Shown: piece after piece, positions 1 through 64,000 of the stretch
How the letters are laid out: every line of letters begins with the position of its first letter
Position numbering within the stretch: the stretch's first letter is position 1
NCBI RefSeq assembly: GCF_000485905.1
Contig: NC_022664.1
Span: 992,001-1,056,000, forward strand
Origin: Spiribacter curvatus
Lineage (GTDB): Bacteria; Pseudomonadota; Gammaproteobacteria; Nitrococcales; Nitrococcaceae
Length of the DNA: 64,000 nt
Direction: 5' to 3'
The notes under the pieces: model-generated
Seen by the model: the letters and a program-made list of their open reading frames with translations, nothing else
Databases searched by the model: none
Told to the model about the DNA's origin: nothing
Program-made: the position numbers and the translations under genes

Positions 1-350
1 TTGCGCCGCAGGTTGAAATCCTCACGAAAAATCTCCTGCTGGCGCTGGATCTGCCGCCGCTGATTGACAATCCGACGGCGCAACGCCTGCTCTGCCTCGC
101 TGTCGAGGCTCATCCGCTCGCTGGCGAGGCGATCCTCCAATGCCCGCAACGATTCCTGCAGGGCAACGATTTCCTCATCGCGGGGCGCGAATTCCTCCTG
201 CAGGCGCTGGCGCGCCGCGTCGGCCTGCGGGGCTTCATCCGAGACCCGGCCGGGATTGACATAGCCGATGGTCATATCGGTATCCATCTGCGCCGACGTT
301 CCTGAGGTCGCCAGCATTAGCAGGCCGGCTATGATCACGCGGACATTCAT
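1..350 (-). CDS. skp: Periplasmic chaperone Skp (OmpH family), partial
   Basis: Only the N-terminal 116 codons are inside the window; the gene runs off the left edge. It begins with ATG directly behind the bamA stop codon (no spacer). The first ~20 residues form a Sec signal peptide ending near GTSAQ, and the mature part opens with IGYVNPGRVSDEAP, typical of the Skp start, followed by a charged, Glu/Arg/Gln-rich helix that would form the coiled-coil tentacle. Skp is a trimeric periplasmic holdase that carries unfolded outer-membrane proteins to the BAM complex. The bamA-skp order is the usual gammaproteobacterial one and supports the call. Confidence 0.88.
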   Translation of the reverse strand, partial: MNVRVIIAGLLMLATSGTSAQMDTDMTIGYVNPGRVSDEAPQADAARQRLQEEFAPRDEEIVALQESLRALEDRLASERMSLDSEAEQALRRRIVNQRRQIQRQQEIFREDFNLRR

Positions 351-2645
351 TCAGAAGCTGGCTCCGATGGTGAACTGGAAGCGCTGCGTATCATCCCGGT
401 CCTTTTCATTGAGCGGCTCCGCGACACTGACGGTGAATGGGCCAATCGGCGAATAGTAGACCAGCCCGAGCCCCGCCGAGAAGCGCATGCCGGAAAAGGC
501 GATATCTGACTTGTAATCGAGACTGTCGCGTTCACGGTCCCAGACCTGACCGGCGTCGACGAAGGTGGCGAATCGTAGATTATTGCCGTCCTCATCCTCG
601 GCCAGCGGGAAGCGGATTTCCGCTCGACCCAATGCGCGCAGGTTTCCGCCGGTAGGGTCATCGTTCTCATCCCGTGGTCCCAGCGAATTCGCCTCGAAGC
701 CACGCACGGTGCGGATACCACCGGCGAAGAAGTTCTCGTAGAACGGTAGCCGCTCGCCCGCGCCATAGGCGTTTCCATAGGAGAGCGTGCCATCGAGGAC
801 CAGGGTGAACCGCTCACTGATCGCCAGATAACGCGACTGCTCGTAGCTGAAACGGTAATACTCGATATCCGAGACCTGTGGCAGGGCGACGGCGAGACCC
901 AGCCGTTGCCGCGCACCGCTGGTGGGGAATATGGCGGTGTCCCGGGAATCCCGCGTCCACGACAGGTCGGTGAGGATGGCGCGATTGGACGTGCCGTTGC
1001 GCGCCTGGAAATCCTCCTGAAAATCCGTTGGATCGGCGAAGTCCAGGGACACGTCCTCGAAGGTGACATCGGCGCCGAGGCGATCCGTATCACTCACCGG
1101 GATGCGATAGCCGTAGGAGCCCCGCGCGGTCTTGACGCCGTAATCGGCCAGATCCGCCTCATCGGCGTCGCGATCCCGGAATGACAGCGCATAGCGGCGG
1201 TCGATGCCGCTCATGGTGTGATTGCGCTCGAGATAGGACAGGCGATAGACGGTATCGGCATCATCACTGTTCGCGACGAATTCGGCCCGGTCACCGGTGC
1301 CGAACACATTGTCCTGCTGGATACCGAGATTGAGCAGCAGCCCCTGATCACTGCCAAAACCGACGCCGGCGCGCAGGCTACCGGAGAGCCGTTCGGTGGT
1401 ATCGACCTCGACGTCCACCTGATCGGTGGTCCCGGGGACGCGTGGGGTATCGATGCTGACGTCGCTGAAAAAGCCGAGCCGCCCGAGCCGTGACTCGGAA
1501 TCGCTAAGATCGCTGGTGGACAGCCACGTCCCCTCGTACTGGCGGAGCTCGCCGCGGATCACATCGTCGCGCGTCGACTCGTTGCCACTGATACGGATGC
1601 GTCGGACATAGACCCGCTCAGCCGGGTCGACGAACAGTGTCATATCGACGATCCGCTCGGCGGCCCGCAGATCCGGCACCGGATTGACACGCGCGAACGC
1701 ATAGCCCCGCTCACCGAGCTTATCCTGGATCGCCTCCACGGTCCGGCTGATATTGCGCTGGTTATAGATCGCACCGCTGTCGATCTCGATGAGATCACGC
1801 AGCGTTTCCTCAGGGTAGATCAGATTGCCGGCCAGCTCGATGTCACCCACCGTGTATTGCTGCCCCTCATCGAGGTTGACGGTGATATTGATTCGCTGGC
1901 GGTCTGGACTGATCGTGACCTGCGTCGAATCGATGCTTAAGTCGGCATAGCCGCGGTCGCGGTAAAACGCCCGTAACCGCTGGAGATCGCCGGAGAGCCG
2001 CTGCCGGGAATACTTATCGCGCTGCGAGAGGACCGCCCACCAGGGCTTGGCGCCCATCTCGAAGACATCCCGGAGGCGATCGGCATCGAAGCCGCGGTTG
2101 CCGATGAAACGGATGCCCTGGACCGACGCCGGCTCGCCTTCCTCGACGTCAACGCGAAGGCTGACGCGGTTCCGGGGCAGCGGTGAGACCGTACTCTCGA
2201 TGTCGACGTCGTAGTAACCAAGGGCGAAGTACTGCTGTTCGAGCTCACGCTCGATTCGTGCCAGCAGCGGCCGGTCGAAGCTCTGACCTTCTCCCAGACC
2301 GGCGCCCGTCAAGCCCTCGCGCAGACGGTCATTATCAATCTGACTGTTGCCGATGAAATCGATCTGCGCGATGGCTGGTCGCTCGTCCACTTCGACAATC
2401 AGCGTCGCCTCATCGCGAAGCAGCGAAACATCATCGAAAAACCCCGTGTCAAACAGCGCCTCCACCGAATCCGCGCTGCGCCGGGCGTCGAGCTCGTCGC
2501 CAACCTCCAGGGGCAGGTAATTGAGCACCGTGCCCTCAGCGATGCGGTCCAGACCGCGAATGCGGATCTGTTCAATCGTGAATGCCTGTGCGGCGCTGAC
2601 GATGGTCAGCAGCAGCACAAACGCGGCCAGTCTTAATCGCATCAT
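351..2645 (-). CDS. bamA: Outer-membrane protein assembly factor BamA
   Basis: This 764-residue Omp85 protein is the core of the BAM complex that inserts beta-barrels into the outer membrane. It has a signal peptide (MMRLRLAAFVLLL then a cleavage site near AQA), five POTRA repeats over about residues 22-420, and a C-terminal 16-strand barrel. The last residue is Phe (QFTIGASF), the usual barrel-recognition signal. The open frame continues upstream to 2789, but those residues lie inside the rseP end and lack a signal sequence, so I start at the ATGATG pair near 2645, which follows an AAAGAG ribosome-binding site. It lies 11 nt after rseP and is followed directly by skp. Confidence 0.95.
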   Translation of the reverse strand: MMRLRLAAFVLLLTIVSAAQAFTIEQIRIRGLDRIAEGTVLNYLPLEVGDELDARRSADSVEALFDTGFFDDVSLLRDEATLIVEVDERPAIAQIDFIGNSQIDNDRLREGLTGAGLGEGQSFDRPLLARIERELEQQYFALGYYDVDIESTVSPLPRNRVSLRVDVEEGEPASVQGIRFIGNRGFDADRLRDVFEMGAKPWWAVLSQRDKYSRQRLSGDLQRLRAFYRDRGYADLSIDSTQVTISPDRQRINITVNLDEGQQYTVGDIELAGNLIYPEETLRDLIEIDSGAIYNQRNISRTVEAIQDKLGERGYAFARVNPVPDLRAAERIVDMTLFVDPAERVYVRRIRISGNESTRDDVIRGELRQYEGTWLSTSDLSDSESRLGRLGFFSDVSIDTPRVPGTTDQVDVEVDTTERLSGSLRAGVGFGSDQGLLLNLGIQQDNVFGTGDRAEFVANSDDADTVYRLSYLERNHTMSGIDRRYALSFRDRDADEADLADYGVKTARGSYGYRIPVSDTDRLGADVTFEDVSLDFADPTDFQEDFQARNGTSNRAILTDLSWTRDSRDTAIFPTSGARQRLGLAVALPQVSDIEYYRFSYEQSRYLAISERFTLVLDGTLSYGNAYGAGERLPFYENFFAGGIRTVRGFEANSLGPRDENDDPTGGNLRALGRAEIRFPLAEDEDGNNLRFATFVDAGQVWDRERDSLDYKSDIAFSGMRFSAGLGLVYYSPIGPFTVSVAEPLNEKDRDDTQRFQFTIGASF

Positions 2646-2656
2646 TCGCTCTTTAC

Positions 2657-4021
2657 TCAGCCCCCGGCGCCGAATACCCGGTTGAGATCGTTGTAGAAAG
2701 CCAGGGTCATGAGCATCAACAGCAGCACCATACCGATCTGCTGACCCATCCCCTGGGCGGCCTCGGAGAGGGGACGCCCCCGCACCCACTCGATTGCGTT
2801 ATACAGCAAGTGCCCGCCATCAAGGACGGGCACCGGCATCAGGTTCAGGATACCAAGACTGATACTCACGATCGCAAGAAACTTCAGAAACGGTATCAGT
2901 CCCAGCGACACCGAGTCGCCGGCGTACTGGGCAATGTTAATCGGTCCGCTGAGGTTCTTGACCGATGCCTCGCCGATCACCATTTTCACGAGCACGTCGA
3001 CAGTCAGTGCTGCCGCCTGCCAGCTCGATCCAACCGCCTGGCCCACAGCCGCTACCGGCCCATAACGCACCTCATGGCGTAGATCGGACAATACCCCCTC
3101 GGGGACCTGCGGGGTGACACCCAGCACGCCGGTACGCCCGTCACCGGCCCCGCGACTGTCCAGCGTGAATGACCGGGTCAGCGCCGTGCCTCCACGTTCG
3201 ATCGTCAGCGTCACTTCCGAGTCGGGACGCTCGCGGATCGCCATCACTAATGCCCGCCAGGAATCGATGGGCTCACCATCAAGTTGGCGCACTCGATCGC
3301 CTGACTCGAGTCCGGCCCGCGCCGCGCTGCTCTCCGGCACGACTTCATTGATCACTGGATCGATCGTGGGCTGCATCGGCTGCAGTCCGACCCTCTGGAG
3401 GGCCTCGCCCTGCTCCTCGAGCAATCGAACGCCGGTCAGATCGAGGGTGAGAGAGGTACGGGTGCCGCTCTCCCGCTCAACCTCAACCGGGAAGGGCCCG
3501 TCGTCGGCTGAACCGATCAGGGTCATGACCGTGTCATCCCAGGCCTGGACTCGCTTGTCGTCAATACGCAGGAACTCATCGCCGCTGACAAGCCCCGCTT
3601 CCGCCGCGGGCGATTCCGGCGTAACCGGACCGACCACTGGCCGGACTTCCGTCGCCCCAATCACGAATACCAGCCAATAGGCGACGATCGCCAGCGCGAA
3701 GTTGAAGGCTGGCCCCGCGCAGATCACCGCATTCCGCGCCCACAGTGGCTTGCGATTGAACGCCTGATGCAGCGAGTCCTCGGCAACGGGCGCTTCACGC
3801 TCGTCGAGCATTTTCACGTAGCCACCCAGCGGAATCGCGGCCAGCACGTACTCCGTGCCGTCGCTACCGGTACGCTGGAGCAACGGCTTGCCAAACCCGA
3901 TCGAAAACCGCAGGACGCGCACACCCACGCGTCTCGCGACCCAGAAATGCCCAAATTCGTGCACGGCGACCAGCACGCCAATGACGAGCAGAAAACCGAT
4001 GATGTTAATAAGCCAGCTCAA
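2657..4021 (-). CDS. rseP: RIP metalloprotease RseP (site-2 protease)
   Basis: This inner-membrane zinc protease cleaves anti-sigma factor RseA within the membrane and removes leftover signal peptides. The zinc site is HEFGH near the N-terminus, with the partner motif PVLDGGH near residue 385. Two PDZ domains lie between the first and last membrane segments, matching the family's ~450 residues. I chose the TTG at 4021: a GGAGG sits 6 nt before it, the protein then begins [11 protein letters not shown] as in homologues, and the TTGA overlaps the dxr stop. A longer start at 4069 would add 16 residues inside dxr and is less likely. Confidence 0.93.
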
Positions 4022-5217
4022 CGATGCCTCCAGCGTTGGAGCGAGTCGGCCGCCTGCCGTCTCGCCCACTGTTCATGGGCAATCAATGCCTCGAGGTTTG
4101 CCTCCGGCTCCACCGGCAATGCGGCGAGCGTATCCTCTATGACCGCAGCAATCCGGTCATATCGCAGCCCGCCATCGAGAAATTCGGCGACGGCCACCTC
4201 GTTGGCGCCATTGAGGGCGGCCGTCGCCCCGCTTCCGGCTTCAAGCGCGGCCCGCGCCAGTGCCAGACAGGGGAATCGCTGATCATCTGGCGCCGTAAAA
4301 TCAAGCCGCGCCGCTTTAAGGAGATCGAGCCGACCGACTCCGGCGTCGACCCGCTCGGGCCAGGCGAGCGCGTTGGCAATGGGCGTGCGCATATCGGGGT
4401 TGCCCATCTGCGCGAGCGTTGATCCATCGCGGTACTGGACAAGGGCGTGGACCAGGCTCTGCGGATGAACCACGATATCGACCTGCTCCGCGGGCATACC
4501 AAAAAAACGACACGCCTCAATCAGTTCCAGGCCTTTGTTCATCATCGTTGCCGAGTCCACAGAGATCTTTCTGCCCATCGACCAGTTGGGATGGGTACAG
4601 GCCTCGTCGACGGTGACGGTCGCGAGTGTTGACGGGTCGCGATCACGGAACGGTCCACCCGATGCCGTCAGAATCAATCGCTCGACGCCGGTCAGTGCCA
4701 GTGGCTGACCAGGCTGACTGGGCAGGCACTGAAAGATCCCGTTGTGCTCGCTATCGATCGGCAGCAGCACCGCCCCGCTGGTCTGTGCCGCGGCCATGAT
4801 CAACGACCCCGCAACCACCAGCGCTTCCTTGTTGGCGATCAGAACGCGCCTGCCCGCCTCGACCGCCGCCAGACAGGGGGCAAGTCCCGCTGCACCCACG
4901 ATCCCGGCCACCACGGTCCCGGCATCGGGGTGGGCAGCGGCTTCCCGCTGACCGGCGGCTCCATCGGTGACGCGGATATCGGCGAGATCACTGAGCCGGT
5001 CACGCAGCACGGCCGCGGCCTGTGGATCGGCCATTGCCGCGAGCGCCGGCCGGAAGCGACGACACAGTGCTGCCATACCATCGACATCACGGCTTGCCGA
5101 CAGCGCGATGACGCGATACGCGTCAGGATGCCGTGCGACAACATCCAGGGTGCTGGTGCCGATCGAGCCCGTGGCGCCGAGTACGGCGACGCCGGTTGGT
5201 TTCCGTGTCACCGTCAT
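4018..5217 (-). CDS. dxr: 1-deoxy-D-xylulose 5-phosphate reductoisomerase
   Basis: Dxr (IspC) converts 1-deoxy-D-xylulose 5-phosphate to 2-C-methyl-D-erythritol 4-phosphate with NADPH, the first committed step of the MEP isoprenoid pathway. At 399 residues it has the family length. Seen in the sequence: the nucleotide-binding GATGSIG at residue ~14, the [10 protein letters not shown] motif, the [10 protein letters not shown] metal/substrate loop, and [17 protein letters not shown]. The start ATG overlaps the cdsA stop by 4 nt (ATGA) and the 3' end overlaps the rseP start, so translation of the three is probably coupled. Confidence 0.96.
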
Positions 5218-6044
5218 GGCCCGCTCACGAGCGCTGCCGCCAGCACCGGGGCAGCCGCAAGGAGCGCATCAATACGGTCAAGCATTCCGCCGTGACCCGG
5301 TAAGAGCCGACCACTGTCCTTGCGCCCGGCCTGGCGTTTGAGAACACTCTCAGACAGATCGCCGACCACCGAGAGCAGCGCGACCATGATCCCCACCGCG
5401 ATCAACCAGCTATAACCGGGCAGATCGGTATAGTACCCGTCCGCGATGGCGCGCAGCGCCACCACAAGGGCGATCGCCAGCGCGAGGCCGCCAGCGACGC
5501 CCTCCCAGGTCTTGCCGGGACTGATCGACGGGGCGAGTTTGTGGCGGCCATACCGACGGCCGGCGAAATACCCGCCAATATCCGACCCCCAGACCAGAAT
5601 CACCAGCACGGTCAGCCAGAACGGTCCGACTCCGGGCTGGCCATGGATCGATGCGACGCTGGCCCAGGCGAGGGTGAGTGTGACCAGCCCGGCGCCGCCT
5701 CGGAGCCAGCCGGGCAGGTGTGCCGGCATGGGACGACGCGCCTGATAGAGGAGCCACACGCCCACCCCGAGCCACCAGAGCAGGCCCGGCACCCGCCAGA
5801 GGGTCTGATCGGCAAGCTCAGTGGTCGCCATGACGGCGAGCAACACGGCCATAACGCCGACATATGCGATGCGGGACGAGCGCCGTTGATACCCGGACAG
5901 ATCCGCCCATTCCCACGCAGCGACGAGCATTGCGGCGGCCATGACGATCTGTATCCACACGACAGGCGCCCGCCAGATGAGCGCGAGCACGATGAGTGCG
6001 AGCGGCACCGCGGTGAGGATCCGCTGTTTAAGCACCGTCGGCAT
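5214..6044 (-). CDS. cdsA: Phosphatidate cytidylyltransferase CdsA
   Basis: CdsA makes CDP-diacylglycerol from phosphatidic acid and CTP in the inner membrane, feeding all phospholipid synthesis. The 276-residue protein has about eight hydrophobic segments and the C-terminal CDP-DAG synthase signature, with [20 protein letters not shown] followed by GMLDRIDAL. It overlaps uppS by 17 nt upstream and dxr by 4 nt downstream, the usual uppS-cdsA-dxr-rseP-bamA arrangement of gammaproteobacteria. Confidence 0.95.
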
Positions 6045-6789
6045 CCCCGCTCACGGGTGATGCACTGACCCGTCCAAAACGGCGCTCACGGGCGCCGAAC
6101 CAGTCCATCGCGCGGGCCATCTCATCATCGTCGAAGTCCGGCCATAGCACCGGCGTAAAGTAGAGCTCGGTATAGGCCATCTGCCAGAGCAGGAAGTTGC
6201 TGATCCGCTGCTCGCCACCCGTGCGAATGAAAAGATCCGGTGCCGGCAGCGCATGCAGACAGATCTCATCGCCGAGCGAATCGACATCGATGGAGGCCGG
6301 CGAGCGCTCCCCGGCTGCTACCTGCTCGGCAAGGCGCCGCGCCGCGGTCGCAATATCCCAGCGTCCGCCATAACTCGCCGCGATGTTGAGCTGCATCCCG
6401 GTCTCATCAGCGGTCAGCGCTTCGGCCGAAGCGCAGCGCGCCTGCAAGCGCTCTGACAATCGTCCGCGGTCGCCAACAATGTTCAGTCGAATGCCGTTGC
6501 GCTGCAGACGCTCGGCCTCGCGGTCGAGGACCCGCATGAAAAGCGACATGAGCATACTGACCTCGGCCGCCGGCCGCTGCCAGTTCTCGCTGCTGAACGC
6601 GAACAGGGTGAGCGCCTCGACCCCTGACCGAGCACAGTACTCCACTGTGCGACGCACCGACTCGGCGCCGGCTCGGTGCCCGTGGTGGCGGGGTTTTCCC
6701 CGCTCGGCGGCCCAACGCCCGTTGCCATCCATGATGACCGCGACATGCCGCGGAACGGCATGGGGGGAGGCAGTCTGTTCGGTCGTCAT
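6028..6789 (-). CDS. uppS: Undecaprenyl diphosphate synthase (cis-prenyltransferase)
   Basis: UppS extends farnesyl diphosphate with eight isopentenyl units to make the C55 lipid carrier for peptidoglycan and surface polysaccharides. The 253-residue protein shows the cis-prenyltransferase signatures: VAVIMDGNGRWA at residues ~15-26 with the catalytic Asp, the FAFSSENW loop, and the C-terminal RTGGEQRISNFLLWQMAYTE with its IPP-binding Arg residues. It sits 13 nt downstream of frr and overlaps cdsA. A cytosolic, membrane-associated homodimer is expected from the family. Confidence 0.96.
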   Translation of the reverse strand: MTTEQTASPHAVPRHVAVIMDGNGRWAAERGKPRHHGHRAGAESVRRTVEYCARSGVEALTLFAFSSENWQRPAAEVSMLMSLFMRVLDREAERLQRNGIRLNIVGDRGRLSERLQARCASAEALTADETGMQLNIAASYGGRWDIATAARRLAEQVAAGERSPASIDVDSLGDEICLHALPAPDLFIRTGGEQRISNFLLWQMAYTELYFTPVLWPDFDDDEMARAMDWFGARERRFGRVSASPVSGDADGA

Positions 6790-6802
6790 AGGTCGGATGA
6801 CC

Positions 6803-7360
6803 TCAGACGGCCATCAACTCTTCTTCCTTGGCCGAGAGCATCTCGTCAATCGTCCTGACGTGACGGTCGGTCAGCTTCTGGATGCGATCCTCGCCCTGCT
6901 TTTGATCGTCCTCAGTGATTTCCTTGTCCTTGAGGAGCTGCTTGAAGTCGCCATTCGCATCGCGACGGATATTCCGGACCGCCACCTTGGCCTGCTCGCC
7001 TTCGCTGCGCACCACCTTGACCAGGTCCTTGCGACGCTCCTCGGTCAGCGGTGGCAGTGGAATCCGAATCGTCTGGCCTGCAGAGTTGGGCATCAGGCCC
7101 AGATTCGATTCCATGATCGCTTTTTCAATCGGAGAGACCATGCTTTTCTCGAACGGCGTCACCATCAGCGTCCGGGCGTCGCTCACCGTCACCGAAGCCG
7201 CCTGGTGGAGTGGCACCTCCGTGCCGTAGTAGCTGACTGTCACCTGATCGAGAAGACTGGTATTGGCCCGGCCCGTGCGTATTTTCTGGAGATCCTGACG
7301 CAGGCTCTCAACGCTCTTGTCCATGCGTTGATCCGCGTCGCTGGTGATATCGTCGATCAT
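6803..7360 (-). CDS. frr: Ribosome recycling factor
   Basis: RRF works with EF-G to split the post-termination ribosome. The protein is 185 residues, the canonical length, with the signature [19 protein letters not shown] at residues ~31-49, the [14 protein letters not shown] segment and the long C-terminal helices of domain I. The start ATG at 7360 follows a GGGGGTAA ribosome-binding site. Only 4 nt separate it from pyrH, in the conserved order rpsB-tsf-pyrH-frr. Confidence 0.97.
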
Positions 7361-7364
7361 TGCG

Positions 7365-8084
7365 TTACCCCCGCTCGACCCGTGTACCGACATTCTCACC
7401 TTCAACGATGCTTGCCAGTGCCCCGGGTCGGTTAATGTCGAACACGATGATGGGCATATTCTGGTCGCGGCACATGACAATCGCCGTCGCATCCATCACC
7501 GACAGCCGCTCATCGAGCACCCGGTCATAGGTCAGGCGCTCATAGCGGAATGCCGAATCATCGTTGACTGGATCCGCCGAATAGACCCCGTCGACCTTCG
7601 TCGCCTTGAGCATCACATCCGCTCCGATCTCCACGGAGCGGGGGCTGGCCGCTGAATCGGTCGTAAAAAAGGGATTGCCGGTGCCGGCGGCGAGAATCAC
7701 CACCCGCCCCTTTTCCAGATGCCGTACGGCCCGACGCCGGATGTAGTCCTCGCAGACCTGGTTGATCTTCACCGCCGACATGACGCGGGTGAAGACACCC
7801 TCATGCTCAAGCGCATCCTGCATTGCCAATCCGTTCATCACCGTGGCGAGCATGCCCATATGATCAGCGCTGACCCGGTCCATGCCGGAGGCTGCGAGAC
7901 CCGCGCCCCGGAAGATGTTACCGCCACCGATCACGAGTGCCACCTCGACCCCGCGGTCGATCAGTGCGTGCACCTCGGCGGCGAGGCGCCGGAGGACCTC
8001 GGGATCGATCCCGTAGTCGGCCTCTCCAAGCAACGCCTCGCCGCTGAGCTTTAACAGGATTCGCCGGTAGACTGGATCTGCCAT
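7365..8084 (-). CDS. pyrH: Uridylate kinase PyrH
   Basis: PyrH phosphorylates UMP to UDP in pyrimidine nucleotide synthesis; the bacterial enzyme is a hexamer of the amino-acid kinase fold, activated by GTP and inhibited by UTP. The 239-residue protein shows [11 protein letters not shown] at the N-terminus, the GGGNIFRG phosphate loop, and [16 protein letters not shown] chose ATG 8084 ([12 protein letters not shown]); the frame stays open to 8399, but that extension lies in the tsf coding region. A GAGGGT lies 8-9 nt before the start. Confidence 0.97.
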
Positions 8085-8094
8085 CAGACGACCC

Positions 8095-8979
8095 TCAGCT
8101 ACCCTGAATCGTCGCGGCCACCTCGTCGGCGAAGTTCTCTTCCTTCTTCTCGATGCCCTCACCGACCTCGAGCCGCGTGAAGTTGACCACGCGTGCGCCC
8201 CTGGCCTCGAGCAGCGCCTCGACGGTCTGGTCTGGATCCTTGACGAAGGGCTGCCCGAGGAGGGTGATTTCGGCGAGCCACTTGCGGAGTCGGCCTTCAA
8301 CCATCTTATCGATGATTTCCGGCGGCTTGCCCGAAGCCTCGGCCTGCGCCACCAGCACCTCACGCTCGCTTGCCGCGCGCTCCTCGGGCACGTCATCAAC
8401 GCTCACGCAGACCGGCTGACTCGCGGCGATGTGCATGCACAGATCCCGCCCCAACGCCTCATCACCGCCCTCGAGCTCGATGAGCACGCCAATCCGGCTG
8501 CCATGGAGGTAGTGATGGACCTGGGCCGATTCGCTGCCATAGCGCTGGAATCGACGGACCTGAATGTTCTCGCCAATCTTCGCGACCAACTCTTTCTGGG
8601 CGAGCTCCACGGCCTCACCGCCCGCTTCGAGCGGCAGTGCCATCAGCGCTTCGCGGTCGGCCGGGTCATCCTCGAGGATCCGTTCGACCACCTTGTTCGC
8701 GAATGCCTGAAAATCGTCGCCATTGGCGACAAAATCCGTCTCGCTATTGATCTCCACGATCGCACCGCTGTGCCCGTCACTGGCCACGCGGGCGATCACG
8801 GCACCATCCGCCGCCACTCGATCGGCCTTCTTATCCGCCTTGGCGAGTCCGCGCTTGCGCATATGCTCGACCGCCGACTCCATATCGCCGTCGGTCTCAA
8901 CCAGTGCCTTTTTGCACTCCATCATGCCGGCGCCGGTGCGCTCGCGCAGATCCTTTACCTGTTGTGCACTAATTGCCAT
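8095..8979 (-). CDS. tsf: Elongation factor Ts
   Basis: EF-Ts is the guanine-nucleotide exchange factor for EF-Tu. The 294-residue protein starts [18 protein letters not shown] and contains the N-terminal UBA-like module with MMECKKAL, followed by the two-part dimerisation core (SETDFVA, then the HIAAS region). An AAGGGA lies 9 nt before the ATG. Its first 11 nt lie within the end of rpsB, an unusually tight coupling for this gene pair (see findings). Confidence 0.97.
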
Positions 8980-9781
8980 GCGTTGTTCCCTTCTGTTCGG
9001 TACTCGTCTCGTCGCTGGCCGCCGGTTCGGCTGTCTCGGCTGCAGCGGCCTCGCCAGGCAGCTCGACGAACTCGTCATCGCCCGCCGGCGCCTGCGCCGT
9101 GCTCATGCGCGCATCGAGGATCGCATCGGAAATGCCACGCAGATAGAGACGGATCGCTCGGATGGCGTCGTCGTTGCCCGGCACGACATAGTCGACCTCG
9201 CGCGGGCTGTTGTTGGTGTCGACAACGGCCACCACCGGAATGCCGAGCTTTTTCGCCTCCTGGATGGCGATCTTTTCGTACCCGACGTCGATCACGAACA
9301 GCGCATCGGGCAGCGACTCCATGTTGACGATACCGCCGAAGGAGCGCTCGAGCTTGTCCATCTCACGCTGCAGTGAAAGGACCTCACGCTTGCCAAGCTT
9401 CTCGAATGTGCCGTCGGTCTTCTGCTGCTGGAGCTCTTTATAGCGGCGGATCGAGTGCTTCACCGTGCGGAAGTTGGTGAGCATGCCGCCCAGCCAGCGG
9501 TGGTTGACGTAGGGCATACCGCAGCGCTCGGCCTCTTCGCGGACGGCATCCTGTGCGGCGCGCTTGGTCCCCACGAAAAGGATCCGACCGCCATTGGCGG
9601 CGAGCTTGCCGGCATAGTTAACGGCATCCTCGTAGAGCGGCAGGCTCTTTTCGAGGTTGACGATGTGGATCTTGTTGCGGTGGCCGAAGATATACGGCGC
9701 CATCTTCGGATCCCAGTAACGGGTCTGATGGCCGAAATGAACGCCGGCCTCCAGCATCTGGCGCATGGTTACTTTTGCCAT
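8969..9781 (-). CDS. rpsB: 30S ribosomal protein S2
   Basis: S2 binds late to the 30S head and is needed for S1 docking. The protein is 270 residues. The start [20 protein letters not shown] is standard, preceded by AAGGAG, and the body has [17 protein letters not shown] and [18 protein letters not shown]. The C-terminal ~35 residues form an acidic Ala/Glu/Thr-rich tail beyond the E. coli end, which fits a halophilic lifestyle. Transcription is likely from the promoter at 9906-9934 through a leader of about 120 nt, where autoregulation by S2 would be expected from other bacteria. Confidence 0.97.
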
Positions 9782-9905
9782 GTCTGAAACTCCTTGTGAT
9801 TGGGTTGAGCCTCCATGGACCCGCAGCTGACAACCTCCAGGGGCACCCCGCCAGCCGTGTCGGACCATGTGTGGTTTTAGATTGAATTGCCCAAAAGGCG
9901 GCGTA

Positions 9906-9934
9906 TTTATACCATAGGCGGCTAACAGCGACAA
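9906..9934 (-). promoter_or_regulatory. Predicted sigma70 promoter of rpsB-tsf
   Basis: On the minus strand a -35 TTGTCG (9929-9934) is separated by exactly 17 nt from a -10 TATAAA (9906-9911). This points to a start near 9899 and a leader of roughly 118 nt before rpsB. The leader contains GC-rich inverted segments (GGCGGGGTGCCCC, CTGGAGGTTGTCAG) that could carry S2-dependent control; I did not fold it. The divergent map gene begins at 9948, only 14 nt beyond the -35. Confidence 0.75.
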
Positions 9935-9947
9935 TTTGAAAGCCCTC

Positions 9948-10706
9948 ATGACGATTTCCATCAAATCACCCGCCGAGATCGAGAAAATGCGTGAATCCGG
10001 CGCACGCGCCGCCGCCGTCCTCGACATGATCGGTGAGCATGTCCGTCCCGGCGTCACCACGGGTGAACTCGATCGCCTCTGTCACGAGAAAATCGAGGCG
10101 ATGGGGGATATCCCCGCCCCGCTCAACTACCGTGGCTTCCCGAAAGCCACCTGCATCTCCGTCAACCATGTGATCTGCCACGGCATCCCCGGGAGCAAGA
10201 AGGTCAAGCGCGGCGACATCCTCAACATCGATGTCACGGTGATCCATGACGGCTGGCATGGCGACACCAGTCGCATGTACTTCGCCGGCGAACCCGGCGT
10301 CCAGGCCCAGCGCGTCAGCCGTGTGGCATATGATGCGCTCTACGCCGGTATCGATATCGTCCGTCCCGGCGCCCGGCTTGGAGATATCGGCCATGCCATC
10401 CAGTCGTTCGCCGAAGGCCAGGGGTGCTCGGTCGTCCGCGAGTACTGCGGCCATGGCATCGGCCAGGGCTTTCACGAGGATCCCCAGGTCCTCCACCACG
10501 GCCAGCCGGGGACCGGCGAGACCCTGAAGCCCGGCATGACCTTCACCATCGAGCCGATGATCAACGCCGGCCGCGCCGAGACCCGTCTACTCGGCGATCA
10601 GTGGACCGTTGTCACCAAGGATCACAGCCTCTCCGCCCAGTGGGAGCACACCGTCGCCGTCACCGATGAGGGAGTCGATATCCTGACCCTCAGTGGCGAC
10701 GACTGA
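9948..10706 (+). CDS. map: Type I methionine aminopeptidase
   Basis: Map removes the initiator Met from nascent proteins. The 252-residue cytosolic enzyme has the pita-bread metal ligands in order: Asp in NIDVTVI, Asp in HGDTSRMYF, His in [13 protein letters not shown], Glu in TIEPMIN, and Glu in QWEHTVAV. I start at ATG 9948 ([18 protein letters not shown]), which aligns with the family N-terminus, rather than 9936. It is divergent from rpsB, a classic pairing, and its stop lies 1 nt before the glnD ATG. Confidence 0.96.
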
Positions 10707-10707
10707 C

Positions 10708-13383
10708 ATGATCGATCGGCAGCTGCTCGATCTCGACGCGCTCGATCGTGCGCTCACCGACACGGCCAACGTCACCCCCGTTCTCCAGCGCGCGCTGGCC
10801 GATGCGGACGATACGCTGAGTGCCCGATTCCTCGATGGCGAGCCGGCATTCAAGCTCGTACCGCTCCGCGCCGCGGTCATGGATGCGGTGGTCACGCGGG
10901 CCTGGGCAATCTGTCTCGGGGATCTCGCCGACCATGCCTGTCTGGCAGCGGTCGGGGGGTACGGCCGCGGTGAGCTGCATCCGGGCTCGGACACCGATCT
11001 GATGATCATCATCCCGGCGCCACTGCCCGAGGCTCTCGAGTCGCGCCTCAGCGATCTGGTCACACGACTCTGGGATATCGGTATTGAGGTCGGGCATAGC
11101 GTGCGCAGTGTCAACGACTGCGTCGAACAGGCCCGGCGGGACATAACGGTCGCCACGAATCTAATGGAGGCTCGCCCGCTGGCGGGTGATCGGTCGCTAT
11201 TCGATGCCATGGATGCGGCCACCAGTCCCTATCGAATCTGGTCCGGGCCGGATTTCTTCGAGGCGAAATGGGCGGAGCAGCAAAAACGCCACGAGCGCTA
11301 CGACGACACCGCCTACAACCTTGAGCCCAACCTCAAGGAAAGCCCCGGCGGGTTGCGCGACATCCATATGATCGGCTGGGTCGCTAAGCGGCACTTCAAC
11401 GCCGGGGCACTCAGTGACCTCGTCGACCTTGGATTCCTCAGCGAGAGTGAATACGAGGAGCTGATCCAGGGCCAGCATTTCCTGTGGGATATCCGCTTCG
11501 CGCTGCATCGGCTCGCGGGTCGCCGGGAGGACCGCCTCCTGTTTGACTATCAGGCCGATCTCGCCCGTCAGTTTGGTTACAAGGACGCGGAGCACACCCT
11601 CGCGGTGGAGCAGTTCATGCAGCGATACTATCGCATGATCAAGCGCTTATCGCGGCTTAATGAGATGCTGCTGCAGCTCTATCAGGAAACCATCCTCTAC
11701 ACCGAACTCGATGAGAAACCGCAGCTGCTCAACAAGCGTTTTCAGATCAAGCGGGGCTTTATCGAGATCACACACCGCAACGTCTTTCAGCGCTATCCCT
11801 TTGCCATGCTTGAGCTTTTCCTGCTCATGCAGCAGCACCCGGAGATCCGCGGTATCCGCGCCGCGACGATCCGTCAGCTCCGTGAGCACCGTCATCGCAT
11901 CAATAACGCCTTCCGCCGCGATCTGCGCGCCCGAAGCCTGTTCATGGAGATCTTCCGCCAGCCTGCAGGCATTACCCATGCGCTGCGGCGCATGCACAGC
12001 CACGGCATTCTGGGGCGCTACATCCCGGCGTTCGCGACGATCACCGGTCGAATGCAGTACGACCTGTTCCACGTCTATACCGTCGATACCCACACGCTGA
12101 TGGTGGTCAGTAACCTGCGGCGGCTCAGCGTGCCCGAGCATCGCGACGAATTCCCGCTCCTCAGCGAGATCCACTCGCGCCTGCCCAAGCCTGAACTGCT
12201 CTACCTGGCCGCCCTCTTTCACGATATCGCCAAGGGGCGGGGCGGCGATCATTCCGAACTCGGCGCCGAAGACGCTTATGCGTTCTGCCTGCAGCATGGT
12301 CTGTCGCGCTATGACTGCCGATTCGTCGCGTGGCTGGTACGCAAGCACCTGTTAATGTCCATGACCGCGCAGCGCCGGGACATCAGCGACCCCGGCGTGA
12401 TCAACGAGTTTGCCGGCGAGGTTGGCGATCGCAAGCATCTCGAGTATCTCTACCTGCTCACGGTTGCCGATATACGGGCCACCGACGCCAAGCTCTGGAA
12501 CAACTGGCGCAAGTCGCTCCTCCAGGAGCTCTATCGCCGCACGGCCCAGGCACTCCGGCGCGGGCTCGGCCAGCCGATCGACGAGGATGAGCTTGTGGCC
12601 GAGGCGCAGCATCGTGCCCGCGAGCTACTCCGGCACAAGGGCCTGCACCACATGACGGTGCGCTCGATCTGGCGCCATTTCACGCCGGATTACTTCCTAC
12701 GCTACTCGGCGGCCGAGGTGGCCTGGCACACCGCGGCGATCCACGCCGCCGGCGATGCCGCTCATGCGCCGCTGGTACTGGTTGAACCGGACACCCAGCG
12801 CGGCGGCATCGAGGTATTCATCTATACCCGCGACCGCGACAATATCTTCGCGCTGGCGGTGTCGGCGCTGGATCAGTTGAGCCTGGATATCCTCGATGCG
12901 CGCATCATCACCACCGACAACGGTTATACGCTGGATAGCTTTCTGGTCCACACCCCGACCGGCGGCGACGATCCCACCGCGACAGCCGTGACCATCCGCG
13001 AGACATTGCGCACCCATCTCGCTGACCCGAAGACGCTGCCCGAGCCTGCCACCGGCGCCACACCCCGTCGGCTGCGGCATTTCAATACGATGACGCAGGT
13101 CGATTTCAGTGACGACACCCGTAACAACCGCACCGCCATGGAGCTGATTGCCGGTGATCAGCCCGGGCTGCTCGCGCAGGTCGGTTACACACTGGCGCGC
13201 CATGGCCTGCGGGTACAGAACGCCAAGATCGCGACCCTCGGTGAACGCGCCGAAGATGTCTTTTTCATGACCGATGATGCGAATGCGCCACTCGGGAGTG
13301 CTATCCGGCAGCAATTGCGCAGTGAACTGCTGAGCGCGTTTGATGATGATTCGGACATCATGCGGAGGGGTGATGGTGTCTAA
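10708..13383 (+). CDS. glnD: Bifunctional PII uridylyltransferase/uridylyl-removing enzyme GlnD
   Basis: GlnD is the glutamine sensor that uridylylates PII proteins under nitrogen limitation and reverses this when glutamine is high. The 891-residue protein has the full domain set: a nucleotidyltransferase domain with GGYGRGELHPGSDTDLMI near residue 90, a PII-UTase helical region with NLKESPGGLRDIH, an HD phosphohydrolase with LFHDIAKGRGGDHS near residue 510, and two C-terminal ACT domains (GIEVFIYTRDRDNIFALA and MELIAGDQPGLLAQVG). A GTG at 10693 inside map is an alternative start that adds 5 residues. Confidence 0.95.
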   Translation: MIDRQLLDLDALDRALTDTANVTPVLQRALADADDTLSARFLDGEPAFKLVPLRAAVMDAVVTRAWAICLGDLADHACLAAVGGYGRGELHPGSDTDLMIIIPAPLPEALESRLSDLVTRLWDIGIEVGHSVRSVNDCVEQARRDITVATNLMEARPLAGDRSLFDAMDAATSPYRIWSGPDFFEAKWAEQQKRHERYDDTAYNLEPNLKESPGGLRDIHMIGWVAKRHFNAGALSDLVDLGFLSESEYEELIQGQHFLWDIRFALHRLAGRREDRLLFDYQADLARQFGYKDAEHTLAVEQFMQRYYRMIKRLSRLNEMLLQLYQETILYTELDEKPQLLNKRFQIKRGFIEITHRNVFQRYPFAMLELFLLMQQHPEIRGIRAATIRQLREHRHRINNAFRRDLRARSLFMEIFRQPAGITHALRRMHSHGILGRYIPAFATITGRMQYDLFHVYTVDTHTLMVVSNLRRLSVPEHRDEFPLLSEIHSRLPKPELLYLAALFHDIAKGRGGDHSELGAEDAYAFCLQHGLSRYDCRFVAWLVRKHLLMSMTAQRRDISDPGVINEFAGEVGDRKHLEYLYLLTVADIRATDAKLWNNWRKSLLQELYRRTAQALRRGLGQPIDEDELVAEAQHRARELLRHKGLHHMTVRSIWRHFTPDYFLRYSAAEVAWHTAAIHAAGDAAHAPLVLVEPDTQRGGIEVFIYTRDRDNIFALAVSALDQLSLDILDARIITTDNGYTLDSFLVHTPTGGDDPTATAVTIRETLRTHLADPKTLPEPATGATPRRLRHFNTMTQVDFSDDTRNNRTAMELIAGDQPGLLAQVGYTLARHGLRVQNAKIATLGERAEDVFFMTDDANAPLGSAIRQQLRSELLSAFDDDSDIMRRGDGV

Positions 13384-14599
13384 CCGGTATAACCCCGGCC
13401 AGCCCGGGCTCGCCGAGCTGCAGCCCTACCCCTTCGAGCGCCTGCGCACGCTGTTGGCGGATGTCGAACCACCTTCGGATCAGCCATCGGTCCCACTGTC
13501 CATCGGTGAGCCCAAGCATCCGGTGCCGGCATTGATCGCCGATGCGCTTCATGCCGGCGTTGCCGAAAGTCTCGGCCGCTACCCCGCTACGGCGGGGCAG
13601 CCGGCGCTCCGTGAAGCCATTGCAGCCTGGCTTGGCGAACGGTTTCGGTTAGGGGATACGGGCGTCGATCCGGAGCGGCACATCCTGCCGGCAGCAGGGA
13701 CCCGAGAGGCGCTGTTCGCCGTCACCCAGGCCCTGCTCGATCCGGCCAGTCGCCCCGATGTACTCATGCCCAACCCCTTCTACCAGATCTACGAAGGCGC
13801 GGCCCTGCTCGCGGGTGGCCGGCCCCGCATGCTCAATACCGATGCGGACAGCGGTCTGCCGATGATCGAGGCATTCAGCGATGCCGACTGGGCACGCTGC
13901 GGGCTGATCTATCTATGTAGTCCCGGCAATCCGACCGGCCGGGTCATCCCGCAGGGGTTCTGGGAACGGCTTTTCCGCCTGCAGGACCGCCACGGCTTCG
14001 TGATCGCCGCCGACGAGTGCTACAGCGAGCTCTATCGCGACGAGACGCGGGCGCCGCTGGGCCTTCTGCAGGCCTGCGCCGCGGATGGCCGTGACCGCTT
14101 TGAGGGATGCCTGGTCTTTCACAGCCTGTCAAAACGCTCCAACGTTCCCGGGCTTCGCTCCGGGTTCATCGCCGGTGATGCGCGGCTCATTGAGGCGTTC
14201 AGGGCCTATCGCACCTACCAGGGCTGTGCCCTGCCCCTGCATGTGCAGCGCGCCAGTCAGGCGGCGTGGTCCGACGAAACCCATGTTTTCGAAAACCGCG
14301 AGGCCTATCGCGAGAAATTCCGCCGCGCCCGGTCGATCCTCGCCGATGTGGCGCCGTATCGCGACCCCGAAGCCGGTTTCTACATCTGGCTGCCGGTCCC
14401 CGGTGGTGATGACGAGACATTCACCCGTGCGCTCTACGCCCGCACCGGAATCACGGTCCTGCCGGGTCGCTATCTGTCGCGTCCCACCGCCAACGGCGAT
14501 CCCGGCGCCGGCCATGTCCGCATGGCACTGGTCGCCGATACCGCGGTCTGCGAGGATGCCATGCATCGTATCCGTCAATTCATCGAGCAACCGAAGTGA
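13373..14599 (+). CDS. dapC: Succinyldiaminopimelate transaminase DapC
   Basis: DapC is a fold-I, PLP-dependent aminotransferase that makes N-succinyl-LL-2,6-diaminopimelate from the 6-oxo precursor with glutamate, in lysine and peptidoglycan precursor synthesis. The ~408-residue protein starts near [15 protein letters not shown]-type sequence, has [13 protein letters not shown], and has the PLP lysine in [23 protein letters not shown] (13364-13368) precedes both ATG 13373 and GTG 13376; the GTG has the better spacing, so the start is uncertain by one codon. It overlaps glnD by 11 nt and is followed by dapD and dapE of the same pathway. Confidence 0.9.
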
Positions 14600-14616
14600 C
14601 TCACGGAGAGCATTCA

Positions 14617-15435
14617 ATGGAATCCATCCAGGCAACGATCGAGACCGCTTTCGAGCGGCGCGACACACTGACGCCGGCAAACGCCCCCGCCGAACTGCAT
14701 GATGCCGTGGCGGAGGCGCTGGGGCGACTGGATCGGGGCGAGGCCCGAGTGGCCGAGAAGATGCACGGCGACTGGCAGGTCAATGAGTGGCTGAAAAAGG
14801 CCGTGCTGCTCTCATTCCGCCTTACCCCCAATCAGCGTATCCGCGGCGGTGAGACGGATTATTTCGACAAGGTCGCGATGAAGTATGCCGACTACAACAG
14901 CGCCGATTTCGAGGCGGATGGTGTCCGCGTCGTCCCGCCGGCCGCCGCCCGTCGTGGCGCCTATATCGCCGAAGGCGTGGTGCTGATGCCCTCCTATGTC
15001 AACATCGGCGCCTATGTCGATCGCGGCACGATGGTCGATACCTGGGCGACGGTCGGCTCCTGTGCCCAGATCGGGCGCAATGTCCATCTCTCCGGCGGCG
15101 CCGGCATCGGTGGTGTGCTCGAGCCCCTACAGGCCAGCCCCACCATTGTGGAGGACAACTGCTTTATCGGTGCGCGCTCCGAGATCGTCGAGGGCGTTCG
15201 GGTCGAGGAAGGCGCTGTCATCTCGATGGGCGTATTCATCGGCCAGAGCACTAAGATCTACAACCGCGAGACCGGCGAGGTAATCCATGGCCGCGTGCCG
15301 GCTGGCGCTGTCGTGGTACCCGGCAGTCTGCCCGCTGCCGACGGCAGTCACAGCCTTGCCTGCGCGGTCATCATCAAGCATGTCGACGCTCAGACCCGTG
15401 CCAAGGTCGGCATCAATGAGCTGCTCCGGCCCTGA
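14617..15435 (+). CDS. dapD: 2,3,4,5-tetrahydropyridine-2,6-dicarboxylate N-succinyltransferase
   Basis: DapD transfers succinyl from succinyl-CoA to tetrahydrodipicolinate, the step before DapC. The 272-residue protein has an N-terminal helical domain and then a left-handed beta-helix of hexapeptide repeats (visible in [20 protein letters not shown] and following turns), with the substrate-binding [21 protein letters not shown] start at ATG 14617, which follows GGAGAG; an upstream in-frame GTG at 14596 overlaps the dapC stop and has no such site. Expected to be a cytosolic trimer. Confidence 0.95.
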
Positions 15436-16620
15436 ATGGCGGATCATAACGCCATGGATAGCGCCGCGAGTGCTGATCGGGCTGTCGCACTGACCGAGGC
15501 CCTGATTGCCCGCGCTTCGGTGACGCCCAGCGATGCGGGCTGCCAGTCACAGATCGCCGCCCATCTGGAAAGCGCCGGTTTCACGATCGACTGGCTGCCG
15601 CGCGGCGAGGTCACCAACCTGCTCGCGACCCGTGGTCAGTCGGGCCCACTGTTGCTGTTTGTCGGCCACACCGATGTGGTGCCCCCCGGACCGGCGGCTG
15701 ACTGGCAGTCGCCACCGTTCGCGCCAACGCGACGCGACGGCTACCTCTACGGTCGCGGCAGCGCCGACATGAAGACGAGCGTCGCCGCCTTCGTGACCGC
15801 CTGCGAAACGCTAGCAGCCACCCCCTCGGCCACCGATGGTCTGCGTATCGCCATTGCGCTCACCAGTGACGAGGAGGGGCCAGCGCAGGACGGGATACGG
15901 GCGATTGCGCCGGTCATCGCCGATCGCCTCGGTACGATTGACTGGTGTCTGGTGGGGGAGCCGAGCAGCCAATCGACCCTGGGCGACACCATCCGAGTGG
16001 GTCGACGCGGCTCACTGAGTGGCGAGATCACGGTCACCGGTCGCCAGGGCCATGTCGCCTACCCGGATCAGGCGGATAACCCCCTTCATCGCCTGACTCC
16101 AGTGCTGGCGGAGCTTGTCAACGTGCAATGGGATACCGGGACCGACGAATTCCCCCCGACCCAGCTACAGGTCACTGGCATTGATACCGACACAGACGCC
16201 GGTAACGTCATCCCGGGCCGGGCATCGGCTCGGTTCAACCTTCGCTATTCCCCCGCCACCACCGCCGAGGCATTGCAGCAACGCATCGCTCAGACGCTTG
16301 ATGCCCATGCCCCGACGGCGGCGATCGACTGGCATCACTCCGCGGTTCCGTTCGCCAGCGATGCCGGTCCCCTGCGGCAGGCGGTCATCGATGTGATTGC
16401 GGCGCAGACCGGCGCAGCGCCGATCGCCAACACCGCTGGCGGGACATCCGACGGGCGCTTCATCGCCCCGCTGGGCGCAGAAGTGGTGGAATTCGGGCCG
16501 GTCAATCAGAGCATCCATCAGGTCGATGAACATGTCGCCCTGGCGGCCATCGGTCAGCTCACCGAGGCCTATGAGGCGATCATCCGACAGCTGGGCCGGT
16601 CTGCTCCGCTCCCAGACTGA
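15436..16620 (+). CDS. dapE: Succinyl-diaminopimelate desuccinylase
   Basis: DapE is a di-zinc M20 peptidase-family enzyme that releases succinate from N-succinyl-LL-DAP to give LL-DAP. The 394-residue protein shows the metal-site motifs VGHTDVVPPG, GRGSADMKT and SDEEGPAQDG, plus the C-terminal GGTSDGRF and the final His region EFGPVNQSIHQVDE. The ATG follows the dapD stop with no gap (TGAATG), so coupling is likely; a second in-frame ATG lies six codons on. Its last 41 bp overlap the convergent gene on the other strand. Confidence 0.94.
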   Translation: MADHNAMDSAASADRAVALTEALIARASVTPSDAGCQSQIAAHLESAGFTIDWLPRGEVTNLLATRGQSGPLLLFVGHTDVVPPGPAADWQSPPFAPTRRDGYLYGRGSADMKTSVAAFVTACETLAATPSATDGLRIAIALTSDEEGPAQDGIRAIAPVIADRLGTIDWCLVGEPSSQSTLGDTIRVGRRGSLSGEITVTGRQGHVAYPDQADNPLHRLTPVLAELVNVQWDTGTDEFPPTQLQVTGIDTDTDAGNVIPGRASARFNLRYSPATTAEALQQRIAQTLDAHAPTAAIDWHHSAVPFASDAGPLRQAVIDVIAAQTGAAPIANTAGGTSDGRFIAPLGAEVVEFGPVNQSIHQVDEHVALAAIGQLTEAYEAIIRQLGRSAPLPD

Positions 16621-17575
16621 GTAGCCGCCGCGCGGCCGCTTGACCACTTCGCCAGGCCCCCTCGACCCGGCCGTCGGCGACCCAGTCACCGGCACAGAGC
16701 AGATGATCATGCTCGAGATAACCGGCAGACTCGGCCAGTGCAGCCCGGGCCCGGGCAAAGCGCCAGCGATGGGCGATGCGGTCACGAATCAGTGGCTGCC
16801 GCCGCACCAGTTCTGAAAAGGACTGCGCAAGGAACTCTCCGGCGGCATCTTCCGACCACTCAATGTTTGCCTCGCTCCAGGCATCCGTTGCGTGCAGCGT
16901 CCAGATCTCGGGGTCGTCCGGGCGCTGCGGCCGGGAGCCCAGCCGCGCGACCCAGCCAAGTGGACCGCTGCTTGGAAAACCAGCCTCAAAATCCACATCA
17001 AGCGGTTTCTCGAGCACCACACCGACCGACCAGCAGGGCTGCATCGGCGCGGCAGCCGCCCGCGCGGCCAGACGCGGGCTGGGCTCAGCCAGCAGCGACT
17101 GGGCCTGAGGGGCCGGAGCCGTGAGCAGTACACTATCGAACCGACCCAGGCACTCACCGTGACGATCATAAATCGCCCAGTCCGACGACTCACGGATCAT
17201 CTCACTGACCTGGACACCGCAGTGCACATCCACCCCATCAGCCATGTGACGGGCCAGTGCGGACATACGCGGCACCGCCACCAGCCGCTCCTGCGCACGG
17301 GCCGGCTGGCGTTCAGGGAGAACCATGGGGGTAACGACCCATGGCTCCACGACCCCGGCCCGCCGCCAATCATCCACCGCCGCCCGGAACGCACCGTCGC
17401 GAGCAGTGAAGTACTGCGTGCCCAGATCGATGCCTCCGTAGGAGGTACGCTTGCTGACGATGCGTCCGCCGGGGCCACGCCCTTTATCAAAGACGACCGG
17501 CTCGACGCCGGCGTTCCTCAGTGCGCCAGCCGCGCTAAGCCCGGCGATGCCTGCCCCGATAATGGCGATGCGCAT
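16580..17575 (-). CDS. FAD/NAD(P)-dependent oxidoreductase, renalase-like
   Basis: A 331-residue flavoprotein with an N-terminal dinucleotide fold MRIAIIGAGIAGLSAAGALR and the second-strand acidic end VFDKGRGPGGR. It also has the amine-oxidase-like SYGGIDLGTQYFTARD segment, as in bacterial renalase-like proteins of the COG3380 type. The substrate is unknown; the family oxidises small amines or reduced nicotinamide by-products. There is no signal peptide, so it should be cytosolic. The ATG at 17575 follows an AGGGAG. It lies 27 nt downstream of dapB on the same strand and may be the last gene of the hrcA-to-dapB transcript. Confidence 0.75.
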   Translation of the reverse strand: MRIAIIGAGIAGLSAAGALRNAGVEPVVFDKGRGPGGRIVSKRTSYGGIDLGTQYFTARDGAFRAAVDDWRRAGVVEPWVVTPMVLPERQPARAQERLVAVPRMSALARHMADGVDVHCGVQVSEMIRESSDWAIYDRHGECLGRFDSVLLTAPAPQAQSLLAEPSPRLAARAAAAPMQPCWSVGVVLEKPLDVDFEAGFPSSGPLGWVARLGSRPQRPDDPEIWTLHATDAWSEANIEWSEDAAGEFLAQSFSELVRRQPLIRDRIAHRWRFARARAALAESAGYLEHDHLLCAGDWVADGRVEGAWRSGQAAARRLLSLGAEQTGPAVG

Positions 17576-17602
17576 GGTCGACTCCCTGCGTTCCACGCCG
17601 CT

Positions 17603-18409
17603 TCAGCCCTTGAGGCCGAGGACGTCCTCCATATCGTAGCGGCCCGCCGGCTGCGCCGTTAACCACCGGGCGGCCCGAAGGGCACCGCGGGCAAAGGTCT
17701 CGCGACTCCCGGCGCGATGCGTCAGCTCGATGCGCTCACCGTCGCCGGCGAGCATCACCGTATGCTCACCGACGATATCGCCCCCACGAAGGGCCTGGAA
17801 GCCGATTGCACCGACCGGGCGCTCGCCGGTTGCACCTTCACGAGCGTAGATCGCCTGATCGTCAAGCCGCACGCCCCGTCCCTCAGCCACCGACTGCCCG
17901 AGGGCACGTGCAGTGCCTGACGGTGCATCCCGTTTATGGCGATGATGCGCCTCAACGATCTCGACGTCATAGTCGCTGTCGAGCGCCGCGGCGGCCGTGC
18001 GGACCAGCTGCTGGAGGAGCGTCACGCCACTGCTGTAGTTAGCGGCATAGACGATGGGCAGCGACGCGGCGGCGGCGTCGATAGCGCTCGTGCCCTCGGC
18101 ACCGATCCCCGTGGTGCCGATCACCAACGGACAGCCGGCCGTTAACGCGGCTTCGAGGTTACCGGGCAGGCCCGCCGGAAGCGTGAAATCAATGGCCACA
18201 TCGGCGCCCGCCAGGGCACTCCGTACCGATGTTGAAACGCTGACACCAAGCGCTCCGCACCCGGCCAATGTACCGGCATCCTGACCCTCCGCGTCGCTGC
18301 CTGGCCGGGCCGTCGCGCCGGCAAGCGTCAGCCCATCGGCATCACCAATCAGCCGGATAAGTGTCCGTCCCATCCGACCGGAGGCACCGAGGATCGCGAT
18401 TCGGGTCAT
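17603..18409 (-). CDS. dapB: 4-hydroxy-tetrahydrodipicolinate reductase
   Basis: DapB reduces 4-hydroxy-tetrahydrodipicolinate with NAD(P)H in lysine/DAP synthesis. The 268-residue protein has the N-terminal GASGRMGRTL nucleotide-binding loop, DFTLPAGLPGNLEAAL, and the substrate motif EAHHRHKRDAPSGTA with the catalytic His and Lys. It starts 1 nt after the dnaJ stop, so it sits in the heat-shock transcript, an association also common elsewhere in gammaproteobacteria. Confidence 0.95.
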   Translation of the reverse strand: MTRIAILGASGRMGRTLIRLIGDADGLTLAGATARPGSDAEGQDAGTLAGCGALGVSVSTSVRSALAGADVAIDFTLPAGLPGNLEAALTAGCPLVIGTTGIGAEGTSAIDAAAASLPIVYAANYSSGVTLLQQLVRTAAAALDSDYDVEIVEAHHRHKRDAPSGTARALGQSVAEGRGVRLDDQAIYAREGATGERPVGAIGFQALRGGDIVGEHTVMLAGDGERIELTHRAGSRETFARGALRAARWLTAQPAGRYDMEDVLGLKG

Positions 18410-18410
18410 T

Positions 18411-19556
18411 TCAGAGTTTCATCCGATCAAAGAATGACTTCACCGAGTCCAGCCACGAGCTGCCCCGTGGATTATGGTGCTGGCCATCCTGATCCAGCGT
18501 CTCGGCGAGTTCCTCGAGCAGCTCTTTCTGCCGGCCCGTGAGATTGACGGGTGTCTCCATCATGACCCGGCAGAGCAGATCACCGTGGGTACCGCCACGC
18601 ACCGGCTTCACGCCCTTGCCGCGGACCCGGAAGACCTTGCCGGACTGGGTACCCGCCGGGATACGCAGCGTGACGCGCCCGCCCAGCGTGGGCACCTCGA
18701 TTTCACCCCCGAGGGCCGCCGTGGTCACGCTCAGCGGGATATCACAGCGCAGATCGGCGCCTTCACGGGTAAAGATCGGATGGGGTTTCACCACCATTTC
18801 CACGTACAGATCCCCCGGCGGGCCACCCTGCTCACCGGGCTCGCCCTCGCCGCTCAGCCGGATACGATCACCGGTATCAACACCCGGCGGGACCTGAACA
18901 TGCAGGGTCTTCTGATCGGACACCGTCCCATTGCCCCGACACTTGCGACAGGGATCGCTGATCACCTGACCAGTCCCCTGGCAGCGCGGGCAGCTCTGCT
19001 GGATCGAGAAAAAGCCCTGCTGGACACGGACATCACCATGGCCATTACAGGTGGGACAGGTCTCGGGCTCGCTACCCGGCGCCGCACCGCTGCCCTCGCA
19101 GGCGTCACATTCCACCTGCGTGGGAATACGGATGTCCTGCTCGACACCCTGGACCGCCTCTTCGAGTGAAATCTCCATGCGATAGCGCAGATCGGCGCCG
19201 CGGAAGGCACGCCCACCGCCGCGACCGCCACCACCGAAGATATCGCCGAAGACATCGGAGAAGATATCGGCGAAGTCGGCGCTGCCGCGGCCGAATCCAC
19301 CGCCGCCGGCGCCACCGCCGCCCGCACTGGGATCGACGCCGGCATGACCGAACTGATCATAAGCCGATCGCTTCTGCGGATCGCTCAAGACCTCGTAGGC
19401 TTCCTTCACCTCCTTGAAGCGCACCTCGGCGTCGCCGTCATCCGGATTCCGGTCCGGATGGTATTTCATCGCCAGACGGCGATAGGCCTTTTTTAGATCG
19501 CTCTCCGAGGCGTTCTTGGAGACCTCGAGAATTTCGTAATAGTCGCGTTTTGCCAT
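18411..19556 (-). CDS. dnaJ: Chaperone DnaJ (Hsp40)
   Basis: DnaJ delivers substrates to DnaK and stimulates its ATPase. The 381-residue protein has the full type-I layout: a J domain with [11 protein letters not shown] (HPD at residues ~33-35), a Gly/Phe-rich linker, and a zinc-finger region with four CxxCxGxG repeats ([32 protein letters not shown]). The C-terminal client-binding domains follow. It lies 139 nt after dnaK in the hrcA-grpE-dnaK-dnaJ-dapB run. Confidence 0.97.
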
Positions 19557-19695
19557 GGTGCCCGTACTAACCGTTGTCGTTGCAGAGTAACGGCCGCTTC
19601 GCTAACAGCAAAGGCGCAGGCACCGAATGCCGGCCAGAGCCGGATCAGACGGTGAGCTGCGCCTTGCCGACGAAGCGGAAGACCGCGGGACGGTC
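19557..19695 (-). other. dnaK-dnaJ intergenic region with two small hairpins
   Basis: This 139-nt gap holds two short inverted repeats. One is a 5-bp stem with a 5-nt loop directly behind the dnaK stop (19681-19695, GACCG/CGGTC). The other is a 5-bp stem with a 4-nt loop at 19630-19643 (CCGGC/GCCGG). Neither is followed by a T run, so they look more like RNA-processing or stability elements than terminators. I see no gene here and no convincing promoter. Confidence 0.4.
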
Positions 19696-21624
<1,929 letters not shown>

Positions 21625-21665
21625 CAGAGATTGCTCCTCAATATCCTAAACTTCGTGTTGCCGGC

Positions 21666-21696
21666 AGATGTGGTGCCGCCCAACGGATTTTTCAAG
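21666..21696 (-). promoter_or_regulatory. Candidate sigma32-type promoter upstream of dnaK
   Basis: On the minus strand a perfect CTTGAA (21691-21696) is followed after 17 nt by CCACATCT (21666-21673), close to the sigma32 -10 consensus CCCCATnT. The spacing is at the upper limit of the known range and the -35 flank lacks the usual C-rich stretch. It would give dnaK its own heat-shock start about 35 nt before the ATG, beside the CIRCE-controlled start before hrcA. This is a visual match only. Confidence 0.35.
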
Positions 21697-22294
21697 CCCC
21701 GTCCCCTGAATCGGTCGGGGCCTTTGAAACGATCACCCGCGCCGGCCGGAGCAGACGCTCGCCGATCCGATAGCCTTTCTGGATCACCGTCACCACGGTG
21801 TTGGGCTCGTAGTCGGCCGTCTCCTGCGCGGTCATCGCCTCGTGACGCTCCGGGTCAAACCGCTCGCCCTGCGGATCGATGGCCTCGATGCTGAACTTAT
21901 CAAGCGCCTGGTCGAACATCCGCAGTGTGAGCTCTGAGCCCTCGGCAAGCCGCGCCGCATCGGCGTTCTCTTCCTGCGCGGCCTTGAGGCCCATTTCGAG
22001 GCTATCCTTAACCGCGAGCAGTTCACCGGCAAGCTTCTCCAGCGATTGCTGCCGAGCCGCAGCCACATCCTTTTCCGAGCGCCGGCGCAGGTTTTCCATT
22101 TCGGCGCGGGCGCGCAGATACTCGCTCCAGTTCTCCTGGGCACGGGCCTCGGCCGCCTCGAGTGCCGCGCTGAGCTCCTCCGGTGTCCGCTGCTCGGTGT
22201 CTCCCTCGAGCGTCTCGCCGGACTGGTCCGCCGTCACCGGGTCGGTCGGCTGTTCTTCGTCGGGCTGGGCCGCCTGTTTATCGTCTTCGTTCAT
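21692..22294 (-). CDS. grpE: Nucleotide exchange factor GrpE
   Basis: GrpE drives ADP release from DnaK and acts as a thermosensor dimer. The 200-residue protein has a very acidic, Gln/Glu-rich N-terminus, a long coiled coil, and the conserved core NWSEYLRARAEMENLRRRSE. The beta-domain end contains RFDPERHEAM and NTVVTVIQKGYRIGERLLRP. The order hrcA-grpE-dnaK-dnaJ is conserved in bacteria that use HrcA. It lies 44 nt downstream of hrcA. Confidence 0.96.
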   Translation of the reverse strand: MNEDDKQAAQPDEEQPTDPVTADQSGETLEGDTEQRTPEELSAALEAAEARAQENWSEYLRARAEMENLRRRSEKDVAAARQQSLEKLAGELLAVKDSLEMGLKAAQEENADAARLAEGSELTLRMFDQALDKFSIEAIDPQGERFDPERHEAMTAQETADYEPNTVVTVIQKGYRIGERLLRPARVIVSKAPTDSGDGA

Positions 22295-22338
22295 GCTTCG
22301 CTCCGCTGTTGGAAATCACCTGATCGCAGAAGTGGGGA

Positions 22339-23394
22339 TCAATGCGTGGGTTTCAAGGCATGCCCGAGCAGACGTGCCGTGACATCGACGATGGGGATGA
22401 TGCGGTCGTATTCCATGCGCGTCGGGCCAATCACGCCGAGCACGCCCAGCACGTCGTCATCGGTCCGGTAGGTGGAGGTCACCAGACTGACACCGTCAAA
22501 GGCCTGATAGCCCGACTCCTGGCCGATGAAGATCTGCACCCCGTCCGCCGACAGGCAGCGGTCGAGGAGATGGAGTATGTCGCGTTTACGGCCGAATGCC
22601 TCGAACAGTTCCTTGAGCTTTTCGACGCTGGCGAGCTCGGCGAGGGTCATCAGATTGGTCTCGCCCGCCATCACGAAATCGTCGTCCTCGCCCGCGTCGC
22701 CGGCGAACAGCTCACGCGCCACCGCAATGGCCGAGCTCATCTGAGCATTGACGTCATGCTGATCCGCCTGCATTGCTTCGAGCAGGCCACGGCGGACATC
22801 GCCCACGCTCTTGCCGGCGAATTCCGCCGACAGGAAATTCGAGACCTGCTGGAGCTCGGCGGCACTGTAATCGCGATCGGTCTCGATCACGCGGTTCTGC
22901 ACCTCGGAGTCATTGAGCACAAGAATCGCCAGGATCCGGCGCGGTGACAGCGGCAGGAATTCGATATGCCGGATCGCCCCGTGATCCCGCCGCGGCAGCG
23001 TCACCACACCGGCGAGGTGGGTAAGCCCGGAGAGTACGTTCGATGCCGAGTCCACCAGTGAATCGGTATTACCCGCCCCGTCGAGCCGGATTCGCAGGCT
23101 CTCGGCGTCGAGCCCGGTGTCGCGACGGGCGCTCAATAGGGTATCGACGAAAAATCGGTAGCCCCGATCGGTGGGGATGCGGCCCGCGGAGGTATGGGGC
23201 GAGCGCACATAGCCCGCCTCCTCGAGATCGGCCATGACGTTGCGAATCGATGCCGCACTCAGATCAAGCTCGGTTTCGCGGGTGAGCGCCCGTGAGCCGA
23301 CGGGCTGACCGTCGCGGATATAGCGATGCACCAGCACTCTCAGCAGGTGCTGCGAACGAGCACTGAGTGGCTCGTCGCGACGTCGCTGAACCAT
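22339..23394 (-). CDS. hrcA: Heat-inducible transcription repressor HrcA
   Basis: HrcA represses class I heat-shock genes by binding CIRCE operators and is kept active by GroEL. The 351-residue protein has an N-terminal winged helix (RSQHLLRVLVHRYIRDGQPV, then SRALTRETELDLSAASIRNV), the LEEAGYVRSPHTSAGRIPTD segment typical of the family, and a GAF-like core. A CIRCE copy lies just upstream of its start, so it should repress itself together with grpE and dnaK. A GGGAGGATG-type ribosome-binding site precedes the start. Confidence 0.95.
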   Translation of the reverse strand: MVQRRRDEPLSARSQHLLRVLVHRYIRDGQPVGSRALTRETELDLSAASIRNVMADLEEAGYVRSPHTSAGRIPTDRGYRFFVDTLLSARRDTGLDAESLRIRLDGAGNTDSLVDSASNVLSGLTHLAGVVTLPRRDHGAIRHIEFLPLSPRRILAILVLNDSEVQNRVIETDRDYSAAELQQVSNFLSAEFAGKSVGDVRRGLLEAMQADQHDVNAQMSSAIAVARELFAGDAGEDDDFVMAGETNLMTLAELASVEKLKELFEAFGRKRDILHLLDRCLSADGVQIFIGQESGYQAFDGVSLVTSTYRTDDDVLGVLGVIGPTRMEYDRIIPIVDVTARLLGHALKPTH

Positions 23395-23409
23395 AGCATC
23401 CTCCCGGGA

Positions 23410-23436
23410 TTGGCACTCCAGAAAACAGAGTGCTAA
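23410..23436. promoter_or_regulatory. CIRCE operator (HrcA binding site)
   Basis: The inverted repeat TTGGCACTC-N9-GAGTGCTAA matches the CIRCE consensus TTAGCACTC-N9-GAGTGCTAA at 17 of 18 positions. It lies 16 nt upstream of the hrcA ATG and overlaps the start point predicted from the -35/-10 pair at 23440-23468, the right place for repression. Confidence 0.95.
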
Positions 23437-23439
23437 TCC

Positions 23440-23468
23440 AAGCTATCAACGCCCCCTATGGCTGTCAA
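23440..23468 (-). promoter_or_regulatory. Predicted promoter of the hrcA operon
   Basis: On the minus strand a perfect -35 TTGACA (23463-23468) is followed after 17 nt by TAGCTT (23440-23445), a moderate -10. The predicted start, near 23433, falls inside the CIRCE element. The -35 box is about 50 nt from the divergent nadK ATG. Confidence 0.7.
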
Positions 23469-23515
23469 TTTGCGGCCGCCGTGCTAGGTTGACGACGAAC
23501 TGTCGAGGGAATCGC

Positions 23516-24400
23516 ATGCAACCGTTCCAACGTATCGCCATCACAGGTAAGCCCGGTGACAGCGCGGTCATCGATACGATTCAAAAGCTCGTCACCGAGC
23601 TCGAGGGACGCGGACTGGAGGTCTTCCTCGACGACGCCATTGGCGATGCCCTGACCCACGCTGGCGCCCCCCCTGTCGCGCGCCTGGAATCCGTGGCCGC
23701 GAGTCTCGACCTGTTGATCGTCGTCGGGGGCGACGGGACGCTGCTCCATGCCGGCAAGCGGGTGGCAGCACACCAGGTGCCGATTCTGGGCGTGAACCGG
23801 GGTCGGCTGGGTTTTCTGGTCGATGTCTCGCCCGATCGTTTCGACGAGATCACACGCGTCATCGACGGCGATATGCACATCGAAGAGCGGCTCATGCTCG
23901 AGGCCCGCGTCGTGGCCGATGATCAGGTCGTCGCACGCGCCCCGGCGGTGAATGAAGTCGTCCTGCAGCGCTGGAACACAGCGCGGATGATCGAGTTTGA
24001 GACCTGGATCGACGGCGAGCCATGCAACCGTCACCGCTCGGATGGGCTGATCATTTCGACGCCCACTGGCTCGACCGCCTATGCGCTCTCCGGCGGCGGA
24101 CCGATCATGCACCCCGGGATCAACGCGGTTGCGATGGTGCCGATCTCACCGCACACGCTCAGCAACCGGCCGTTGGTCATCAGCGCGAGCAGTCATATTG
24201 AGGTCCGGGTGCAGCATGCCTCCATCGACCACGTCCATGTCAGCTGCGATAGCCAGAGCGATCTGAAGCTTGCACGCGAGGGGCGACTGGATATCGTCAC
24301 CTATCCGCACGCGCTGCGACTCGTGCACCCACCGGGGCACCGCTACTTCGATATCCTCCGTGCCAAGCTGCACTGGGGAGATGGGGCACCACCATGCTGA
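23516..24400 (+). CDS. nadK: NAD kinase
   Basis: NadK phosphorylates NAD+ to NADP+. The 294-residue cytosolic protein has the diagnostic VVGGDGTLLHAGK (GGDG at residues ~73-76), the GVNRGRLGFLVDV segment, and the NEVVLQR plus DGLIISTPTGSTAYALSGGG motifs that bind the nucleotide. The ATG at 23516 follows a GAGGGA; a longer frame from 23489 has no such site. It overlaps recN by 7 nt. The nadK-recN pair divergent from hrcA is a conserved gammaproteobacterial neighbourhood. Confidence 0.96.
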   Translation: MQPFQRIAITGKPGDSAVIDTIQKLVTELEGRGLEVFLDDAIGDALTHAGAPPVARLESVAASLDLLIVVGGDGTLLHAGKRVAAHQVPILGVNRGRLGFLVDVSPDRFDEITRVIDGDMHIEERLMLEARVVADDQVVARAPAVNEVVLQRWNTARMIEFETWIDGEPCNRHRSDGLIISTPTGSTAYALSGGGPIMHPGINAVAMVPISPHTLSNRPLVISASSHIEVRVQHASIDHVHVSCDSQSDLKLAREGRLDIVTYPHALRLVHPPGHRYFDILRAKLHWGDGAPPC

Positions 24401-26064
24401 ACCGTATCGAAATCCGTGACTTCGCCATCATTGACTACCTCGGGCTCAACTTCGAGGCCGGTCTGACCGTCCTCACCGGCGAAACCGGCGCAGGTAAATC
24501 GATCCTGCTCGACGCGCTCGGGCTGTGTCTCGGCGATCGGGCGGATACCTCAATGGTCCCCGAGGCAGCGAAGCGCGCCGAGATCCATGGCCTGTTCGAT
24601 GTAACGGATACGCCTGGCGCGCGCGCCTGGCTCGCCGACGAGTCCCTGGACGAGGATGACGACTGCCTGATCCGCCGGGTCGTCCAGCGCAACGGCCGCT
24701 CTCAGGCATGGATCAATGGCCGCCCCGTGACCCGCTACCAGCTCGAGCAGCTCGGCGCGCGGCTGATGGGGATCCACGGCCAGCATGCCCACCAGGCGTT
24801 GATGCGTACCGACATGCAGCGGCGCACGCTGGATGGCTTTGCAGCCCATCCCGAACACCTCGCAAGAGTGGCCGATCTGCATGCGCGCTGGCGGGGCGTC
24901 AACGCCGAGATCGAATCACTCAGTGGCGGCAGCGCCGATCACCAGGATCGCATCGACCTGCTCCGCTACCAGCTCCACGAACTGGATGACGCCGCACCGA
25001 GTGCCGAGGAGTTCGCGGATCTGGAGCGCGAACAACGCCGCCTCGCCAGCGCCGGCGAGATCATGGCGGCCTGCCAACGCAGCCTCGAGACACTCTACGA
25101 CGGCGAGGTCAGCGCACAGTCGCTGATCGCGAGCGCCGAGCGTGATCTGCAGCCTCATCTCGATGTGGACACGCAGATGAGCGACATCCAGCAGTTGCTT
25201 GCGACCGGGCAGGTCCAGATCGATGAGGCCTCCCAGGCGCTGCGGGCCTTCACTGATCATATGGAGATGGACCCACAAAGGCTTCAGACCGTCGAGGATC
25301 GGCTGAGTCAACTCCACGACCTCGCCCGCAAGCACCAGATCGAACCCGAGGACCTCGCCCCCCACACCGAGCAGCTTCGCCACGAGCTGGAGCGACTGGA
25401 ATCGGCGGACGAGCGGCTGGTCGCCCTACAGGCGGAACAGGCCGCGCTGGTCGCCGACTATCGCCTCGCGGCAGAGCAGCTCTCGGATTCACGACAGTCA
25501 GCCGCCGCCGCGCTCGGCGAGCGCGTCGGCGAGCTTCTCGGCGAACTGGGCATGGCGGGGGCCCAGCTGATCATTGTGGTCGAGCCCAACCTTGACGCCG
25601 CACCCACCGAGCATGGCGCCGACCGCGTGCGGTTCGATATCCGCACCAATCCCGACCAACGCCCCGCCCCGCTTCAGAAGATCGCCTCGGGCGGCGAGCT
25701 CTCACGCATTGGACTGGCACTGGAAGTCGCCACAGCGGACACCGCCGAGCTGCCCTCGCTGATTTTCGATGAGGCCGACACGGGTATCGGCGGCGCCGTG
25801 GCTGAGGTAGTGGGACGGCAGCTGCGGGCACTGTCGCAGCATCATCAGGTCATCTGCATTACCCACCTGCCCCAGGTCGCCGCGCAGGGCATGCACCAAT
25901 TACAGGTGGAAAAGCGCCAGACCGAGACCGGCCGCACGGTTACCGACGTACAGGTCCTGTCGGAGGATCAGCGCATTGACGAGATCGCCCGCATGCTTGG
26001 CGGACTCGCGATCACCGAGAAAACGCTCAACCATGCCCGCGAGATGCTCGATCAGGCGGGCTGA
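24394..26064 (+). CDS. recN: DNA repair protein RecN
   Basis: RecN is an SMC-like ATPase acting on double-strand breaks. The 556-residue protein has an N-terminal Walker A GETGAGKSILLDAL, a central long coiled coil (residues ~160-370, rich in Glu, Leu and Gln), the ABC signature KIASGGELSRIGLALE near residue 430, and Walker B PSLIFDEADTGIGGAVAE. The C-terminus has ITHLPQVAAQGMHQL. I did not find an obvious LexA box upstream; it is translationally coupled to nadK, so it may lack separate SOS control. Confidence 0.95.
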   Translation: MLNRIEIRDFAIIDYLGLNFEAGLTVLTGETGAGKSILLDALGLCLGDRADTSMVPEAAKRAEIHGLFDVTDTPGARAWLADESLDEDDDCLIRRVVQRNGRSQAWINGRPVTRYQLEQLGARLMGIHGQHAHQALMRTDMQRRTLDGFAAHPEHLARVADLHARWRGVNAEIESLSGGSADHQDRIDLLRYQLHELDDAAPSAEEFADLEREQRRLASAGEIMAACQRSLETLYDGEVSAQSLIASAERDLQPHLDVDTQMSDIQQLLATGQVQIDEASQALRAFTDHMEMDPQRLQTVEDRLSQLHDLARKHQIEPEDLAPHTEQLRHELERLESADERLVALQAEQAALVADYRLAAEQLSDSRQSAAAALGERVGELLGELGMAGAQLIIVVEPNLDAAPTEHGADRVRFDIRTNPDQRPAPLQKIASGGELSRIGLALEVATADTAELPSLIFDEADTGIGGAVAEVVGRQLRALSQHHQVICITHLPQVAAQGMHQLQVEKRQTETGRTVTDVQVLSEDQRIDEIARMLGGLAITEKTLNHAREMLDQAG

Positions 26065-26531
26065 CGACTCCCCGTTCTGGCGCAGTCCGGACAGCGACCG
26101 TAGAGGATCAGCGAGTGGCTCTGCAGCTCATAGCCAGAGACGGCGGCGACATCCGCCTGACGACGTTCGATGACCCGGTCCTTGAATTCCTCAACCCGGC
26201 CACAATCGACACAGACCAGGTGGTCATGGTGAATGCCTGAGTTGAGTTCGAACACGGCCCGGTCGCTATCAAAGTTGTGCCTGATCACGATGCCGGCCTC
26301 CGCGAACTGGGTGAGCACGCGATAGACCGTCGCCAGACCAATATCCTCGCCGTCGTCATGTAGACGCTGATAGACCTCCTCGGCGGCGAGGTGAGCACGC
26401 TCGCGGCCCGCGAGGATACGCAGGATCTTGAGTCGCGGCGCGGTGGCCTTCAGGCCGGCCCGCCGGAGCTCATCCGACTCGTGGCTGATTTCCCAGGGAA
26501 TGTGTGAGGCGGGACGGGCTTGGGTTACCAT
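26052..26531 (-). CDS. fur: Ferric uptake regulator Fur
   Basis: Fur represses iron-uptake genes when loaded with Fe2+. The 159-residue protein has the winged helix LKATAPRLKILRIL to IGLATVYRVLTQFAEAG, then the metal-binding GIHHDHLVCVDCGRVEEF with His and the CxxC pair, and a second Cys pair near the C-terminus (GRCPDC). The N-terminal ~18 residues are an extension relative to E. coli Fur, and a later start cannot be excluded, although no better ATG/GTG is visible. Its 3' end overlaps recN by 13 bp in the convergent orientation. Confidence 0.94.
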   Translation of the reverse strand: MVTQARPASHIPWEISHESDELRRAGLKATAPRLKILRILAGRERAHLAAEEVYQRLHDDGEDIGLATVYRVLTQFAEAGIVIRHNFDSDRAVFELNSGIHHDHLVCVDCGRVEEFKDRVIERRQADVAAVSGYELQSHSLILYGRCPDCARTGSRQPA

Positions 26532-26560
26532 TGCACTAAACCACTCAGGACGATGCTCTC

Positions 26561-26589
26561 TTTATAATGATTCCAGTATACATTGGCAA
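26561..26589 (-). promoter_or_regulatory. Predicted fur promoter inside the bamE 5' end
   Basis: On the minus strand -35 TTGCCA (26584-26589) and -10 TATAAA (26561-26566) are spaced by 17 nt, giving a start near 26554, about 23 nt before the fur ATG. Most of the promoter lies within the first seven codons of divergent bamE. Confidence 0.65.
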
Positions 26590-26950
26590 ACGGATCGCCG
26601 CAGCTACTCTCCTGTCGGTCGCCGTTGCGGGCTGCACCAGCACGGTGAATAACCTCCCGTTTCTCTACAAACCGGAGATCCGCCAGGGCACCTTGATTGA
26701 TGAGGAAGCGGTTGATGCGCTCCGCCCCGGCATGACCGAGCGGCAGGTGCGCTTCGTTCTGGGGCCACCAACCATCGAGGATCCGTTCACCGACAACCGG
26801 TGGGACTATATCTACGAGGTTGAGCCGCGCAGTGCTGATGTCGACGCCATTTCGCGACACGTGACGGTGCGGTTTGATGACGGCGAGCTGGTCAGTGCAG
26901 AGGGTGATTTCGTTGATGCCGACCACCCGCTCTCGATGTCGGCCGACTAG
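26567..26950 (+). CDS. bamE: Outer-membrane assembly lipoprotein BamE (SmpA/OmlA)
   Basis: BamE is a lipoprotein subunit of the BAM complex that stabilises BamA-BamD. The 127-residue protein has a lipoprotein signal ending in LSVAVAGC (lipidated Cys at residue 23), then the SmpA/OmlA domain with RPGMTERQVRFVLGPPTIED and DNRWDYIYEV. It is divergent from fur with only 35 bp between start codons, the usual arrangement in gammaproteobacteria. The stop overlaps the convergent rnfH stop in a shared CTAG. Confidence 0.93.
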   Translation: MIPVYIGKRIAAATLLSVAVAGCTSTVNNLPFLYKPEIRQGTLIDEEAVDALRPGMTERQVRFVLGPPTIEDPFTDNRWDYIYEVEPRSADVDAISRHVTVRFDDGELVSAEGDFVDADHPLSMSAD

Positions 26951-27252
26951 CCGTTCCCGGACCGGCGCTGCGTCTTTGCCCGGGCCCGCCGCTGGGCCTT
27001 CGGGTCGATCTGCAGCGGTCGGTAGATTTCGACCCGATCACCATCGCTGAGCACTGTATCGAGGTCGATCGGCCGGGAGAATATTCCCACACCGCACGCC
27101 GCTGGATCGAGATCAGGGAATTCGGCGAGTAACCCGGAGCGCTCGATCGCCTTCCGGGCGCTGGTCTGCGCCGGTACCTCGAGCGTGATCAGACGCTGAT
27201 CGGACGGCAGCGCATAGACCACTTCCACGTTCATCGTCGATGCGTCTGCCAT
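26947..27252 (-). CDS. rnfH: RnfH family ubiquitin-fold protein
   Basis: A ~101-residue small protein of the RnfH/UPF0125 (YfjF, PasI) family with VEVVYALPSDQRLITLEV, GVGIFSRPIDLDTVLSDGDR and VEIYRPLQIDPK. The fold is ubiquitin-like; the role is not firmly known, but it is nearly always encoded directly after ratA, as here. Three in-frame ATGs (27270, 27252, 27234) lack clear ribosome-binding sites; I prefer 27252 because it leaves a short N-terminus as in E. coli RnfH. A highly basic C-terminus (RRARAKTQRRSGNG) follows. Confidence 0.88.
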   Translation of the reverse strand: MADASTMNVEVVYALPSDQRLITLEVPAQTSARKAIERSGLLAEFPDLDPAACGVGIFSRPIDLDTVLSDGDRVEIYRPLQIDPKAQRRARAKTQRRSGNG

Positions 27253-27256
27253 CGCG

Positions 27257-27694
27257 TCAGCGTTGGCCATAGCAGGTATTGGCGCGGGTGACAAAGGAGT
27301 CGACGAGGGTGCCGGCGACCTGGGTGAAGACCCTGCCAAAGGCCATTGCCAGCAACCGGCTCGAGAACTCGAACTCAAGATCCACCGAGACCTTGCAGGC
27401 ACCCTCGCCCATCGGTTCAAAGCGCCAGAACCCCTCCAGATGCCGGAATGGCCCCTCGATCAGGCGGATCTCGATCATCTTGCCGGGCTGGCGAAGGTTG
27501 CGCGTGACAAAGGACTTCTCGAACCCCGCCTTCGAGAACAGTAGCTCACCAACGACGCGATCCTCGGTGCGCTCGCGCTCATGGCTCCGCTTCACCCAGG
27601 GTAGGAAGTCCTCATAATGCTCGACGTCGTCCACCAGGTCGAACATCTGGTGCGCGGAATACCTGACGATGGCGGACCGGGAGACTGTGGTCAT
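27257..27694 (-). CDS. ratA: RatA/COQ10-type START-domain protein
   Basis: A 145-residue SRPBCC/START-fold protein homologous to RatA (YfjG, PasT) and to mitochondrial Coq10. It shows VRYSAHQMFDLVDDVEHYED, FLPWVKRS, FVTRNL and the C-terminal helix AFGRVFTQVAGTLVDSFV. Family proteins were described both as a 50S-binding toxin and as ubiquinone-binding; the ubiquinone role is the safer reading for a conserved core gene. The start ATG 27694 (MTTVSRSAIVRYSA) matches homologues. It is divergent from smpB, another conserved neighbour. Confidence 0.9.
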   Translation of the reverse strand: MTTVSRSAIVRYSAHQMFDLVDDVEHYEDFLPWVKRSHERERTEDRVVGELLFSKAGFEKSFVTRNLRQPGKMIEIRLIEGPFRHLEGFWRFEPMGEGACKVSVDLEFEFSSRLLAMAFGRVFTQVAGTLVDSFVTRANTCYGQR

Positions 27695-27811
27695 GCGACA
27701 AGCTCGAGCGTTACCGATAAAACAGTCCGGTATGGTAACAAACTCCGCGCATCCGCTCATCGCTGGCCTGCGGCATTGGATGCCCGGCCTCCGCGCCGTT
27801 AAACTGGCTAG

Positions 27812-28300
27812 GTGAGTAAGAAATCAGGCAAAAAGAAAACAGGCGGCGGCGATTCGAGTATCGTCGTCAATCGGCGTGCGCGCTTTGAATTCTTTATCGA
27901 GGAGCGATTCGAGGCGGGCCTCGTACTCGAGGGCTGGGAGGTCAAAAGCCTGCGAGCCGGGCGGGCCAACCTGACAGAGGCGTATGTCTTCATCCGCAAC
28001 GGTGAGGCGTTCCTCATCGGCTGTAACCTACCGCCCCTGGCCACGGCATCAACCCACATCCATCCTGACCCGACCCGCACACGCAAGCTGCTGCTGCATC
28101 AAAAAGAGCTCGCCAAGCTTGTGGGGGCCACTGAACAGCGCGGCTACACCGTGGTGCCGCTGGACATGCACTGGTCGCGGGGCAGAGCCAAGCTCAGCAT
28201 CGGGCTTGCCAAGGGTAAAAAGCAGCACGACAAGCGTGCGGATAAGAAAGAACGCGACTGGCAGCGTGAGCGCGAACGCCTGCTCAAACACCGCGTATAA
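27812..28300 (+). CDS. smpB: SsrA-binding protein SmpB
   Basis: SmpB binds tmRNA and brings it to stalled ribosomes. The 162-residue basic protein starts with GTG and has [40 protein letters not shown], and the lysine/arginine-rich C-terminal tail that enters the empty mRNA channel. Its partner RNA, ssrA, begins 52 nt downstream on the same strand. Confidence 0.97.
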
Positions 28301-28352
28301 CCACCCCTTCCACTGGAACCGGCTACGCGCTAGGCTGTCAGACGAAATGTCT

Positions 28353-28710
28353 GGGGACGACATGGCTTCGACGAAGTTCGCGAAACTCCAGGTGCATGCC
28401 GGGGACGTCACTCAACCTCGTTAATAACGTGACAAAAAAGATAGTTGCCAACGACGACAACTTCGCTCTCGCGGCCTAAAAACCCGTGAGCTGTCCACAC
28501 TCGATCGCCTGTGGTTGGGTGTCGGACAGGCATATTACACAGGCTAGCCTCGCGGGGAGCCCGGACCTGCGCGGCGAAACCTGACGGGATCGCGGCAACC
28601 TGACCCTGGCCGTTGGGTCGGTGGCTGCTAAAACTAAAGACGGCGCTAAGCATGTAGACCCTGTAGTGGAGGTCCTTCGGACGCGGGTTCGATTCCCGCC
28701 GTCTCCACCA
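28353..28710 (+). ncRNA. ssrA: Transfer-messenger RNA (ssrA)
   Basis: The RNA opens with GGGGACG, which pairs with CGTCTCC before the 3' ACCA (one G-U pair), forming the tRNA-like acceptor stem. The T-arm sequence GGGTTCGATTCCCGCC lies near the 3' end. After AAAAAAGATAGTT the resume codon starts at 28447, and the tag reads ANDDNFALAA with stop TAA at 28477-28479. The total is about 358 nt with an encoded CCA. Placement right behind smpB supports it. Confidence 0.96.
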
Positions 28711-28720
28711 ACACCTGAAA

Positions 28721-28742
28721 CCCCGCTCCGGCGGGGTTTTTT
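28721..28742 (+). terminator. Rho-independent terminator of ssrA
   Basis: A 6-bp GC stem CCCCGC/GCGGGG with a TCCG tetraloop (28721-28736) is followed by six T residues (28737-28742). It begins 10 nt behind the mature 3' end of ssrA. Confidence 0.93.
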
Positions 28743-28776
28743 ATTGGCGCTTCGCACATCAGTGGGGTGATGTGCG

Positions 28777-29085
28777 GAGAACCGAAAATTTGCAGCTAGC
28801 GGTATCACCTATGACGCAACGCTGAGGAATCTCGAACTGATTGGGAAAGCCGCCAGGCATGTACCTCATGAGATTCGCACCGATCGCCCGTAAGTCCCAT
28901 GGCGAATGATCATTCCCACTCGTAACCGCCTGATACACGGCTATCTGGGTATAGATCACGACACCCTCCGGAGCATCATTCAAGATGACATTCCAGAGCG
29001 GGTGCGAGTCTTGAAGGATGCAAACCAACGACTAAAACGGGCGCCTTGCCCTCGTTATGTCAACGGCCGCCTGCCCGAGTCCTGA
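28777..29085 (+). pseudogene. Decayed HepT-like (DUF86) toxin remnant
   Basis: Reading from about 28777 to the stop at 29083-29085 in one frame gives a clear HepT/DUF86 C-terminal half: FAASGITYDATLRNLELIG, KAARHVPHEIRTDRP, then an in-frame TAA (28891-28893), then VPWRMIIPTRNRLIHGYLGI and DHDTLRSIIQDDIPERV. RNRLIHGY is the R-x4-H-x-Y active-site motif of HepT ribonucleases. The TAA stands where homologues have an acidic residue (a single GAA-to-TAA change would explain it). The N-terminal helices and the partner MntA nucleotidyltransferase are missing, and there is no good start codon. It lies right behind ssrA, a common island insertion site. Confidence 0.72.
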
Positions 29086-29145
29086 GCTGTTTATCCTCAC
29101 TGTTCTGTCATGCAGGGGCGCTCAGGTGAGTATCCAAAGGCATTT

Positions 29146-29325
29146 TCACCGCTTCCGGCTTTTCCAGGTCCCTCCATACTGATACGAATCGGCATGGGCC
29201 GGCTTTATCTTCGCCAGACAGACCCCACAGACAAAAGCCCACTCGGTCCGTGCACCATAGCGACACCGGTAGAGGACATCGCCGGGTTTTTCACACTCGG
29301 CGCAGGCTTTCGTTCGTTGGCGCAT
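29146..29325 (-). CDS. Small zinc-ribbon-like protein of unknown function
   Basis: A 59-residue basic protein on the minus strand starting MRQRTKACAECEKPGDVLYR and ending YQYGGTWKSRKR. Two CxxC pairs (CAEC at residues 8-11 and CGVC near residues 37-40) would bind one zinc. I recall similar short proteins with this YGGTWK-(R/K)-rich end in other proteobacteria, always without a known role. It is 27 nt upstream of the neighbouring DJ-1 gene's stop, in the same orientation, with no clear promoter visible. Confidence 0.65.
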   Translation of the reverse strand: MRQRTKACAECEKPGDVLYRCRYGARTEWAFVCGVCLAKIKPAHADSYQYGGTWKSRKR

Positions 29326-29352
29326 GGAAATCTCTCAGCACGGCGATCACCG

Positions 29353-30012
29353 TCAGCCGAGCGCGGCGATCAGCTTCTCGGCCACTGCCGCCGAGGACTG
29401 CGGATTCTGCCCAGTGATCAGCTTGCCATCCTGGACCGCCAGTGGATGCCAGTCTTCCGCGCCCTCATGCTGCGCACCCAGCGCCTTCAGGCGACTTTCA
29501 AGCAGGAACGGCACTTTCTCTTCGCCACCGGCTGCCCGCTCCTCGGAATCGGTAAAACCGGCGACATGTCGCCCCGCAATGAAGGGGGTGCCGTCGTCGC
29601 GGCGCATCCCGCCAAAGACCGCCGGGGCATGACAGACGCTCGCGATAATGCGATCGGTGTCAGCGAACGAGAAAAGCAGCGCATGCAGCTTGCCGTTGTA
29701 GGGCATATCAAAGACGGTCCCATGGCCACCGGGCATGTAGACCGCATCGAAGCGGTCGGTATCCAACGTATCGAATGCCGGCGTGGACTCAAGCTGCTCG
29801 ATCGCGTCCTGCCAGGCTTTGGCCTGGTCATCGTCCACCGCGCTGTTCGGATCGATCGGCACCTGACCGCCCGCTACGGAGGCAACGCTCACGTCGTGCC
29901 CCGCCTCGCGCAGCATCTGATAGGGCACCGCGAACTCTTCCAGCCAGACGCCGGTGGGCTCGCCGTTCAGCATGCGATCGTGATTGGTGAGGATAAAAAG
30001 AATACGACTCAT
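29353..30012 (-). CDS. DJ-1/PfpI family protein (HchA-like)
   Basis: A 219-residue class-I glutamine-amidotransferase-like protein with the DJ-1 nucleophile elbow ASVCHAPAVF (Cys at residue ~125), an acidic residue in the N-terminal NGEPTGVWLEEFAVPY segment, and the YMPGGHGTVFDMP turn. This variant resembles the Hsp31/YhbO/GATase1-like group often annotated as type 1 glutamine amidotransferase domain proteins. Such proteins act as glyoxalases or deglycases in carbonyl stress; which applies here cannot be told. No signal peptide is visible. It stands alone, with ~105 nt of apparently empty sequence before it. Confidence 0.85.
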   Translation of the reverse strand: MSRILFILTNHDRMLNGEPTGVWLEEFAVPYQMLREAGHDVSVASVAGGQVPIDPNSAVDDDQAKAWQDAIEQLESTPAFDTLDTDRFDAVYMPGGHGTVFDMPYNGKLHALLFSFADTDRIIASVCHAPAVFGGMRRDDGTPFIAGRHVAGFTDSEERAAGGEEKVPFLLESRLKALGAQHEGAEDWHPLAVQDGKLITGQNPQSSAAVAEKLIAALG

Positions 30013-30117
30013 CGTGCGTTCTCCGTCATTGATTTGAACCTTCCCACTGTGCGGCCTGATAGAGCGATCAGCAATGGCGCTGACCTCGCCGAGACCGGCA
30101 AGGCTGGGCGCCTGTCT

Positions 30118-31362
30118 CTACGACTCGCGCTTCGGGCCTCCCGCGATGTGGCCGTAGAGGTTGTCCGCGAGGTCTACGCCGGACAGGAGGGCACACTCGT
30201 AGCTCCCCATTCGCGCATCGGTGCTGACGTAGTCGCCGCAGAATGCCACTGCGGAGTCAGGGCAGACGGCTGACGACCGGGGAAGCGGTTCGCCTCTCGG
30301 ATAGGCATTCCCCCAGCGATGCAGCAGTGGGCCGAATGAGTAGCGCGATTTTTCAATGCCGGGCATGCCCGGAATGGCGTCCAGGGCGGACAGCATCTCA
30401 TCGATGATGTCCTCCTCGCGGGTTGCATTGGAGGACGCATGACCGACTCTCGCGGCGCTTGATGACGACCCATGGACACCGGCGTTCTCCACTGCATAGC
30501 GGGTCGTCGAGTGCAGAACGACCGAGCAGCTATTCGACGTGCAGGGCTGTATGGAGATTCTCGATAAGACGCTATCGTTGTTGATCATGCCGTCGCTGAA
30601 CGCCAGGCGCTGCCACTGACCCGCGACATCATCGGTGCAGTAGAACAGAACAGTCACGACCGGCGCTGCCGTCTGCTGTCCGATGACCGACAGCGCATCG
30701 TTCAGATCGGGATCGCCCAATTCCGAGGCCGCGGCGACAAGCGGTGGCTCACCCCCGAACGTGTCCGACCATCGTGGATGGGCGACACCGCTACCGGCGA
30801 CGATCAGCCAGTCTGCGCGGCCGACGATCTCTGCGTTCCTGTCGGACAGACACCACTGCCCGCCGTGCTCACCGCCGCGGGACATCTCTGTGATCATGGT
30901 TGAGTATTCGGTGGCGATGGGCGGCAGCAGTGATTGGTTGCCATCGCGCAGGATGCTGTTCGCGATGTTCGCCATTTCATCATTGTCACCGATGATCAGC
31001 GCCTCACGATCGCTTGCCTCGACGGACGCACGGGTGCCGGTTTGCGCGTCGATGGCACATCGTTTCCCCAAAAACGGTTGGATGGCATCGCCAAGCGATG
31101 GCAGCAGATCCATCCCCTGTTGCGTGGAAATGTCCGCGTAGGGCGTTCCGTGATTGATGTGGAACTCGGGAATCGACCGCGTCTTTCGTGTTGCCGCTCG
31201 ACCACCGGCTCCCCGGCCGATTTCGTAGAGCGTGATGCGGCTGAGATGATCCGGCAGCGTCAGGGCCAGCGATCTCGCGGCCGAGGAACCGGCAATCCCG
31301 TTGCCAATGATCGCGACGCTGACACCATCGGGAGTATCAGGCTCGGACGGGGAATGAGGCAT
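30118..31362 (-). CDS. FAD-dependent NAD(P)-binding oxidoreductase
   Basis: A 414-residue flavoprotein with the N-terminal VSVAIIGNGIAGSSAARSLA Rossmann motif, YEIGRGAGGRAATRK, and a C-terminal FCGDYVSTDARMGSYECALL segment that closes on the FAD. The layout resembles the renalase/protoporphyrinogen-oxidase-like group, as does the gene at 16580-17575, but the two are only distantly alike. The function is unknown. It contains many Ser and Asp residues. The next gene upstream on this strand is a cytochrome b561, 52 nt away, so the two could share a transcript. Confidence 0.75.
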   Translation of the reverse strand: MPHSPSEPDTPDGVSVAIIGNGIAGSSAARSLALTLPDHLSRITLYEIGRGAGGRAATRKTRSIPEFHINHGTPYADISTQQGMDLLPSLGDAIQPFLGKRCAIDAQTGTRASVEASDREALIIGDNDEMANIANSILRDGNQSLLPPIATEYSTMITEMSRGGEHGGQWCLSDRNAEIVGRADWLIVAGSGVAHPRWSDTFGGEPPLVAAASELGDPDLNDALSVIGQQTAAPVVTVLFYCTDDVAGQWQRLAFSDGMINNDSVLSRISIQPCTSNSCSVVLHSTTRYAVENAGVHGSSSSAARVGHASSNATREEDIIDEMLSALDAIPGMPGIEKSRYSFGPLLHRWGNAYPRGEPLPRSSAVCPDSAVAFCGDYVSTDARMGSYECALLSGVDLADNLYGHIAGGPKRES

Positions 31363-31414
31363 AGACAGAGCTCCTTGAATGGATCGCCATCATGATGGCG
31401 GGTGTGCGCTTTGC

Positions 31415-31990
31415 TCAACCCCGCCGAGGTGATCGCAGCAGGCTCATACGGGTCATCACGCCGTCCTTGCGGATGAGCCAGTGATACAGGCCACCCGAGA
31501 TATGCAGGATGAGCAGTCCGATCAGCGCCCAGCCAAGCAGCCCGTGTAACTGGAAAAGGACCGCCGATAACGACTCGTTTTCACCCATTAATGGCGGCAG
31601 CACCCACTGGAAGAAGTTGATCGGGTAGCCGCCGGTGGCCGTTGCCGCCCAGCCCAACACCGGCATTGCAATGAGGCCAATGTAGAGAAGGCCGTGGACA
31701 GCCTCGCTCAGCACCCGCTGCGCCCGATGCTCGATCGGTATCGCGTAATGCGGTCTGCCGTACTTCAATCGCGCAACGATCCGCACCGCCATCAACCCAA
31801 GCAGCAGGACACCGCCGGTTTTATGGAGGACATATAGCGTATTGGTGACACCGGGGCCGAAAACATCAACCGCCCCCTCGAACCCGAGGGTCCCAAGCGT
31901 GCTACCGACCGCAAGCATGGGCAGTACAACCAGCGCCACGCCCCAATGGAGCAGTCGCTGTATAAGCCGATAACGTGGCCAATCAGTCAT
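31415..31990 (-). CDS. Cytochrome b561 family protein
   Basis: A 191-residue inner-membrane di-heme cytochrome b with four transmembrane helices. Candidate heme-ligand histidines are visible in RLLHWGVAL (helix 1), YVLHKTGGVLLL (helix 2), EAVHGLLYIG (helix 3), and LFQLHGLLGW plus LILHISGGLYH (helix 4). The bacterial CybB family oxidises ubiquinol, in E. coli as a superoxide scavenger. I start at MTDWPRYRL (31990). It is 38 nt downstream of the yeiH-like gene and could be the last gene of the sulfonate operon, where an electron-transfer role is imaginable but unproven. Confidence 0.88.
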   Translation of the reverse strand: MTDWPRYRLIQRLLHWGVALVVLPMLAVGSTLGTLGFEGAVDVFGPGVTNTLYVLHKTGGVLLLGLMAVRIVARLKYGRPHYAIPIEHRAQRVLSEAVHGLLYIGLIAMPVLGWAATATGGYPINFFQWVLPPLMGENESLSAVLFQLHGLLGWALIGLLILHISGGLYHWLIRKDGVMTRMSLLRSPRRG

Positions 31991-32028
31991 CGCGCCCCCA
32001 GATAAGCGGCGGTGAGCGAGTGGACGGT

Positions 32029-33087
32029 TCAGCCGGAGACGAGCTGCGTCACCAACGCCGCGCCCATAGCGCCCATAAAAAGCGTCTGAAGCACGATAAC
32101 AGTTATCGGTCGCCAACCGCGCTTGAGCACCTCCCCAATAGAGCTCTGGATGCCGAGGGCCGCCACCGCGGTGATCAGGCAGCCCGTTGACGCGCTGGCC
32201 AGCAGCCCCACTAGCGATCCGGGGATCCAGCCAAGGCTATTGATCAGCACCAGCGCGAGAAAACCGAACAGGAACCAGGGAACCGGCGGGCTCGCGCCAC
32301 CCGGCTCGCCCGCCATGAAATGACGCTTGATCAGCGCCCGGGTTGCGATGGCAAGCGCAATGACAAGCGGGAGCAACATCGCGACCCGCAACAGCTTGAT
32401 CACCGTCGCGATCTCCCCGGAGGACTCGGAGACGCTGAAACCGGCCCCGACGACCTGTGCAACATCATGAATCGTCGCGCCCAGGAATACACCGGCCTGA
32501 ACATCACCCATGCCCATCTGCTGCGCGAAGATCGGATAGACCACCAGTGCAATCGTGCTCAGCGTACTCACACTGACGACAACGATGACGGTATCGAGGT
32601 GGAGCCGGTCATCCCGGGGCAGCGTTGAGGCGATACCGAGCGCAGCTGATGCCCCACAGATACTCACCGACCCGGCGGAAAGGACACTGAACGCCCCCCG
32701 CATTCCGAATAACCGCGAGATGCCATAACCAACGAGGAGTGTCGCCGCCACGACTGAGCAGGTAATGAGTAGCGGCGCAATCCCCAGCGCAGCCAGATCC
32801 CCCAGCGTCAACCGGGCGCCGAGCAACGCGACGCCGACCCGCAGGATCGTTCGAGTGCTAAAGCGAATGCCTTGCTCGAAACTCGGCTCGGCACGTAAGA
32901 AACCGAATGCCATCCCCAGGAGCAACGCAAACAGCATGACGGGCGCTGAATAGTGCGTGGCGAGGAACAAGGCAGCCGTTGCGACCAGCGCACTGACGGC
33001 GACCCCGCGACCAATGCTGCCCACTTGGTGATGGGCAGCGCGGTAGACATCATGGATTGAACGGAAACGGGAGACCGAGTCACTCAT
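32029..33087 (-). CDS. YeiH/TauZ-type putative sulfate/sulfite exporter
   Basis: A 352-residue membrane protein of the UPF0324 (COG2855, YeiH) family with about ten hydrophobic helices; family features include LRVGVALLGARLTLGDL and SVSICGASAALGIAS. Members encoded beside taurine and cysteate degradation genes have been proposed to export the sulfite or sulfate released from sulfonates. Here it overlaps the histidinol-dehydrogenase-like gene by 4 nt (ATGA), so it is coupled to the sulfonate operon. The transported ion is an inference from this context. Confidence 0.85.
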   Translation of the reverse strand: MSDSVSRFRSIHDVYRAAHHQVGSIGRGVAVSALVATAALFLATHYSAPVMLFALLLGMAFGFLRAEPSFEQGIRFSTRTILRVGVALLGARLTLGDLAALGIAPLLITCSVVAATLLVGYGISRLFGMRGAFSVLSAGSVSICGASAALGIASTLPRDDRLHLDTVIVVVSVSTLSTIALVVYPIFAQQMGMGDVQAGVFLGATIHDVAQVVGAGFSVSESSGEIATVIKLLRVAMLLPLVIALAIATRALIKRHFMAGEPGGASPPVPWFLFGFLALVLINSLGWIPGSLVGLLASASTGCLITAVAALGIQSSIGEVLKRGWRPITVIVLQTLFMGAMGAALVTQLVSG

Positions 33088-34406
33088 GCATCGGGGTCCA
33101 TGGCGCCAACCCCCAGGTCAAAGGACTGATCGGGGAAGTATTTCGCCAGCCGGATATCGGCCGTGCGCGCATGGCCCTCCATGCCCTCCAACCGTGATAT
33201 GCGTGCCGTTGTCTGGGCAATGCGCCGCGTCGCCGCCGGCGTCGCTCGCTGCCAGGTCACCGTCTTCATGAATTTGTGCACCGACAGACCGCCAGTGTAG
33301 CGGGCTGCCCCCGAGGTGGGCAGGACGTGATTGGGACCCGCACATTTGTCTCCGAATGCCACTGTTGTTTCTTCGCCCAGAAAGAGTGACCCATAGGTCG
33401 TCAGCCGATCGAGCCACCAGTCGAGATCCCGTGCCTGAACATGTAAATGCTCCGGCGCGAGGCGATCGGACAATCGCGCCAGCTCTTCACGGTCGGAACA
33501 CAGGATGACCTCGGCATAATCCCGCCATGCGGCCGCCGCGCTCTGCCCGTTGAGATCAGGCAGCGAATCGATCTTATCCGGGACCAGCGCCATCACCTTC
33601 TCAGCGATCGAGCGGTCGGTTGTGAGCAGCCAGACCGGGGAGTTGACGCCATGCTCGGCCTGTCCCACCAGATCCCAGGCGACCAGATCGGGATCGGCCT
33701 GATCATCCGCAATCACCAGGCTGTCGGTGGGTCCGGCAAACATGTCGATACCGTATTCGCCATACAGCGTGCGTTTCGCTTCGGCAACGTATTGATTGCC
33801 GGGCCCAACAAGGATATCCGCCGATTGATTCCCGAACAGACCATTCGCCATCGCTGCGACACCCTGCACGCCTCCCAGGTTGAGGATGTCATCAACGCCG
33901 CACAGATCCATGGTGAATACAATCGCGGCCGGAATCCCCTCACCCGGTCGCGGTGGCGAGCAGGCGACCACCTGCCCGACGCCGGCGACCTTAGCGGTGG
34001 TGATGGTCATGATCGCACTCGCGATGTGGCTGTATCGCCCACCCGGCACGTAGCACCCGGCCGCCGCAACTGGAATCTGCTTCTGACCGGCACGCAGACC
34101 CGGAATAACCTCGGTCTCGCAGTTCTGCACCGTCTCAAGCTGCGCCTCGGCAAAGCGGCGGATATTAGCATGAGCAAAGCGGATTTCGTCCTTGAGTGAT
34201 TCCGGCAGGGAATCGGCCGCGGCCTGGCGCGCTTCGTCGCTCAGGCGTATGTCCCCTTCCCACTGATCGAGCTGACGGGCGTACTTCTGAACGACTGGCT
34301 CACCGCCTTCGCGGATCTCATTGAGCATCCGCTCGACGGTATCGCGGACATCACTGCCACCGGTATGCGCGTTTTTCGATGCTTTTTTCAGGTATTCGAT
34401 TGTCAT
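33084..34406 (-). CDS. Histidinol dehydrogenase-like sulfonate dehydrogenase (HpsN type)
   Basis: A 440-residue HisD-family enzyme. The catalytic set is intact: zinc ligands in VGQAEHGVNS, Asp in FGDKCAGPNHVLPTSGAARY, His in GMEGHARTADIRL, and the Glu-His base in APEHLHVQARD. No other his gene is nearby, and the gene is locked between tauC and a sulfur-anion exporter, so a role in histidine synthesis is unlikely. The HisD family includes HpsN, which oxidises dihydroxypropane-sulfonate to sulfolactate. HisD oxidises an amino alcohol to an amino acid, so oxidation of cysteinolic acid to cysteate is another option. I start at MTIEYLKKASK; the open frame upstream lies in tauC. Confidence 0.85.
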   Translation of the reverse strand: MTIEYLKKASKNAHTGGSDVRDTVERMLNEIREGGEPVVQKYARQLDQWEGDIRLSDEARQAAADSLPESLKDEIRFAHANIRRFAEAQLETVQNCETEVIPGLRAGQKQIPVAAAGCYVPGGRYSHIASAIMTITTAKVAGVGQVVACSPPRPGEGIPAAIVFTMDLCGVDDILNLGGVQGVAAMANGLFGNQSADILVGPGNQYVAEAKRTLYGEYGIDMFAGPTDSLVIADDQADPDLVAWDLVGQAEHGVNSPVWLLTTDRSIAEKVMALVPDKIDSLPDLNGQSAAAAWRDYAEVILCSDREELARLSDRLAPEHLHVQARDLDWWLDRLTTYGSLFLGEETTVAFGDKCAGPNHVLPTSGAARYTGGLSVHKFMKTVTWQRATPAATRRIAQTTARISRLEGMEGHARTADIRLAKYFPDQSFDLGVGAMDPDA

Positions 34407-34420
34407 CCAACTACTCGCTA

Positions 34421-35320
34421 TTACATCCGCCCTTTCCAGGGCACTAGTTTCTTTTCGGTCATCCGCATCGTTGTATCGAACAGGTAGGCAATCGCCGCGA
34501 TCACCACAATCCCCATAATGACCGTCGAGGTCTGCAGGAACTGACTGGCGGATAGCACCATATAGCCAAGCCCCTCGGTTGCCGCCACCATTTCCGCAGC
34601 CACGAGGGTTGTCCAACCGAAACCGACACCAATGCGCATTGAGGTGAGGATCTCCGGTAACGCGGAGGGCAGGATGACGTAGCGCATGACCTGCCAGCGA
34701 CTGGCGCCGAACGAATAGGCGGCGTGGATCTGTTCAATCGCCGCCGAGCGCACACCGGCGCGAGCACCCAGCGTGACCGGGGCAAAAATGGAGAGGAAGA
34801 TCAGTAACACCTTGGAGGTTTCGCCGATGCCAAACCAGATGATCATCAACGGCAGATACGCCAGCGGCGGGATCGGCCGGTAGAACTCGATCGGCGGGTC
34901 GAATATCCCCCGCACCAGCGGACTCATGCCCATGGCAAGACCGAGCGGAATCCCGATCGCGCACGCCAGTGCGAACGCACCAAAGACACGAGCGGTTGAT
35001 ATTGCGACGTGATGCACGAAGGCGGTATTCGTAAAGCCTTGATCGATGATCTCGAAGAACTTGGCCACCGTGGCCTGGGGTGAGGGCATGAACAGCGGCT
35101 CTACCCAGCCAAGCGTTGTGACCATCCACCAGAAGAACAGGAACGTCATCACCGACCCAATGGACAGCCACAGTGTCTCGCCCTGACCGGGCACGCCGTA
35201 GGTCTCACCGGGCCGTGTCGCCCGACTGCGCATCAGGCGGGATAAAAAACCGCTTCTAGCGGCGGGGGGAGTGACTCGGAAGTCGGTCTCCGATTGGGTT
35301 CTCTGGGAATCGTCCATCAT
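34421..35320 (-). CDS. tauC: Taurine/sulfonate ABC transporter permease
   Basis: A 299-residue binding-protein-dependent permease with six predicted membrane helices and the EAA-type loop YSFGASRWQVMRYVILPSAL. The segment FYRPIPPLAYLPLMIIWFGI is typical of the nitrate/sulfonate/taurine (SsuC/TauC) group. A hydrophilic N-terminal extension of ~45 residues precedes helix 1. Two adjacent ATGs (35320, 35317) overlap the tauB stop. Expected to form a homodimer with two TauB subunits in the inner membrane. Confidence 0.92.
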   Translation of the reverse strand: MMDDSQRTQSETDFRVTPPAARSGFLSRLMRSRATRPGETYGVPGQGETLWLSIGSVMTFLFFWWMVTTLGWVEPLFMPSPQATVAKFFEIIDQGFTNTAFVHHVAISTARVFGAFALACAIGIPLGLAMGMSPLVRGIFDPPIEFYRPIPPLAYLPLMIIWFGIGETSKVLLIFLSIFAPVTLGARAGVRSAAIEQIHAAYSFGASRWQVMRYVILPSALPEILTSMRIGVGFGWTTLVAAEMVAATEGLGYMVLSASQFLQTSTVIMGIVVIAAIAYLFDTTMRMTEKKLVPWKGRM

Positions 35321-36108
35321 GAAACGGCCTCTTCCTGGTCCGCGAAAACAATCTCCAGAACCTTCTCACGAAGGTCGATGAATTCCTGGGACGCCTTGAC
35401 GTCGCGGGCGCTCTGCCCGGCGAGAAACCGACGTGAGAACGGCATGTCGAAACGGTAGGTGATTCGACCGGGACGCGGTGACATGACAATCAACTTGGTG
35501 CCCATGAAAATCGCCTCCTCGACCGAGTGAGTGATGAGGAATACCGATTTATGGGTATCGTTCCAGACCCGGAGGATCAGCTCCTGCGCTTTCTCACGCG
35601 TCAGCGCGTCGAGCGCGCCGAGCGGCTCGTCCATCAGCAGTATCTTGGGGTCACAGGCCAATGCGCGGGCAATACCGACGCGCTGTTGCATGCCGCCCGA
35701 GAGCTTATAGACCGGTGATTCGATGAATTCTGTCAATCCGAGGAGCTTGATGAATTCAAGCGCGGCCTCGTTGCGCGTCTTCTCGTCGTATCCCTGTAGC
35801 TTGAGTCCGAACGCAACATTGTCGATAACGTTGAGCCACGGCAGCAGGGCGTGTTTCTGGAAGACGACGGAACGATCCGCTCCAGGGCCCGATATCGGGT
35901 CGCCGTCCAATAGCACCTCACCCGCTGTTGGTGCCAGAAAGCCCGCAATCACATTAAGCAGCGTGGATTTCCCGCATCCGGATGAACCGAGCGCCACGAC
36001 GAAGTCATCATTCTCCATCGTGAGATCCACATCCTTGAGCGCCTCTACCGGTGCGTTACCGTCGCTCGCGGGGTAAACGATGGAAGCATTTCTGATATCC
36101 AGTCCCAT
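35317..36108 (-). CDS. tauB: Taurine/sulfonate ABC transporter ATPase
   Basis: The 263-residue ATPase carries Walker A GSSGCGKSTL, Q-loop VVFQKHALLPWL, signature KLSGGMQQRVGIARAL, Walker B KILLMDEPLGALDAL and the H-loop ITHSVEEAIF. The HALLPWLNV and PRPGRI stretches are typical of the TauB/SsuB group. It follows tauA after a 63-nt gap that holds a strong stem-loop, and overlaps tauC. Confidence 0.93.
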   Translation of the reverse strand: MGLDIRNASIVYPASDGNAPVEALKDVDLTMENDDFVVALGSSGCGKSTLLNVIAGFLAPTAGEVLLDGDPISGPGADRSVVFQKHALLPWLNVIDNVAFGLKLQGYDEKTRNEAALEFIKLLGLTEFIESPVYKLSGGMQQRVGIARALACDPKILLMDEPLGALDALTREKAQELILRVWNDTHKSVFLITHSVEEAIFMGTKLIVMSPRPGRITYRFDMPFSRRFLAGQSARDVKASQEFIDLREKVLEIVFADQEEAVS

Positions 36109-36131
36109 GCAGTCATCCTTCTTTTTCGAGC

Positions 36132-36164
36132 CATCGGGCCGACATCAACCATGCCGGCCCGATG
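36132..36164 (-). promoter_or_regulatory. Intercistronic stem-loop after tauA
   Basis: A perfect 10-bp inverted repeat (CATCGGGCCG/CGGCCCGATG) with a 13-nt loop lies 7 nt after the tauA stop and 23 nt before the tauB start. No T run follows in the direction of transcription. Such hairpins commonly protect or limit transcripts behind binding-protein genes so the binding protein is made in excess. Confidence 0.7.
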
Positions 36165-36171
36165 CAACGAC

Positions 36172-37161
36172 TTATTCCAGAACGTCGTTTACGATGCTGA
36201 GATTGACGAAGGGCGAGTAGTCGGCACGGGCTCCATCAATTCGTCCCGCCGCCGAGAGGAATTCCGATGTCCCCTGCAGCGTTCCCGCGGCACTACCCAG
36301 CCATGTATCGGTCGCCTGCTCCTCGAGCGGTAGGAATACGAACCCCTCGAGAATGCCAGGGATCTGCTCAGGCGCCGCTCCCGTCAACGAGGAAATGGTC
36401 TGAACGGACTGACTCTCCGGGGTGAAAGAGGATGGATCGGAGTAGTACGCCGAATTGGCCTCATTCATCGTCGCTGCGAATGCAGCCATGCTCTCGGCGT
36501 TATCGGCGGCAAACCCGGAGTCGACGACCCAGCCATCAAACGTCGGGTTGCCCCATTCAGCCGTCTGATCGGCACCGACAAGCAACTCGCCGCTTTCACG
36601 GATCTGGCTCTGGACCGGCTGCCAGATGAAAGCTGCGTCAACGGCGTCCTGCTCCCACGCCGCAGCGATCTGATCCGGCGGCATATTGATGATGTTGACA
36701 TCACTCTCGTCAATGCCGGCCTCGTTCAGCGCTCCCATCAGGGAGAAATGCGCGGTTGAGCCGACCGGCACGGCAACCCGCTGGCCCTGTAGGTCGGCGA
36801 GGTTCTCGATGCCGGTGCCATCGCGAACAATCAGGCTCTCAGCCTCTCCAATGACCTGCGCCATCATGAAAAGCTGTACATCCACGCCCTGGCTGGCGGC
36901 AATCGCCAGGGGCGCTGACCCGAGTTCAGAGATCTGGACATCTCCTGAGGCCAGTGCAGCGATTACATCGGTGCCCGAGCCAAATTCCCGCCATTCGATA
37001 TCCCAACCCGTCGCATCAGCGAACGCCGCATCGGCACGGGCCACCTGCATGGGGGTCGGATTGCCGAAGTGACCGATGGTCACGGTTTCAGCCGCTGCAA
37101 CGCCAGCGGCAACGGAAAGGGCCATCCCGGTGAAAACTGAATGTCTTACTCGCATCATCAT
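36172..37161 (-). CDS. tauA: Taurine/sulfonate ABC transporter substrate-binding protein
   Basis: A 329-residue periplasmic binding protein with a Sec signal peptide (cleavage near GVAAAE). The mature part follows TauA closely: TIGHFGNPTPMQVARADAAF, EFGSGTDVIAALASGDVQI, LGSAPLAIAASQGVDV, GQRVAVPVGSTAHFSLMGAL and PPDQIAAAWEQDAVDAAFIW. The protein is acidic. The exact ligand (taurine, cysteate, cysteinolate or another sulfonate) cannot be read from sequence. A GGGAGAAG site precedes the first of three ATGs, and the start overlaps the racemase stop by 4 nt. Confidence 0.92.
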   Translation of the reverse strand: MMMRVRHSVFTGMALSVAAGVAAAETVTIGHFGNPTPMQVARADAAFADATGWDIEWREFGSGTDVIAALASGDVQISELGSAPLAIAASQGVDVQLFMMAQVIGEAESLIVRDGTGIENLADLQGQRVAVPVGSTAHFSLMGALNEAGIDESDVNIINMPPDQIAAAWEQDAVDAAFIWQPVQSQIRESGELLVGADQTAEWGNPTFDGWVVDSGFAADNAESMAAFAATMNEANSAYYSDPSSFTPESQSVQTISSLTGAAPEQIPGILEGFVFLPLEEQATDTWLGSAAGTLQGTSEFLSAAGRIDGARADYSPFVNLSIVNDVLE

Positions 37162-37949
37162 TGGGCTTCTCCCGTCGATTGATTATCTGCATCCGAAACG
37201 TGCGGATGTTCTGAGACTGGCGGTTCGTTATTGGCCGCCATTGGCTCATTCGCGTCTCCACGGAACGCGAATTCGACGACGCCCTCGACCAGACAGTCGA
37301 GCGCATCAAATGCAGTGACACGGGGAGAGACCGCATCAGCAATAAGCGAGAATTCGGTACAGGCAATGAGCTGGGTGACTGCACCCGCCTCGAGCAGCGA
37401 CTCGGACAGTGCCTGGAATGCGGCGCGTGATGAGGGTGTTGGTCCGTCCGCCTTCACCGACTTGATGACATTCAGCAGCGCCTCACGATCATCGGGGTAG
37501 ACGGGCGTTAGACCGCGCTCACGCAATGGGCCCTCGTAGAGCGCGATCGTCTCCACCGCCGGCGAGGCCAGGATCCCCACTTTTCCGCCCGCGCCCACGA
37601 GCTCACTGGCATGCGCGGCGGCAAGCGCCACCATATCGAGGAAAGGCACATCCACCGCGCGACGGATCGCCACCGCATATCGATGCGCCGTATTACAGGG
37701 CATGGCCAGCGCGGTGGCTCCTGCCTGCTGGAGTCGTTGCGCCGTCACTGCGAGCACCGGCGCCGGATCATCACCATGACCCTCGATCAGATGGGCGATA
37801 CGTGAGGGGACCTGCGGATTCTGATCGACGATCAACGGAACATGACCGGCATCGTCGCGGGAAGGTACGGCGTCAATAAGGCGTTGCATGAACAACACCG
37901 TCGCCGCCGGTCCCATGCCACCCAGAATGCCGATGCGCCGCGGGATCAT
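37158..37949 (-). CDS. Aspartate/glutamate racemase family protein
   Basis: A 263-residue cofactor-independent amino-acid racemase. It starts RRIGILGGMGPAATVLFM and has both catalytic cysteines of the two-base mechanism: Cys85 in AMPCNTAH and Cys197 in LIACTEFS. A polar, acidic tail of ~35 residues after the catalytic domain is extra relative to E. coli YgeA. Cysteate is the sulfonate analogue of aspartate, so in this operon a D/L-cysteate racemase is a natural reading; it is inferred, not shown. It overlaps both neighbours by 4 nt. Confidence 0.85.
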   Translation of the reverse strand: MIPRRIGILGGMGPAATVLFMQRLIDAVPSRDDAGHVPLIVDQNPQVPSRIAHLIEGHGDDPAPVLAVTAQRLQQAGATALAMPCNTAHRYAVAIRRAVDVPFLDMVALAAAHASELVGAGGKVGILASPAVETIALYEGPLRERGLTPVYPDDREALLNVIKSVKADGPTPSSRAAFQALSESLLEAGAVTQLIACTEFSLIADAVSPRVTAFDALDCLVEGVVEFAFRGDANEPMAANNEPPVSEHPHVSDADNQSTGEAQ

Positions 37950-39175
37950 GACAACGCCCCCGCGAAGGGTAGACGCTCGACCGCGGCCCGGATGTGCGCT
38001 GCAATCAGGTCACAGTCATCGTCATCGAGCGTCAGCGGCAGACGCAGGTCGATCAAACCATCGAGCACATTACGCGTCTGCGGCAGCAACTGCGGCGGCA
38101 GATATGCCCAGCTATCGTAATTCGAGGTATAGCCCACCGGTTCACTGGCTCCGAACCACTTGAGGGCAACGCCGCGTTCAGCCGCATCACTGACCAAGGC
38201 CTCGCCCTGCGCCGCGGTCATACCCGGAACCGCGAACCGAAGCGACGAGCCGACATAGCCCTCTTGTGGCGCGCGCCGCGGCAGGTGAATGCGGGCTGAC
38301 TGCGCGATGCCCGTGGCAATCCGATCGTGGATCCGGTTCCAGCGACGGATGTTGGACTCGAGCCTCGGCAGCTGCGGTCGCAGCATGGCGGCCCTGACAT
38401 TGTCCATGCGAGCCGACATGTTCGGCGTGCTCAGGCGTACGTCGTTGAAGACCGCCAGTGGAGGCCTCGCGCCGTGGCGCTCGTAGAGCATATAGGCGCC
38501 GGATAGCAGAATGGCGCGCGCCATGAACTCGGGATCGGCGCTGGTCAACAATCCACCTTCACCCGAGTTGAGGTGTTTGTAACTCTGTGTCGAAAAACAC
38601 CCTGCCCGACCAAAATTCCCGGAACGGATTCCCCGCCACGTCGCACCCATGGTGTGCGCACAATCCTCTATCACTGTGAGCCCGGCCTCATCCGCGAGCT
38701 GCATCAACGCGTCCATATCGCACTGATGCCCACGCATGTGAGAGAGCATCAGGACCTTCGCCTGATCAGCCTTCCGCGCCAGGTCATCCAGATCGATGAC
38801 CAGGTCTTCATTGATCTCCACGAGCCGCGCCTCGGCGCCGACTGCCGCAATCGCACCGGGGACCGGGGCAAGCGTGAAGGCATTGGCCAGGACGGGATCA
38901 CCCGGCCGGACCCCGGCTGCCCGTAGTGCGATCTGAAGCGCCTGTCCACCGGAAGCGAGTGCCAGGCAGTAAGGTCTGCCCTGCCAGTCGGCATACTCCC
39001 GCTCGAGGGCTGAAGCTTCCGATTCCTCGCCCGGGACGGGCTCGTAGCGATGGAGCCGGCCCGATTCGAGCACCGCATTGACCGCGTCGATCGCTTCCTG
39101 TGGCAGTGGTTCCTGACGGGTCAGATCGCCGGTAAAACGTGGCAATGCAGGCATGGGAGCGTCAGTCGATGACAT
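37946..39175 (-). CDS. DegT/DnrJ/EryC1/StrS family aminotransferase
   Basis: A ~409-residue fold-I PLP enzyme with [37 protein letters not shown], the cofactor Asp in [13 protein letters not shown], and the PLP lysine in [16 protein letters not shown]. Most relatives aminate nucleotide or keto sugars, but no sugar-modifying or polysaccharide gene lies near; all neighbours are sulfonate genes. A sulfonate keto/amino intermediate (for example sulfopyruvate or sulfoacetaldehyde) is a possible substrate. I start at [14 protein letters not shown] (39175), overlapping cuyA by 14 nt; a second ATG is at 39154. The open frame upstream lies in cuyA. Confidence 0.82.
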
Positions 39176-40178
39176 CGTGGTCGGCTTCCAGAGACTGCGT
39201 ATACCCGAACAGCGCGGCAGAGCCGCCGGTATGAAGGAATACGATGCGCTCTCCTTCCTTGAAGTAGCCCTTACGGCAGTAATCGATGAGTCCCGCGGCC
39301 CCTTTGCCGGAATAGACAGGATCGAGCAGGATGCCCTCCAGCTCGGCAAACAGGCGAATCGCCTCGATCGTATCCTCGCGCGGGATGCCGTACCCCTCGC
39401 CGACATATTCCGTGTCGGCAACGACATCCTCCCGCTCGACGACGCCGGGACAGCCCAGTTTCTCCGCGGTTTTCAGGGCAAGCTGATAGACGTTTTCCTC
39501 TTGCTTGGGTTTGGGCGCCCGCACGCCAAAACCGAGCAACGGGATTCGTGCGTTAATGGCCTTCAGACCCGCGATCAGACCGGCCTGCGTCCCGGCACTT
39601 CCCGTCGCTGTCACCAGATGATCAATGACCAGGCCACGGGCGTTCGCCTGACCAAGGAGTTCATAGGCGCAATCCACATACCCCAGCGCTCCGGTGGGAT
39701 TGGAGCCACCGCCCGGGATGACGTACACCCTGCGGCCCTCGGCCCGATACCGCTCAGCGACCGCCTCCATTTCGGCATGCATATCCACGCCGCCCGGCCG
39801 TGTCTCGCTGCTCGCCCCATGAAGGTGATCGAGCAGGACGTTGCCGTTGTGGTTGTAATCGGGGTTTTTAGAACCAGTCCGGTTTTCGAGCAGAAGATGA
39901 CAGTCGATACCTAGCTTCGCGGCAAACGCCGCTGTCTGGCGAGCGTGATTCGACTGAGTCGCGCCCTGGGTCATCACGACATCAGCACCCTCAGCCTGAG
40001 CCTCCGCCATCAGGAACTCGAGCTTGCGTGTCTTATTTCCCCCGGTCGACATGCCCGTGCAGTCGTCGCGTTTAATCCAGATCTCGGGTCCACCCAGCGC
40101 GGCCGAGAGGCGGTCCAACCGCTCCAGGGGCGTTGGCAGGTGGGCGAGGAACAGGCGAGGGAAACGGGCCAGGTGCAT
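39162..40178 (-). CDS. cuyA: L-cysteate sulfo-lyase (CuyA-like)
   Basis: A 338-residue fold-II PLP enzyme of the D-cysteine desulfhydrase/ACC deaminase family. The N-terminus [19 protein letters not shown] and the PLP segment [19 protein letters not shown] (cofactor Lys ~49), followed by [15 protein letters not shown], match what I recall of CuyA, which splits L-cysteate into pyruvate, sulfite and ammonium. D-cysteine desulfhydrase is the main alternative, but the tauABC, racemase and exporter genes in the same operon favour cysteate. It is the first gene of the operon, has a GGAGAA site, and is divergent from a LysR gene. Confidence 0.82.
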
Positions 40179-40225
40179 TGCAGTTCTCCATTAACGTTTC
40201 TGTAACACTGTCCACACACTTCCCT

Positions 40226-40272
40226 GCATGTTCAAATGCGAAATTCATGCGCTATCATGCAATAAAAGCATG
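40226..40272. promoter_or_regulatory. CATGC repeat cluster, candidate LysR-type operator
   Basis: The 105-bp gap between cuyA and lysR contains four copies of GCATG/CATGC. GCATG at 40226-40230 faces CATGC at 40246-40250, and CATGC at 40256-40260 faces GCATG at 40268-40272. Two TCATGC copies (40245 and 40255) are exactly 10 bp apart, one helical turn. This fits a cooperative LysR-type binding site for control of both divergent genes. No strong -10/-35 pair stands out for either direction. Confidence 0.45.
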
Positions 40273-40283
40273 TTGTAAGTATT

Positions 40284-41222
40284 ATGAAACTCAACTGGCT
40301 CGAAGATATTCTCGCGATCGCGGACACCGGTTCACTGTCGAAGGCGGCGGAGCGGCGCAACCTGACTCAATCAGCTTTCTCTCGACGGATCCGTGCCATT
40401 GAGGATGTGCTTGGCGTTGAACTGCTTGATCGCACCAAAAAGCCGACCCAGCTCCTGCCCGGCGTCATGGCACACCGAGAGCAATTCGCCCGGCTGGATA
40501 CCGACCTACAGCAACTGATCGCGGATCTTCGCTATGGCAGTCGGGTGGAGCAGAACCAGATCGCGATCGCCAGCCAGCACTCGCTCACCACAGTGTTCGC
40601 GCCACGGCTCATCCAGCGGCTGCAACAAGGCGCCAGCGATCTGAGTGTGCGACTTGCATCAGAGAATCTCGACGAGTGCATTGGATCGCTGCTTGCCGGC
40701 AGGACCGACATGGCACTCATCTATCGCCACCTCGGCGACCAGGATCCCGTGATCAAGGCGGGGTATATCCGAAGCCGCCTGGTCAGCTCCGATCGATTGA
40801 TCCCGGTTTTCGGCACAAGCGGCATCAATCCGCTCGAGGATGGCGGTCGCCTGCCCATCATCAATTACCCGAGCAATGTCTATCTCGGGCGGATATTCAA
40901 TCGCGCAATACTGCCCCGACTGCGCAACGAATACACAATGGACCTGCGTGTTCAGACATCCCTGACACTAGCGGCGCTGGAGCTCGCCGAGAACAGCAGC
41001 GGGATCGCCTGGATTCCGCAATCCATCGCTGAATCAAAGATTGACGCCGGTTCGGTGGCGGATCTGTCGTATCGTCTACCGACATGTGAACTGGACGTCG
41101 TCGCATTAAAGTTAGTCGACAATGCCCGCGCCGCGCTGGGAAAAGCCTGGTACGAACTTGGCCGAATCACGCCGCCCGTCAATAATGCCCGCCCTTCCCC
41201 AAACACGCCTTTTCCCTGGTGA
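40284..41222 (+). CDS. LysR family transcriptional regulator of the sulfonate operon
   Basis: A 312-residue LysR regulator: N-terminal winged helix LAIADTGSLSKAAERRNLTQ then SAFSRRIRAIEDVLGVELLD, linker helix, and a periplasmic-binding-protein-like effector domain (residues ~90-295). It is divergent from cuyA across 105 bp, so it most likely controls the operon in response to a sulfonate or a breakdown product. It converges with yajD, ending 7 nt from it. Confidence 0.88.
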   Translation: MKLNWLEDILAIADTGSLSKAAERRNLTQSAFSRRIRAIEDVLGVELLDRTKKPTQLLPGVMAHREQFARLDTDLQQLIADLRYGSRVEQNQIAIASQHSLTTVFAPRLIQRLQQGASDLSVRLASENLDECIGSLLAGRTDMALIYRHLGDQDPVIKAGYIRSRLVSSDRLIPVFGTSGINPLEDGGRLPIINYPSNVYLGRIFNRAILPRLRNEYTMDLRVQTSLTLAALELAENSSGIAWIPQSIAESKIDAGSVADLSYRLPTCELDVVALKLVDNARAALGKAWYELGRITPPVNNARPSPNTPFPW

Positions 41223-41229
41223 TATCGCC

Positions 41230-41604
41230 CTATCGCTCCCCGCTCCCCTTATCCAGCAGCGATTTAAGATCGGCGAATGGCGCGTGTTTGCCGGGTTGCT
41301 CCTGCGTCTCGGCCGTGTCCGGATGATCGCGGGACTCCAGCTCACGCTGGTGTTCATTGTCGTGGCAGTAGACACAGAGCAGCTCCCAGTTGCTGCCGTC
41401 CGCTGGATTGTTGTGATGGTCATGATCAAGATGGTGGACGGTGAGCTCCCGGACATTCGCGCGTGTGAACTCACGGGTGCAGCGACCACAGACCCAGGGA
41501 AACAGCTTCAGGGCCTGCTCGCGATAACCCTGGCTACGGGCATCCGCGGCGCGGTTGGCATCACCGACAATCCGATCGAGTTTTTCGGTATCGAACTTTT
41601 TCAT
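41230..41604 (-). CDS. yajD: HNH nuclease YajD family protein
   Basis: A 124-residue protein with an HNH motif: CGRCTREF, then LTVHHLDHDHHNNPADGSNW, then LLCVYCHDNEHQ, i.e. two CxxC zinc pairs around a HH-N-H core. This matches the YajD family, which is widespread, conserved and without a firmly known role; nicking or repair activity is assumed from the fold. It starts 6 nt after the SDR stop on the same strand, so it may be read with the tetronate operon by read-through. Confidence 0.87.
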   Translation of the reverse strand: MKKFDTEKLDRIVGDANRAADARSQGYREQALKLFPWVCGRCTREFTRANVRELTVHHLDHDHHNNPADGSNWELLCVYCHDNEHQRELESRDHPDTAETQEQPGKHAPFADLKSLLDKGSGER

Positions 41605-41610
41605 AACACC

Positions 41611-42357
41611 TCAAACGCAACGCCCGCCATCGACCTCCAGGCAGGCACCCGTCACGAAGTTGGCCTCGTCACTGGCGAGGAAAAGCGCCGCATTGGCGAT
41701 ATCCAGCGGCTGGCTGAGCCGCCCCATGGGGATCCCGCTGATGATCCTGTCGCGGGTATTGTCACCCAGGAATTCATCAATCAGCCCAGTCTCGCCCATC
41801 ACCGGATTAATCGTGTTGACGCGGATGTTCTCCGGCGCGAGCTCGACGGCCATTGATTTCCCCGTGATGATCGCAGCTCCCTTACTGCCGTTGTACCACG
41901 TCAGCCCCGGTCGCGGACGCAGTCCCGCCGTCGATGCGATATTGACGAAGCAGCCTGCCCCCCGGGCCCGGAACACTGGCACCGCCGCCTGGGCGGTGTG
42001 ATAGAGCGATTTCACATTAATCGCATACACCCGATCGAAGAGCGACTCATCGACATCCAGCATCGGCCCGTTGCGATGGGTGATACCGGCATTATTCACC
42101 ACGATATCCAGGTCCCCGTAGTGCTCGGTAGTGTGATCCACGAGGCTTTGCACAGATCCCGCTTCGGCGACATCGGCATGGACGTAGATGGCCGTCCCCC
42201 CATCAGCGCGGATGGCATCTGCAACGCTCTCACCGTCGGCATCGTTGATATCCGCAACCACCACATGGGCGCCTTGCTCGGCAAAACGCCTGGCAATGGA
42301 CTCTCCAAAGCCAGACGCAGCACCCGTTACAATCGCGATCTTACCCGCCAGTCTCAT
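41611..42357 (-). CDS. SDR family oxidoreductase (FabG-like), tetronate operon
   Basis: A 248-residue classical short-chain dehydrogenase: NAD(P) motif TGAASGFGESIAR, NNAG at residue ~89, catalytic Ser in VNIASTAG, and Tyr-Lys in TWYNGSKGAA. The acidic VVADIND after beta-2 suggests NAD+ preference. It is the last gene of the tetronate/TRAP run, 37 nt after dctM, and probably oxidises or reduces a further hydroxy-acid or polyol that feeds the pathway. The substrate is unknown. Confidence 0.88.
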   Translation of the reverse strand: MRLAGKIAIVTGAASGFGESIARRFAEQGAHVVVADINDADGESVADAIRADGGTAIYVHADVAEAGSVQSLVDHTTEHYGDLDIVVNNAGITHRNGPMLDVDESLFDRVYAINVKSLYHTAQAAVPVFRARGAGCFVNIASTAGLRPRPGLTWYNGSKGAAIITGKSMAVELAPENIRVNTINPVMGETGLIDEFLGDNTRDRIISGIPMGRLSQPLDIANAALFLASDEANFVTGACLEVDGGRCV

Positions 42358-42394
42358 CGGATCCGCTCCGTTAGTGTCTGTTTTCTTTCCGGTT

Positions 42395-43672
42395 TTACTG
42401 ATACATCAAATCGACGAATCCCAGACTGATCACTGGGACAAATGTCACGAGTAGCAGACAAATGATGGCCACCAACACAAACTGCAGCAACCAAGGGATC
42501 ATTCGCTCCAGAGAGAGCCCTGCCACAGCGCAAGCGGCGAAGAGGTTGACGCCCAACGGCGGCGTAAACATCCCGATTGCCAGGTTCACCACCACGATCA
42601 GGCCGAAATGCACCGGATCCACCCCAAAGCTGACCGCCACGGGGGCGAGGATGGGGGCGAGGACCAGGATCGCAGCCGATGTCTCGATAAACATGCCGAC
42701 GAACAACAGCAGCACGTTGACCGCCAGCAGGAATGTCCAGACGCTGTCGAAGTTGGCGTTGATCCAGGCGCCTACGTCGGCGGGCAAGCCGGAACGGCTG
42801 ATCAGGAAACTGAACAATCCCGCCGCGGCAATGATGAGCATGATCGCCGTTGTGCCTTTGACACTCGTCACGAAAATCGGCCAGAGATCCCGCCAACTGA
42901 GTTCCCGGTAAACCACCAGCCCGACAAACAGGGCATAGAAAACCGCGACGGCAGCCGCTTCCGTTGGCGTGAAGACCCCGCCATAGATGCCACCAATCAC
43001 CAATACCGGCATCAGTATCGCCGCCCAGGCCTGGGAGATGGCTCTGCCCAGCGAGTCCCGCTCTGCGCCGTCTTCAGTCCCCAGCCCCTTGATCTTGCAG
43101 ACGACGTAGAGAAACAGAATCATCGCCGTGCCGAACAGCAGTCCCGGGCCGATGCCAGCGATGAAGAGCTGGCCGATGGACGTATCAGTGCTGACGCCAT
43201 AGAGGATCAACGGAATCGATGGTGGCAGAAGCACGCCAAGCTCCGCCGAAGAGGCCTGAATCGAAGCCGCCAGCGGCCGCGGATAGTGGTGACGCACCAT
43301 CGCCGGAATCAGAATCGCACCAATCGCATAGGTGGTCGCGACGCTCGAGCCTGATACGGAGGCGAAAAACATGCAGGTCAAAACGCAGGAGCAGGCCAGC
43401 CCCCCCTGCACGCCGCCAATGATGGATTTCGCGAGTTCAACCAGACGGCGCGATATACCGCCGCCGGCCATCAGGTTCCCGGCGAGGATGAAAAACGGGA
43501 TCGCCATCAGCGGGTAGTGGTCGATGCTCACGAACAAGCGCTGTGCGGCCACGATGAGTGGAAGGGGCGAGAAAAAGTGCACGCCGAACATCGACGCCAG
43601 TGCGATCGATACCGCAATGGGGACCGCCAGAACAAAGAGAACAATCAACGCGGTGGCAATGGCAGCATTCAT
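42395..43672 (-). CDS. dctM: TRAP transporter large permease (DctM)
   Basis: The 425-residue large subunit of a TRAP transporter has about 12-13 hydrophobic helices and family motifs AIPFFILAGNLMAGGGISRR, SGSSVATTYAIGAILIPAM and LLPPSIPLILYG. It catalyses sodium-driven symport of the ligand delivered by DctP. It starts 2 nt after dctQ. The transported compound is likely a C4 sugar acid from the neighbouring genes. Confidence 0.94.
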   Translation of the reverse strand: MNAAIATALIVLFVLAVPIAVSIALASMFGVHFFSPLPLIVAAQRLFVSIDHYPLMAIPFFILAGNLMAGGGISRRLVELAKSIIGGVQGGLACSCVLTCMFFASVSGSSVATTYAIGAILIPAMVRHHYPRPLAASIQASSAELGVLLPPSIPLILYGVSTDTSIGQLFIAGIGPGLLFGTAMILFLYVVCKIKGLGTEDGAERDSLGRAISQAWAAILMPVLVIGGIYGGVFTPTEAAAVAVFYALFVGLVVYRELSWRDLWPIFVTSVKGTTAIMLIIAAAGLFSFLISRSGLPADVGAWINANFDSVWTFLLAVNVLLLFVGMFIETSAAILVLAPILAPVAVSFGVDPVHFGLIVVVNLAIGMFTPPLGVNLFAACAVAGLSLERMIPWLLQFVLVAIICLLLVTFVPVISLGFVDLMYQ

Positions 43673-43674
43673 AG

Positions 43675-44193
43675 TTACAAGGCCTCCGCGCGATCGTCGT
43701 GCATGGCTGGATCAAGCAACCGGCCCACCAGCGCGATCATTGTGAACACGCTCCCCACCGGCAGGGCGGAGTAAGCCCATGCGATGGAAACATCCATGCC
43801 CGCCATGCGCTGTGGCTGGACACGCAATCCCATCTGATAGCCGTAATACGCGAGGAGAACAAAAAACAATAGGGAAAGGCCGGTGATGAAATACTCCAGC
43901 CCGATGTGCACACGCGAGGGTATGACCGCGAAGATCACTTCGACGCGCATCATCTCATTACGGCGGAATACGTTGGCCGCACCCAGGAACACGCTCCAGA
44001 TCACCAGCGAGCGCGATGCAACCTCCGAGAAGTGCGACGGGTCGTTGAACACGAACCGGGTAATGACCTGGTAGAACGCAGCGGTCGCTGCCAGCGCCAG
44101 CATGGAAACGGCAAGGATCAGGGCAACGCGGGTTGTCACCCGCTCTACGGCCAGTACGCCGTTGCGAACCGAATTGAACAGAGGGGCGCTCAT
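43675..44193 (-). CDS. dctQ: TRAP transporter small permease (DctQ)
   Basis: A 172-residue membrane protein with four helices, carrying the small-permease pattern FLGAANVFRRNEMMRVEVIF and an N-terminal helix VALILAVSMLALAATAAFY. I start at ATG 44193 (MSAPLFNSVRN), which has a GGAG site; an in-frame TTG at 44199 is less likely. It precedes dctM and follows dctP in the usual P-Q-M order. Confidence 0.9.
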   Translation of the reverse strand: MSAPLFNSVRNGVLAVERVTTRVALILAVSMLALAATAAFYQVITRFVFNDPSHFSEVASRSLVIWSVFLGAANVFRRNEMMRVEVIFAVIPSRVHIGLEYFITGLSLLFFVLLAYYGYQMGLRVQPQRMAGMDVSIAWAYSALPVGSVFTMIALVGRLLDPAMHDDRAEAL

Positions 44194-44223
44194 CGGCAAC
44201 TCCAGGAAATTCGCTGAATCAGT

Positions 44224-44247
44224 CGCCGGGGTTCAATGACCCCGGCG
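44224..44247 (-). promoter_or_regulatory. Intercistronic stem-loop after dctP
   Basis: A perfect 8-bp GC stem (CGCCGGGG/CCCCGGCG) with an 8-nt loop lies 17 nt behind the dctP stop and about 30 nt before dctQ. No T run follows in the transcription direction. As with the tauA hairpin, it probably sets a higher level of the binding protein than of the membrane subunits. Confidence 0.7.
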
Positions 44248-44264
44248 CTGTGTCTCAGGCGGGC

Positions 44265-45236
44265 TCAGTCCTCGAAGTTCTGAATCCGATTGAGCATCTC
44301 GGTGCCGTATTCATCCTTAAAGGACTCGTAGACCGGTTCAATGGCGTTCTGGAAAGGCGTCTTATCGACGTCTTCGACCACTGTCATGCCATTTTCCCGG
44401 AGTAGATCCAGTCCCTCGGTCTCGAGGCGTGAAACCTCTTCACGCGTCGCTTCTGCTGAAGCTTGAGCGGCCTGGTTGAACCAGTCCCGCTCCTGCTCCG
44501 TCAGCTCGCTCCACAGAACGCCCGAGCCGAGCACGGCCGCTGGTGAGTAGACATGCCCCGTCAAGCTGATGTGGTCCTGCACCTCCCAGAACTTGGTGGC
44601 GACAATCACCGTAACCGGGTTTTCCTGCGCGTCCACCGTTCCCTGCTGCAGTGCGGTAAAGAGCTCGGGGAAGGCCATTGGCGTCGGGCTGGCGCCCAGC
44701 TCCTCGAAGGCGTTCATGTGCACCTGATTCTCCATGGTGCGGATCTTCATCCCGTCCACATCTGATGGCTCCTGGACCGCGTTGCGGGAGTTGGTCATGT
44801 GACGGAATCCATTTTCCGACCAGGCCAGTCCAATGATGTTGTGCGGTTCCATCTTGGCAAGCAGATCGTCACCGATCTCACTATCGAGCACCGAGCGCGC
44901 ATGCTCGTAGTCACGAAACAGGAAAGGCAGGTCAAGCACATAGGTCTCCGGCACGAAGTTGCCGAGCGGCCCGGTCGAGGTGATCACGGCATCGACGGTG
45001 CCAATCTGCAGACCCTCGATCATGTCGCGCTCGCCGCCCAGGGAGCCGGCCGGATGCTCACGCACAGTGAACTCGCCATCGCTCACTTCCTCCAGCGTCT
45101 CTTTGAAGGCATCTGCGCCGACGCTGTAGTGAGAATCATCGGAGAGCGTGTGACCGAGCTGGATCTCGCGGGCCTCTGCGGCACCGCCCAGTATCAACAA
45201 TCCGCAGGCTGCGGCTGATAGATGCTTAAACTTCAT
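44265..45236 (-). CDS. dctP: TRAP transporter substrate-binding protein (DctP)
   Basis: A 323-residue periplasmic protein with a signal peptide (cleavage near GGAAEA-R) and TRAP features: IQLGHTLSDDSHYSVGADAF, GGERDMIEGLQIGTVDA, GLAWSENGFRHMTNSRNAVQ, then DVDGMKIRTMENQVHMNAF, with the ligand-carboxylate Arg in KIRTMEN. In this operon it probably binds D-erythronate, L-threonate or a related C4 acid. It is separated from denD by 91 nt without a visible terminator. Confidence 0.92.
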   Translation of the reverse strand: MKFKHLSAAACGLLILGGAAEAREIQLGHTLSDDSHYSVGADAFKETLEEVSDGEFTVREHPAGSLGGERDMIEGLQIGTVDAVITSTGPLGNFVPETYVLDLPFLFRDYEHARSVLDSEIGDDLLAKMEPHNIIGLAWSENGFRHMTNSRNAVQEPSDVDGMKIRTMENQVHMNAFEELGASPTPMAFPELFTALQQGTVDAQENPVTVIVATKFWEVQDHISLTGHVYSPAAVLGSGVLWSELTEQERDWFNQAAQASAEATREEVSRLETEGLDLLRENGMTVVEDVDKTPFQNAIEPVYESFKDEYGTEMLNRIQNFED

Positions 45237-45327
45237 GGTCTCCTCCAGAAGGTTGGTTGTATCACCACTTGTTGTGGCTTCGCCGGTGATCCGTCCGAGC
45301 GACGAATCACCAATGCTCTTTGCTTTT

Positions 45328-46326
45328 TTATTGCGGGCTCAGAAAGTCATCTTCCATGAATGCTTTAATGATCGAGTGAATATCCGGATCGCCGGCAAAT
45401 CCCAGTCCCCTCGCCTTTTGATGATCGAACCGCGCTGGCCAGCTCCCAACGATTGCCTCAATGCGTGGGTCCGGCGCCGGCTCCACCCGCGCCCGTGCTT
45501 CGGAGCCGCCCACGTACTCGAGCGCCTCGAGCATCTCACCGACCTGCACCGTGCACCCCGGCAACATCACACTGCGCCAGGCGCCGAATTCATCACCACC
45601 GATGCTCACCGCATGGATCATGTTATCGATCACGCCACGCGGGGATAGCAGATAGAGTGAGCGGCTCTCAGGCACCGGCAGATAGGCGGTTTCCCCCTGA
45701 AGGGGCTCACGGATGATGCTGCTCGCGAAGCTGGATGCTGCCGCGTTCGGCCGGCCGGGCCGCACCGCGATGGTCGGCAGCCGGAGCACCCGACCGTCGA
45801 TCACGCCGCGGCGGGAAAAGTCATTGATGAGCTGCTCGCCGATGACCTTCTGCGCACCATAGCTACTCTGCGGTGTGAGCGCCGTTTGGTCACTGACGAT
45901 AGTCGGCAGCGTCCCGCCATAGACCGCCACGGAGCTCGCAAAGATCACCATCGGCGGCCTGGGCAGATTTCGGCAGGCCTCCAATAGGGTCCGCGTTCCA
46001 TCGAGATTAACTTTCAGGCCCAGGTCAAGATCGGCCTCGGCGGCTGAGCTCACGACGGCTGCAAGATGAATCACAAGATCCACGGAATCGCCGAGCAACT
46101 CCCGCAGATCATCGCCGGCCGTGATATCGCCCAGTTGGGTCGTAACCACCGGTTGCGCACCCTCAACAGCAGATACGTCGGGCACGGCCGGCGTGACTAC
46201 GTCAAACAGCCGAAGCTCTTCCACCGCCCGCGGCCCCAGTGGCGTCATCAGCGTTGCGCCTGTGAGTAACCGAGCGGCGAGCTTCTGTCCGAGAAATCCG
46301 GCAGCGCCAGTAATGACGACTTTCAT
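45328..46326 (-). CDS. denD: D-erythronate dehydrogenase
   Basis: A 332-residue extended SDR with VVITGAAGFLGQKLAARLL, IHLAAVVSSAAEADLDLGLK, VNLDGTRTLLEACRN, and the YxxxK of SSYGAQKVIGEQL. DenD oxidises D-erythronate to 2-oxo-tetronate with NAD+. The FLGQKLA start, the SSAAEADLDLGLKVNLDGT stretch and the otn context distinguish it from UDP-sugar epimerases. The start overlaps the otnI stop (ATGA). Confidence 0.9.
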   Translation of the reverse strand: MKVVITGAAGFLGQKLAARLLTGATLMTPLGPRAVEELRLFDVVTPAVPDVSAVEGAQPVVTTQLGDITAGDDLRELLGDSVDLVIHLAAVVSSAAEADLDLGLKVNLDGTRTLLEACRNLPRPPMVIFASSVAVYGGTLPTIVSDQTALTPQSSYGAQKVIGEQLINDFSRRGVIDGRVLRLPTIAVRPGRPNAAASSFASSIIREPLQGETAYLPVPESRSLYLLSPRGVIDNMIHAVSIGGDEFGAWRSVMLPGCTVQVGEMLEALEYVGGSEARARVEPAPDPRIEAIVGSWPARFDHQKARGLGFAGDPDIHSIIKAFMEDDFLSPQ

Positions 46327-47144
46327 GCACTTACGCCTTTATGGTTCAACCATTTCGATGCCCAATCCAATCCTTCGAGCGTGGTGGCAGCGGGGCGATA
46401 CTCACAACCCACCCAACCGGCATAGCCATCACGATCGAGGACGTCGAGCACCCACGCCCAATTCACCTCACCGTTGGCGTCGGGCTCCTGTCTGCCTGGT
46501 ACGCCCGCAATCTGGATGTGCGCTGTTTCGGACAGATACTCATCAATCGCGTCACTCAAGCGCCCCTCAAGCATCTGTCGGTGATAGAGATCGAGTTGAA
46601 GGGCAATGTTCTGAGCGCCACGTTCACCGGCGACGCGGCGTGCCCTGTGAATGAGATCCAGAGCCTGTCCGGCGCGGCGGAGGAAATAACCCGGCATATC
46701 AATGGGGTTGATTGGTTCGATCAACAACGACACGCCGGCCGCCTCCGCCTGCGTTGCGGCATAGTGGAGATTCGCCAGATACGTCATCTCAACCCGGGCA
46801 GGGTCGGCGTGCACAGGCGCGATGCCTGCCATCATGTGAAGCTGGCGGCATTGAAGGCGCTCGGCATACGACAGGCCCGTCGCGACGCTTTCGCGGAATT
46901 CAGCTTCCCGGCCAGGGAGGCAGGCGAGTCCCCGGTCACCCGCTTCCCAGTCACCCGGCGGTAGATTGAACAGCACCTGGGTCAACCCATTCGTTTCGAG
47001 CGCGGCTGCGATGTCCGCGGCCGCGTGTTCATAGGGGAAGAGATACTCAACGCCACGGAAGCCGGCTTCGGCCGCAGCGGCAAACCGATCCATGAACGGG
47101 TGCTCGGTGAACATCAAGGAGAGATTAGCGGCGAGACGGGGCAT
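46323..47144 (-). CDS. otnI: 2-oxo-tetronate isomerase
   Basis: A 273-residue TIM-barrel protein of the hydroxypyruvate-isomerase (Hyi) group in the xylose-isomerase-like superfamily. Seen: RLAANLSLMFTEHPFMDRF, VLFNLPPGDWEAGDRGLACL, the catalytic Glu in LLIEPINPIDMPGYFL, LQLDLYHRQMLEG and VGCEYRPAATT. OtnI converts 2-oxo-tetronate to 3-oxo-tetronate for OtnK. It shares one base with the otnC stop (TAATG) and overlaps denD. Confidence 0.9.
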   Translation of the reverse strand: MPRLAANLSLMFTEHPFMDRFAAAAEAGFRGVEYLFPYEHAAADIAAALETNGLTQVLFNLPPGDWEAGDRGLACLPGREAEFRESVATGLSYAERLQCRQLHMMAGIAPVHADPARVEMTYLANLHYAATQAEAAGVSLLIEPINPIDMPGYFLRRAGQALDLIHRARRVAGERGAQNIALQLDLYHRQMLEGRLSDAIDEYLSETAHIQIAGVPGRQEPDANGEVNWAWVLDVLDRDGYAGWVGCEYRPAATTLEGLDWASKWLNHKGVSA

Positions 47145-47779
47145 TACGGCCTCCCGAAATTCGATTGCAGGGAGGCAACCTGCGCCTCGGTCAGTGTGCG
47201 CGGGTTATGACCGCGAAGCAGTAGATGCAGCTTCGCGGTCTCCTCGAGCTCCTCGGTTGCATAGACGGCCGCCTCCAGATTCTTGCCCGCTACGATCGGC
47301 CCATGATTAGCGAGCAGGACGGCTGCATGCCGGCCGGCAAGGCCGCGAACGGCATCACCGATCGCCGGGTCGCCCGGCTCGTGATACGGGATCAGCGGGA
47401 GCGTCCCCACCCGCATGACGTAGTAGGCAGTGAGCGGCGGTATGCAGTCATGTGTATCGATATCCGGCAGACAGGACACAGCGACGGAATGTGTGGAGTG
47501 CAGATGGACAATCGCCTCGGACTGCGGCCGTTCGGCGTACATCGCCGTATGCAGGGGGTATTCCTTGGTCGGCGCGTCACCGTCGATATGACGGCCCGCC
47601 GCGTCCAGGCGCGTCAGCCGCGCCGGATCCAGGCGCCCCAGGCAGGCGTTGGTCGGCGTCATGAGCCAGCCGTCATTGAGACGTACCGAGATATTACCGC
47701 TGGAGCCCATGGTCAGCCCCCGGTCGAAAAGAGACTGCGCCAATGTGCAGATCTGTTCACGCAGGGCGGTTTCATTCAT
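47144..47779 (-). CDS. otnC: 3-oxo-tetronate 4-phosphate decarboxylase
   Basis: A 211-residue class-II aldolase/adducin-fold enzyme with the zinc histidines in AIVHLHSTHSVAVSC and a further His in LLANHGPIVAGKNLEAAVY; the substrate loop is TMGSSGNISVRLNDGWLMTP. OtnC decarboxylates 3-oxo-tetronate 4-phosphate to dihydroxyacetone phosphate. I start at ATG 47779, which has a GAGGTG site and overlaps the otnK stop (ATGA), rather than a GTG at 47785. Confidence 0.9.
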   Translation of the reverse strand: MNETALREQICTLAQSLFDRGLTMGSSGNISVRLNDGWLMTPTNACLGRLDPARLTRLDAAGRHIDGDAPTKEYPLHTAMYAERPQSEAIVHLHSTHSVAVSCLPDIDTHDCIPPLTAYYVMRVGTLPLIPYHEPGDPAIGDAVRGLAGRHAAVLLANHGPIVAGKNLEAAVYATEELEETAKLHLLLRGHNPRTLTEAQVASLQSNFGRP

Positions 47780-49062
47780 GGGCACACCTCAAAGGCGCGG
47801 GTGAAGAAATCCACGGCGCCAAAATTACCGGATTTAAGCGCAATCGCCAGATCCGGGCGCGCGGCTGTCCAGGGCACGCCAGGATCGATTTGCGGACCGA
47901 TACGCAGCATCTGGATCCCCAGTGCCTCCACAACGGCACCCGAGGTTTCACCGCCGGCCACGATAAGACGTCGTACGCCCGCCGCGACCAGTCCCTGACT
48001 GATCCGCGCCAGCACGTCCTCGACAAGCGCGCCCGCCTCGGCGGCGCCCAGCTTTTGCTGTGCGGTTGATACGGCTTCCGGAGTTGCCGTGGAGTAAATC
48101 AGTACCGGCCCATCATCCAGGCGGGCCTCGGCCCATGTCATCGCAAAGCGTACTGCCGCATCCGCATCGTCAGCCATCGTGACGGCATCCAGCGCCAGCG
48201 CGGGATGGTGTTCGGCAAACGCCGCCACCTGCTCCTGGGTCCGCTCCGAGCAGCTCCCCGCCACAATGGCCTTTGCACCGCCGAAATCACCAAGGCTGGC
48301 GGCTTGCTGATTGGCATCGATAAGCCCGGCATCCCGCCATGGCTGCGGCAGACCAAGCGCGATGCCGGAACCACCCGTGATGAGGCGGGCATCCGCGAAG
48401 GCTGCTCCCAGAAGGGTGATATGTCTGTCTTCTACGGTATCGACAACCGCGAGCGACACACCGCTGTGAATGAGTTCATCACGGCGCTCGCGAATGGCAC
48501 CCACGCCAGCATCAATCGTAGCCTGATCAATCAGTCCGACATTGCCCTGAGACTGCGCACTGAGCCAGCGGACCAGATTTGCATCGGTCATGGGCGTCAA
48601 TGGGTGATGCTGCATGCCGGATTCGTTCAAAGGCACGCCATTGACGAGCAGATCGCCGTGGATGACCGTCCGTCCCGTGGCCGGAAAAGCCGGTGCGGCG
48701 ATGGCGAGTGGTTCATCCAGCTCACCCCTCAATGCCTCGGCAACCGGTCCGATGTTGCCTGCTGGCGTCGAATCGAACGTCGAGCAGTATTTGAAGAAAA
48801 ACCGCTCACAACCCACCGCCTTCAATGCGCTCAGCGCCGTCAGGGAGCCCTTGACTGCCTCCTCCACTGGCGAGGTTCGGGACTTGAGCGCCACAACGAT
48901 GGCGTCAGCGTCAGCGACACCATCAACAGCCTGGGGGCCAGAGAGATCCGCCACCGCTGGCACACCGATCACCTGGACGGTGCGCATGCCCTCCCGCACG
49001 AGATTGTTCGCGAGGTCCGTCGCGCCGGTGAAGTCGTCTGCAATGCAACCGAGAAAGGCCAT
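47776..49062 (-). CDS. otnK: 3-oxo-tetronate kinase (DUF1537 family)
   Basis: A 428-residue acid-sugar kinase of the four-carbon acid sugar kinase family. The N-terminal domain shows GCIADDFTGATDLANNLVRE and YCSTFDSTPAGNIGPVAEAL; the C-terminal nucleotide-binding domain has ITGGSGIALGLPQPW and LIVAGGETSGAVVEALGI. OtnK phosphorylates 3-oxo-tetronate at O4. It starts 2 nt after ltnD. Confidence 0.92.
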   Translation of the reverse strand: MAFLGCIADDFTGATDLANNLVREGMRTVQVIGVPAVADLSGPQAVDGVADADAIVVALKSRTSPVEEAVKGSLTALSALKAVGCERFFFKYCSTFDSTPAGNIGPVAEALRGELDEPLAIAAPAFPATGRTVIHGDLLVNGVPLNESGMQHHPLTPMTDANLVRWLSAQSQGNVGLIDQATIDAGVGAIRERRDELIHSGVSLAVVDTVEDRHITLLGAAFADARLITGGSGIALGLPQPWRDAGLIDANQQAASLGDFGGAKAIVAGSCSERTQEQVAAFAEHHPALALDAVTMADDADAAVRFAMTWAEARLDDGPVLIYSTATPEAVSTAQQKLGAAEAGALVEDVLARISQGLVAAGVRRLIVAGGETSGAVVEALGIQMLRIGPQIDPGVPWTAARPDLAIALKSGNFGAVDFFTRAFEVCP

Positions 49063-49064
49063 TC

Positions 49065-49994
49065 TCAGCCGCCTCCCCCATCGTTCGCGGCAGCCGGCAG
49101 ACGAATCCCGGCGAGGCGCTCATAGACCTTGATCACCGCACTGTCATCCTCGCGCCCGAGGCCTGCTGCCGAGGCCGCCGTGAACTGCTGTTGCGCGGCG
49201 GCCGAGAGCGGCAGGGGGAAGCGCAGGCTACGCCCGGTTTCAGTGACGATGCCCATATCCTTGACGAAGATCTCCACCGCGGAGCGTGGGCTATAGTCTC
49301 CCTCCAGCACATGTGCCATACGATTCTCAAACATCCACGAATTGCCCGCGGATGCCGTAATGACTCGGTAGATGGTTTCCGCATCCAGCCCCATGCGAAG
49401 CCCCAGCGCCATGGCTTCGGCAGCCGCGGAAATATGGATACCCGCGAGCAGCTGATTGACGAGTTTCACGCTCGATCCCGGCCCGCACTGGTCACCGAGG
49501 CGATGCACCGTGGCTGCAATGGACTCGAGTACCGATTCGGCGCGTGCGAATGCCGCCGATGTGCCGGATGCCATCACCGATAAAGCGCCGTCGCGAGCCT
49601 TGACGGCGCCACCGCTGATCGGCGCATCCAGTAGCTCGATACCTGCGGGTAAACGGGCGGGCAATGCCTCGGCGAACGCCGGCGGCACTGTTGCGTTTTG
49701 AAGAATGACCGGATCGGCGCCCAGGTCAGCATGGATGACACCCTGATCGCCGAAGAGCACTGCTTCGACCTGCTCGGCATTCACAACGATCACGAGGATA
49801 ACGTTCGCGTGTCGGGCCGCCTCGGCCGGTGTGCTGGCGGTGGTTCCACCGGCTGCCGCGAACGCCTGGACGGCCTCTGTGTTGGTGTCACAGCCCGTCA
49901 CTTCAAAGCCTGCATCGAGTAATGCCCGGGCAGCACCCATGCCCATGGCACCCAACCCAATGACAGCGACACGCGCTTGAGACGCAGTGCTCAT
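49065..49994 (-). CDS. ltnD: L-threonate dehydrogenase
   Basis: A 309-residue beta-hydroxyacid dehydrogenase: NAD motif VAVIGLGAMGMGAARALL, substrate motif LLDAPISGGAVKARDGALSV, catalytic Lys in SSVKLVNQLLAGIHISAAAE, and the cofactor-closing KDMGIV. LtnD oxidises L-threonate to 2-oxo-tetronate. I start at MSTASQARVAVIG (49994), behind a GGAGGAGAG site; the open frame upstream crosses the operator region. It is the first gene of the operon, facing the LacI gene. Confidence 0.9.
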   Translation of the reverse strand: MSTASQARVAVIGLGAMGMGAARALLDAGFEVTGCDTNTEAVQAFAAAGGTTASTPAEAARHANVILVIVVNAEQVEAVLFGDQGVIHADLGADPVILQNATVPPAFAEALPARLPAGIELLDAPISGGAVKARDGALSVMASGTSAAFARAESVLESIAATVHRLGDQCGPGSSVKLVNQLLAGIHISAAAEAMALGLRMGLDAETIYRVITASAGNSWMFENRMAHVLEGDYSPRSAVEIFVKDMGIVTETGRSLRFPLPLSAAAQQQFTAASAAGLGREDDSAVIKVYERLAGIRLPAAANDGGGG

Positions 49995-50068
49995 AAACTC
50001 TCCTCCGGTTGTCATGGCCGATGCTTTTGCACCGGTGCTGGCCTCTTCAGGGCCATTTGATGGGAACG

Positions 50069-50097
50069 GTACCATTGCATTTCTGGTAACGATACCA
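50069..50097. promoter_or_regulatory. Candidate LacI-family operators
   Basis: The 126-bp gap between ltnD and lacI holds two related palindromes 20 bp apart centre to centre: GGTACC within AACGGTACCATT (50069-50074) and the perfect inverted repeat TGGTA-ACGA-TACCA (50084-50097). Both carry the GGTA/TACC half-site. The position between divergent genes and the form fit binding by the adjacent LacI-type repressor. Confidence 0.6.
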
Positions 50098-50120
50098 TCA
50101 TTAATAGATAATCCTGGCGC

Positions 50121-51179
50121 ATGGGGAATAAAATGGAAACGGACGATACTCAGGATGCGCCCAATAAAGGTCGCCGCCGCTCGGGGCGGGCGACGATCAC
50201 CGACGTGGCGCGCCATGCCAATGTTGCACGCATCACTGTCTCACGGGCGATCAATGACCCGGGTAGCGTCTCACCGGAACGCCGCAGACGCGTCGATGCA
50301 GCGATTGCGGCGCTTGGCTATGTACCCAACCGCCATGCCGGCAGCCTGGCCTCATCCATGAGTCCAGTGGTGCCGCTGATCGTCCCATCGTTATCCAATA
50401 CGGTCTTCCTTGAAGTCATCCGCGGCGCGCAGAGCGTCCTTGAGGCCGTCGGCTACGAGCTCTTACTCGGCAACACCGACTATGATGTCGAGCGCGAGCA
50501 GAAACTCATGCAGACTCTATTGGGATGGTCGCCGGCAGGCGCAATTGTGAGCGGCCTGCGTCATAGCGACGGCACATTGGCCATGCTGCGGCGATGGGAC
50601 GGGCCATGCGTTGAGATCATGGAATATGGCACGCCCAATATCGACATGAATGTGGGGCTGTCGCACGAGGCAGCCGGTGCCACGATGGCTCGTCACCTGA
50701 TAGCACGCGGCTATCGGCGCATTGGATTTGTGGGAACACTCCTCGAGTGGGACTATCGAGCTGCGCAGCGTCTGAGTGGCTTTCAATCAGCCCTTGATCA
50801 GGCAGGCATTGAACTATCCTTCGTCGAGCGCCTCGAAGCGCCCTCCACCGTCGGGCTGGGTGGAAAGGCCCTTAAGCGGATCTTCTCCCATCACCCGGAC
50901 GCCGACGCGACGTTTTTCGCCAATGACGACCTCGCCGTGGGTGCAATACTCGAAGCCCCACGCCTTGGTATCCGCGTCCCCGATGACATGGCCGTCGCCG
51001 GGTTCAATGGGCTGAATCTTGGCAATCACGTCAACCCTCGACTCACGACCATTGTTTCCCCGCGACTGCGCATGGGCCGGCGCGCCGCCGAGATGCTCCT
51101 CGCCGGGATCCGTGGCGAGCCGGTGCCCCAGCGTGCACAGGACATCGGCTTCCGGCTCGTCCCGCAAGAGAGCACCTAG
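50121..51179 (+). CDS. LacI family repressor of the tetronate operon
   Basis: A ~352-residue LacI/GntR-type regulator with the HTH ATITDVARHANVARITVSRA, hinge YVPNRHAGSLASSM, and a sugar-binding-type core (PLIVPSLSNTVFLEVIRGAQ, ATFFANDDLAVGAI, AVAGFNGLNLGNHVNPRLTT). The N-terminus before the HTH is ~20 residues longer than usual; ATG 50133, four codons in, has a GGGGA site and may be the true start. Divergent from ltnD, it most likely represses the ltnD-otn-den-TRAP operon until a tetronate or derivative appears. Confidence 0.88.
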   Translation: MGNKMETDDTQDAPNKGRRRSGRATITDVARHANVARITVSRAINDPGSVSPERRRRVDAAIAALGYVPNRHAGSLASSMSPVVPLIVPSLSNTVFLEVIRGAQSVLEAVGYELLLGNTDYDVEREQKLMQTLLGWSPAGAIVSGLRHSDGTLAMLRRWDGPCVEIMEYGTPNIDMNVGLSHEAAGATMARHLIARGYRRIGFVGTLLEWDYRAAQRLSGFQSALDQAGIELSFVERLEAPSTVGLGGKALKRIFSHHPDADATFFANDDLAVGAILEAPRLGIRVPDDMAVAGFNGLNLGNHVNPRLTTIVSPRLRMGRRAAEMLLAGIRGEPVPQRAQDIGFRLVPQEST

Positions 51180-51258
51180 GGTTTGCACATCACAGCCAGG
51201 ATCTGCATCCCGGTGCACACCGGAATGGACTGACCCGTTGCCAGCGACGGCCACCGCA

Positions 51259-52557
51259 TCATGCCGGCGGCATGATCAGAATCGCCCGCAGATCATTCAC
51301 ATTGGTCCGGGTCGGGCCAGTCATTACCCGATCACCCAGCGCCTCGAAAAACCCATAACCATCGTTATCCGCAAGACGCGCTGTCGCATCGATCCCGGCG
51401 GCGCCGGCACGCGCAAGCGTATCGGGCGTGATGATGGCGCCGGCATTGTCCTCGCTGCCGTCGATGCCATCGCTGTCGCCCGCCAGGGCGTAGACGCCCG
51501 GTTCGCCGTCAAGCGCGATGGCGAGCGCCAGCAGGAATTCCGCATTCCGACCGCCTCGGCCGCTCCCGCGCAGTGTGACGGTTGTCTCGCCGCCGGATAG
51601 CAGGACACATGGCGGTGCGATCGGCTGACCATGCTTGACGACCTGTCGAGCAATACCGGCCATAACCTGAGCCACCTCGCGGGCCTCGCCTTCGATCGCA
51701 TCCCCAAGGATGAGTGGTTGAATCGCCGCTTCGCGCGCGACCAACGCCATCGCCTCCAGTGATGTCTGCGAGCGGGCCACGATGATGTTCTCCACACCAT
51801 CGAGCCGCGGATCACCGGGTTTGGGCGTTTCCTGCTCGGATGACTCAAGGTGATGGCGCACGGCCGTGGGTGGATCGATGCCGAATCGATCCAGAATCGC
51901 TCGGGCATCGGCGAAAGTGGTCGGATCGGCGGCCGTCGGACCCGATGCAATCGTAGCCGGATCATCGCCGGCGACATCCGAGATCATCAGGGTGGTCACG
52001 CGGGCGGGCCAGGCCGCGACGGCGAGTTGCCCGCCTTTGACGGCCGACAGATGCTTCCTGACGCAGTTGATATCGGCGATATCAGCACCCGACCTGAGGA
52101 GCGCTGACGATACTGCCTGCTGATCCGCCATTGTCAGACCATCGGCCGGCAGGGTGAGCAGCGCAGAGCCGCCACCGGAGAGCAGACACAGCAGCTGATC
52201 CCCCTCCCCCAATCCATCAGCGATGTCGACCATCCGTTGAGCGGCCTCACGGCCGGCTGCATCCGGTAGCGGATGGGATGCTTCAATGCACTCGATGCTC
52301 TCGAGCATCGACCCATGGCCATAACGGGTGACAACCAGCCCTTGCGGCGCCGGCACTTCCGGTGGCCACGCCTTCTCCAGCGCCTGCGCCATTGCCGCGG
52401 CGGCCTTCCCCGCACCGATGACCCGGGTCTGCCCGTCTTTACTGATCGGCGGAAGATGCGGCGCGACCACGCGGGCTGGATGCGCGGCAGCCACCCCCGC
52501 ATCGAATAGACGACGGAGCGCATCTATCGGATGGCTGATCTCAGGCCCGTTGATCAT
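51259..52557 (-). CDS. Glycerate 2-kinase (MOFRL family, GckA/TtuD-like)
   Basis: A 432-residue type-2 glycerate kinase. The N-terminal domain has RVIGAGKAAAAMAQAL and LLCLLSGGGSALLTLPADGL; the C-terminal MOFRL domain has LLSGGETTVTLRGSGRGGRN and ALAGDSDGIDGSEDNAGAII. These enzymes make 2-phosphoglycerate from D-glycerate; some relatives were first named hydroxypyruvate reductase (TtuD), but the kinase function is better supported for the family. It converges with lacI and is probably its own transcription unit, serving glycerate from sugar-acid or photorespiratory-type carbon. Confidence 0.88.
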   Translation of the reverse strand: MINGPEISHPIDALRRLFDAGVAAAHPARVVAPHLPPISKDGQTRVIGAGKAAAAMAQALEKAWPPEVPAPQGLVVTRYGHGSMLESIECIEASHPLPDAAGREAAQRMVDIADGLGEGDQLLCLLSGGGSALLTLPADGLTMADQQAVSSALLRSGADIADINCVRKHLSAVKGGQLAVAAWPARVTTLMISDVAGDDPATIASGPTAADPTTFADARAILDRFGIDPPTAVRHHLESSEQETPKPGDPRLDGVENIIVARSQTSLEAMALVAREAAIQPLILGDAIEGEAREVAQVMAGIARQVVKHGQPIAPPCVLLSGGETTVTLRGSGRGGRNAEFLLALAIALDGEPGVYALAGDSDGIDGSEDNAGAIITPDTLARAGAAGIDATARLADNDGYGFFEALGDRVMTGPTRTNVNDLRAILIMPPA

Positions 52558-52626
52558 CCGGGTCTACACTCTCATGCTTGTATCGGTTGAATCTTACAAG
52601 GTCACCGGTCTCAGGAGTAAACCGCA

Positions 52627-52836
52627 ATGAAGCAATCGATCATCATGATAGTGGCGTTATTGGGTAGCTGGAGCGGCAGCGCGCTTGCACAGTCCAGTTA
52701 CGGGTCGGGCGTCATGCATGGCCCTGGACCGGGAATGATGACGGGAATGATGATCATCCCCATCGTCATCAGTCTTCTGATCATCGTCGTTCTGGTGCTT
52801 TTGATCCTCGCGCTTATCAAATACCTGCGCCAGTAA
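52627..52836 (+). CDS. Small membrane protein of unknown function
   Basis: A 69-residue protein with a cleavable-looking N-terminal signal (cleavage near SALAQ), a Met/Gly/Pro-rich linker (GVMHGPGPGMMTGMMI), and one strongly hydrophobic C-terminal helix ending in a basic KYLRQ. An AGGAGT lies 8 nt before the ATG, which supports real translation. Met-rich linkers of this kind can bind copper, but that is speculation. It is divergent from the glycerate kinase (69 bp apart) and convergent with the next SDR. Confidence 0.65.
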   Translation: MKQSIIMIVALLGSWSGSALAQSSYGSGVMHGPGPGMMTGMMIIPIVISLLIIVVLVLLILALIKYLRQ

Positions 52837-52868
52837 TCGGATCGCCGCCGGGGCCGATGGGCGTGATG

Positions 52869-53600
52869 CTACTGCCCCCTGGCACGCAACGCGCCCCGAC
52901 CGCCGTCGACCGGGAACACCTGGCCGGTGATCCAGCTGGCATCGGTGCCCAGCAGGAACGCGGCCATGGCGGCCGAGTCATCGGCCTCACCGACGCGCTT
53001 GAGTGGATGGCTCGCCGCGAGTGCATCAGCCATTTTCTCGTTGGACAGAAGCTGCCCGGCAATCTCCGTCTGGCTGATACTCGGCGCAATACAATTGACC
53101 CGCACTGCCGGTGCCAGATCCGCTGCCAAAGACCGGGTCAGTGCCTCAACACCGCCCTTCGCGGCCGATATCACGGCGTGGTTCCCGAATCCCTGTCCCG
53201 CCGCCACGGTCGAGAACATCACCACGCTCCCGTGAGCGCGCTGTAGCGCCGGCGCCGCCGCCTGGACCGCGAGCGCCGCACCGACCGTATTCAGACGATA
53301 ACAGTCGATCAAGTCCGACTCAGTGAGGCTCTTCAGCGGCTTGAGGAGAATGCTGCCGACACAGTAGGCAAGCCCTGCCAGGCCGTCCTCAGATTGGGCC
53401 GCCTCGACAGTGCGTTTGATCGAGTCTGGATCGAAGACATCACAGGCGAGCGTTGATCCGCCCGTCTCCTGCGCCAGTGACTGGATCGTATCCGGATCGC
53501 GGGCCGAGAGCACAAGCGAGTGCCCCTCCGCCGCCAAGCGCCGGGCGAGCGCTTCGCCGATTCCGCCCCGGGCGCCCATGATGAGAACGGGTGCTGTCAT
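52869..53600 (-). CDS. Atypical SDR family protein lacking the catalytic Tyr
   Basis: A 243-residue short-chain dehydrogenase fold with GARGGIGEALARRL and a preserved Ser (VMFSTVAAGQGF) and Lys (SAAKGGVEALT). The YxxxK tyrosine is replaced by Ile (NHAVISAAKGG). Similar Tyr-less members exist in the superfamily, so catalysis may use another residue or be lost. The function is unknown. It shares one base with the msrAB stop (TAATG) and is very likely co-transcribed with it. Confidence 0.8.
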   Translation of the reverse strand: MTAPVLIMGARGGIGEALARRLAAEGHSLVLSARDPDTIQSLAQETGGSTLACDVFDPDSIKRTVEAAQSEDGLAGLAYCVGSILLKPLKSLTESDLIDCYRLNTVGAALAVQAAAPALQRAHGSVVMFSTVAAGQGFGNHAVISAAKGGVEALTRSLAADLAPAVRVNCIAPSISQTEIAGQLLSNEKMADALAASHPLKRVGEADDSAAMAAFLLGTDASWITGQVFPVDGGRGALRARGQ

Positions 53601-54757
53601 TATTCACTCCCCTCGTCGACTTCGCTGATCAAGGCGCCGTAGCCCCTGGCTTCCATCTCGGCTAATGGAACGAACTCCATCGCCGCCGAATTCATGCAAT
53701 AGCGCAGACCTGTCGGTTCAGGCCCGTCTTTGAAGACATGCCCGAGATGAGAGTCCGCATGGCGGCTGCGGATCTCAGTACGGGTCATGAAAAAGGACTT
53801 ATCCTCACGCTCGACCACCGCGTCCGAGTGGATCGGGCGGGTGAAGCTCGGCCAGCCCGTATTCGATTTATACTTATCACGCGATGAGAACAGGGGCTCG
53901 CCGGAAACCACATCGACATAGATTCCCGGGCGTTTTTCATCGTAATAGTCGTTCTCATAGGCCGGTTCGGTGCCGTCCTCCTGAGTCACCTGAAATTGCT
54001 CAGCGGTCAGGCGCGACTGCAGGACTTCAGGAGCCGGCTTCTCGAAGGTCGCAGGATCAAACGCTTCAACTCCCTTACCGGCCGCCTCGTTATCCGGACG
54101 GTACTGCGAGAAATCCACCTCCTGGTCCTCTCCCCAGACATCCTCGATGAACTGATAGCGCCCGGAGTTGAACGTGTAGAGCTTGTAGCGGACCGGCTTT
54201 TTCTCGTAGTAATCCTGATGATACGCCTCCGCCTCGTAAAAGGCCTCGAGCGCGACGGTCTCGATCGCCACCGGATCATCGTAGCGATTGGACGCCTCCA
54301 ATGCCTCTACCGACGCTTCCGCTGTGCGCTTCTGCGCCTCGTTGTGATAGAAGATTGCGGGCCGATACTGCTTCCCCCGATCGACATACTGACCATTGAT
54401 ATCGGTTGGATCAGCGGTACGCCACAGTCCCTCGAGCAGCCCTTCATAGGTGATCTCACTGGGGTCGTAGTAGACCTGCACCGCCTCGGTGTGATCCGTC
54501 TGACCACCGGAGACCTGCTCGTAGGTGGGGTTTTCCACCTCGCCACCGCTGTAGCCGGAGACGACCTCGACCACGCCGGGAACATTCTTCTCGTAATAGG
54601 CCTCGACGCACCAGAAACAGCCACCGGCGAATGTTGCGACCGCCAGATCGGGATTATCCGGCGCGAATTCGGAATCCGCCCCTCCCGCGCCACTGACCGA
54701 GTGAGCCGTCAGTGCGAGGACCGAGCCCATCACACCCCGTAATAAAGACTGTTTCAT
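53600..54757 (-). CDS. msrAB: Periplasmic peptide-methionine sulfoxide reductase MsrA-MsrB fusion
   Basis: A 385-residue fusion with a Sec signal peptide ([17 protein letters not shown] then a cleavage site near SGAG). The MsrA domain (residues ~38-200) has the catalytic GGCFWC (Cys47). The MsrB domain (residues ~240-370) has [24 protein letters not shown] and the catalytic Cys in [13 protein letters not shown]. It repairs both S- and R-methionine sulfoxide in exported proteins. Unlike neisserial PilB there is no thioredoxin domain, so an outside reductant is needed. The start at 54757 has the signal peptide directly behind it; a longer frame would bury it. Confidence 0.92.
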
Positions 54758-54878
54758 GACTGAATCTCCTGCCTTTCCCTGCCCGTTACGACTCATCGAC
54801 GGAGCGATCAGTTCGGGTACACTTGAAGTCATCGCGCTCCTCAGACATCAGCATACGACGAATCCCGGAGATGCCCCC

Positions 54879-55331
54879 ATGAAAACCTCACCTTCCATGA
54901 AACTGCCGCTGGTCCTTGGACTGGCCTTGCTGAGTCCTGCCGTCGGCGCCAATGGGCTCGCCATTGAGGTCGCCAAAACCCCGACCTGTGGCTGCTGCAG
55001 CGCCTGGATCGATCATCTCGACGAAAACGGCTTCGACGTGACAACCCACAACGTCACTCATCGCGAGCTCAACGAGATCAAGGTTGGACTGGATATCGAG
55101 CCGGGTCAGGCCTCCTGTCACACGGCCATGATTGATGGCTACTTCATTGAGGGTCATGTGGCCGCGAGTGAGATCCGCGACCTCATCTCGACGCAACCCG
55201 AGGCTGCGGGCCTCACGGTACCCGGCATGCCCGTTGGCTCACCGGGCATGGAAGTCGGAGACCGTCAGGACGCCTACGATACGTTACTCGTTGGCAATGA
55301 CGGCGACACAAGCGTTTATCGCGAGCATTGA
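54879..55331 (+). CDS. DUF411 periplasmic metal-binding-like protein
   Basis: A 150-residue exported protein with a signal peptide (MKLPLVLGLALLSPAVGAN) and the DUF411 core: KTPTCGCCSAWIDHLDENGF (a CxCC thiol cluster), then PGQASCHTAMIDGYFIEGHV and AGLTVPGMPVGSPGME. The family is often linked to copper or other metal stress. I start at ATG 54879 with a GGAG 7 nt before it. It is divergent from msrAB with 121 bp between starts, which suggests shared induction by oxidative or copper stress. Confidence 0.85.
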   Translation: MKTSPSMKLPLVLGLALLSPAVGANGLAIEVAKTPTCGCCSAWIDHLDENGFDVTTHNVTHRELNEIKVGLDIEPGQASCHTAMIDGYFIEGHVAASEIRDLISTQPEAAGLTVPGMPVGSPGMEVGDRQDAYDTLLVGNDGDTSVYREH

Positions 55332-55372
55332 AACCGACGTCGCGATCCTTTTGATCAGCAAAGAGTTAAACC

Positions 55373-56434
55373 ATGACGCAAGCCAACGCCTACGCCGCCC
55401 ATTCAGACCAGTCCGGCCTTGCGCCCTTGACCCTTGAGCGCCGTGAGCTGCGATCGGACGATGTCGCCATCAGCATCGATTACTGTGGCGTCTGCCATAC
55501 CGATATCCATTTTGTGCAGAACGACTGGGGCATGACCCAGTATCCGGTCGTGCCAGGCCACGAAATCGTCGGCCGTGTGACCGCCGTTGGTGACGGCGTG
55601 ACCGGGTTCAGTCAAGGCGACATCGTCGGTGTTGGCTGCATGGTCGATTCATGCCGCGAGTGTGAACCCTGCAGGCACGGGCTCGAGCAGTACTGCCTTG
55701 AAGGGCCGGTTCTGACTTACAACGGTCAGGATCGCCACGACGGATCCATGACTTACGGTGGATACTCGGAGGCGATTGTCGTCAACAAGGACTTCGTGGT
55801 GCGGATCCCTGAGAGGCTCGATCCAGCCGCAGCGGCACCGCTGCTCTGCGCCGGCATCACGACCTACTCCCCGCTGAGACACTACGGTGTTCAGGCCGGC
55901 CACAAGGTGGGCGTCATCGGTATGGGTGGTCTGGGTCACATGGGCATCAAGTTCGCCCGTGCCATTGGCGCGGAGGTGACGGTTTTCACCCGCTCCGAGG
56001 CCAAGGTATCGGAGGCGCAGGCGCAGGGCGCACACCACGTGATCGTCTCCACCGACGACGCGCAGATGCAGGCGGCGGCCGGTTACTTTGATTACATGCT
56101 CGATACCGTTCCGGTACAGCACGATCTCAACCCCTACCTCTCTCTGCTGCGTCATGACGGCACGCATATCCTTGTCGGGCTGGTGGAGCCGATCGAGCCG
56201 ACAGTACATGCGGGTAACCTGGTCTTCGGGCGTCGGGTGCTCGCGGGTTCCCTGATCGGTGGCATGCCGGAAACACAGGAAGTCCTCGACTTCTGCGCCG
56301 ACCACGATATCGCCTGCGATATCGAGATGCTCGACATCCGCAACATCAACGAAGCCTATGAGCGGGTTAAGCGAGGGGATGTGAAGTACCGCTTTGTCAT
56401 CGATATGGCGACATTGCGGGAAATAGCCACTTAA
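55373..56434 (+). CDS. Zinc-dependent NAD(P) alcohol dehydrogenase (YahK/CAD type)
   Basis: A 353-residue medium-chain dehydrogenase. Catalytic zinc ligands are in DYCGVCHTDIHF and the VVPGHEIVG segment; the four structural-zinc cysteines lie in CRECEPCRHGLEQYC; the cofactor motif is VGVIGMGGLGHMGIKFARAI. The layout matches E. coli YahK and cinnamyl-alcohol-type aldehyde reductases, which reduce a broad range of aldehydes with NADPH. It follows the DUF411 gene by 41 nt on the same strand and ends at a bidirectional terminator. Confidence 0.88.
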   Translation: MTQANAYAAHSDQSGLAPLTLERRELRSDDVAISIDYCGVCHTDIHFVQNDWGMTQYPVVPGHEIVGRVTAVGDGVTGFSQGDIVGVGCMVDSCRECEPCRHGLEQYCLEGPVLTYNGQDRHDGSMTYGGYSEAIVVNKDFVVRIPERLDPAAAAPLLCAGITTYSPLRHYGVQAGHKVGVIGMGGLGHMGIKFARAIGAEVTVFTRSEAKVSEAQAQGAHHVIVSTDDAQMQAAAGYFDYMLDTVPVQHDLNPYLSLLRHDGTHILVGLVEPIEPTVHAGNLVFGRRVLAGSLIGGMPETQEVLDFCADHDIACDIEMLDIRNINEAYERVKRGDVKYRFVIDMATLREIAT

Positions 56435-56437
56435 AAG

Positions 56438-56471
56438 AAAGCGCCGGGACGGTCATCGCCCCGGCGCTTTT
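56438..56471. terminator. Bidirectional terminator between adh and proX-like genes
   Basis: A stem GCGCCGGG/CCCGGCGC (56441-56448 with 56460-56467), extended by flanking AAA/TTT pairs, has an 11-nt loop and is followed by TTTT on the plus strand and TTTCTTTT on the minus strand. It lies just behind the adh stop and 20 nt behind the stop of the convergent binding-protein gene. Confidence 0.88.
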
Positions 56472-56491
56472 ATCGTCCAGTCAATCAGGTC

Positions 56492-57454
56492 CTAGAACAT
56501 CCCCTGCATATTGGCCTGGGCATCTTCACTGAGCCAGTCCATCCACACGTCGGTGTTGTTCTGCAGGAACTGCACGACCGCCTCGTCGACAGTGGCATCG
56601 TTGTTCGCATGCCAGGCGAGCAGGCCATTCATGGTGTCGTTCTCGAACGTCATGTTCTGCATGAGTTCGAAGGCCTCCGGCTCGCTCTCGGCAAGGTCGG
56701 TGGTCACGACGTTGAATACGGGTGCGGCCGGCCAGCCTGTCTTACCCACTTCATTGCACTCCGAGTCCTGATTGCACTCGTAGGCCTCCTGGTTCACCGG
56801 ACCCATGTCGACGCTCACCATGTCGTACTGACCCAGCGGTGCAGTGGGGCCCCAGTAATACCCGAAATAGGGTTCCTCGTTTTCGGCCGCTGAGACCAGT
56901 GCCGCCTGAAGGGTTTCACCCGAGCCGTGATTGAAGACCTCGATGCCGTGATCCTCCAGCTCGAAGGCTTTGACCAGTGAATCATTGGCGATTCGGCAGC
57001 CCCAGCCATCCGGGCAGTTGTGGAAACGGGCGCCAACCAACTCCGGGTTGTTCAGGATACCCTCGATGGTGGCGAGTTCCGGATGCTCTTCGACCAGAAA
57101 GCCCGGCACCAGCCAGTGCTCGGTTGCGCCTTCGCTGAACGCGTCGGATGCCTTGACCACTTTGCCCTGCTCGGCGAGGTCATAGTATGCCGGCGCGCCG
57201 TTCGGCCAGAACTCCGGCACGATGTCCGGCTCGTTGTTCTCGGCGAGTGATGTGATGGCGGTGGTGGTGGCCGACGGGACGACGGTCACGTCACAGCCAT
57301 ACCCCTGGGTCAGCAGAAACTCGGTAACGCCGGTGATGATGCCACCGGAGGTCCAGTTCATCTCGGCAACAGAAATCTCGCCGCACTCGGCGTTCGCGGC
57401 CATCGGGGCCAGCGCGCCGGTCAGCGCGAAAGCGTACAGAAAACGCTTGTTCAT
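56492..57454 (-). CDS. Glycine betaine/choline-type ABC substrate-binding protein (orphan)
   Basis: A 320-residue OpuAC/ProX-family periplasmic protein with a signal peptide ending near MAANAECG and ligand-region aromatics (EMNWTSGGI, PEFWPNG, GYYWGPTAPLGQYDMV). Paired cysteines (HNCPDGWGC; YECNQDSEC) probably form disulfides. These proteins bind glycine betaine, proline betaine or choline for osmoprotection. No proV/proW-like ATPase or permease is adjacent, so it must serve a transporter encoded elsewhere. The ATG at 57454 follows AAGGAG. The protein is strongly acidic, as in halophiles. Confidence 0.88.
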   Translation of the reverse strand: MNKRFLYAFALTGALAPMAANAECGEISVAEMNWTSGGIITGVTEFLLTQGYGCDVTVVPSATTTAITSLAENNEPDIVPEFWPNGAPAYYDLAEQGKVVKASDAFSEGATEHWLVPGFLVEEHPELATIEGILNNPELVGARFHNCPDGWGCRIANDSLVKAFELEDHGIEVFNHGSGETLQAALVSAAENEEPYFGYYWGPTAPLGQYDMVSVDMGPVNQEAYECNQDSECNEVGKTGWPAAPVFNVVTTDLAESEPEAFELMQNMTFENDTMNGLLAWHANNDATVDEAVVQFLQNNTDVWMDWLSEDAQANMQGMF

Positions 57455-57591
57455 AAGTTTGCTCCTTATTCCTTGCGTTCGACCGCACCGTTCCAATAGT
57501 GAATCGCGGGCTGGCGCCTTCATAGCGAGGGACGGCGTACGAGCGGTCTAGCGGGAGGAAAACTGCCAGGTAAGGCATCCAGCCGCGTTTA

Positions 57592-57621
57592 ACTGTAGAC
57601 CAATTTTTTTGATCAATGCAA
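57592..57621 (-). promoter_or_regulatory. Candidate promoter of the proX-like gene
   Basis: On the minus strand TTGCAT (57616-57621) and TACAGT (57592-57597) are spaced by 18 nt. The spacer is A/T-rich with a run of seven A residues. Predicted leader length is about 130 nt. Confidence 0.45.
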
Positions 57622-57627
57622 ACCGGC

Positions 57628-57667
57628 GGTGTGACAGCAAACCAGCAGGGTGATCGGTCGTCACACC
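57628..57667. repeat. Inverted repeat upstream of the proX-like promoter
   Basis: GGTGTGAC (57628-57635) is exactly complementary to GTCACACC (57660-57667), 24 nt apart and just upstream of the -35. A second TTCACACC follows at 57669-57676. The placement fits a binding site for an osmotic or substrate-responsive regulator. Confidence 0.45.
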
Positions 57668-57805
57668 GTTCACACCCCACGCCCACGACGCGTGGCCTCG
57701 GTAGCCGATCGGGACAGGGCATAACCGCATCGTCATCAATGCATCATCGAACTGTCATCTTCGAGCAGTAACCTTCGAACGAACATTGGGTGAGCGCGAA
57801 GGAAC

Positions 57806-58570
57806 ATGGCAATGCGGGACAATGCCATCCTGGATCTGGTTCGGGATCGCCATTTCGTGCGCATCGAATGGCTGGCAGCGCACTTCGGTGTCGCGCCGCA
57901 GACCATTCGCCGCGACGTTCGTGAGCTCTGCGATCAGGGGCTATTGCGGCGGCATTACGGCGGTGTCGGCCCCATGGACTTCGCATCGGTCAATCTCGAC
58001 TTCGATCGCCGGCGGCTGCTCCATCGCGTTGAGCGAAAACGCATTGCCGCCACCGTGGCCGGCATGATCCCCGATGGCAGCGCGTTGACGATGGGCATCG
58101 GCACCACCCCCTGCCACGTCGCCGAGGCATTGCGCGATCACCATGACCTGCTCGTCATCACCTGCAATCTGCGCGTCGCCGAGGCATTCGCACAGAGCCG
58201 GGATTGCCGCATCGTTCTGCCAAGCGGTGAGGTCCGGAACCGGCATCGCGACATCAATCTGGCCGGAGCAGCCGCTCAGTGCGCCGATTACCGCGTCGAT
58301 TTCGCGATCTTCGGCGTCGGCGGCATTGATCAGGACGGCTCGCTCCTCGACTTCGACTCCCAGGAAGTGGATCTACGGCGCTCGATGATAGCCAACAGCC
58401 GTGAATCCATCCTTGTGGCTGATCAGTCGAAAATCGGGCGCGCGGCACCGGCTCGTGGCGGCATGATCGATTCCGTTGACCATCTCGTCACCGACACGCA
58501 TCTGCCAGCGACTCTCAGCGCCCGGGTCGCCGACGCCGGTGTCAGACATGTGGTCGCAACCGATGAGTGA
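57806..58570 (+). CDS. DeoR/GlpR family transcriptional regulator
   Basis: A 254-residue DeoR-type repressor. The N-terminal HTH reads VRIEWLAAHFGVAPQTIRRD, then LCDQGLLRRHYGG. The C-terminal sensor domain has the phosphosugar-site motifs MGIGTTPCHVAEAL, VITCNLRVAEAF, FAIFGVGGIDQDGSL and ILVADQSKIGR. The third usually reads D-Q-S-K as here. It leads the ugpC-ugpB-ugpA-ugpE-like run and overlaps ugpC by 8 nt, so it probably controls this importer in response to glycerol-3-phosphate or another phosphorylated polyol. Confidence 0.88.
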   Translation: MAMRDNAILDLVRDRHFVRIEWLAAHFGVAPQTIRRDVRELCDQGLLRRHYGGVGPMDFASVNLDFDRRRLLHRVERKRIAATVAGMIPDGSALTMGIGTTPCHVAEALRDHHDLLVITCNLRVAEAFAQSRDCRIVLPSGEVRNRHRDINLAGAAAQCADYRVDFAIFGVGGIDQDGSLLDFDSQEVDLRRSMIANSRESILVADQSKIGRAAPARGGMIDSVDHLVTDTHLPATLSARVADAGVRHVVATDE

Positions 58571-59672
58571 CCCAACCATGGTGCGACTCGACAGTGTCCG
58601 CCGGGCCTGGTCTGCAGAGCCAGCGGTCGATGATCTGTCCCTCTCGGTCGATCCCGGCGAGTTCGTCATCCTGCTCGGGCCCTCGGGGTGCGGAAAATCG
58701 ACGACCCTGCGGCTTATCGCCGGGCTGGAGTCCCCGGATGCTGGTCGAATCCATATCAATGGCGAGGATGTGACCGACCGGCCACCGCAGCAACGCGGAC
58801 TGTCGATGGTTTTCCAGTCCTACGCCCTGTTTCCTCATCTGACCGTAGCCGAGAACATCGTGTTCGGTCTGCGAAGCCGCCGTGTCGCTCGGGCCAGAAG
58901 GCAGCAACGCCTGAAGCAGGTCGCCGAGCTGGTTGGCCTCGATGATCTGCTGGATCGCAAACCCGCCCAGCTCTCTGGCGGACAACGTCAACGCGTCGCC
59001 CTGGCTCGGGCCATCGTCGCTGAGCACACGCTGTGTCTAATGGACGAGCCGCTGTCAAATCTGGACGCGCGGCTACGCGGTGAAATGCGTCGGGAGATCC
59101 GCGATCTCCAGCAGCGCCTGGGTATGACCGTTGTCTACGTGACACATGATCAGATCGAGGCGATGAGCATGGGGGATCGCATCGTGCTGCTCGAGCATGG
59201 CCGCATCGTCCAGCATGATTCGCCGGAGCAGATCTACCAGCAGCCGGCCAGTGCCTTTGCGGCAAGCTTCATCGGCAGCCCACCAATGAACCTCATCGAC
59301 CTTGAGCATACTGCTCATGGCCCGATCATTCCGGGCGTTCCAGACCAGCCCGTCGCAGCACCGCGGGTCAGCGATCCGATCACGCTGGGAGTACGGCCAG
59401 AGGCAATCCGCGTGAGCGCCGCACCGGAGGAAACCCCCGGCCTCCCCGCCCGAATCACCGACACCGAATACCTCGGCTCGGAGGTGATTGTGGGCATTCA
59501 GGTTGGCGACCAACGCCTTGTTGCCAAGGTATCGGCTCTGCCGAACGATCTGTCCATCGGTGCGCCCTGCCGGCTTCAATGGGATACCGATGCCGCCCAC
59601 CTATTCGCCGGCACGACCGGGGAGCGGATCAGCGCCTCCGGCGGAGACGCTGATCCTGTTTCCAGGCTTTGA
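58563..59672 (+). CDS. ugpC: UgpC/MalK-type ABC transporter ATPase
   Basis: A 369-residue CUT1-family ATPase: Walker A GPSGCGKSTT, Q-loop VFQSYALFPHLTV, signature QLSGGQRQRVALARA, Walker B LCLMDEPLSNLDARL, H-loop VYVTHDQIEAM, then the regulatory TOBE region (LGVRPEAIRV). Its position with one binding protein and two permeases supports an Ugp-like sugar-alcohol or glycerophosphate importer. A second ATG at 58578 is possible. The name ugpC is by context; the substrate is not certain. Confidence 0.85.
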   Translation: MSDPTMVRLDSVRRAWSAEPAVDDLSLSVDPGEFVILLGPSGCGKSTTLRLIAGLESPDAGRIHINGEDVTDRPPQQRGLSMVFQSYALFPHLTVAENIVFGLRSRRVARARRQQRLKQVAELVGLDDLLDRKPAQLSGGQRQRVALARAIVAEHTLCLMDEPLSNLDARLRGEMRREIRDLQQRLGMTVVYVTHDQIEAMSMGDRIVLLEHGRIVQHDSPEQIYQQPASAFAASFIGSPPMNLIDLEHTAHGPIIPGVPDQPVAAPRVSDPITLGVRPEAIRVSAAPEETPGLPARITDTEYLGSEVIVGIQVGDQRLVAKVSALPNDLSIGAPCRLQWDTDAAHLFAGTTGERISASGGDADPVSRL

Positions 59673-59698
59673 GTGCAAACACTGCAGAGGAAAACAAA

Positions 59699-60979
59699 AT
59701 GAGCATGCTGAAACGAATCGCCGCTGGTGCCCTCGGCACCGCCGCTCTGGTGACCACGCCCCTGGCGATGAGCCAGGACAATGTCGAGTTGACGATGTAC
59801 TACCCCATTGCCGTGGGTGGCCCGCTGACCGAGGTCATCGACGGCCTGGTCGCCGATTTCGAGAATGAGAACCCGAACGTCTCAGTAGAAGCGATCTACG
59901 CGGGTAACTACGATGACACCCGTGTCCGCGCCCTGTCGGCCATTCAGGCCGGTGATTCGCCGGATCTTTCGGTGATGTTCTCGATTGACCTCTACGAGCT
60001 CCTTGGTCGCGATGTGATCGTGCCAGTGGATGATCTGGTCGACACCGAGGCCGAACAGGACTGGCTGGACAGCTTCTACCCGGGGCTCATGGAAAACGGC
60101 CAGACCGGGGGCGACACCTATGGCATTCCATTCCAGCGCTCGACCATCGTCATGTACTGGAATAAGGATGCGTTCGCCGAAGCGGGTCTCGATCCGGAGC
60201 AGCCACCGCAGAACTGGACCGAGATGGCTGAAATGGGCCAGCAGATCCGCAGCGCCAGTGACGGCGAGCGTTGGGGTGCCATGATCCCCTCCACGGGCTA
60301 TCCCTATTGGATGTTCCAGGCACTGGCCTTTCAGAATGGTCATCGGTTGATGAGCGATGATGGCACCGCAGTCCAGTTCGACGACCCGGCCGCAGTCGAG
60401 GCGCTTGAGTATTGGGTTGATCTCACCGATCAGTACGCAGCAATGCCGGACGGCACGATCGAGTGGGGCACGCTGCGGCAGAATTTCCTCGAGGGTGAGA
60501 CGGCCATGATGTGGCACAGCACTGGCAATCTAACGGCGGTCAAGGAAAGCGCCGACTTCGACTTTGGTGTAGCCATGCTGCCGGCGAGTGAGCAGCGCGG
60601 CAGCCCCACCGGTGGCGGCAATTTCTACATTTTCAAGGACACCACCGACGCGGAGCGCGAAGCAGCGCTGGATCTGATGCAGTTCATGACCGCACCGGAA
60701 CGCGCCGCCAACTGGTCGATCGAGACCGGCTATATGGGCGTCAGCCCCGATGCCTATGAAACTGAAGCGCTCGAGTCGTATGTTGCCGACTTCCCGCCCG
60801 CTGCCGTGGCCCGGGACCAGTTGGAGCACGCGACGGCCGAACTCTCGACCTATGAGGGCGGACAGATCCGTCAGGCCCTCAACAACGCGATTCAGGCCGC
60901 ACTGACCGGTGAGCAGACGCCTGCTGACGCACTGGCCGACGCCCAGCGTCAGGCCGATCGCGTGTTGCGCCGTTACTGA
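59699..60979 (+). CDS. ugpB: UgpB-like ABC transporter substrate-binding protein
   Basis: A 426-residue family-1 extracellular binding protein with a signal peptide (cleavage near PLAMSQD). Motifs include TMYYPIAVGGPLTEVIDGLV and NENPNVSVEAIYAGNYDDTR, then GIPFQRSTIVMYWNKDAFAE and PTGGGNFYIFKD. The PIAVGGPL and YAGNYDDT segments resemble UgpB, which binds sn-glycerol 3-phosphate and glycerophosphodiesters. I start at ATG 59699, behind AGAGGA; an upstream in-frame start lies in ugpC. Confidence 0.86.
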   Translation: MSMLKRIAAGALGTAALVTTPLAMSQDNVELTMYYPIAVGGPLTEVIDGLVADFENENPNVSVEAIYAGNYDDTRVRALSAIQAGDSPDLSVMFSIDLYELLGRDVIVPVDDLVDTEAEQDWLDSFYPGLMENGQTGGDTYGIPFQRSTIVMYWNKDAFAEAGLDPEQPPQNWTEMAEMGQQIRSASDGERWGAMIPSTGYPYWMFQALAFQNGHRLMSDDGTAVQFDDPAAVEALEYWVDLTDQYAAMPDGTIEWGTLRQNFLEGETAMMWHSTGNLTAVKESADFDFGVAMLPASEQRGSPTGGGNFYIFKDTTDAEREAALDLMQFMTAPERAANWSIETGYMGVSPDAYETEALESYVADFPPAAVARDQLEHATAELSTYEGGQIRQALNNAIQAALTGEQTPADALADAQRQADRVLRRY

Positions 60980-61000
60980 TACCGCATAGGGGCAGATAGG

Positions 61001-61891
61001 ATGATGCGTGCTCATAGCGAACGCCGCCGGATGCAGATCTACGGAGCGCTGCTTCTGCTTCCGGCGGCGCTGCTGCTGGGTGCCTTCGCCTATCTGCCGA
61101 TTGTTCTGACGACGGTTCGAAGCCTGTTTCTGCCGGAAACGGCCAGCCAGCCGGCCGAGTTTGTGGCGTTGGAGAATTACGCCTACCTGTTCGACGACCC
61201 CGTGTTCTGGAAGGTGGCGCGCAACAACCTGATCTACGCGTTGGTCACGATCCCGGCATCGATTGCTATCGCACTGGCCATGGCATTGCTGGTGGACAGC
61301 CGGATGCCCGGTCGCGGGTTTGTGCGCATGGCGTACTTCACGCCGACCATCCTGCCGATGATCGCCGCCGCCAATATCTGGATGTTCTTCTACGCGCCGG
61401 AGATTGGTCTGTTCAACGGCCTCCTTGGGTGGTTCGGGATCGATGGGCCGAACTGGCTTGGCGACCCGACATTCGCATTGCCCAGCGTCATTGTCATGAC
61501 GATCTGGAAGGAAGCGGGCTTTTTCATGATCTTCTATCTGGCGGCGTTACAGACGATCCCGCCGGAGCTCCGTGAGGCATCGGCGCTGGAAGGGACTGGA
61601 CGATGGGAGCATTTCCGGCGTGTGACATTTCCACTGCTCATGCCGACCACTTTGTTTGTCATGATCAATGCCTTGATCAACGCCGTACGCGTTGTTGATC
61701 ATCTGTTCATTCTCACCAAGGGCGGGCCTAACAACGCGACCAACCTGCTTCTCTATTACGTCTACGAAACGGCGTTTTCGTTCTTCGATCGGCCCTATGC
61801 CGCAGCCATTACGATGATGATCCTGGTTTTCCTCGGCCTGCTTGCCGCGGTTCAGTTCACGGTTGTCGATCGCCGGACGCATTACCAATGA
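61001..61891 (+). CDS. ugpA: UgpA-like ABC transporter permease
   Basis: A 296-residue CUT1 permease with six membrane helices (starting GALLLLPAALLLGAFAYLPI) and the EAA loop IPPELREASALEGTGRWEHF. ILTKGGPNNATNLLLYYVYE near the C-terminus is typical of the UgpA/LacF group. Two adjacent ATGs (61001 and 61004) are possible starts. It is followed by its partner permease with a 4-nt overlap. Confidence 0.88.
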   Translation: MMRAHSERRRMQIYGALLLLPAALLLGAFAYLPIVLTTVRSLFLPETASQPAEFVALENYAYLFDDPVFWKVARNNLIYALVTIPASIAIALAMALLVDSRMPGRGFVRMAYFTPTILPMIAAANIWMFFYAPEIGLFNGLLGWFGIDGPNWLGDPTFALPSVIVMTIWKEAGFFMIFYLAALQTIPPELREASALEGTGRWEHFRRVTFPLLMPTTLFVMINALINAVRVVDHLFILTKGGPNNATNLLLYYVYETAFSFFDRPYAAAITMMILVFLGLLAAVQFTVVDRRTHYQ

Positions 61892-62691
61892 AACGTCTCG
61901 ACCTCGAAACGCTTGGCGGCTGGACGCTCGCGCTTGTATGGCTGCTGCCATTGCTCTATGCATTCTGGGCAGCGTTTCACCCGGAGGCTTATGTAGCGCG
62001 TTTTGATCCGCTGGCACCACTGACGCTCGAGAACTTCCGCAGCGCCTGGGAACAAGCGCCTTTCGCCCGCTATTACCTGAACACCTTTCTGATGGTGACT
62101 GGCATCCTCGGCGCTCAGATCGTCGTATGCACTCTGGCGGGGTTCGCCTTCGCCCGCTTTCCCCTGCCCGGCAAGGAAATCCTGTTCATGCTGGTGCTGC
62201 TTCAGCTATTCGTTTTCCCAGAGGTACTGATTGTCGAGAATTACACCGTGGCGAGCGAGCTTGGACTGATCGATTCTATTCCTGGCATCGGTCTACCCTA
62301 CGTGGCCAGTGCATTTGGCATCTTCCTGCTCCGTCAGACCTTCAAGACCGTCCCCCGGGAATTAGAGGACGCCGCGCGTATCGAGGGCAATGGCTGGATG
62401 GCGGTGCTGCTCAAGGTCTACGTCCCACTCGCCTGGCCCACCTATCTGGCGTATGCGCTCGTGTCCGTGAGCCACCACTGGAACAACTTCCTCTGGCCAT
62501 TGATCGTCACCAATTCGGTGGAGACACGCCCACTGACCGTGGGCCTCGCAATATTCTCGGCCCCCGAGACCGGCGTGAACTGGGCGATTGTCAGCGCGGC
62601 GACACTACTGAGCATCGGGCCGCTGCTGATCGCATTTCTCCTGTTCCAGCGTCAGTTCGTGCAGTCGTTCATGCGCGCGGGGATTCGATAG
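61888..62691 (+). CDS. ugpE: UgpE-like ABC transporter permease
   Basis: A 267-residue CUT1 permease, partner of the preceding one, with six hydrophobic helices, the N-terminal LVWLLPLLYAFWAAFHPEAY, and the EAA loop VPRELEDAARIEGNGWMAVL. VSHHWNNFLWPLIVTNS is a family hallmark. No gene for glycerol metabolism follows in the window, so the catabolic partners must lie elsewhere. Confidence 0.88.
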   Translation: MKRLDLETLGGWTLALVWLLPLLYAFWAAFHPEAYVARFDPLAPLTLENFRSAWEQAPFARYYLNTFLMVTGILGAQIVVCTLAGFAFARFPLPGKEILFMLVLLQLFVFPEVLIVENYTVASELGLIDSIPGIGLPYVASAFGIFLLRQTFKTVPRELEDAARIEGNGWMAVLLKVYVPLAWPTYLAYALVSVSHHWNNFLWPLIVTNSVETRPLTVGLAIFSAPETGVNWAIVSAATLLSIGPLLIAFLLFQRQFVQSFMRAGIR

Positions 62692-62789
62692 CAGGACGCG
62701 TAGCGGAGTGGATGCCAGCTTTTTGCGCCAGCCACCTGATTGGCGCATGCTATGGATTGTGATCACATTGGATATCCGTCGCCAACGTC

Positions 62790-64000
62790 ATGCCTGACGC
62801 AGAAAGCTTCCAGACACTATTGGATGCGAGCGACAACCTGTGCGCGATTGTCGACTCCGACTACCGCTACTGTTGGACCAACGCGACCTATCAGCGACTG
62901 CATGCGCCATCCCTGGACACTCTTGTGGACCGGCATGTCGGTGAGATTGTCGGTGAGGCGCACTTCGAGCATGTCGTACAGCCGCACCTCGACAGCTGTC
63001 TGGACGGTCAACCGCAGTGCTTCGCGACCGAGCGGCCGAGCCCCAGTCTTGGCAGGCGTGATCTCGAGGTTCGTTATTACCCCCTGACCCGTGCGCAATC
63101 CGGGGAACGTCAAATCGGCATTGTGATTGCGGATACGACTGATCGACGCGAGTGCGAGCGCGATGTCCATAAAATGATGTCCATCACGCACCTGAACCCC
63201 TCACCGATCGCGATCACTGACCTGCAAGGCCGCATGGAGTATGTCAATCCAGCGCTTGAGCAGATCTCAGGGTACACCCGCGACGAGTTGGTGGGGCATA
63301 CGTATGCAGTGCTCAAGAGTGGCAACACACCCGACGCGGTCTACCGCGACCTCTGGGAGACGATTAGCGCGGGTCGAACCTGGACCGGTGAGTTCGAGAA
63401 CCGGCGCAAGGACGGGAGCCTCTACTGCGAATACACGCTGATCGCCCCGCTACGGGATGACGATGGCGCGATCGTCAATTACGCCACGATCAAGCAGGAT
63501 ACGACCACTCTTCGAGCGACCGAAAACGATCTTGCACGGTCGGCTTTCGAGGATCCGCTCACCGGGCTGTCGACGCGTAACGGCTTCAGTCAGGCGCTTC
63601 AGGGTCGGCTTGACCAGGGAGGCTGGCAGAGCGAGGCCATTGTCATGATGGTCGACATCGTCGGCCTGCGGGATATCAACGACGCCTATGGCTATGACGG
63701 CGGTGATCGCTTGCTCATCGAGTTCAGCCAGAGGCTCTCGCAACTCACCAGCGACCCACGACTGGCCGGTCGGATCGGCGGTGACGAGTGCACCCTCTTT
63801 CTGGAATCCGATCCCGACGACGCCATCGAAGCACGACTCGAAAGGATCGTCGAGCACCTGTCGCGTCCGTTCGATCTGGATGGCGTTGCCATCGATATCG
63901 CTATCCGAATGGGCTACACCCGAATGGGCCATAGGATTCGACCGGCGGAACGGCTGCTCCGTGAAGCGGAACGAGCGCTTTTCCGCCACCGCGCGGAATC
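62790..64000 (+). CDS. PAS-PAS-GGDEF signalling protein, partial
   Basis: The gene starts at ATG 62790 and runs off the right edge with 403 codons visible. Two PAS domains (residues ~5-115 and ~125-250) are followed by a GGDEF domain (residues ~255-400) with DPLTGLSTRNGFSQAL, MVDIVGLRDINDAYGYDGGD and RIGGDECTLFLES. The signature reads GGDEC rather than GGDEF; the catalytic Asp and Glu are kept. No RxxD inhibitory site is seen just before it. An EAL domain may follow outside the window. There is no signal peptide or membrane helix in the visible part, so it looks cytosolic. No clear ribosome-binding site precedes the ATG. Confidence 0.83.
   Translation, partial: MPDAESFQTLLDASDNLCAIVDSDYRYCWTNATYQRLHAPSLDTLVDRHVGEIVGEAHFEHVVQPHLDSCLDGQPQCFATERPSPSLGRRDLEVRYYPLTRAQSGERQIGIVIADTTDRRECERDVHKMMSITHLNPSPIAITDLQGRMEYVNPALEQISGYTRDELVGHTYAVLKSGNTPDAVYRDLWETISAGRTWTGEFENRRKDGSLYCEYTLIAPLRDDDGAIVNYATIKQDTTTLRATENDLARSAFEDPLTGLSTRNGFSQALQGRLDQGGWQSEAIVMMVDIVGLRDINDAYGYDGGDRLLIEFSQRLSQLTSDPRLAGRIGGDECTLFLESDPDDAIEARLERIVEHLSRPFDLDGVAIDIAIRMGYTRMGHRIRPAERLLREAERALFRHRAE

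Follow-up and report, generated by a model that had tools for sequence, protein, structure and literature searches.

A putative cysteate racemase of the CuyB family in a sulfonate operon of Spiribacter curvatus

In the DNA of Spiribacter curvatus analysed here (a stretch of 64,000 nt of contig NC_022664.1, in the following called the window) a gene for a two-cysteine racemase of the Asp/Glu superfamily lies close to cuyA and to genes for a taurine-type transporter. This arrangement raises the question of which amino acid is racemized, which enantiomer would be handed on, and from which sulfonate the substrate would be formed.

The racemase gene and its conserved residues

The racemase ORF starts with an ATG at position 37949 on the minus strand, encodes 263 aa and spans exactly 37158..37949. 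It shares 4 bp with the stop of an aminotransferase gene on one side and 4 bp with the start of tauA on the other, as expected from the preliminary description, which had placed it between these two genes with overlaps. The ORF is a real gene and no chance reading frame, as seen from its matches to Pfam PF01177 (129.5 bits, cut-off 31), to the aspartate racemase 1jfl, which is the closest solved structure by sequence (125 bits over residues 4–229), and to NCBIfam NF052483 (racemase_CuyB, "cysteate racemase"; 276.4 bits, cut-off 190, model positions 1–225 of 225). NF052483 and the corresponding CuyA model, NF052482, are curated equivalog models from NCBIfam release 20.0. The asp_race subfamily model was passed as well (118.9 bits, cut-off 93.1), but the CuyB model scored higher by 157 bits. 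Judged by these scores, this PLP-independent enzyme very probably racemizes cysteate and belongs to the CuyB family, which had been named before. A second Asp/Glu-type racemase is encoded in the genome outside the window (1082723–1083394); with 101.8 bits it stays below the CuyB cut-off.

Both cysteines pointed out in the preliminary description are present, in the motifs AMPCNTAH (residues 82–89, Cys85) and LIACTEFS (residues 194–201, Cys197), and from the sequence we infer that they form the catalytic pair. Together with Asp42, Arg50 and Lys166 they are invariant in 29 of 29 aligned sequences, the one from the window included. Among 25 relatives below the CuyB cut-off, most of which we take to be of the YgeA type, Thr replaces Cys85 in 18, Ile replaces Arg50 in 17 and Cys replaces Lys166 in 19. 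Cysteate as the substrate does not follow from the cysteine pair by itself, because the aspartate racemase 1jfl has both residues too. In aspartate racemase the cysteines are presumably catalytic, and the counterparts of Arg50 and Lys166 presumably bind the side-chain carboxylate; by analogy, Arg50 and Lys166 are proposed to act as anion binders in the window enzyme.

The earlier statement that no cysteate racemase had been described is out of date, since CuyB is already in print: besides its entry in NCBIfam release 20.0 it is named in passages of PMC11382572, according to which it interconverts L- and D-cysteate (J Bacteriol 2009 and J Biol Chem 2024 are cited there).

The operon and the genomic partners of the racemase

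On the minus strand, the gene order is cuyA, aminotransferase, racemase, tauA, tauB, tauC, HpsN-type dehydrogenase, exporter, and these genes are probably transcribed as a single unit. CuyA, a PLP-dependent D-cysteate sulfo-lyase (39162..40178), reached 548.2 bits with NF052482 (cut-off 450). The aminotransferase is of the DegT/DnrJ/EryC1/StrS type (37946..39175; PF01041, 190 bits); the ATG chosen as its start gives 409 aa and a 14 bp overlap with the end of cuyA, and the longest ORF begins further upstream. A predicted importer of amino-sulfonates consists of a tauA-like substrate-binding protein (36172..37161; TIGR01729, 315.2 bits, cut-off 304.25), a tauB-like ABC ATPase (35317..36108; NF008421, 331.6 bits, below the cut-off of 357) and a tauC-like ABC permease (34421..35320; NF007545, 325.7 bits, below the cut-off of 342). 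The HpsN-type, histidinol-dehydrogenase-like protein (33084..34406; 440 aa from the chosen ATG) is followed by a putative sulfite/sulfate exporter of the YeiH family (32029..33087; PF03601, 211 bits; TIGR00698, 142.5 bits, below the cut-off of 232.6). A divergent LysR-type gene on the plus strand (40284..41222; PF00126 and PF03466) is a candidate regulator of the operon, and a similar divergent gene accompanies cuyA at 7 of the 20 named loci.

The exporter gene is overlapped by an ORF for a cytochrome b561-like protein on the same strand (31415..32116; PF01292, 86.4 bits), whose membership in the operon is uncertain; that it takes part in sulfite oxidation is no more than a guess. Pfam and NCBIfam models found no hpsO, hpsP, slcD or ComC gene in the operon. 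The host genome has no Ldh_2 protein (ComC-type sulfolactate dehydrogenase) and no match to Xsc over the cut-off (240.9 bits versus 676.4), and it encodes four 2-hydroxyacid dehydrogenases above 130 bits and two FAD-oxidase_C proteins above 150 bits as SlcC/SlcD candidates. The nearest SDR, at 41611–42357, was considered as HpsO and rejected: it is only 32–39% identical to SDRs from hps settings (9 pairs reported), 15 of which are at least 66% alike, and it adjoins a D-erythronate operon. In this operon (42395–49062, minus strand), TRAP-type genes, represented in the scan by the binding protein, lie next to genes for D-erythronate dehydrogenase, 2-oxo-tetronate isomerase, 3-oxo-tetronate 4-phosphate decarboxylase and 3-oxo-tetronate kinase (45328–49062), all four of which are over their NCBIfam cut-offs.

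The preliminary description had proposed a search for genomes in which the racemase adjoins cuyA. Among 20 named relatives, found by peptide patterns of the window racemase, so that close relatives are favoured, and compared over stretches of different length, cuyA is adjacent to the racemase gene or one gene away in 19; the genome of the single exception (L017) has no CuyA over the cut-off. A broader sample comprised 196 genomes of the order Rhodobacterales, centred on a Roseicyclus mahoneyensis genome that was picked for having CuyB. In this sample CuyB exceeded the cut-off in 42 genomes and CuyA in 59; 40 genomes have both, 2 only CuyB, 19 only CuyA and 135 neither (Fisher odds ratio 142, p 1e-24). 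In 29 of the 42 genomes with CuyB, cuyB lies within 3 kb of cuyA. Eight of these 29 linked cases have a gap of 1247–1264 bp with room for one gene, and all four of the eight that were examined contain a DegT-type gene there. The lack of co-occurrence that had been named as refuting evidence did not arise, and together with the score of the CuyB equivalog model the strong association with CuyA supports cysteate as the likely substrate, as originally suggested. CuyB is not required wherever CuyA occurs: of the 59 Rhodobacterales genomes with CuyA, 19 lack CuyB over the cut-off, and so do 6 of the 8 CuyA genomes found among 274 genomes of the host's class. One locus of this class (genome G265) has cuyA, HpsN-type and DegT-type genes in a row, with no cuyB in the stretch and none over the cut-off in the genome; dehydrogenase and cuyA therefore also travel without the racemase.

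Among 54 plasmid records with a match, 8 regions were examined. In five of them the upstream gene is annotated as D-cysteine desulfhydrase, with at most one gene between it and the racemase. In Leisingera methylohalidivorans, one of these five, a similar operon consists of cuyA, aminotransferase, cuyB, hisD and exporter genes and lacks tauABC. In the other three, from Ruegeria pomeroyi, Pseudomonas sp. MPC6 and Peptoclostridium, cuyA is absent from the examined stretch. Since the racemases of these three stretches nevertheless pass the CuyB cut-off, the model may reach beyond cysteate. On the plasmid of Pseudomonas sp. MPC6 a hisD-annotated gene, an aminotransferase, a TRAP transporter, CuyB and a sulfate-exporter-type gene occur together, with no annotated cuyA in the stretch. 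The racemase gene of the Peptoclostridium acidaminophilum plasmid (L073, 6001–6687; 241 bits with the CuyB model) has genes for a glycyl radical enzyme and the corresponding activating enzyme close by and possibly serves a route for another sulfonate or for an amino acid. In R. pomeroyi DSS-3 the match is SPO_RS20085 (WP_011241846.1; 274.8 bits, cut-off 190) on megaplasmid NC_006569 (59846–60544; L070, 8001–8699). The cuyA gene SPOA0158 is on the same megaplasmid, as judged by its locus tag given in passages of PMC4334477, and is not among the neighbours of SPO_RS20085.

CuyB over the cut-off occurs in only 2 of 274 genomes of the host's class, compared to 42 of 196 in the Rhodobacterales, and the order from LysR to hisD recurs on three alphaproteobacterial plasmids. 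Horizontal transfer on grounds of composition was rejected, with a GC content of 61.2% in the operon and 62.1% in the window. Transfer of the operon is still suggested because of the rarity in the host's class and the common gene order.

An HpsN-type dehydrogenase in two kinds of neighbourhood

The dehydrogenase encoded at 33084–34406, whose counterpart in related plasmids is annotated as hisD, is 64.9% identical to HpsN of R. pomeroyi (RpHpsN; 8wwe, (R)-DHPS dehydrogenase), 57.8% to HpsN of C. pinatubonensis (CpHpsN; 8v35, sulfopropanediol 3-dehydrogenase) and 33.2% to the genome's own hisD product. For CpHpsN, passages of PMC11382572 describe His126 and Lys353 as binding the sulfonate and Glu318, His319 and Asp352 as catalytic. 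The window enzyme keeps all five residues (CpHpsN numbering), whereas the true HisD of the genome has Tyr at both sulfonate positions. The substrate contacts named for CpHpsN are kept, with Thr for Ser226 as in RpHpsN. Because of the identities to HpsN and the kept sulfonate-binding residues, which are Tyr in the true HisD, the protein is very probably a C3-sulfonate dehydrogenase.

The association of such genes with cuyB is not restricted to the window. At least 20 of the 42 Rhodobacterales cuyB genes have an HpsN-type gene within 6 kb, which is a lower bound, since it was drawn from 142 rows among the matches listed, with eight rows at 377–387 bits left out; this includes at least 7 of the 13 cuyB genes without cuyA within 3 kb. 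Sixty loci were compared (21 linked genes and 39 others, among them the cuyA locus of G265), with neighbours labelled by our own clustering of ORFs, which misses genes common to fewer than four loci. The HpsN-type gene is in a cuy setting in 22 loci, in an hps setting in 20 and in neither in 18. The hps loci contain a DctM-like TRAP gene (16 of 20), an SDR (19) and two further clusters, c4 (17) and c6 (16), which by our reading of the sequences would be an ADH and a LacI regulator, and this gene set matches the order hpsR-KLM-N-O-P of R. pomeroyi reported in passages of PMC4334477. None of these four clusters was found in the 22 cuy loci, and the clustering revealed neither hpsO/hpsP-like genes nor a TRAP transporter there. 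Conversely, tauA-like genes occur in 5 of 22 cuy loci versus none of 20 hps loci; tauB-like genes are also present in two hps loci. That c22, which by its sequence would be an Ldh_2 protein, is missing from all 22 cuy loci carries little weight, because c22 is found in only 6 of the 20 hps loci. A second, unlinked HpsN-type gene was among the matches listed for 7 of the 21 genomes with a cuyB-linked gene, and it is in an hps setting in all six examined.

A tree of 64 rows unites 16 genes from hps settings with RpHpsN and two others in one clade (support 100/98), from which all 23 cuy-linked genes are absent. The remaining four hps-setting genes are outside, one with CpHpsN and three apart on a long branch; Met is present at position 126 in 3 of the 20 hps-setting genes. 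The window dehydrogenase belongs to a clade that includes RpHpsN and excludes CpHpsN (97/97). The cuy-linked genes are several lineages rather than one clade (12 label changes in the tree), and DHPS activity may therefore be ancestral to all. Between cuy-linked and hps-linked enzymes 21 alignment columns differ. Columns 45 and 205 among them correspond to NADH adenine contacts in CpHpsN, and none of the 21 is a substrate contact named in the two papers on HpsN.

Proposed routes, alternatives and known systems

We regard it as highly probable that the gene is cuyB and encodes a cofactor-independent two-cysteine cysteate racemase that makes D-cysteate for CuyA, with export by the YeiH-type protein. 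One thiolate (Cys85 or Cys197) would take the alpha hydrogen off L-cysteate and the other cysteine would give a proton back on the opposite face, while Arg50 and Lys166 would hold the sulfonate as their counterparts in aspartate racemase hold the carboxylate. Cleavage of D-cysteate by CuyA of the same operon would yield pyruvate, ammonia and sulfite; the sulfur oxyanion would leave through the YeiH-type pump.

An aspartate racemase, or one of broad specificity, that merely sits in a sulfonate operon would account for the solved structures closest to the protein being aspartate racemases, for the passing of asp_race and for the conservation of the residues presumed to bind a side-chain carboxylate. 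We consider this quite improbable and reject aspartate racemization as the primary function, since the score with the CuyB model is much greater and the linkage to cuyA and the HpsN-type gene is systematic; the second racemase of the genome could do the aspartate job. Even less credence is due to the preliminary proposal that the racemase opens environmental D-cysteate to an L-specific CuyA. The original name of the enzyme, L-cysteate sulfo-lyase, which stands in the title of a 2006 paper among the references of PMC11131964, speaks for it, but later work gives D-cysteate as the preferred substrate of CuyA (passages of PMC11382572), and NCBIfam calls NF052482 D-cysteate sulfo-lyase. With this preference of CuyA, the racemase is more likely to supply CuyA from L-cysteate, so that the stereochemistry assumed in the first reading is turned round to a conversion of L- to D-cysteate.

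How L-cysteate would arise depends on the dehydrogenase. We are evenly divided on whether it is an ordinary R-DHPS dehydrogenase, so that an SlcC/SlcD-like enzyme encoded elsewhere would oxidize R-sulfolactate, the DegT-type or a general transaminase would convert sulfopyruvate to L-cysteate, and CuyB and CuyA would finish the route. The two relatives that have been characterised, RpHpsN and CpHpsN, act on DHPS, and the grouping of the window protein with RpHpsN in a clade that excludes CpHpsN makes DHPS activity the simplest inheritance; the conserved substrate contacts agree with this, and the 2-hydroxyacid dehydrogenases and FAD-oxidase_C proteins of the host leave a sulfolactate dehydrogenase possible. 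However, the operon is devoid of hpsO, hpsP, slcD and ComC and the genome of Ldh_2, no cuy-linked gene falls into the hps-cluster clade with RpHpsN, and six genomes keep an hps cluster together with a separate cuyB-linked copy. More tentatively, the enzyme may be a cysteinolate dehydrogenase within a full cysteinolic acid route. Cysteinolic acid is 2-amino-3-hydroxypropane-1-sulfonate; cysteinolate is a hydroxymethyl taurine, and for this reason it fits the taurine-type transporter, by which it would be imported. The HpsN-type enzyme would then oxidize the amino alcohol to L-cysteate, as histidinol dehydrogenase makes histidine, followed by conversion to D-cysteate by CuyB, cleavage by CuyA and export of sulfite by the YeiH protein; the DegT-type enzyme might link cysteinolate with 3-hydroxy-2-oxopropanesulfonate. 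In passages of PMC11382572, CpHpsN was crystallised with L-cysteate in the active site, bound like the product R-sulfolactate, and L-cysteate inhibits the enzyme (IC50 2.4 mM). An HpsN-type enzyme that makes L-cysteate would start from cysteinolate. Such an oxidation would explain the direct pairing of the dehydrogenase with a cysteate racemase and fits with the absence of Ldh_2 from the host genome.

The racemase is an added member of a recently named family, and this finding is itself largely known; the genomic setting of cuyB with an HpsN-type dehydrogenase may be new. For R. pomeroyi DSS-3, whose CuyB is called unknown in passages of PMC11382572, SPO_RS20085 can be named as a candidate. 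If the cysteinolate route is true, the utilization of cysteinolic acid by bacteria would have genes assigned to it; the compound is a common sulfonate and osmolyte of algae and, according to passages of PMC8703288, widespread in microalgae. The passages of literature on cysteinolic acid considered here name no gene for its breakdown, which is not a claim that none is in print.

Compared to known systems, the window racemase has in common with the CuyB family (NF052483; named in passages of PMC11382572) the score over the cut-off, CuyA as genomic partner and both cysteines. Its C-terminal tail after residue 228 falls outside the model match, and no feature excluding membership was found. The aspartate racemase 1jfl belongs to the same superfamily and shares both cysteines, the GGMGP start, the counterparts of Arg50 and Lys166 and the NPQ motif; it differs in having Phe where CuyB has Asp42 and Thr-Thr-Gly where CuyB has Ser129-Pro130-Ala131, and linkage to cuyA is a feature of CuyB, unlike 1jfl-type enzymes. 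The YgeA-type Asp/Glu racemases, to which most of the relatives below the cut-off were assigned, are members of this superfamily as well. The dehydrogenase shares its catalytic and sulfonate-binding residues and its high identity with HpsN (R-DHPS 3-dehydrogenase), but its gene sits with cuyA, cuyB and tauABC in place of hpsKLMOP. The lack of hpsO/hpsP neighbours in the operon lowers the case for HpsN membership but does not exclude it, because HpsN genes without these neighbours exist in SAR11, as described in passages of PMC11131964.
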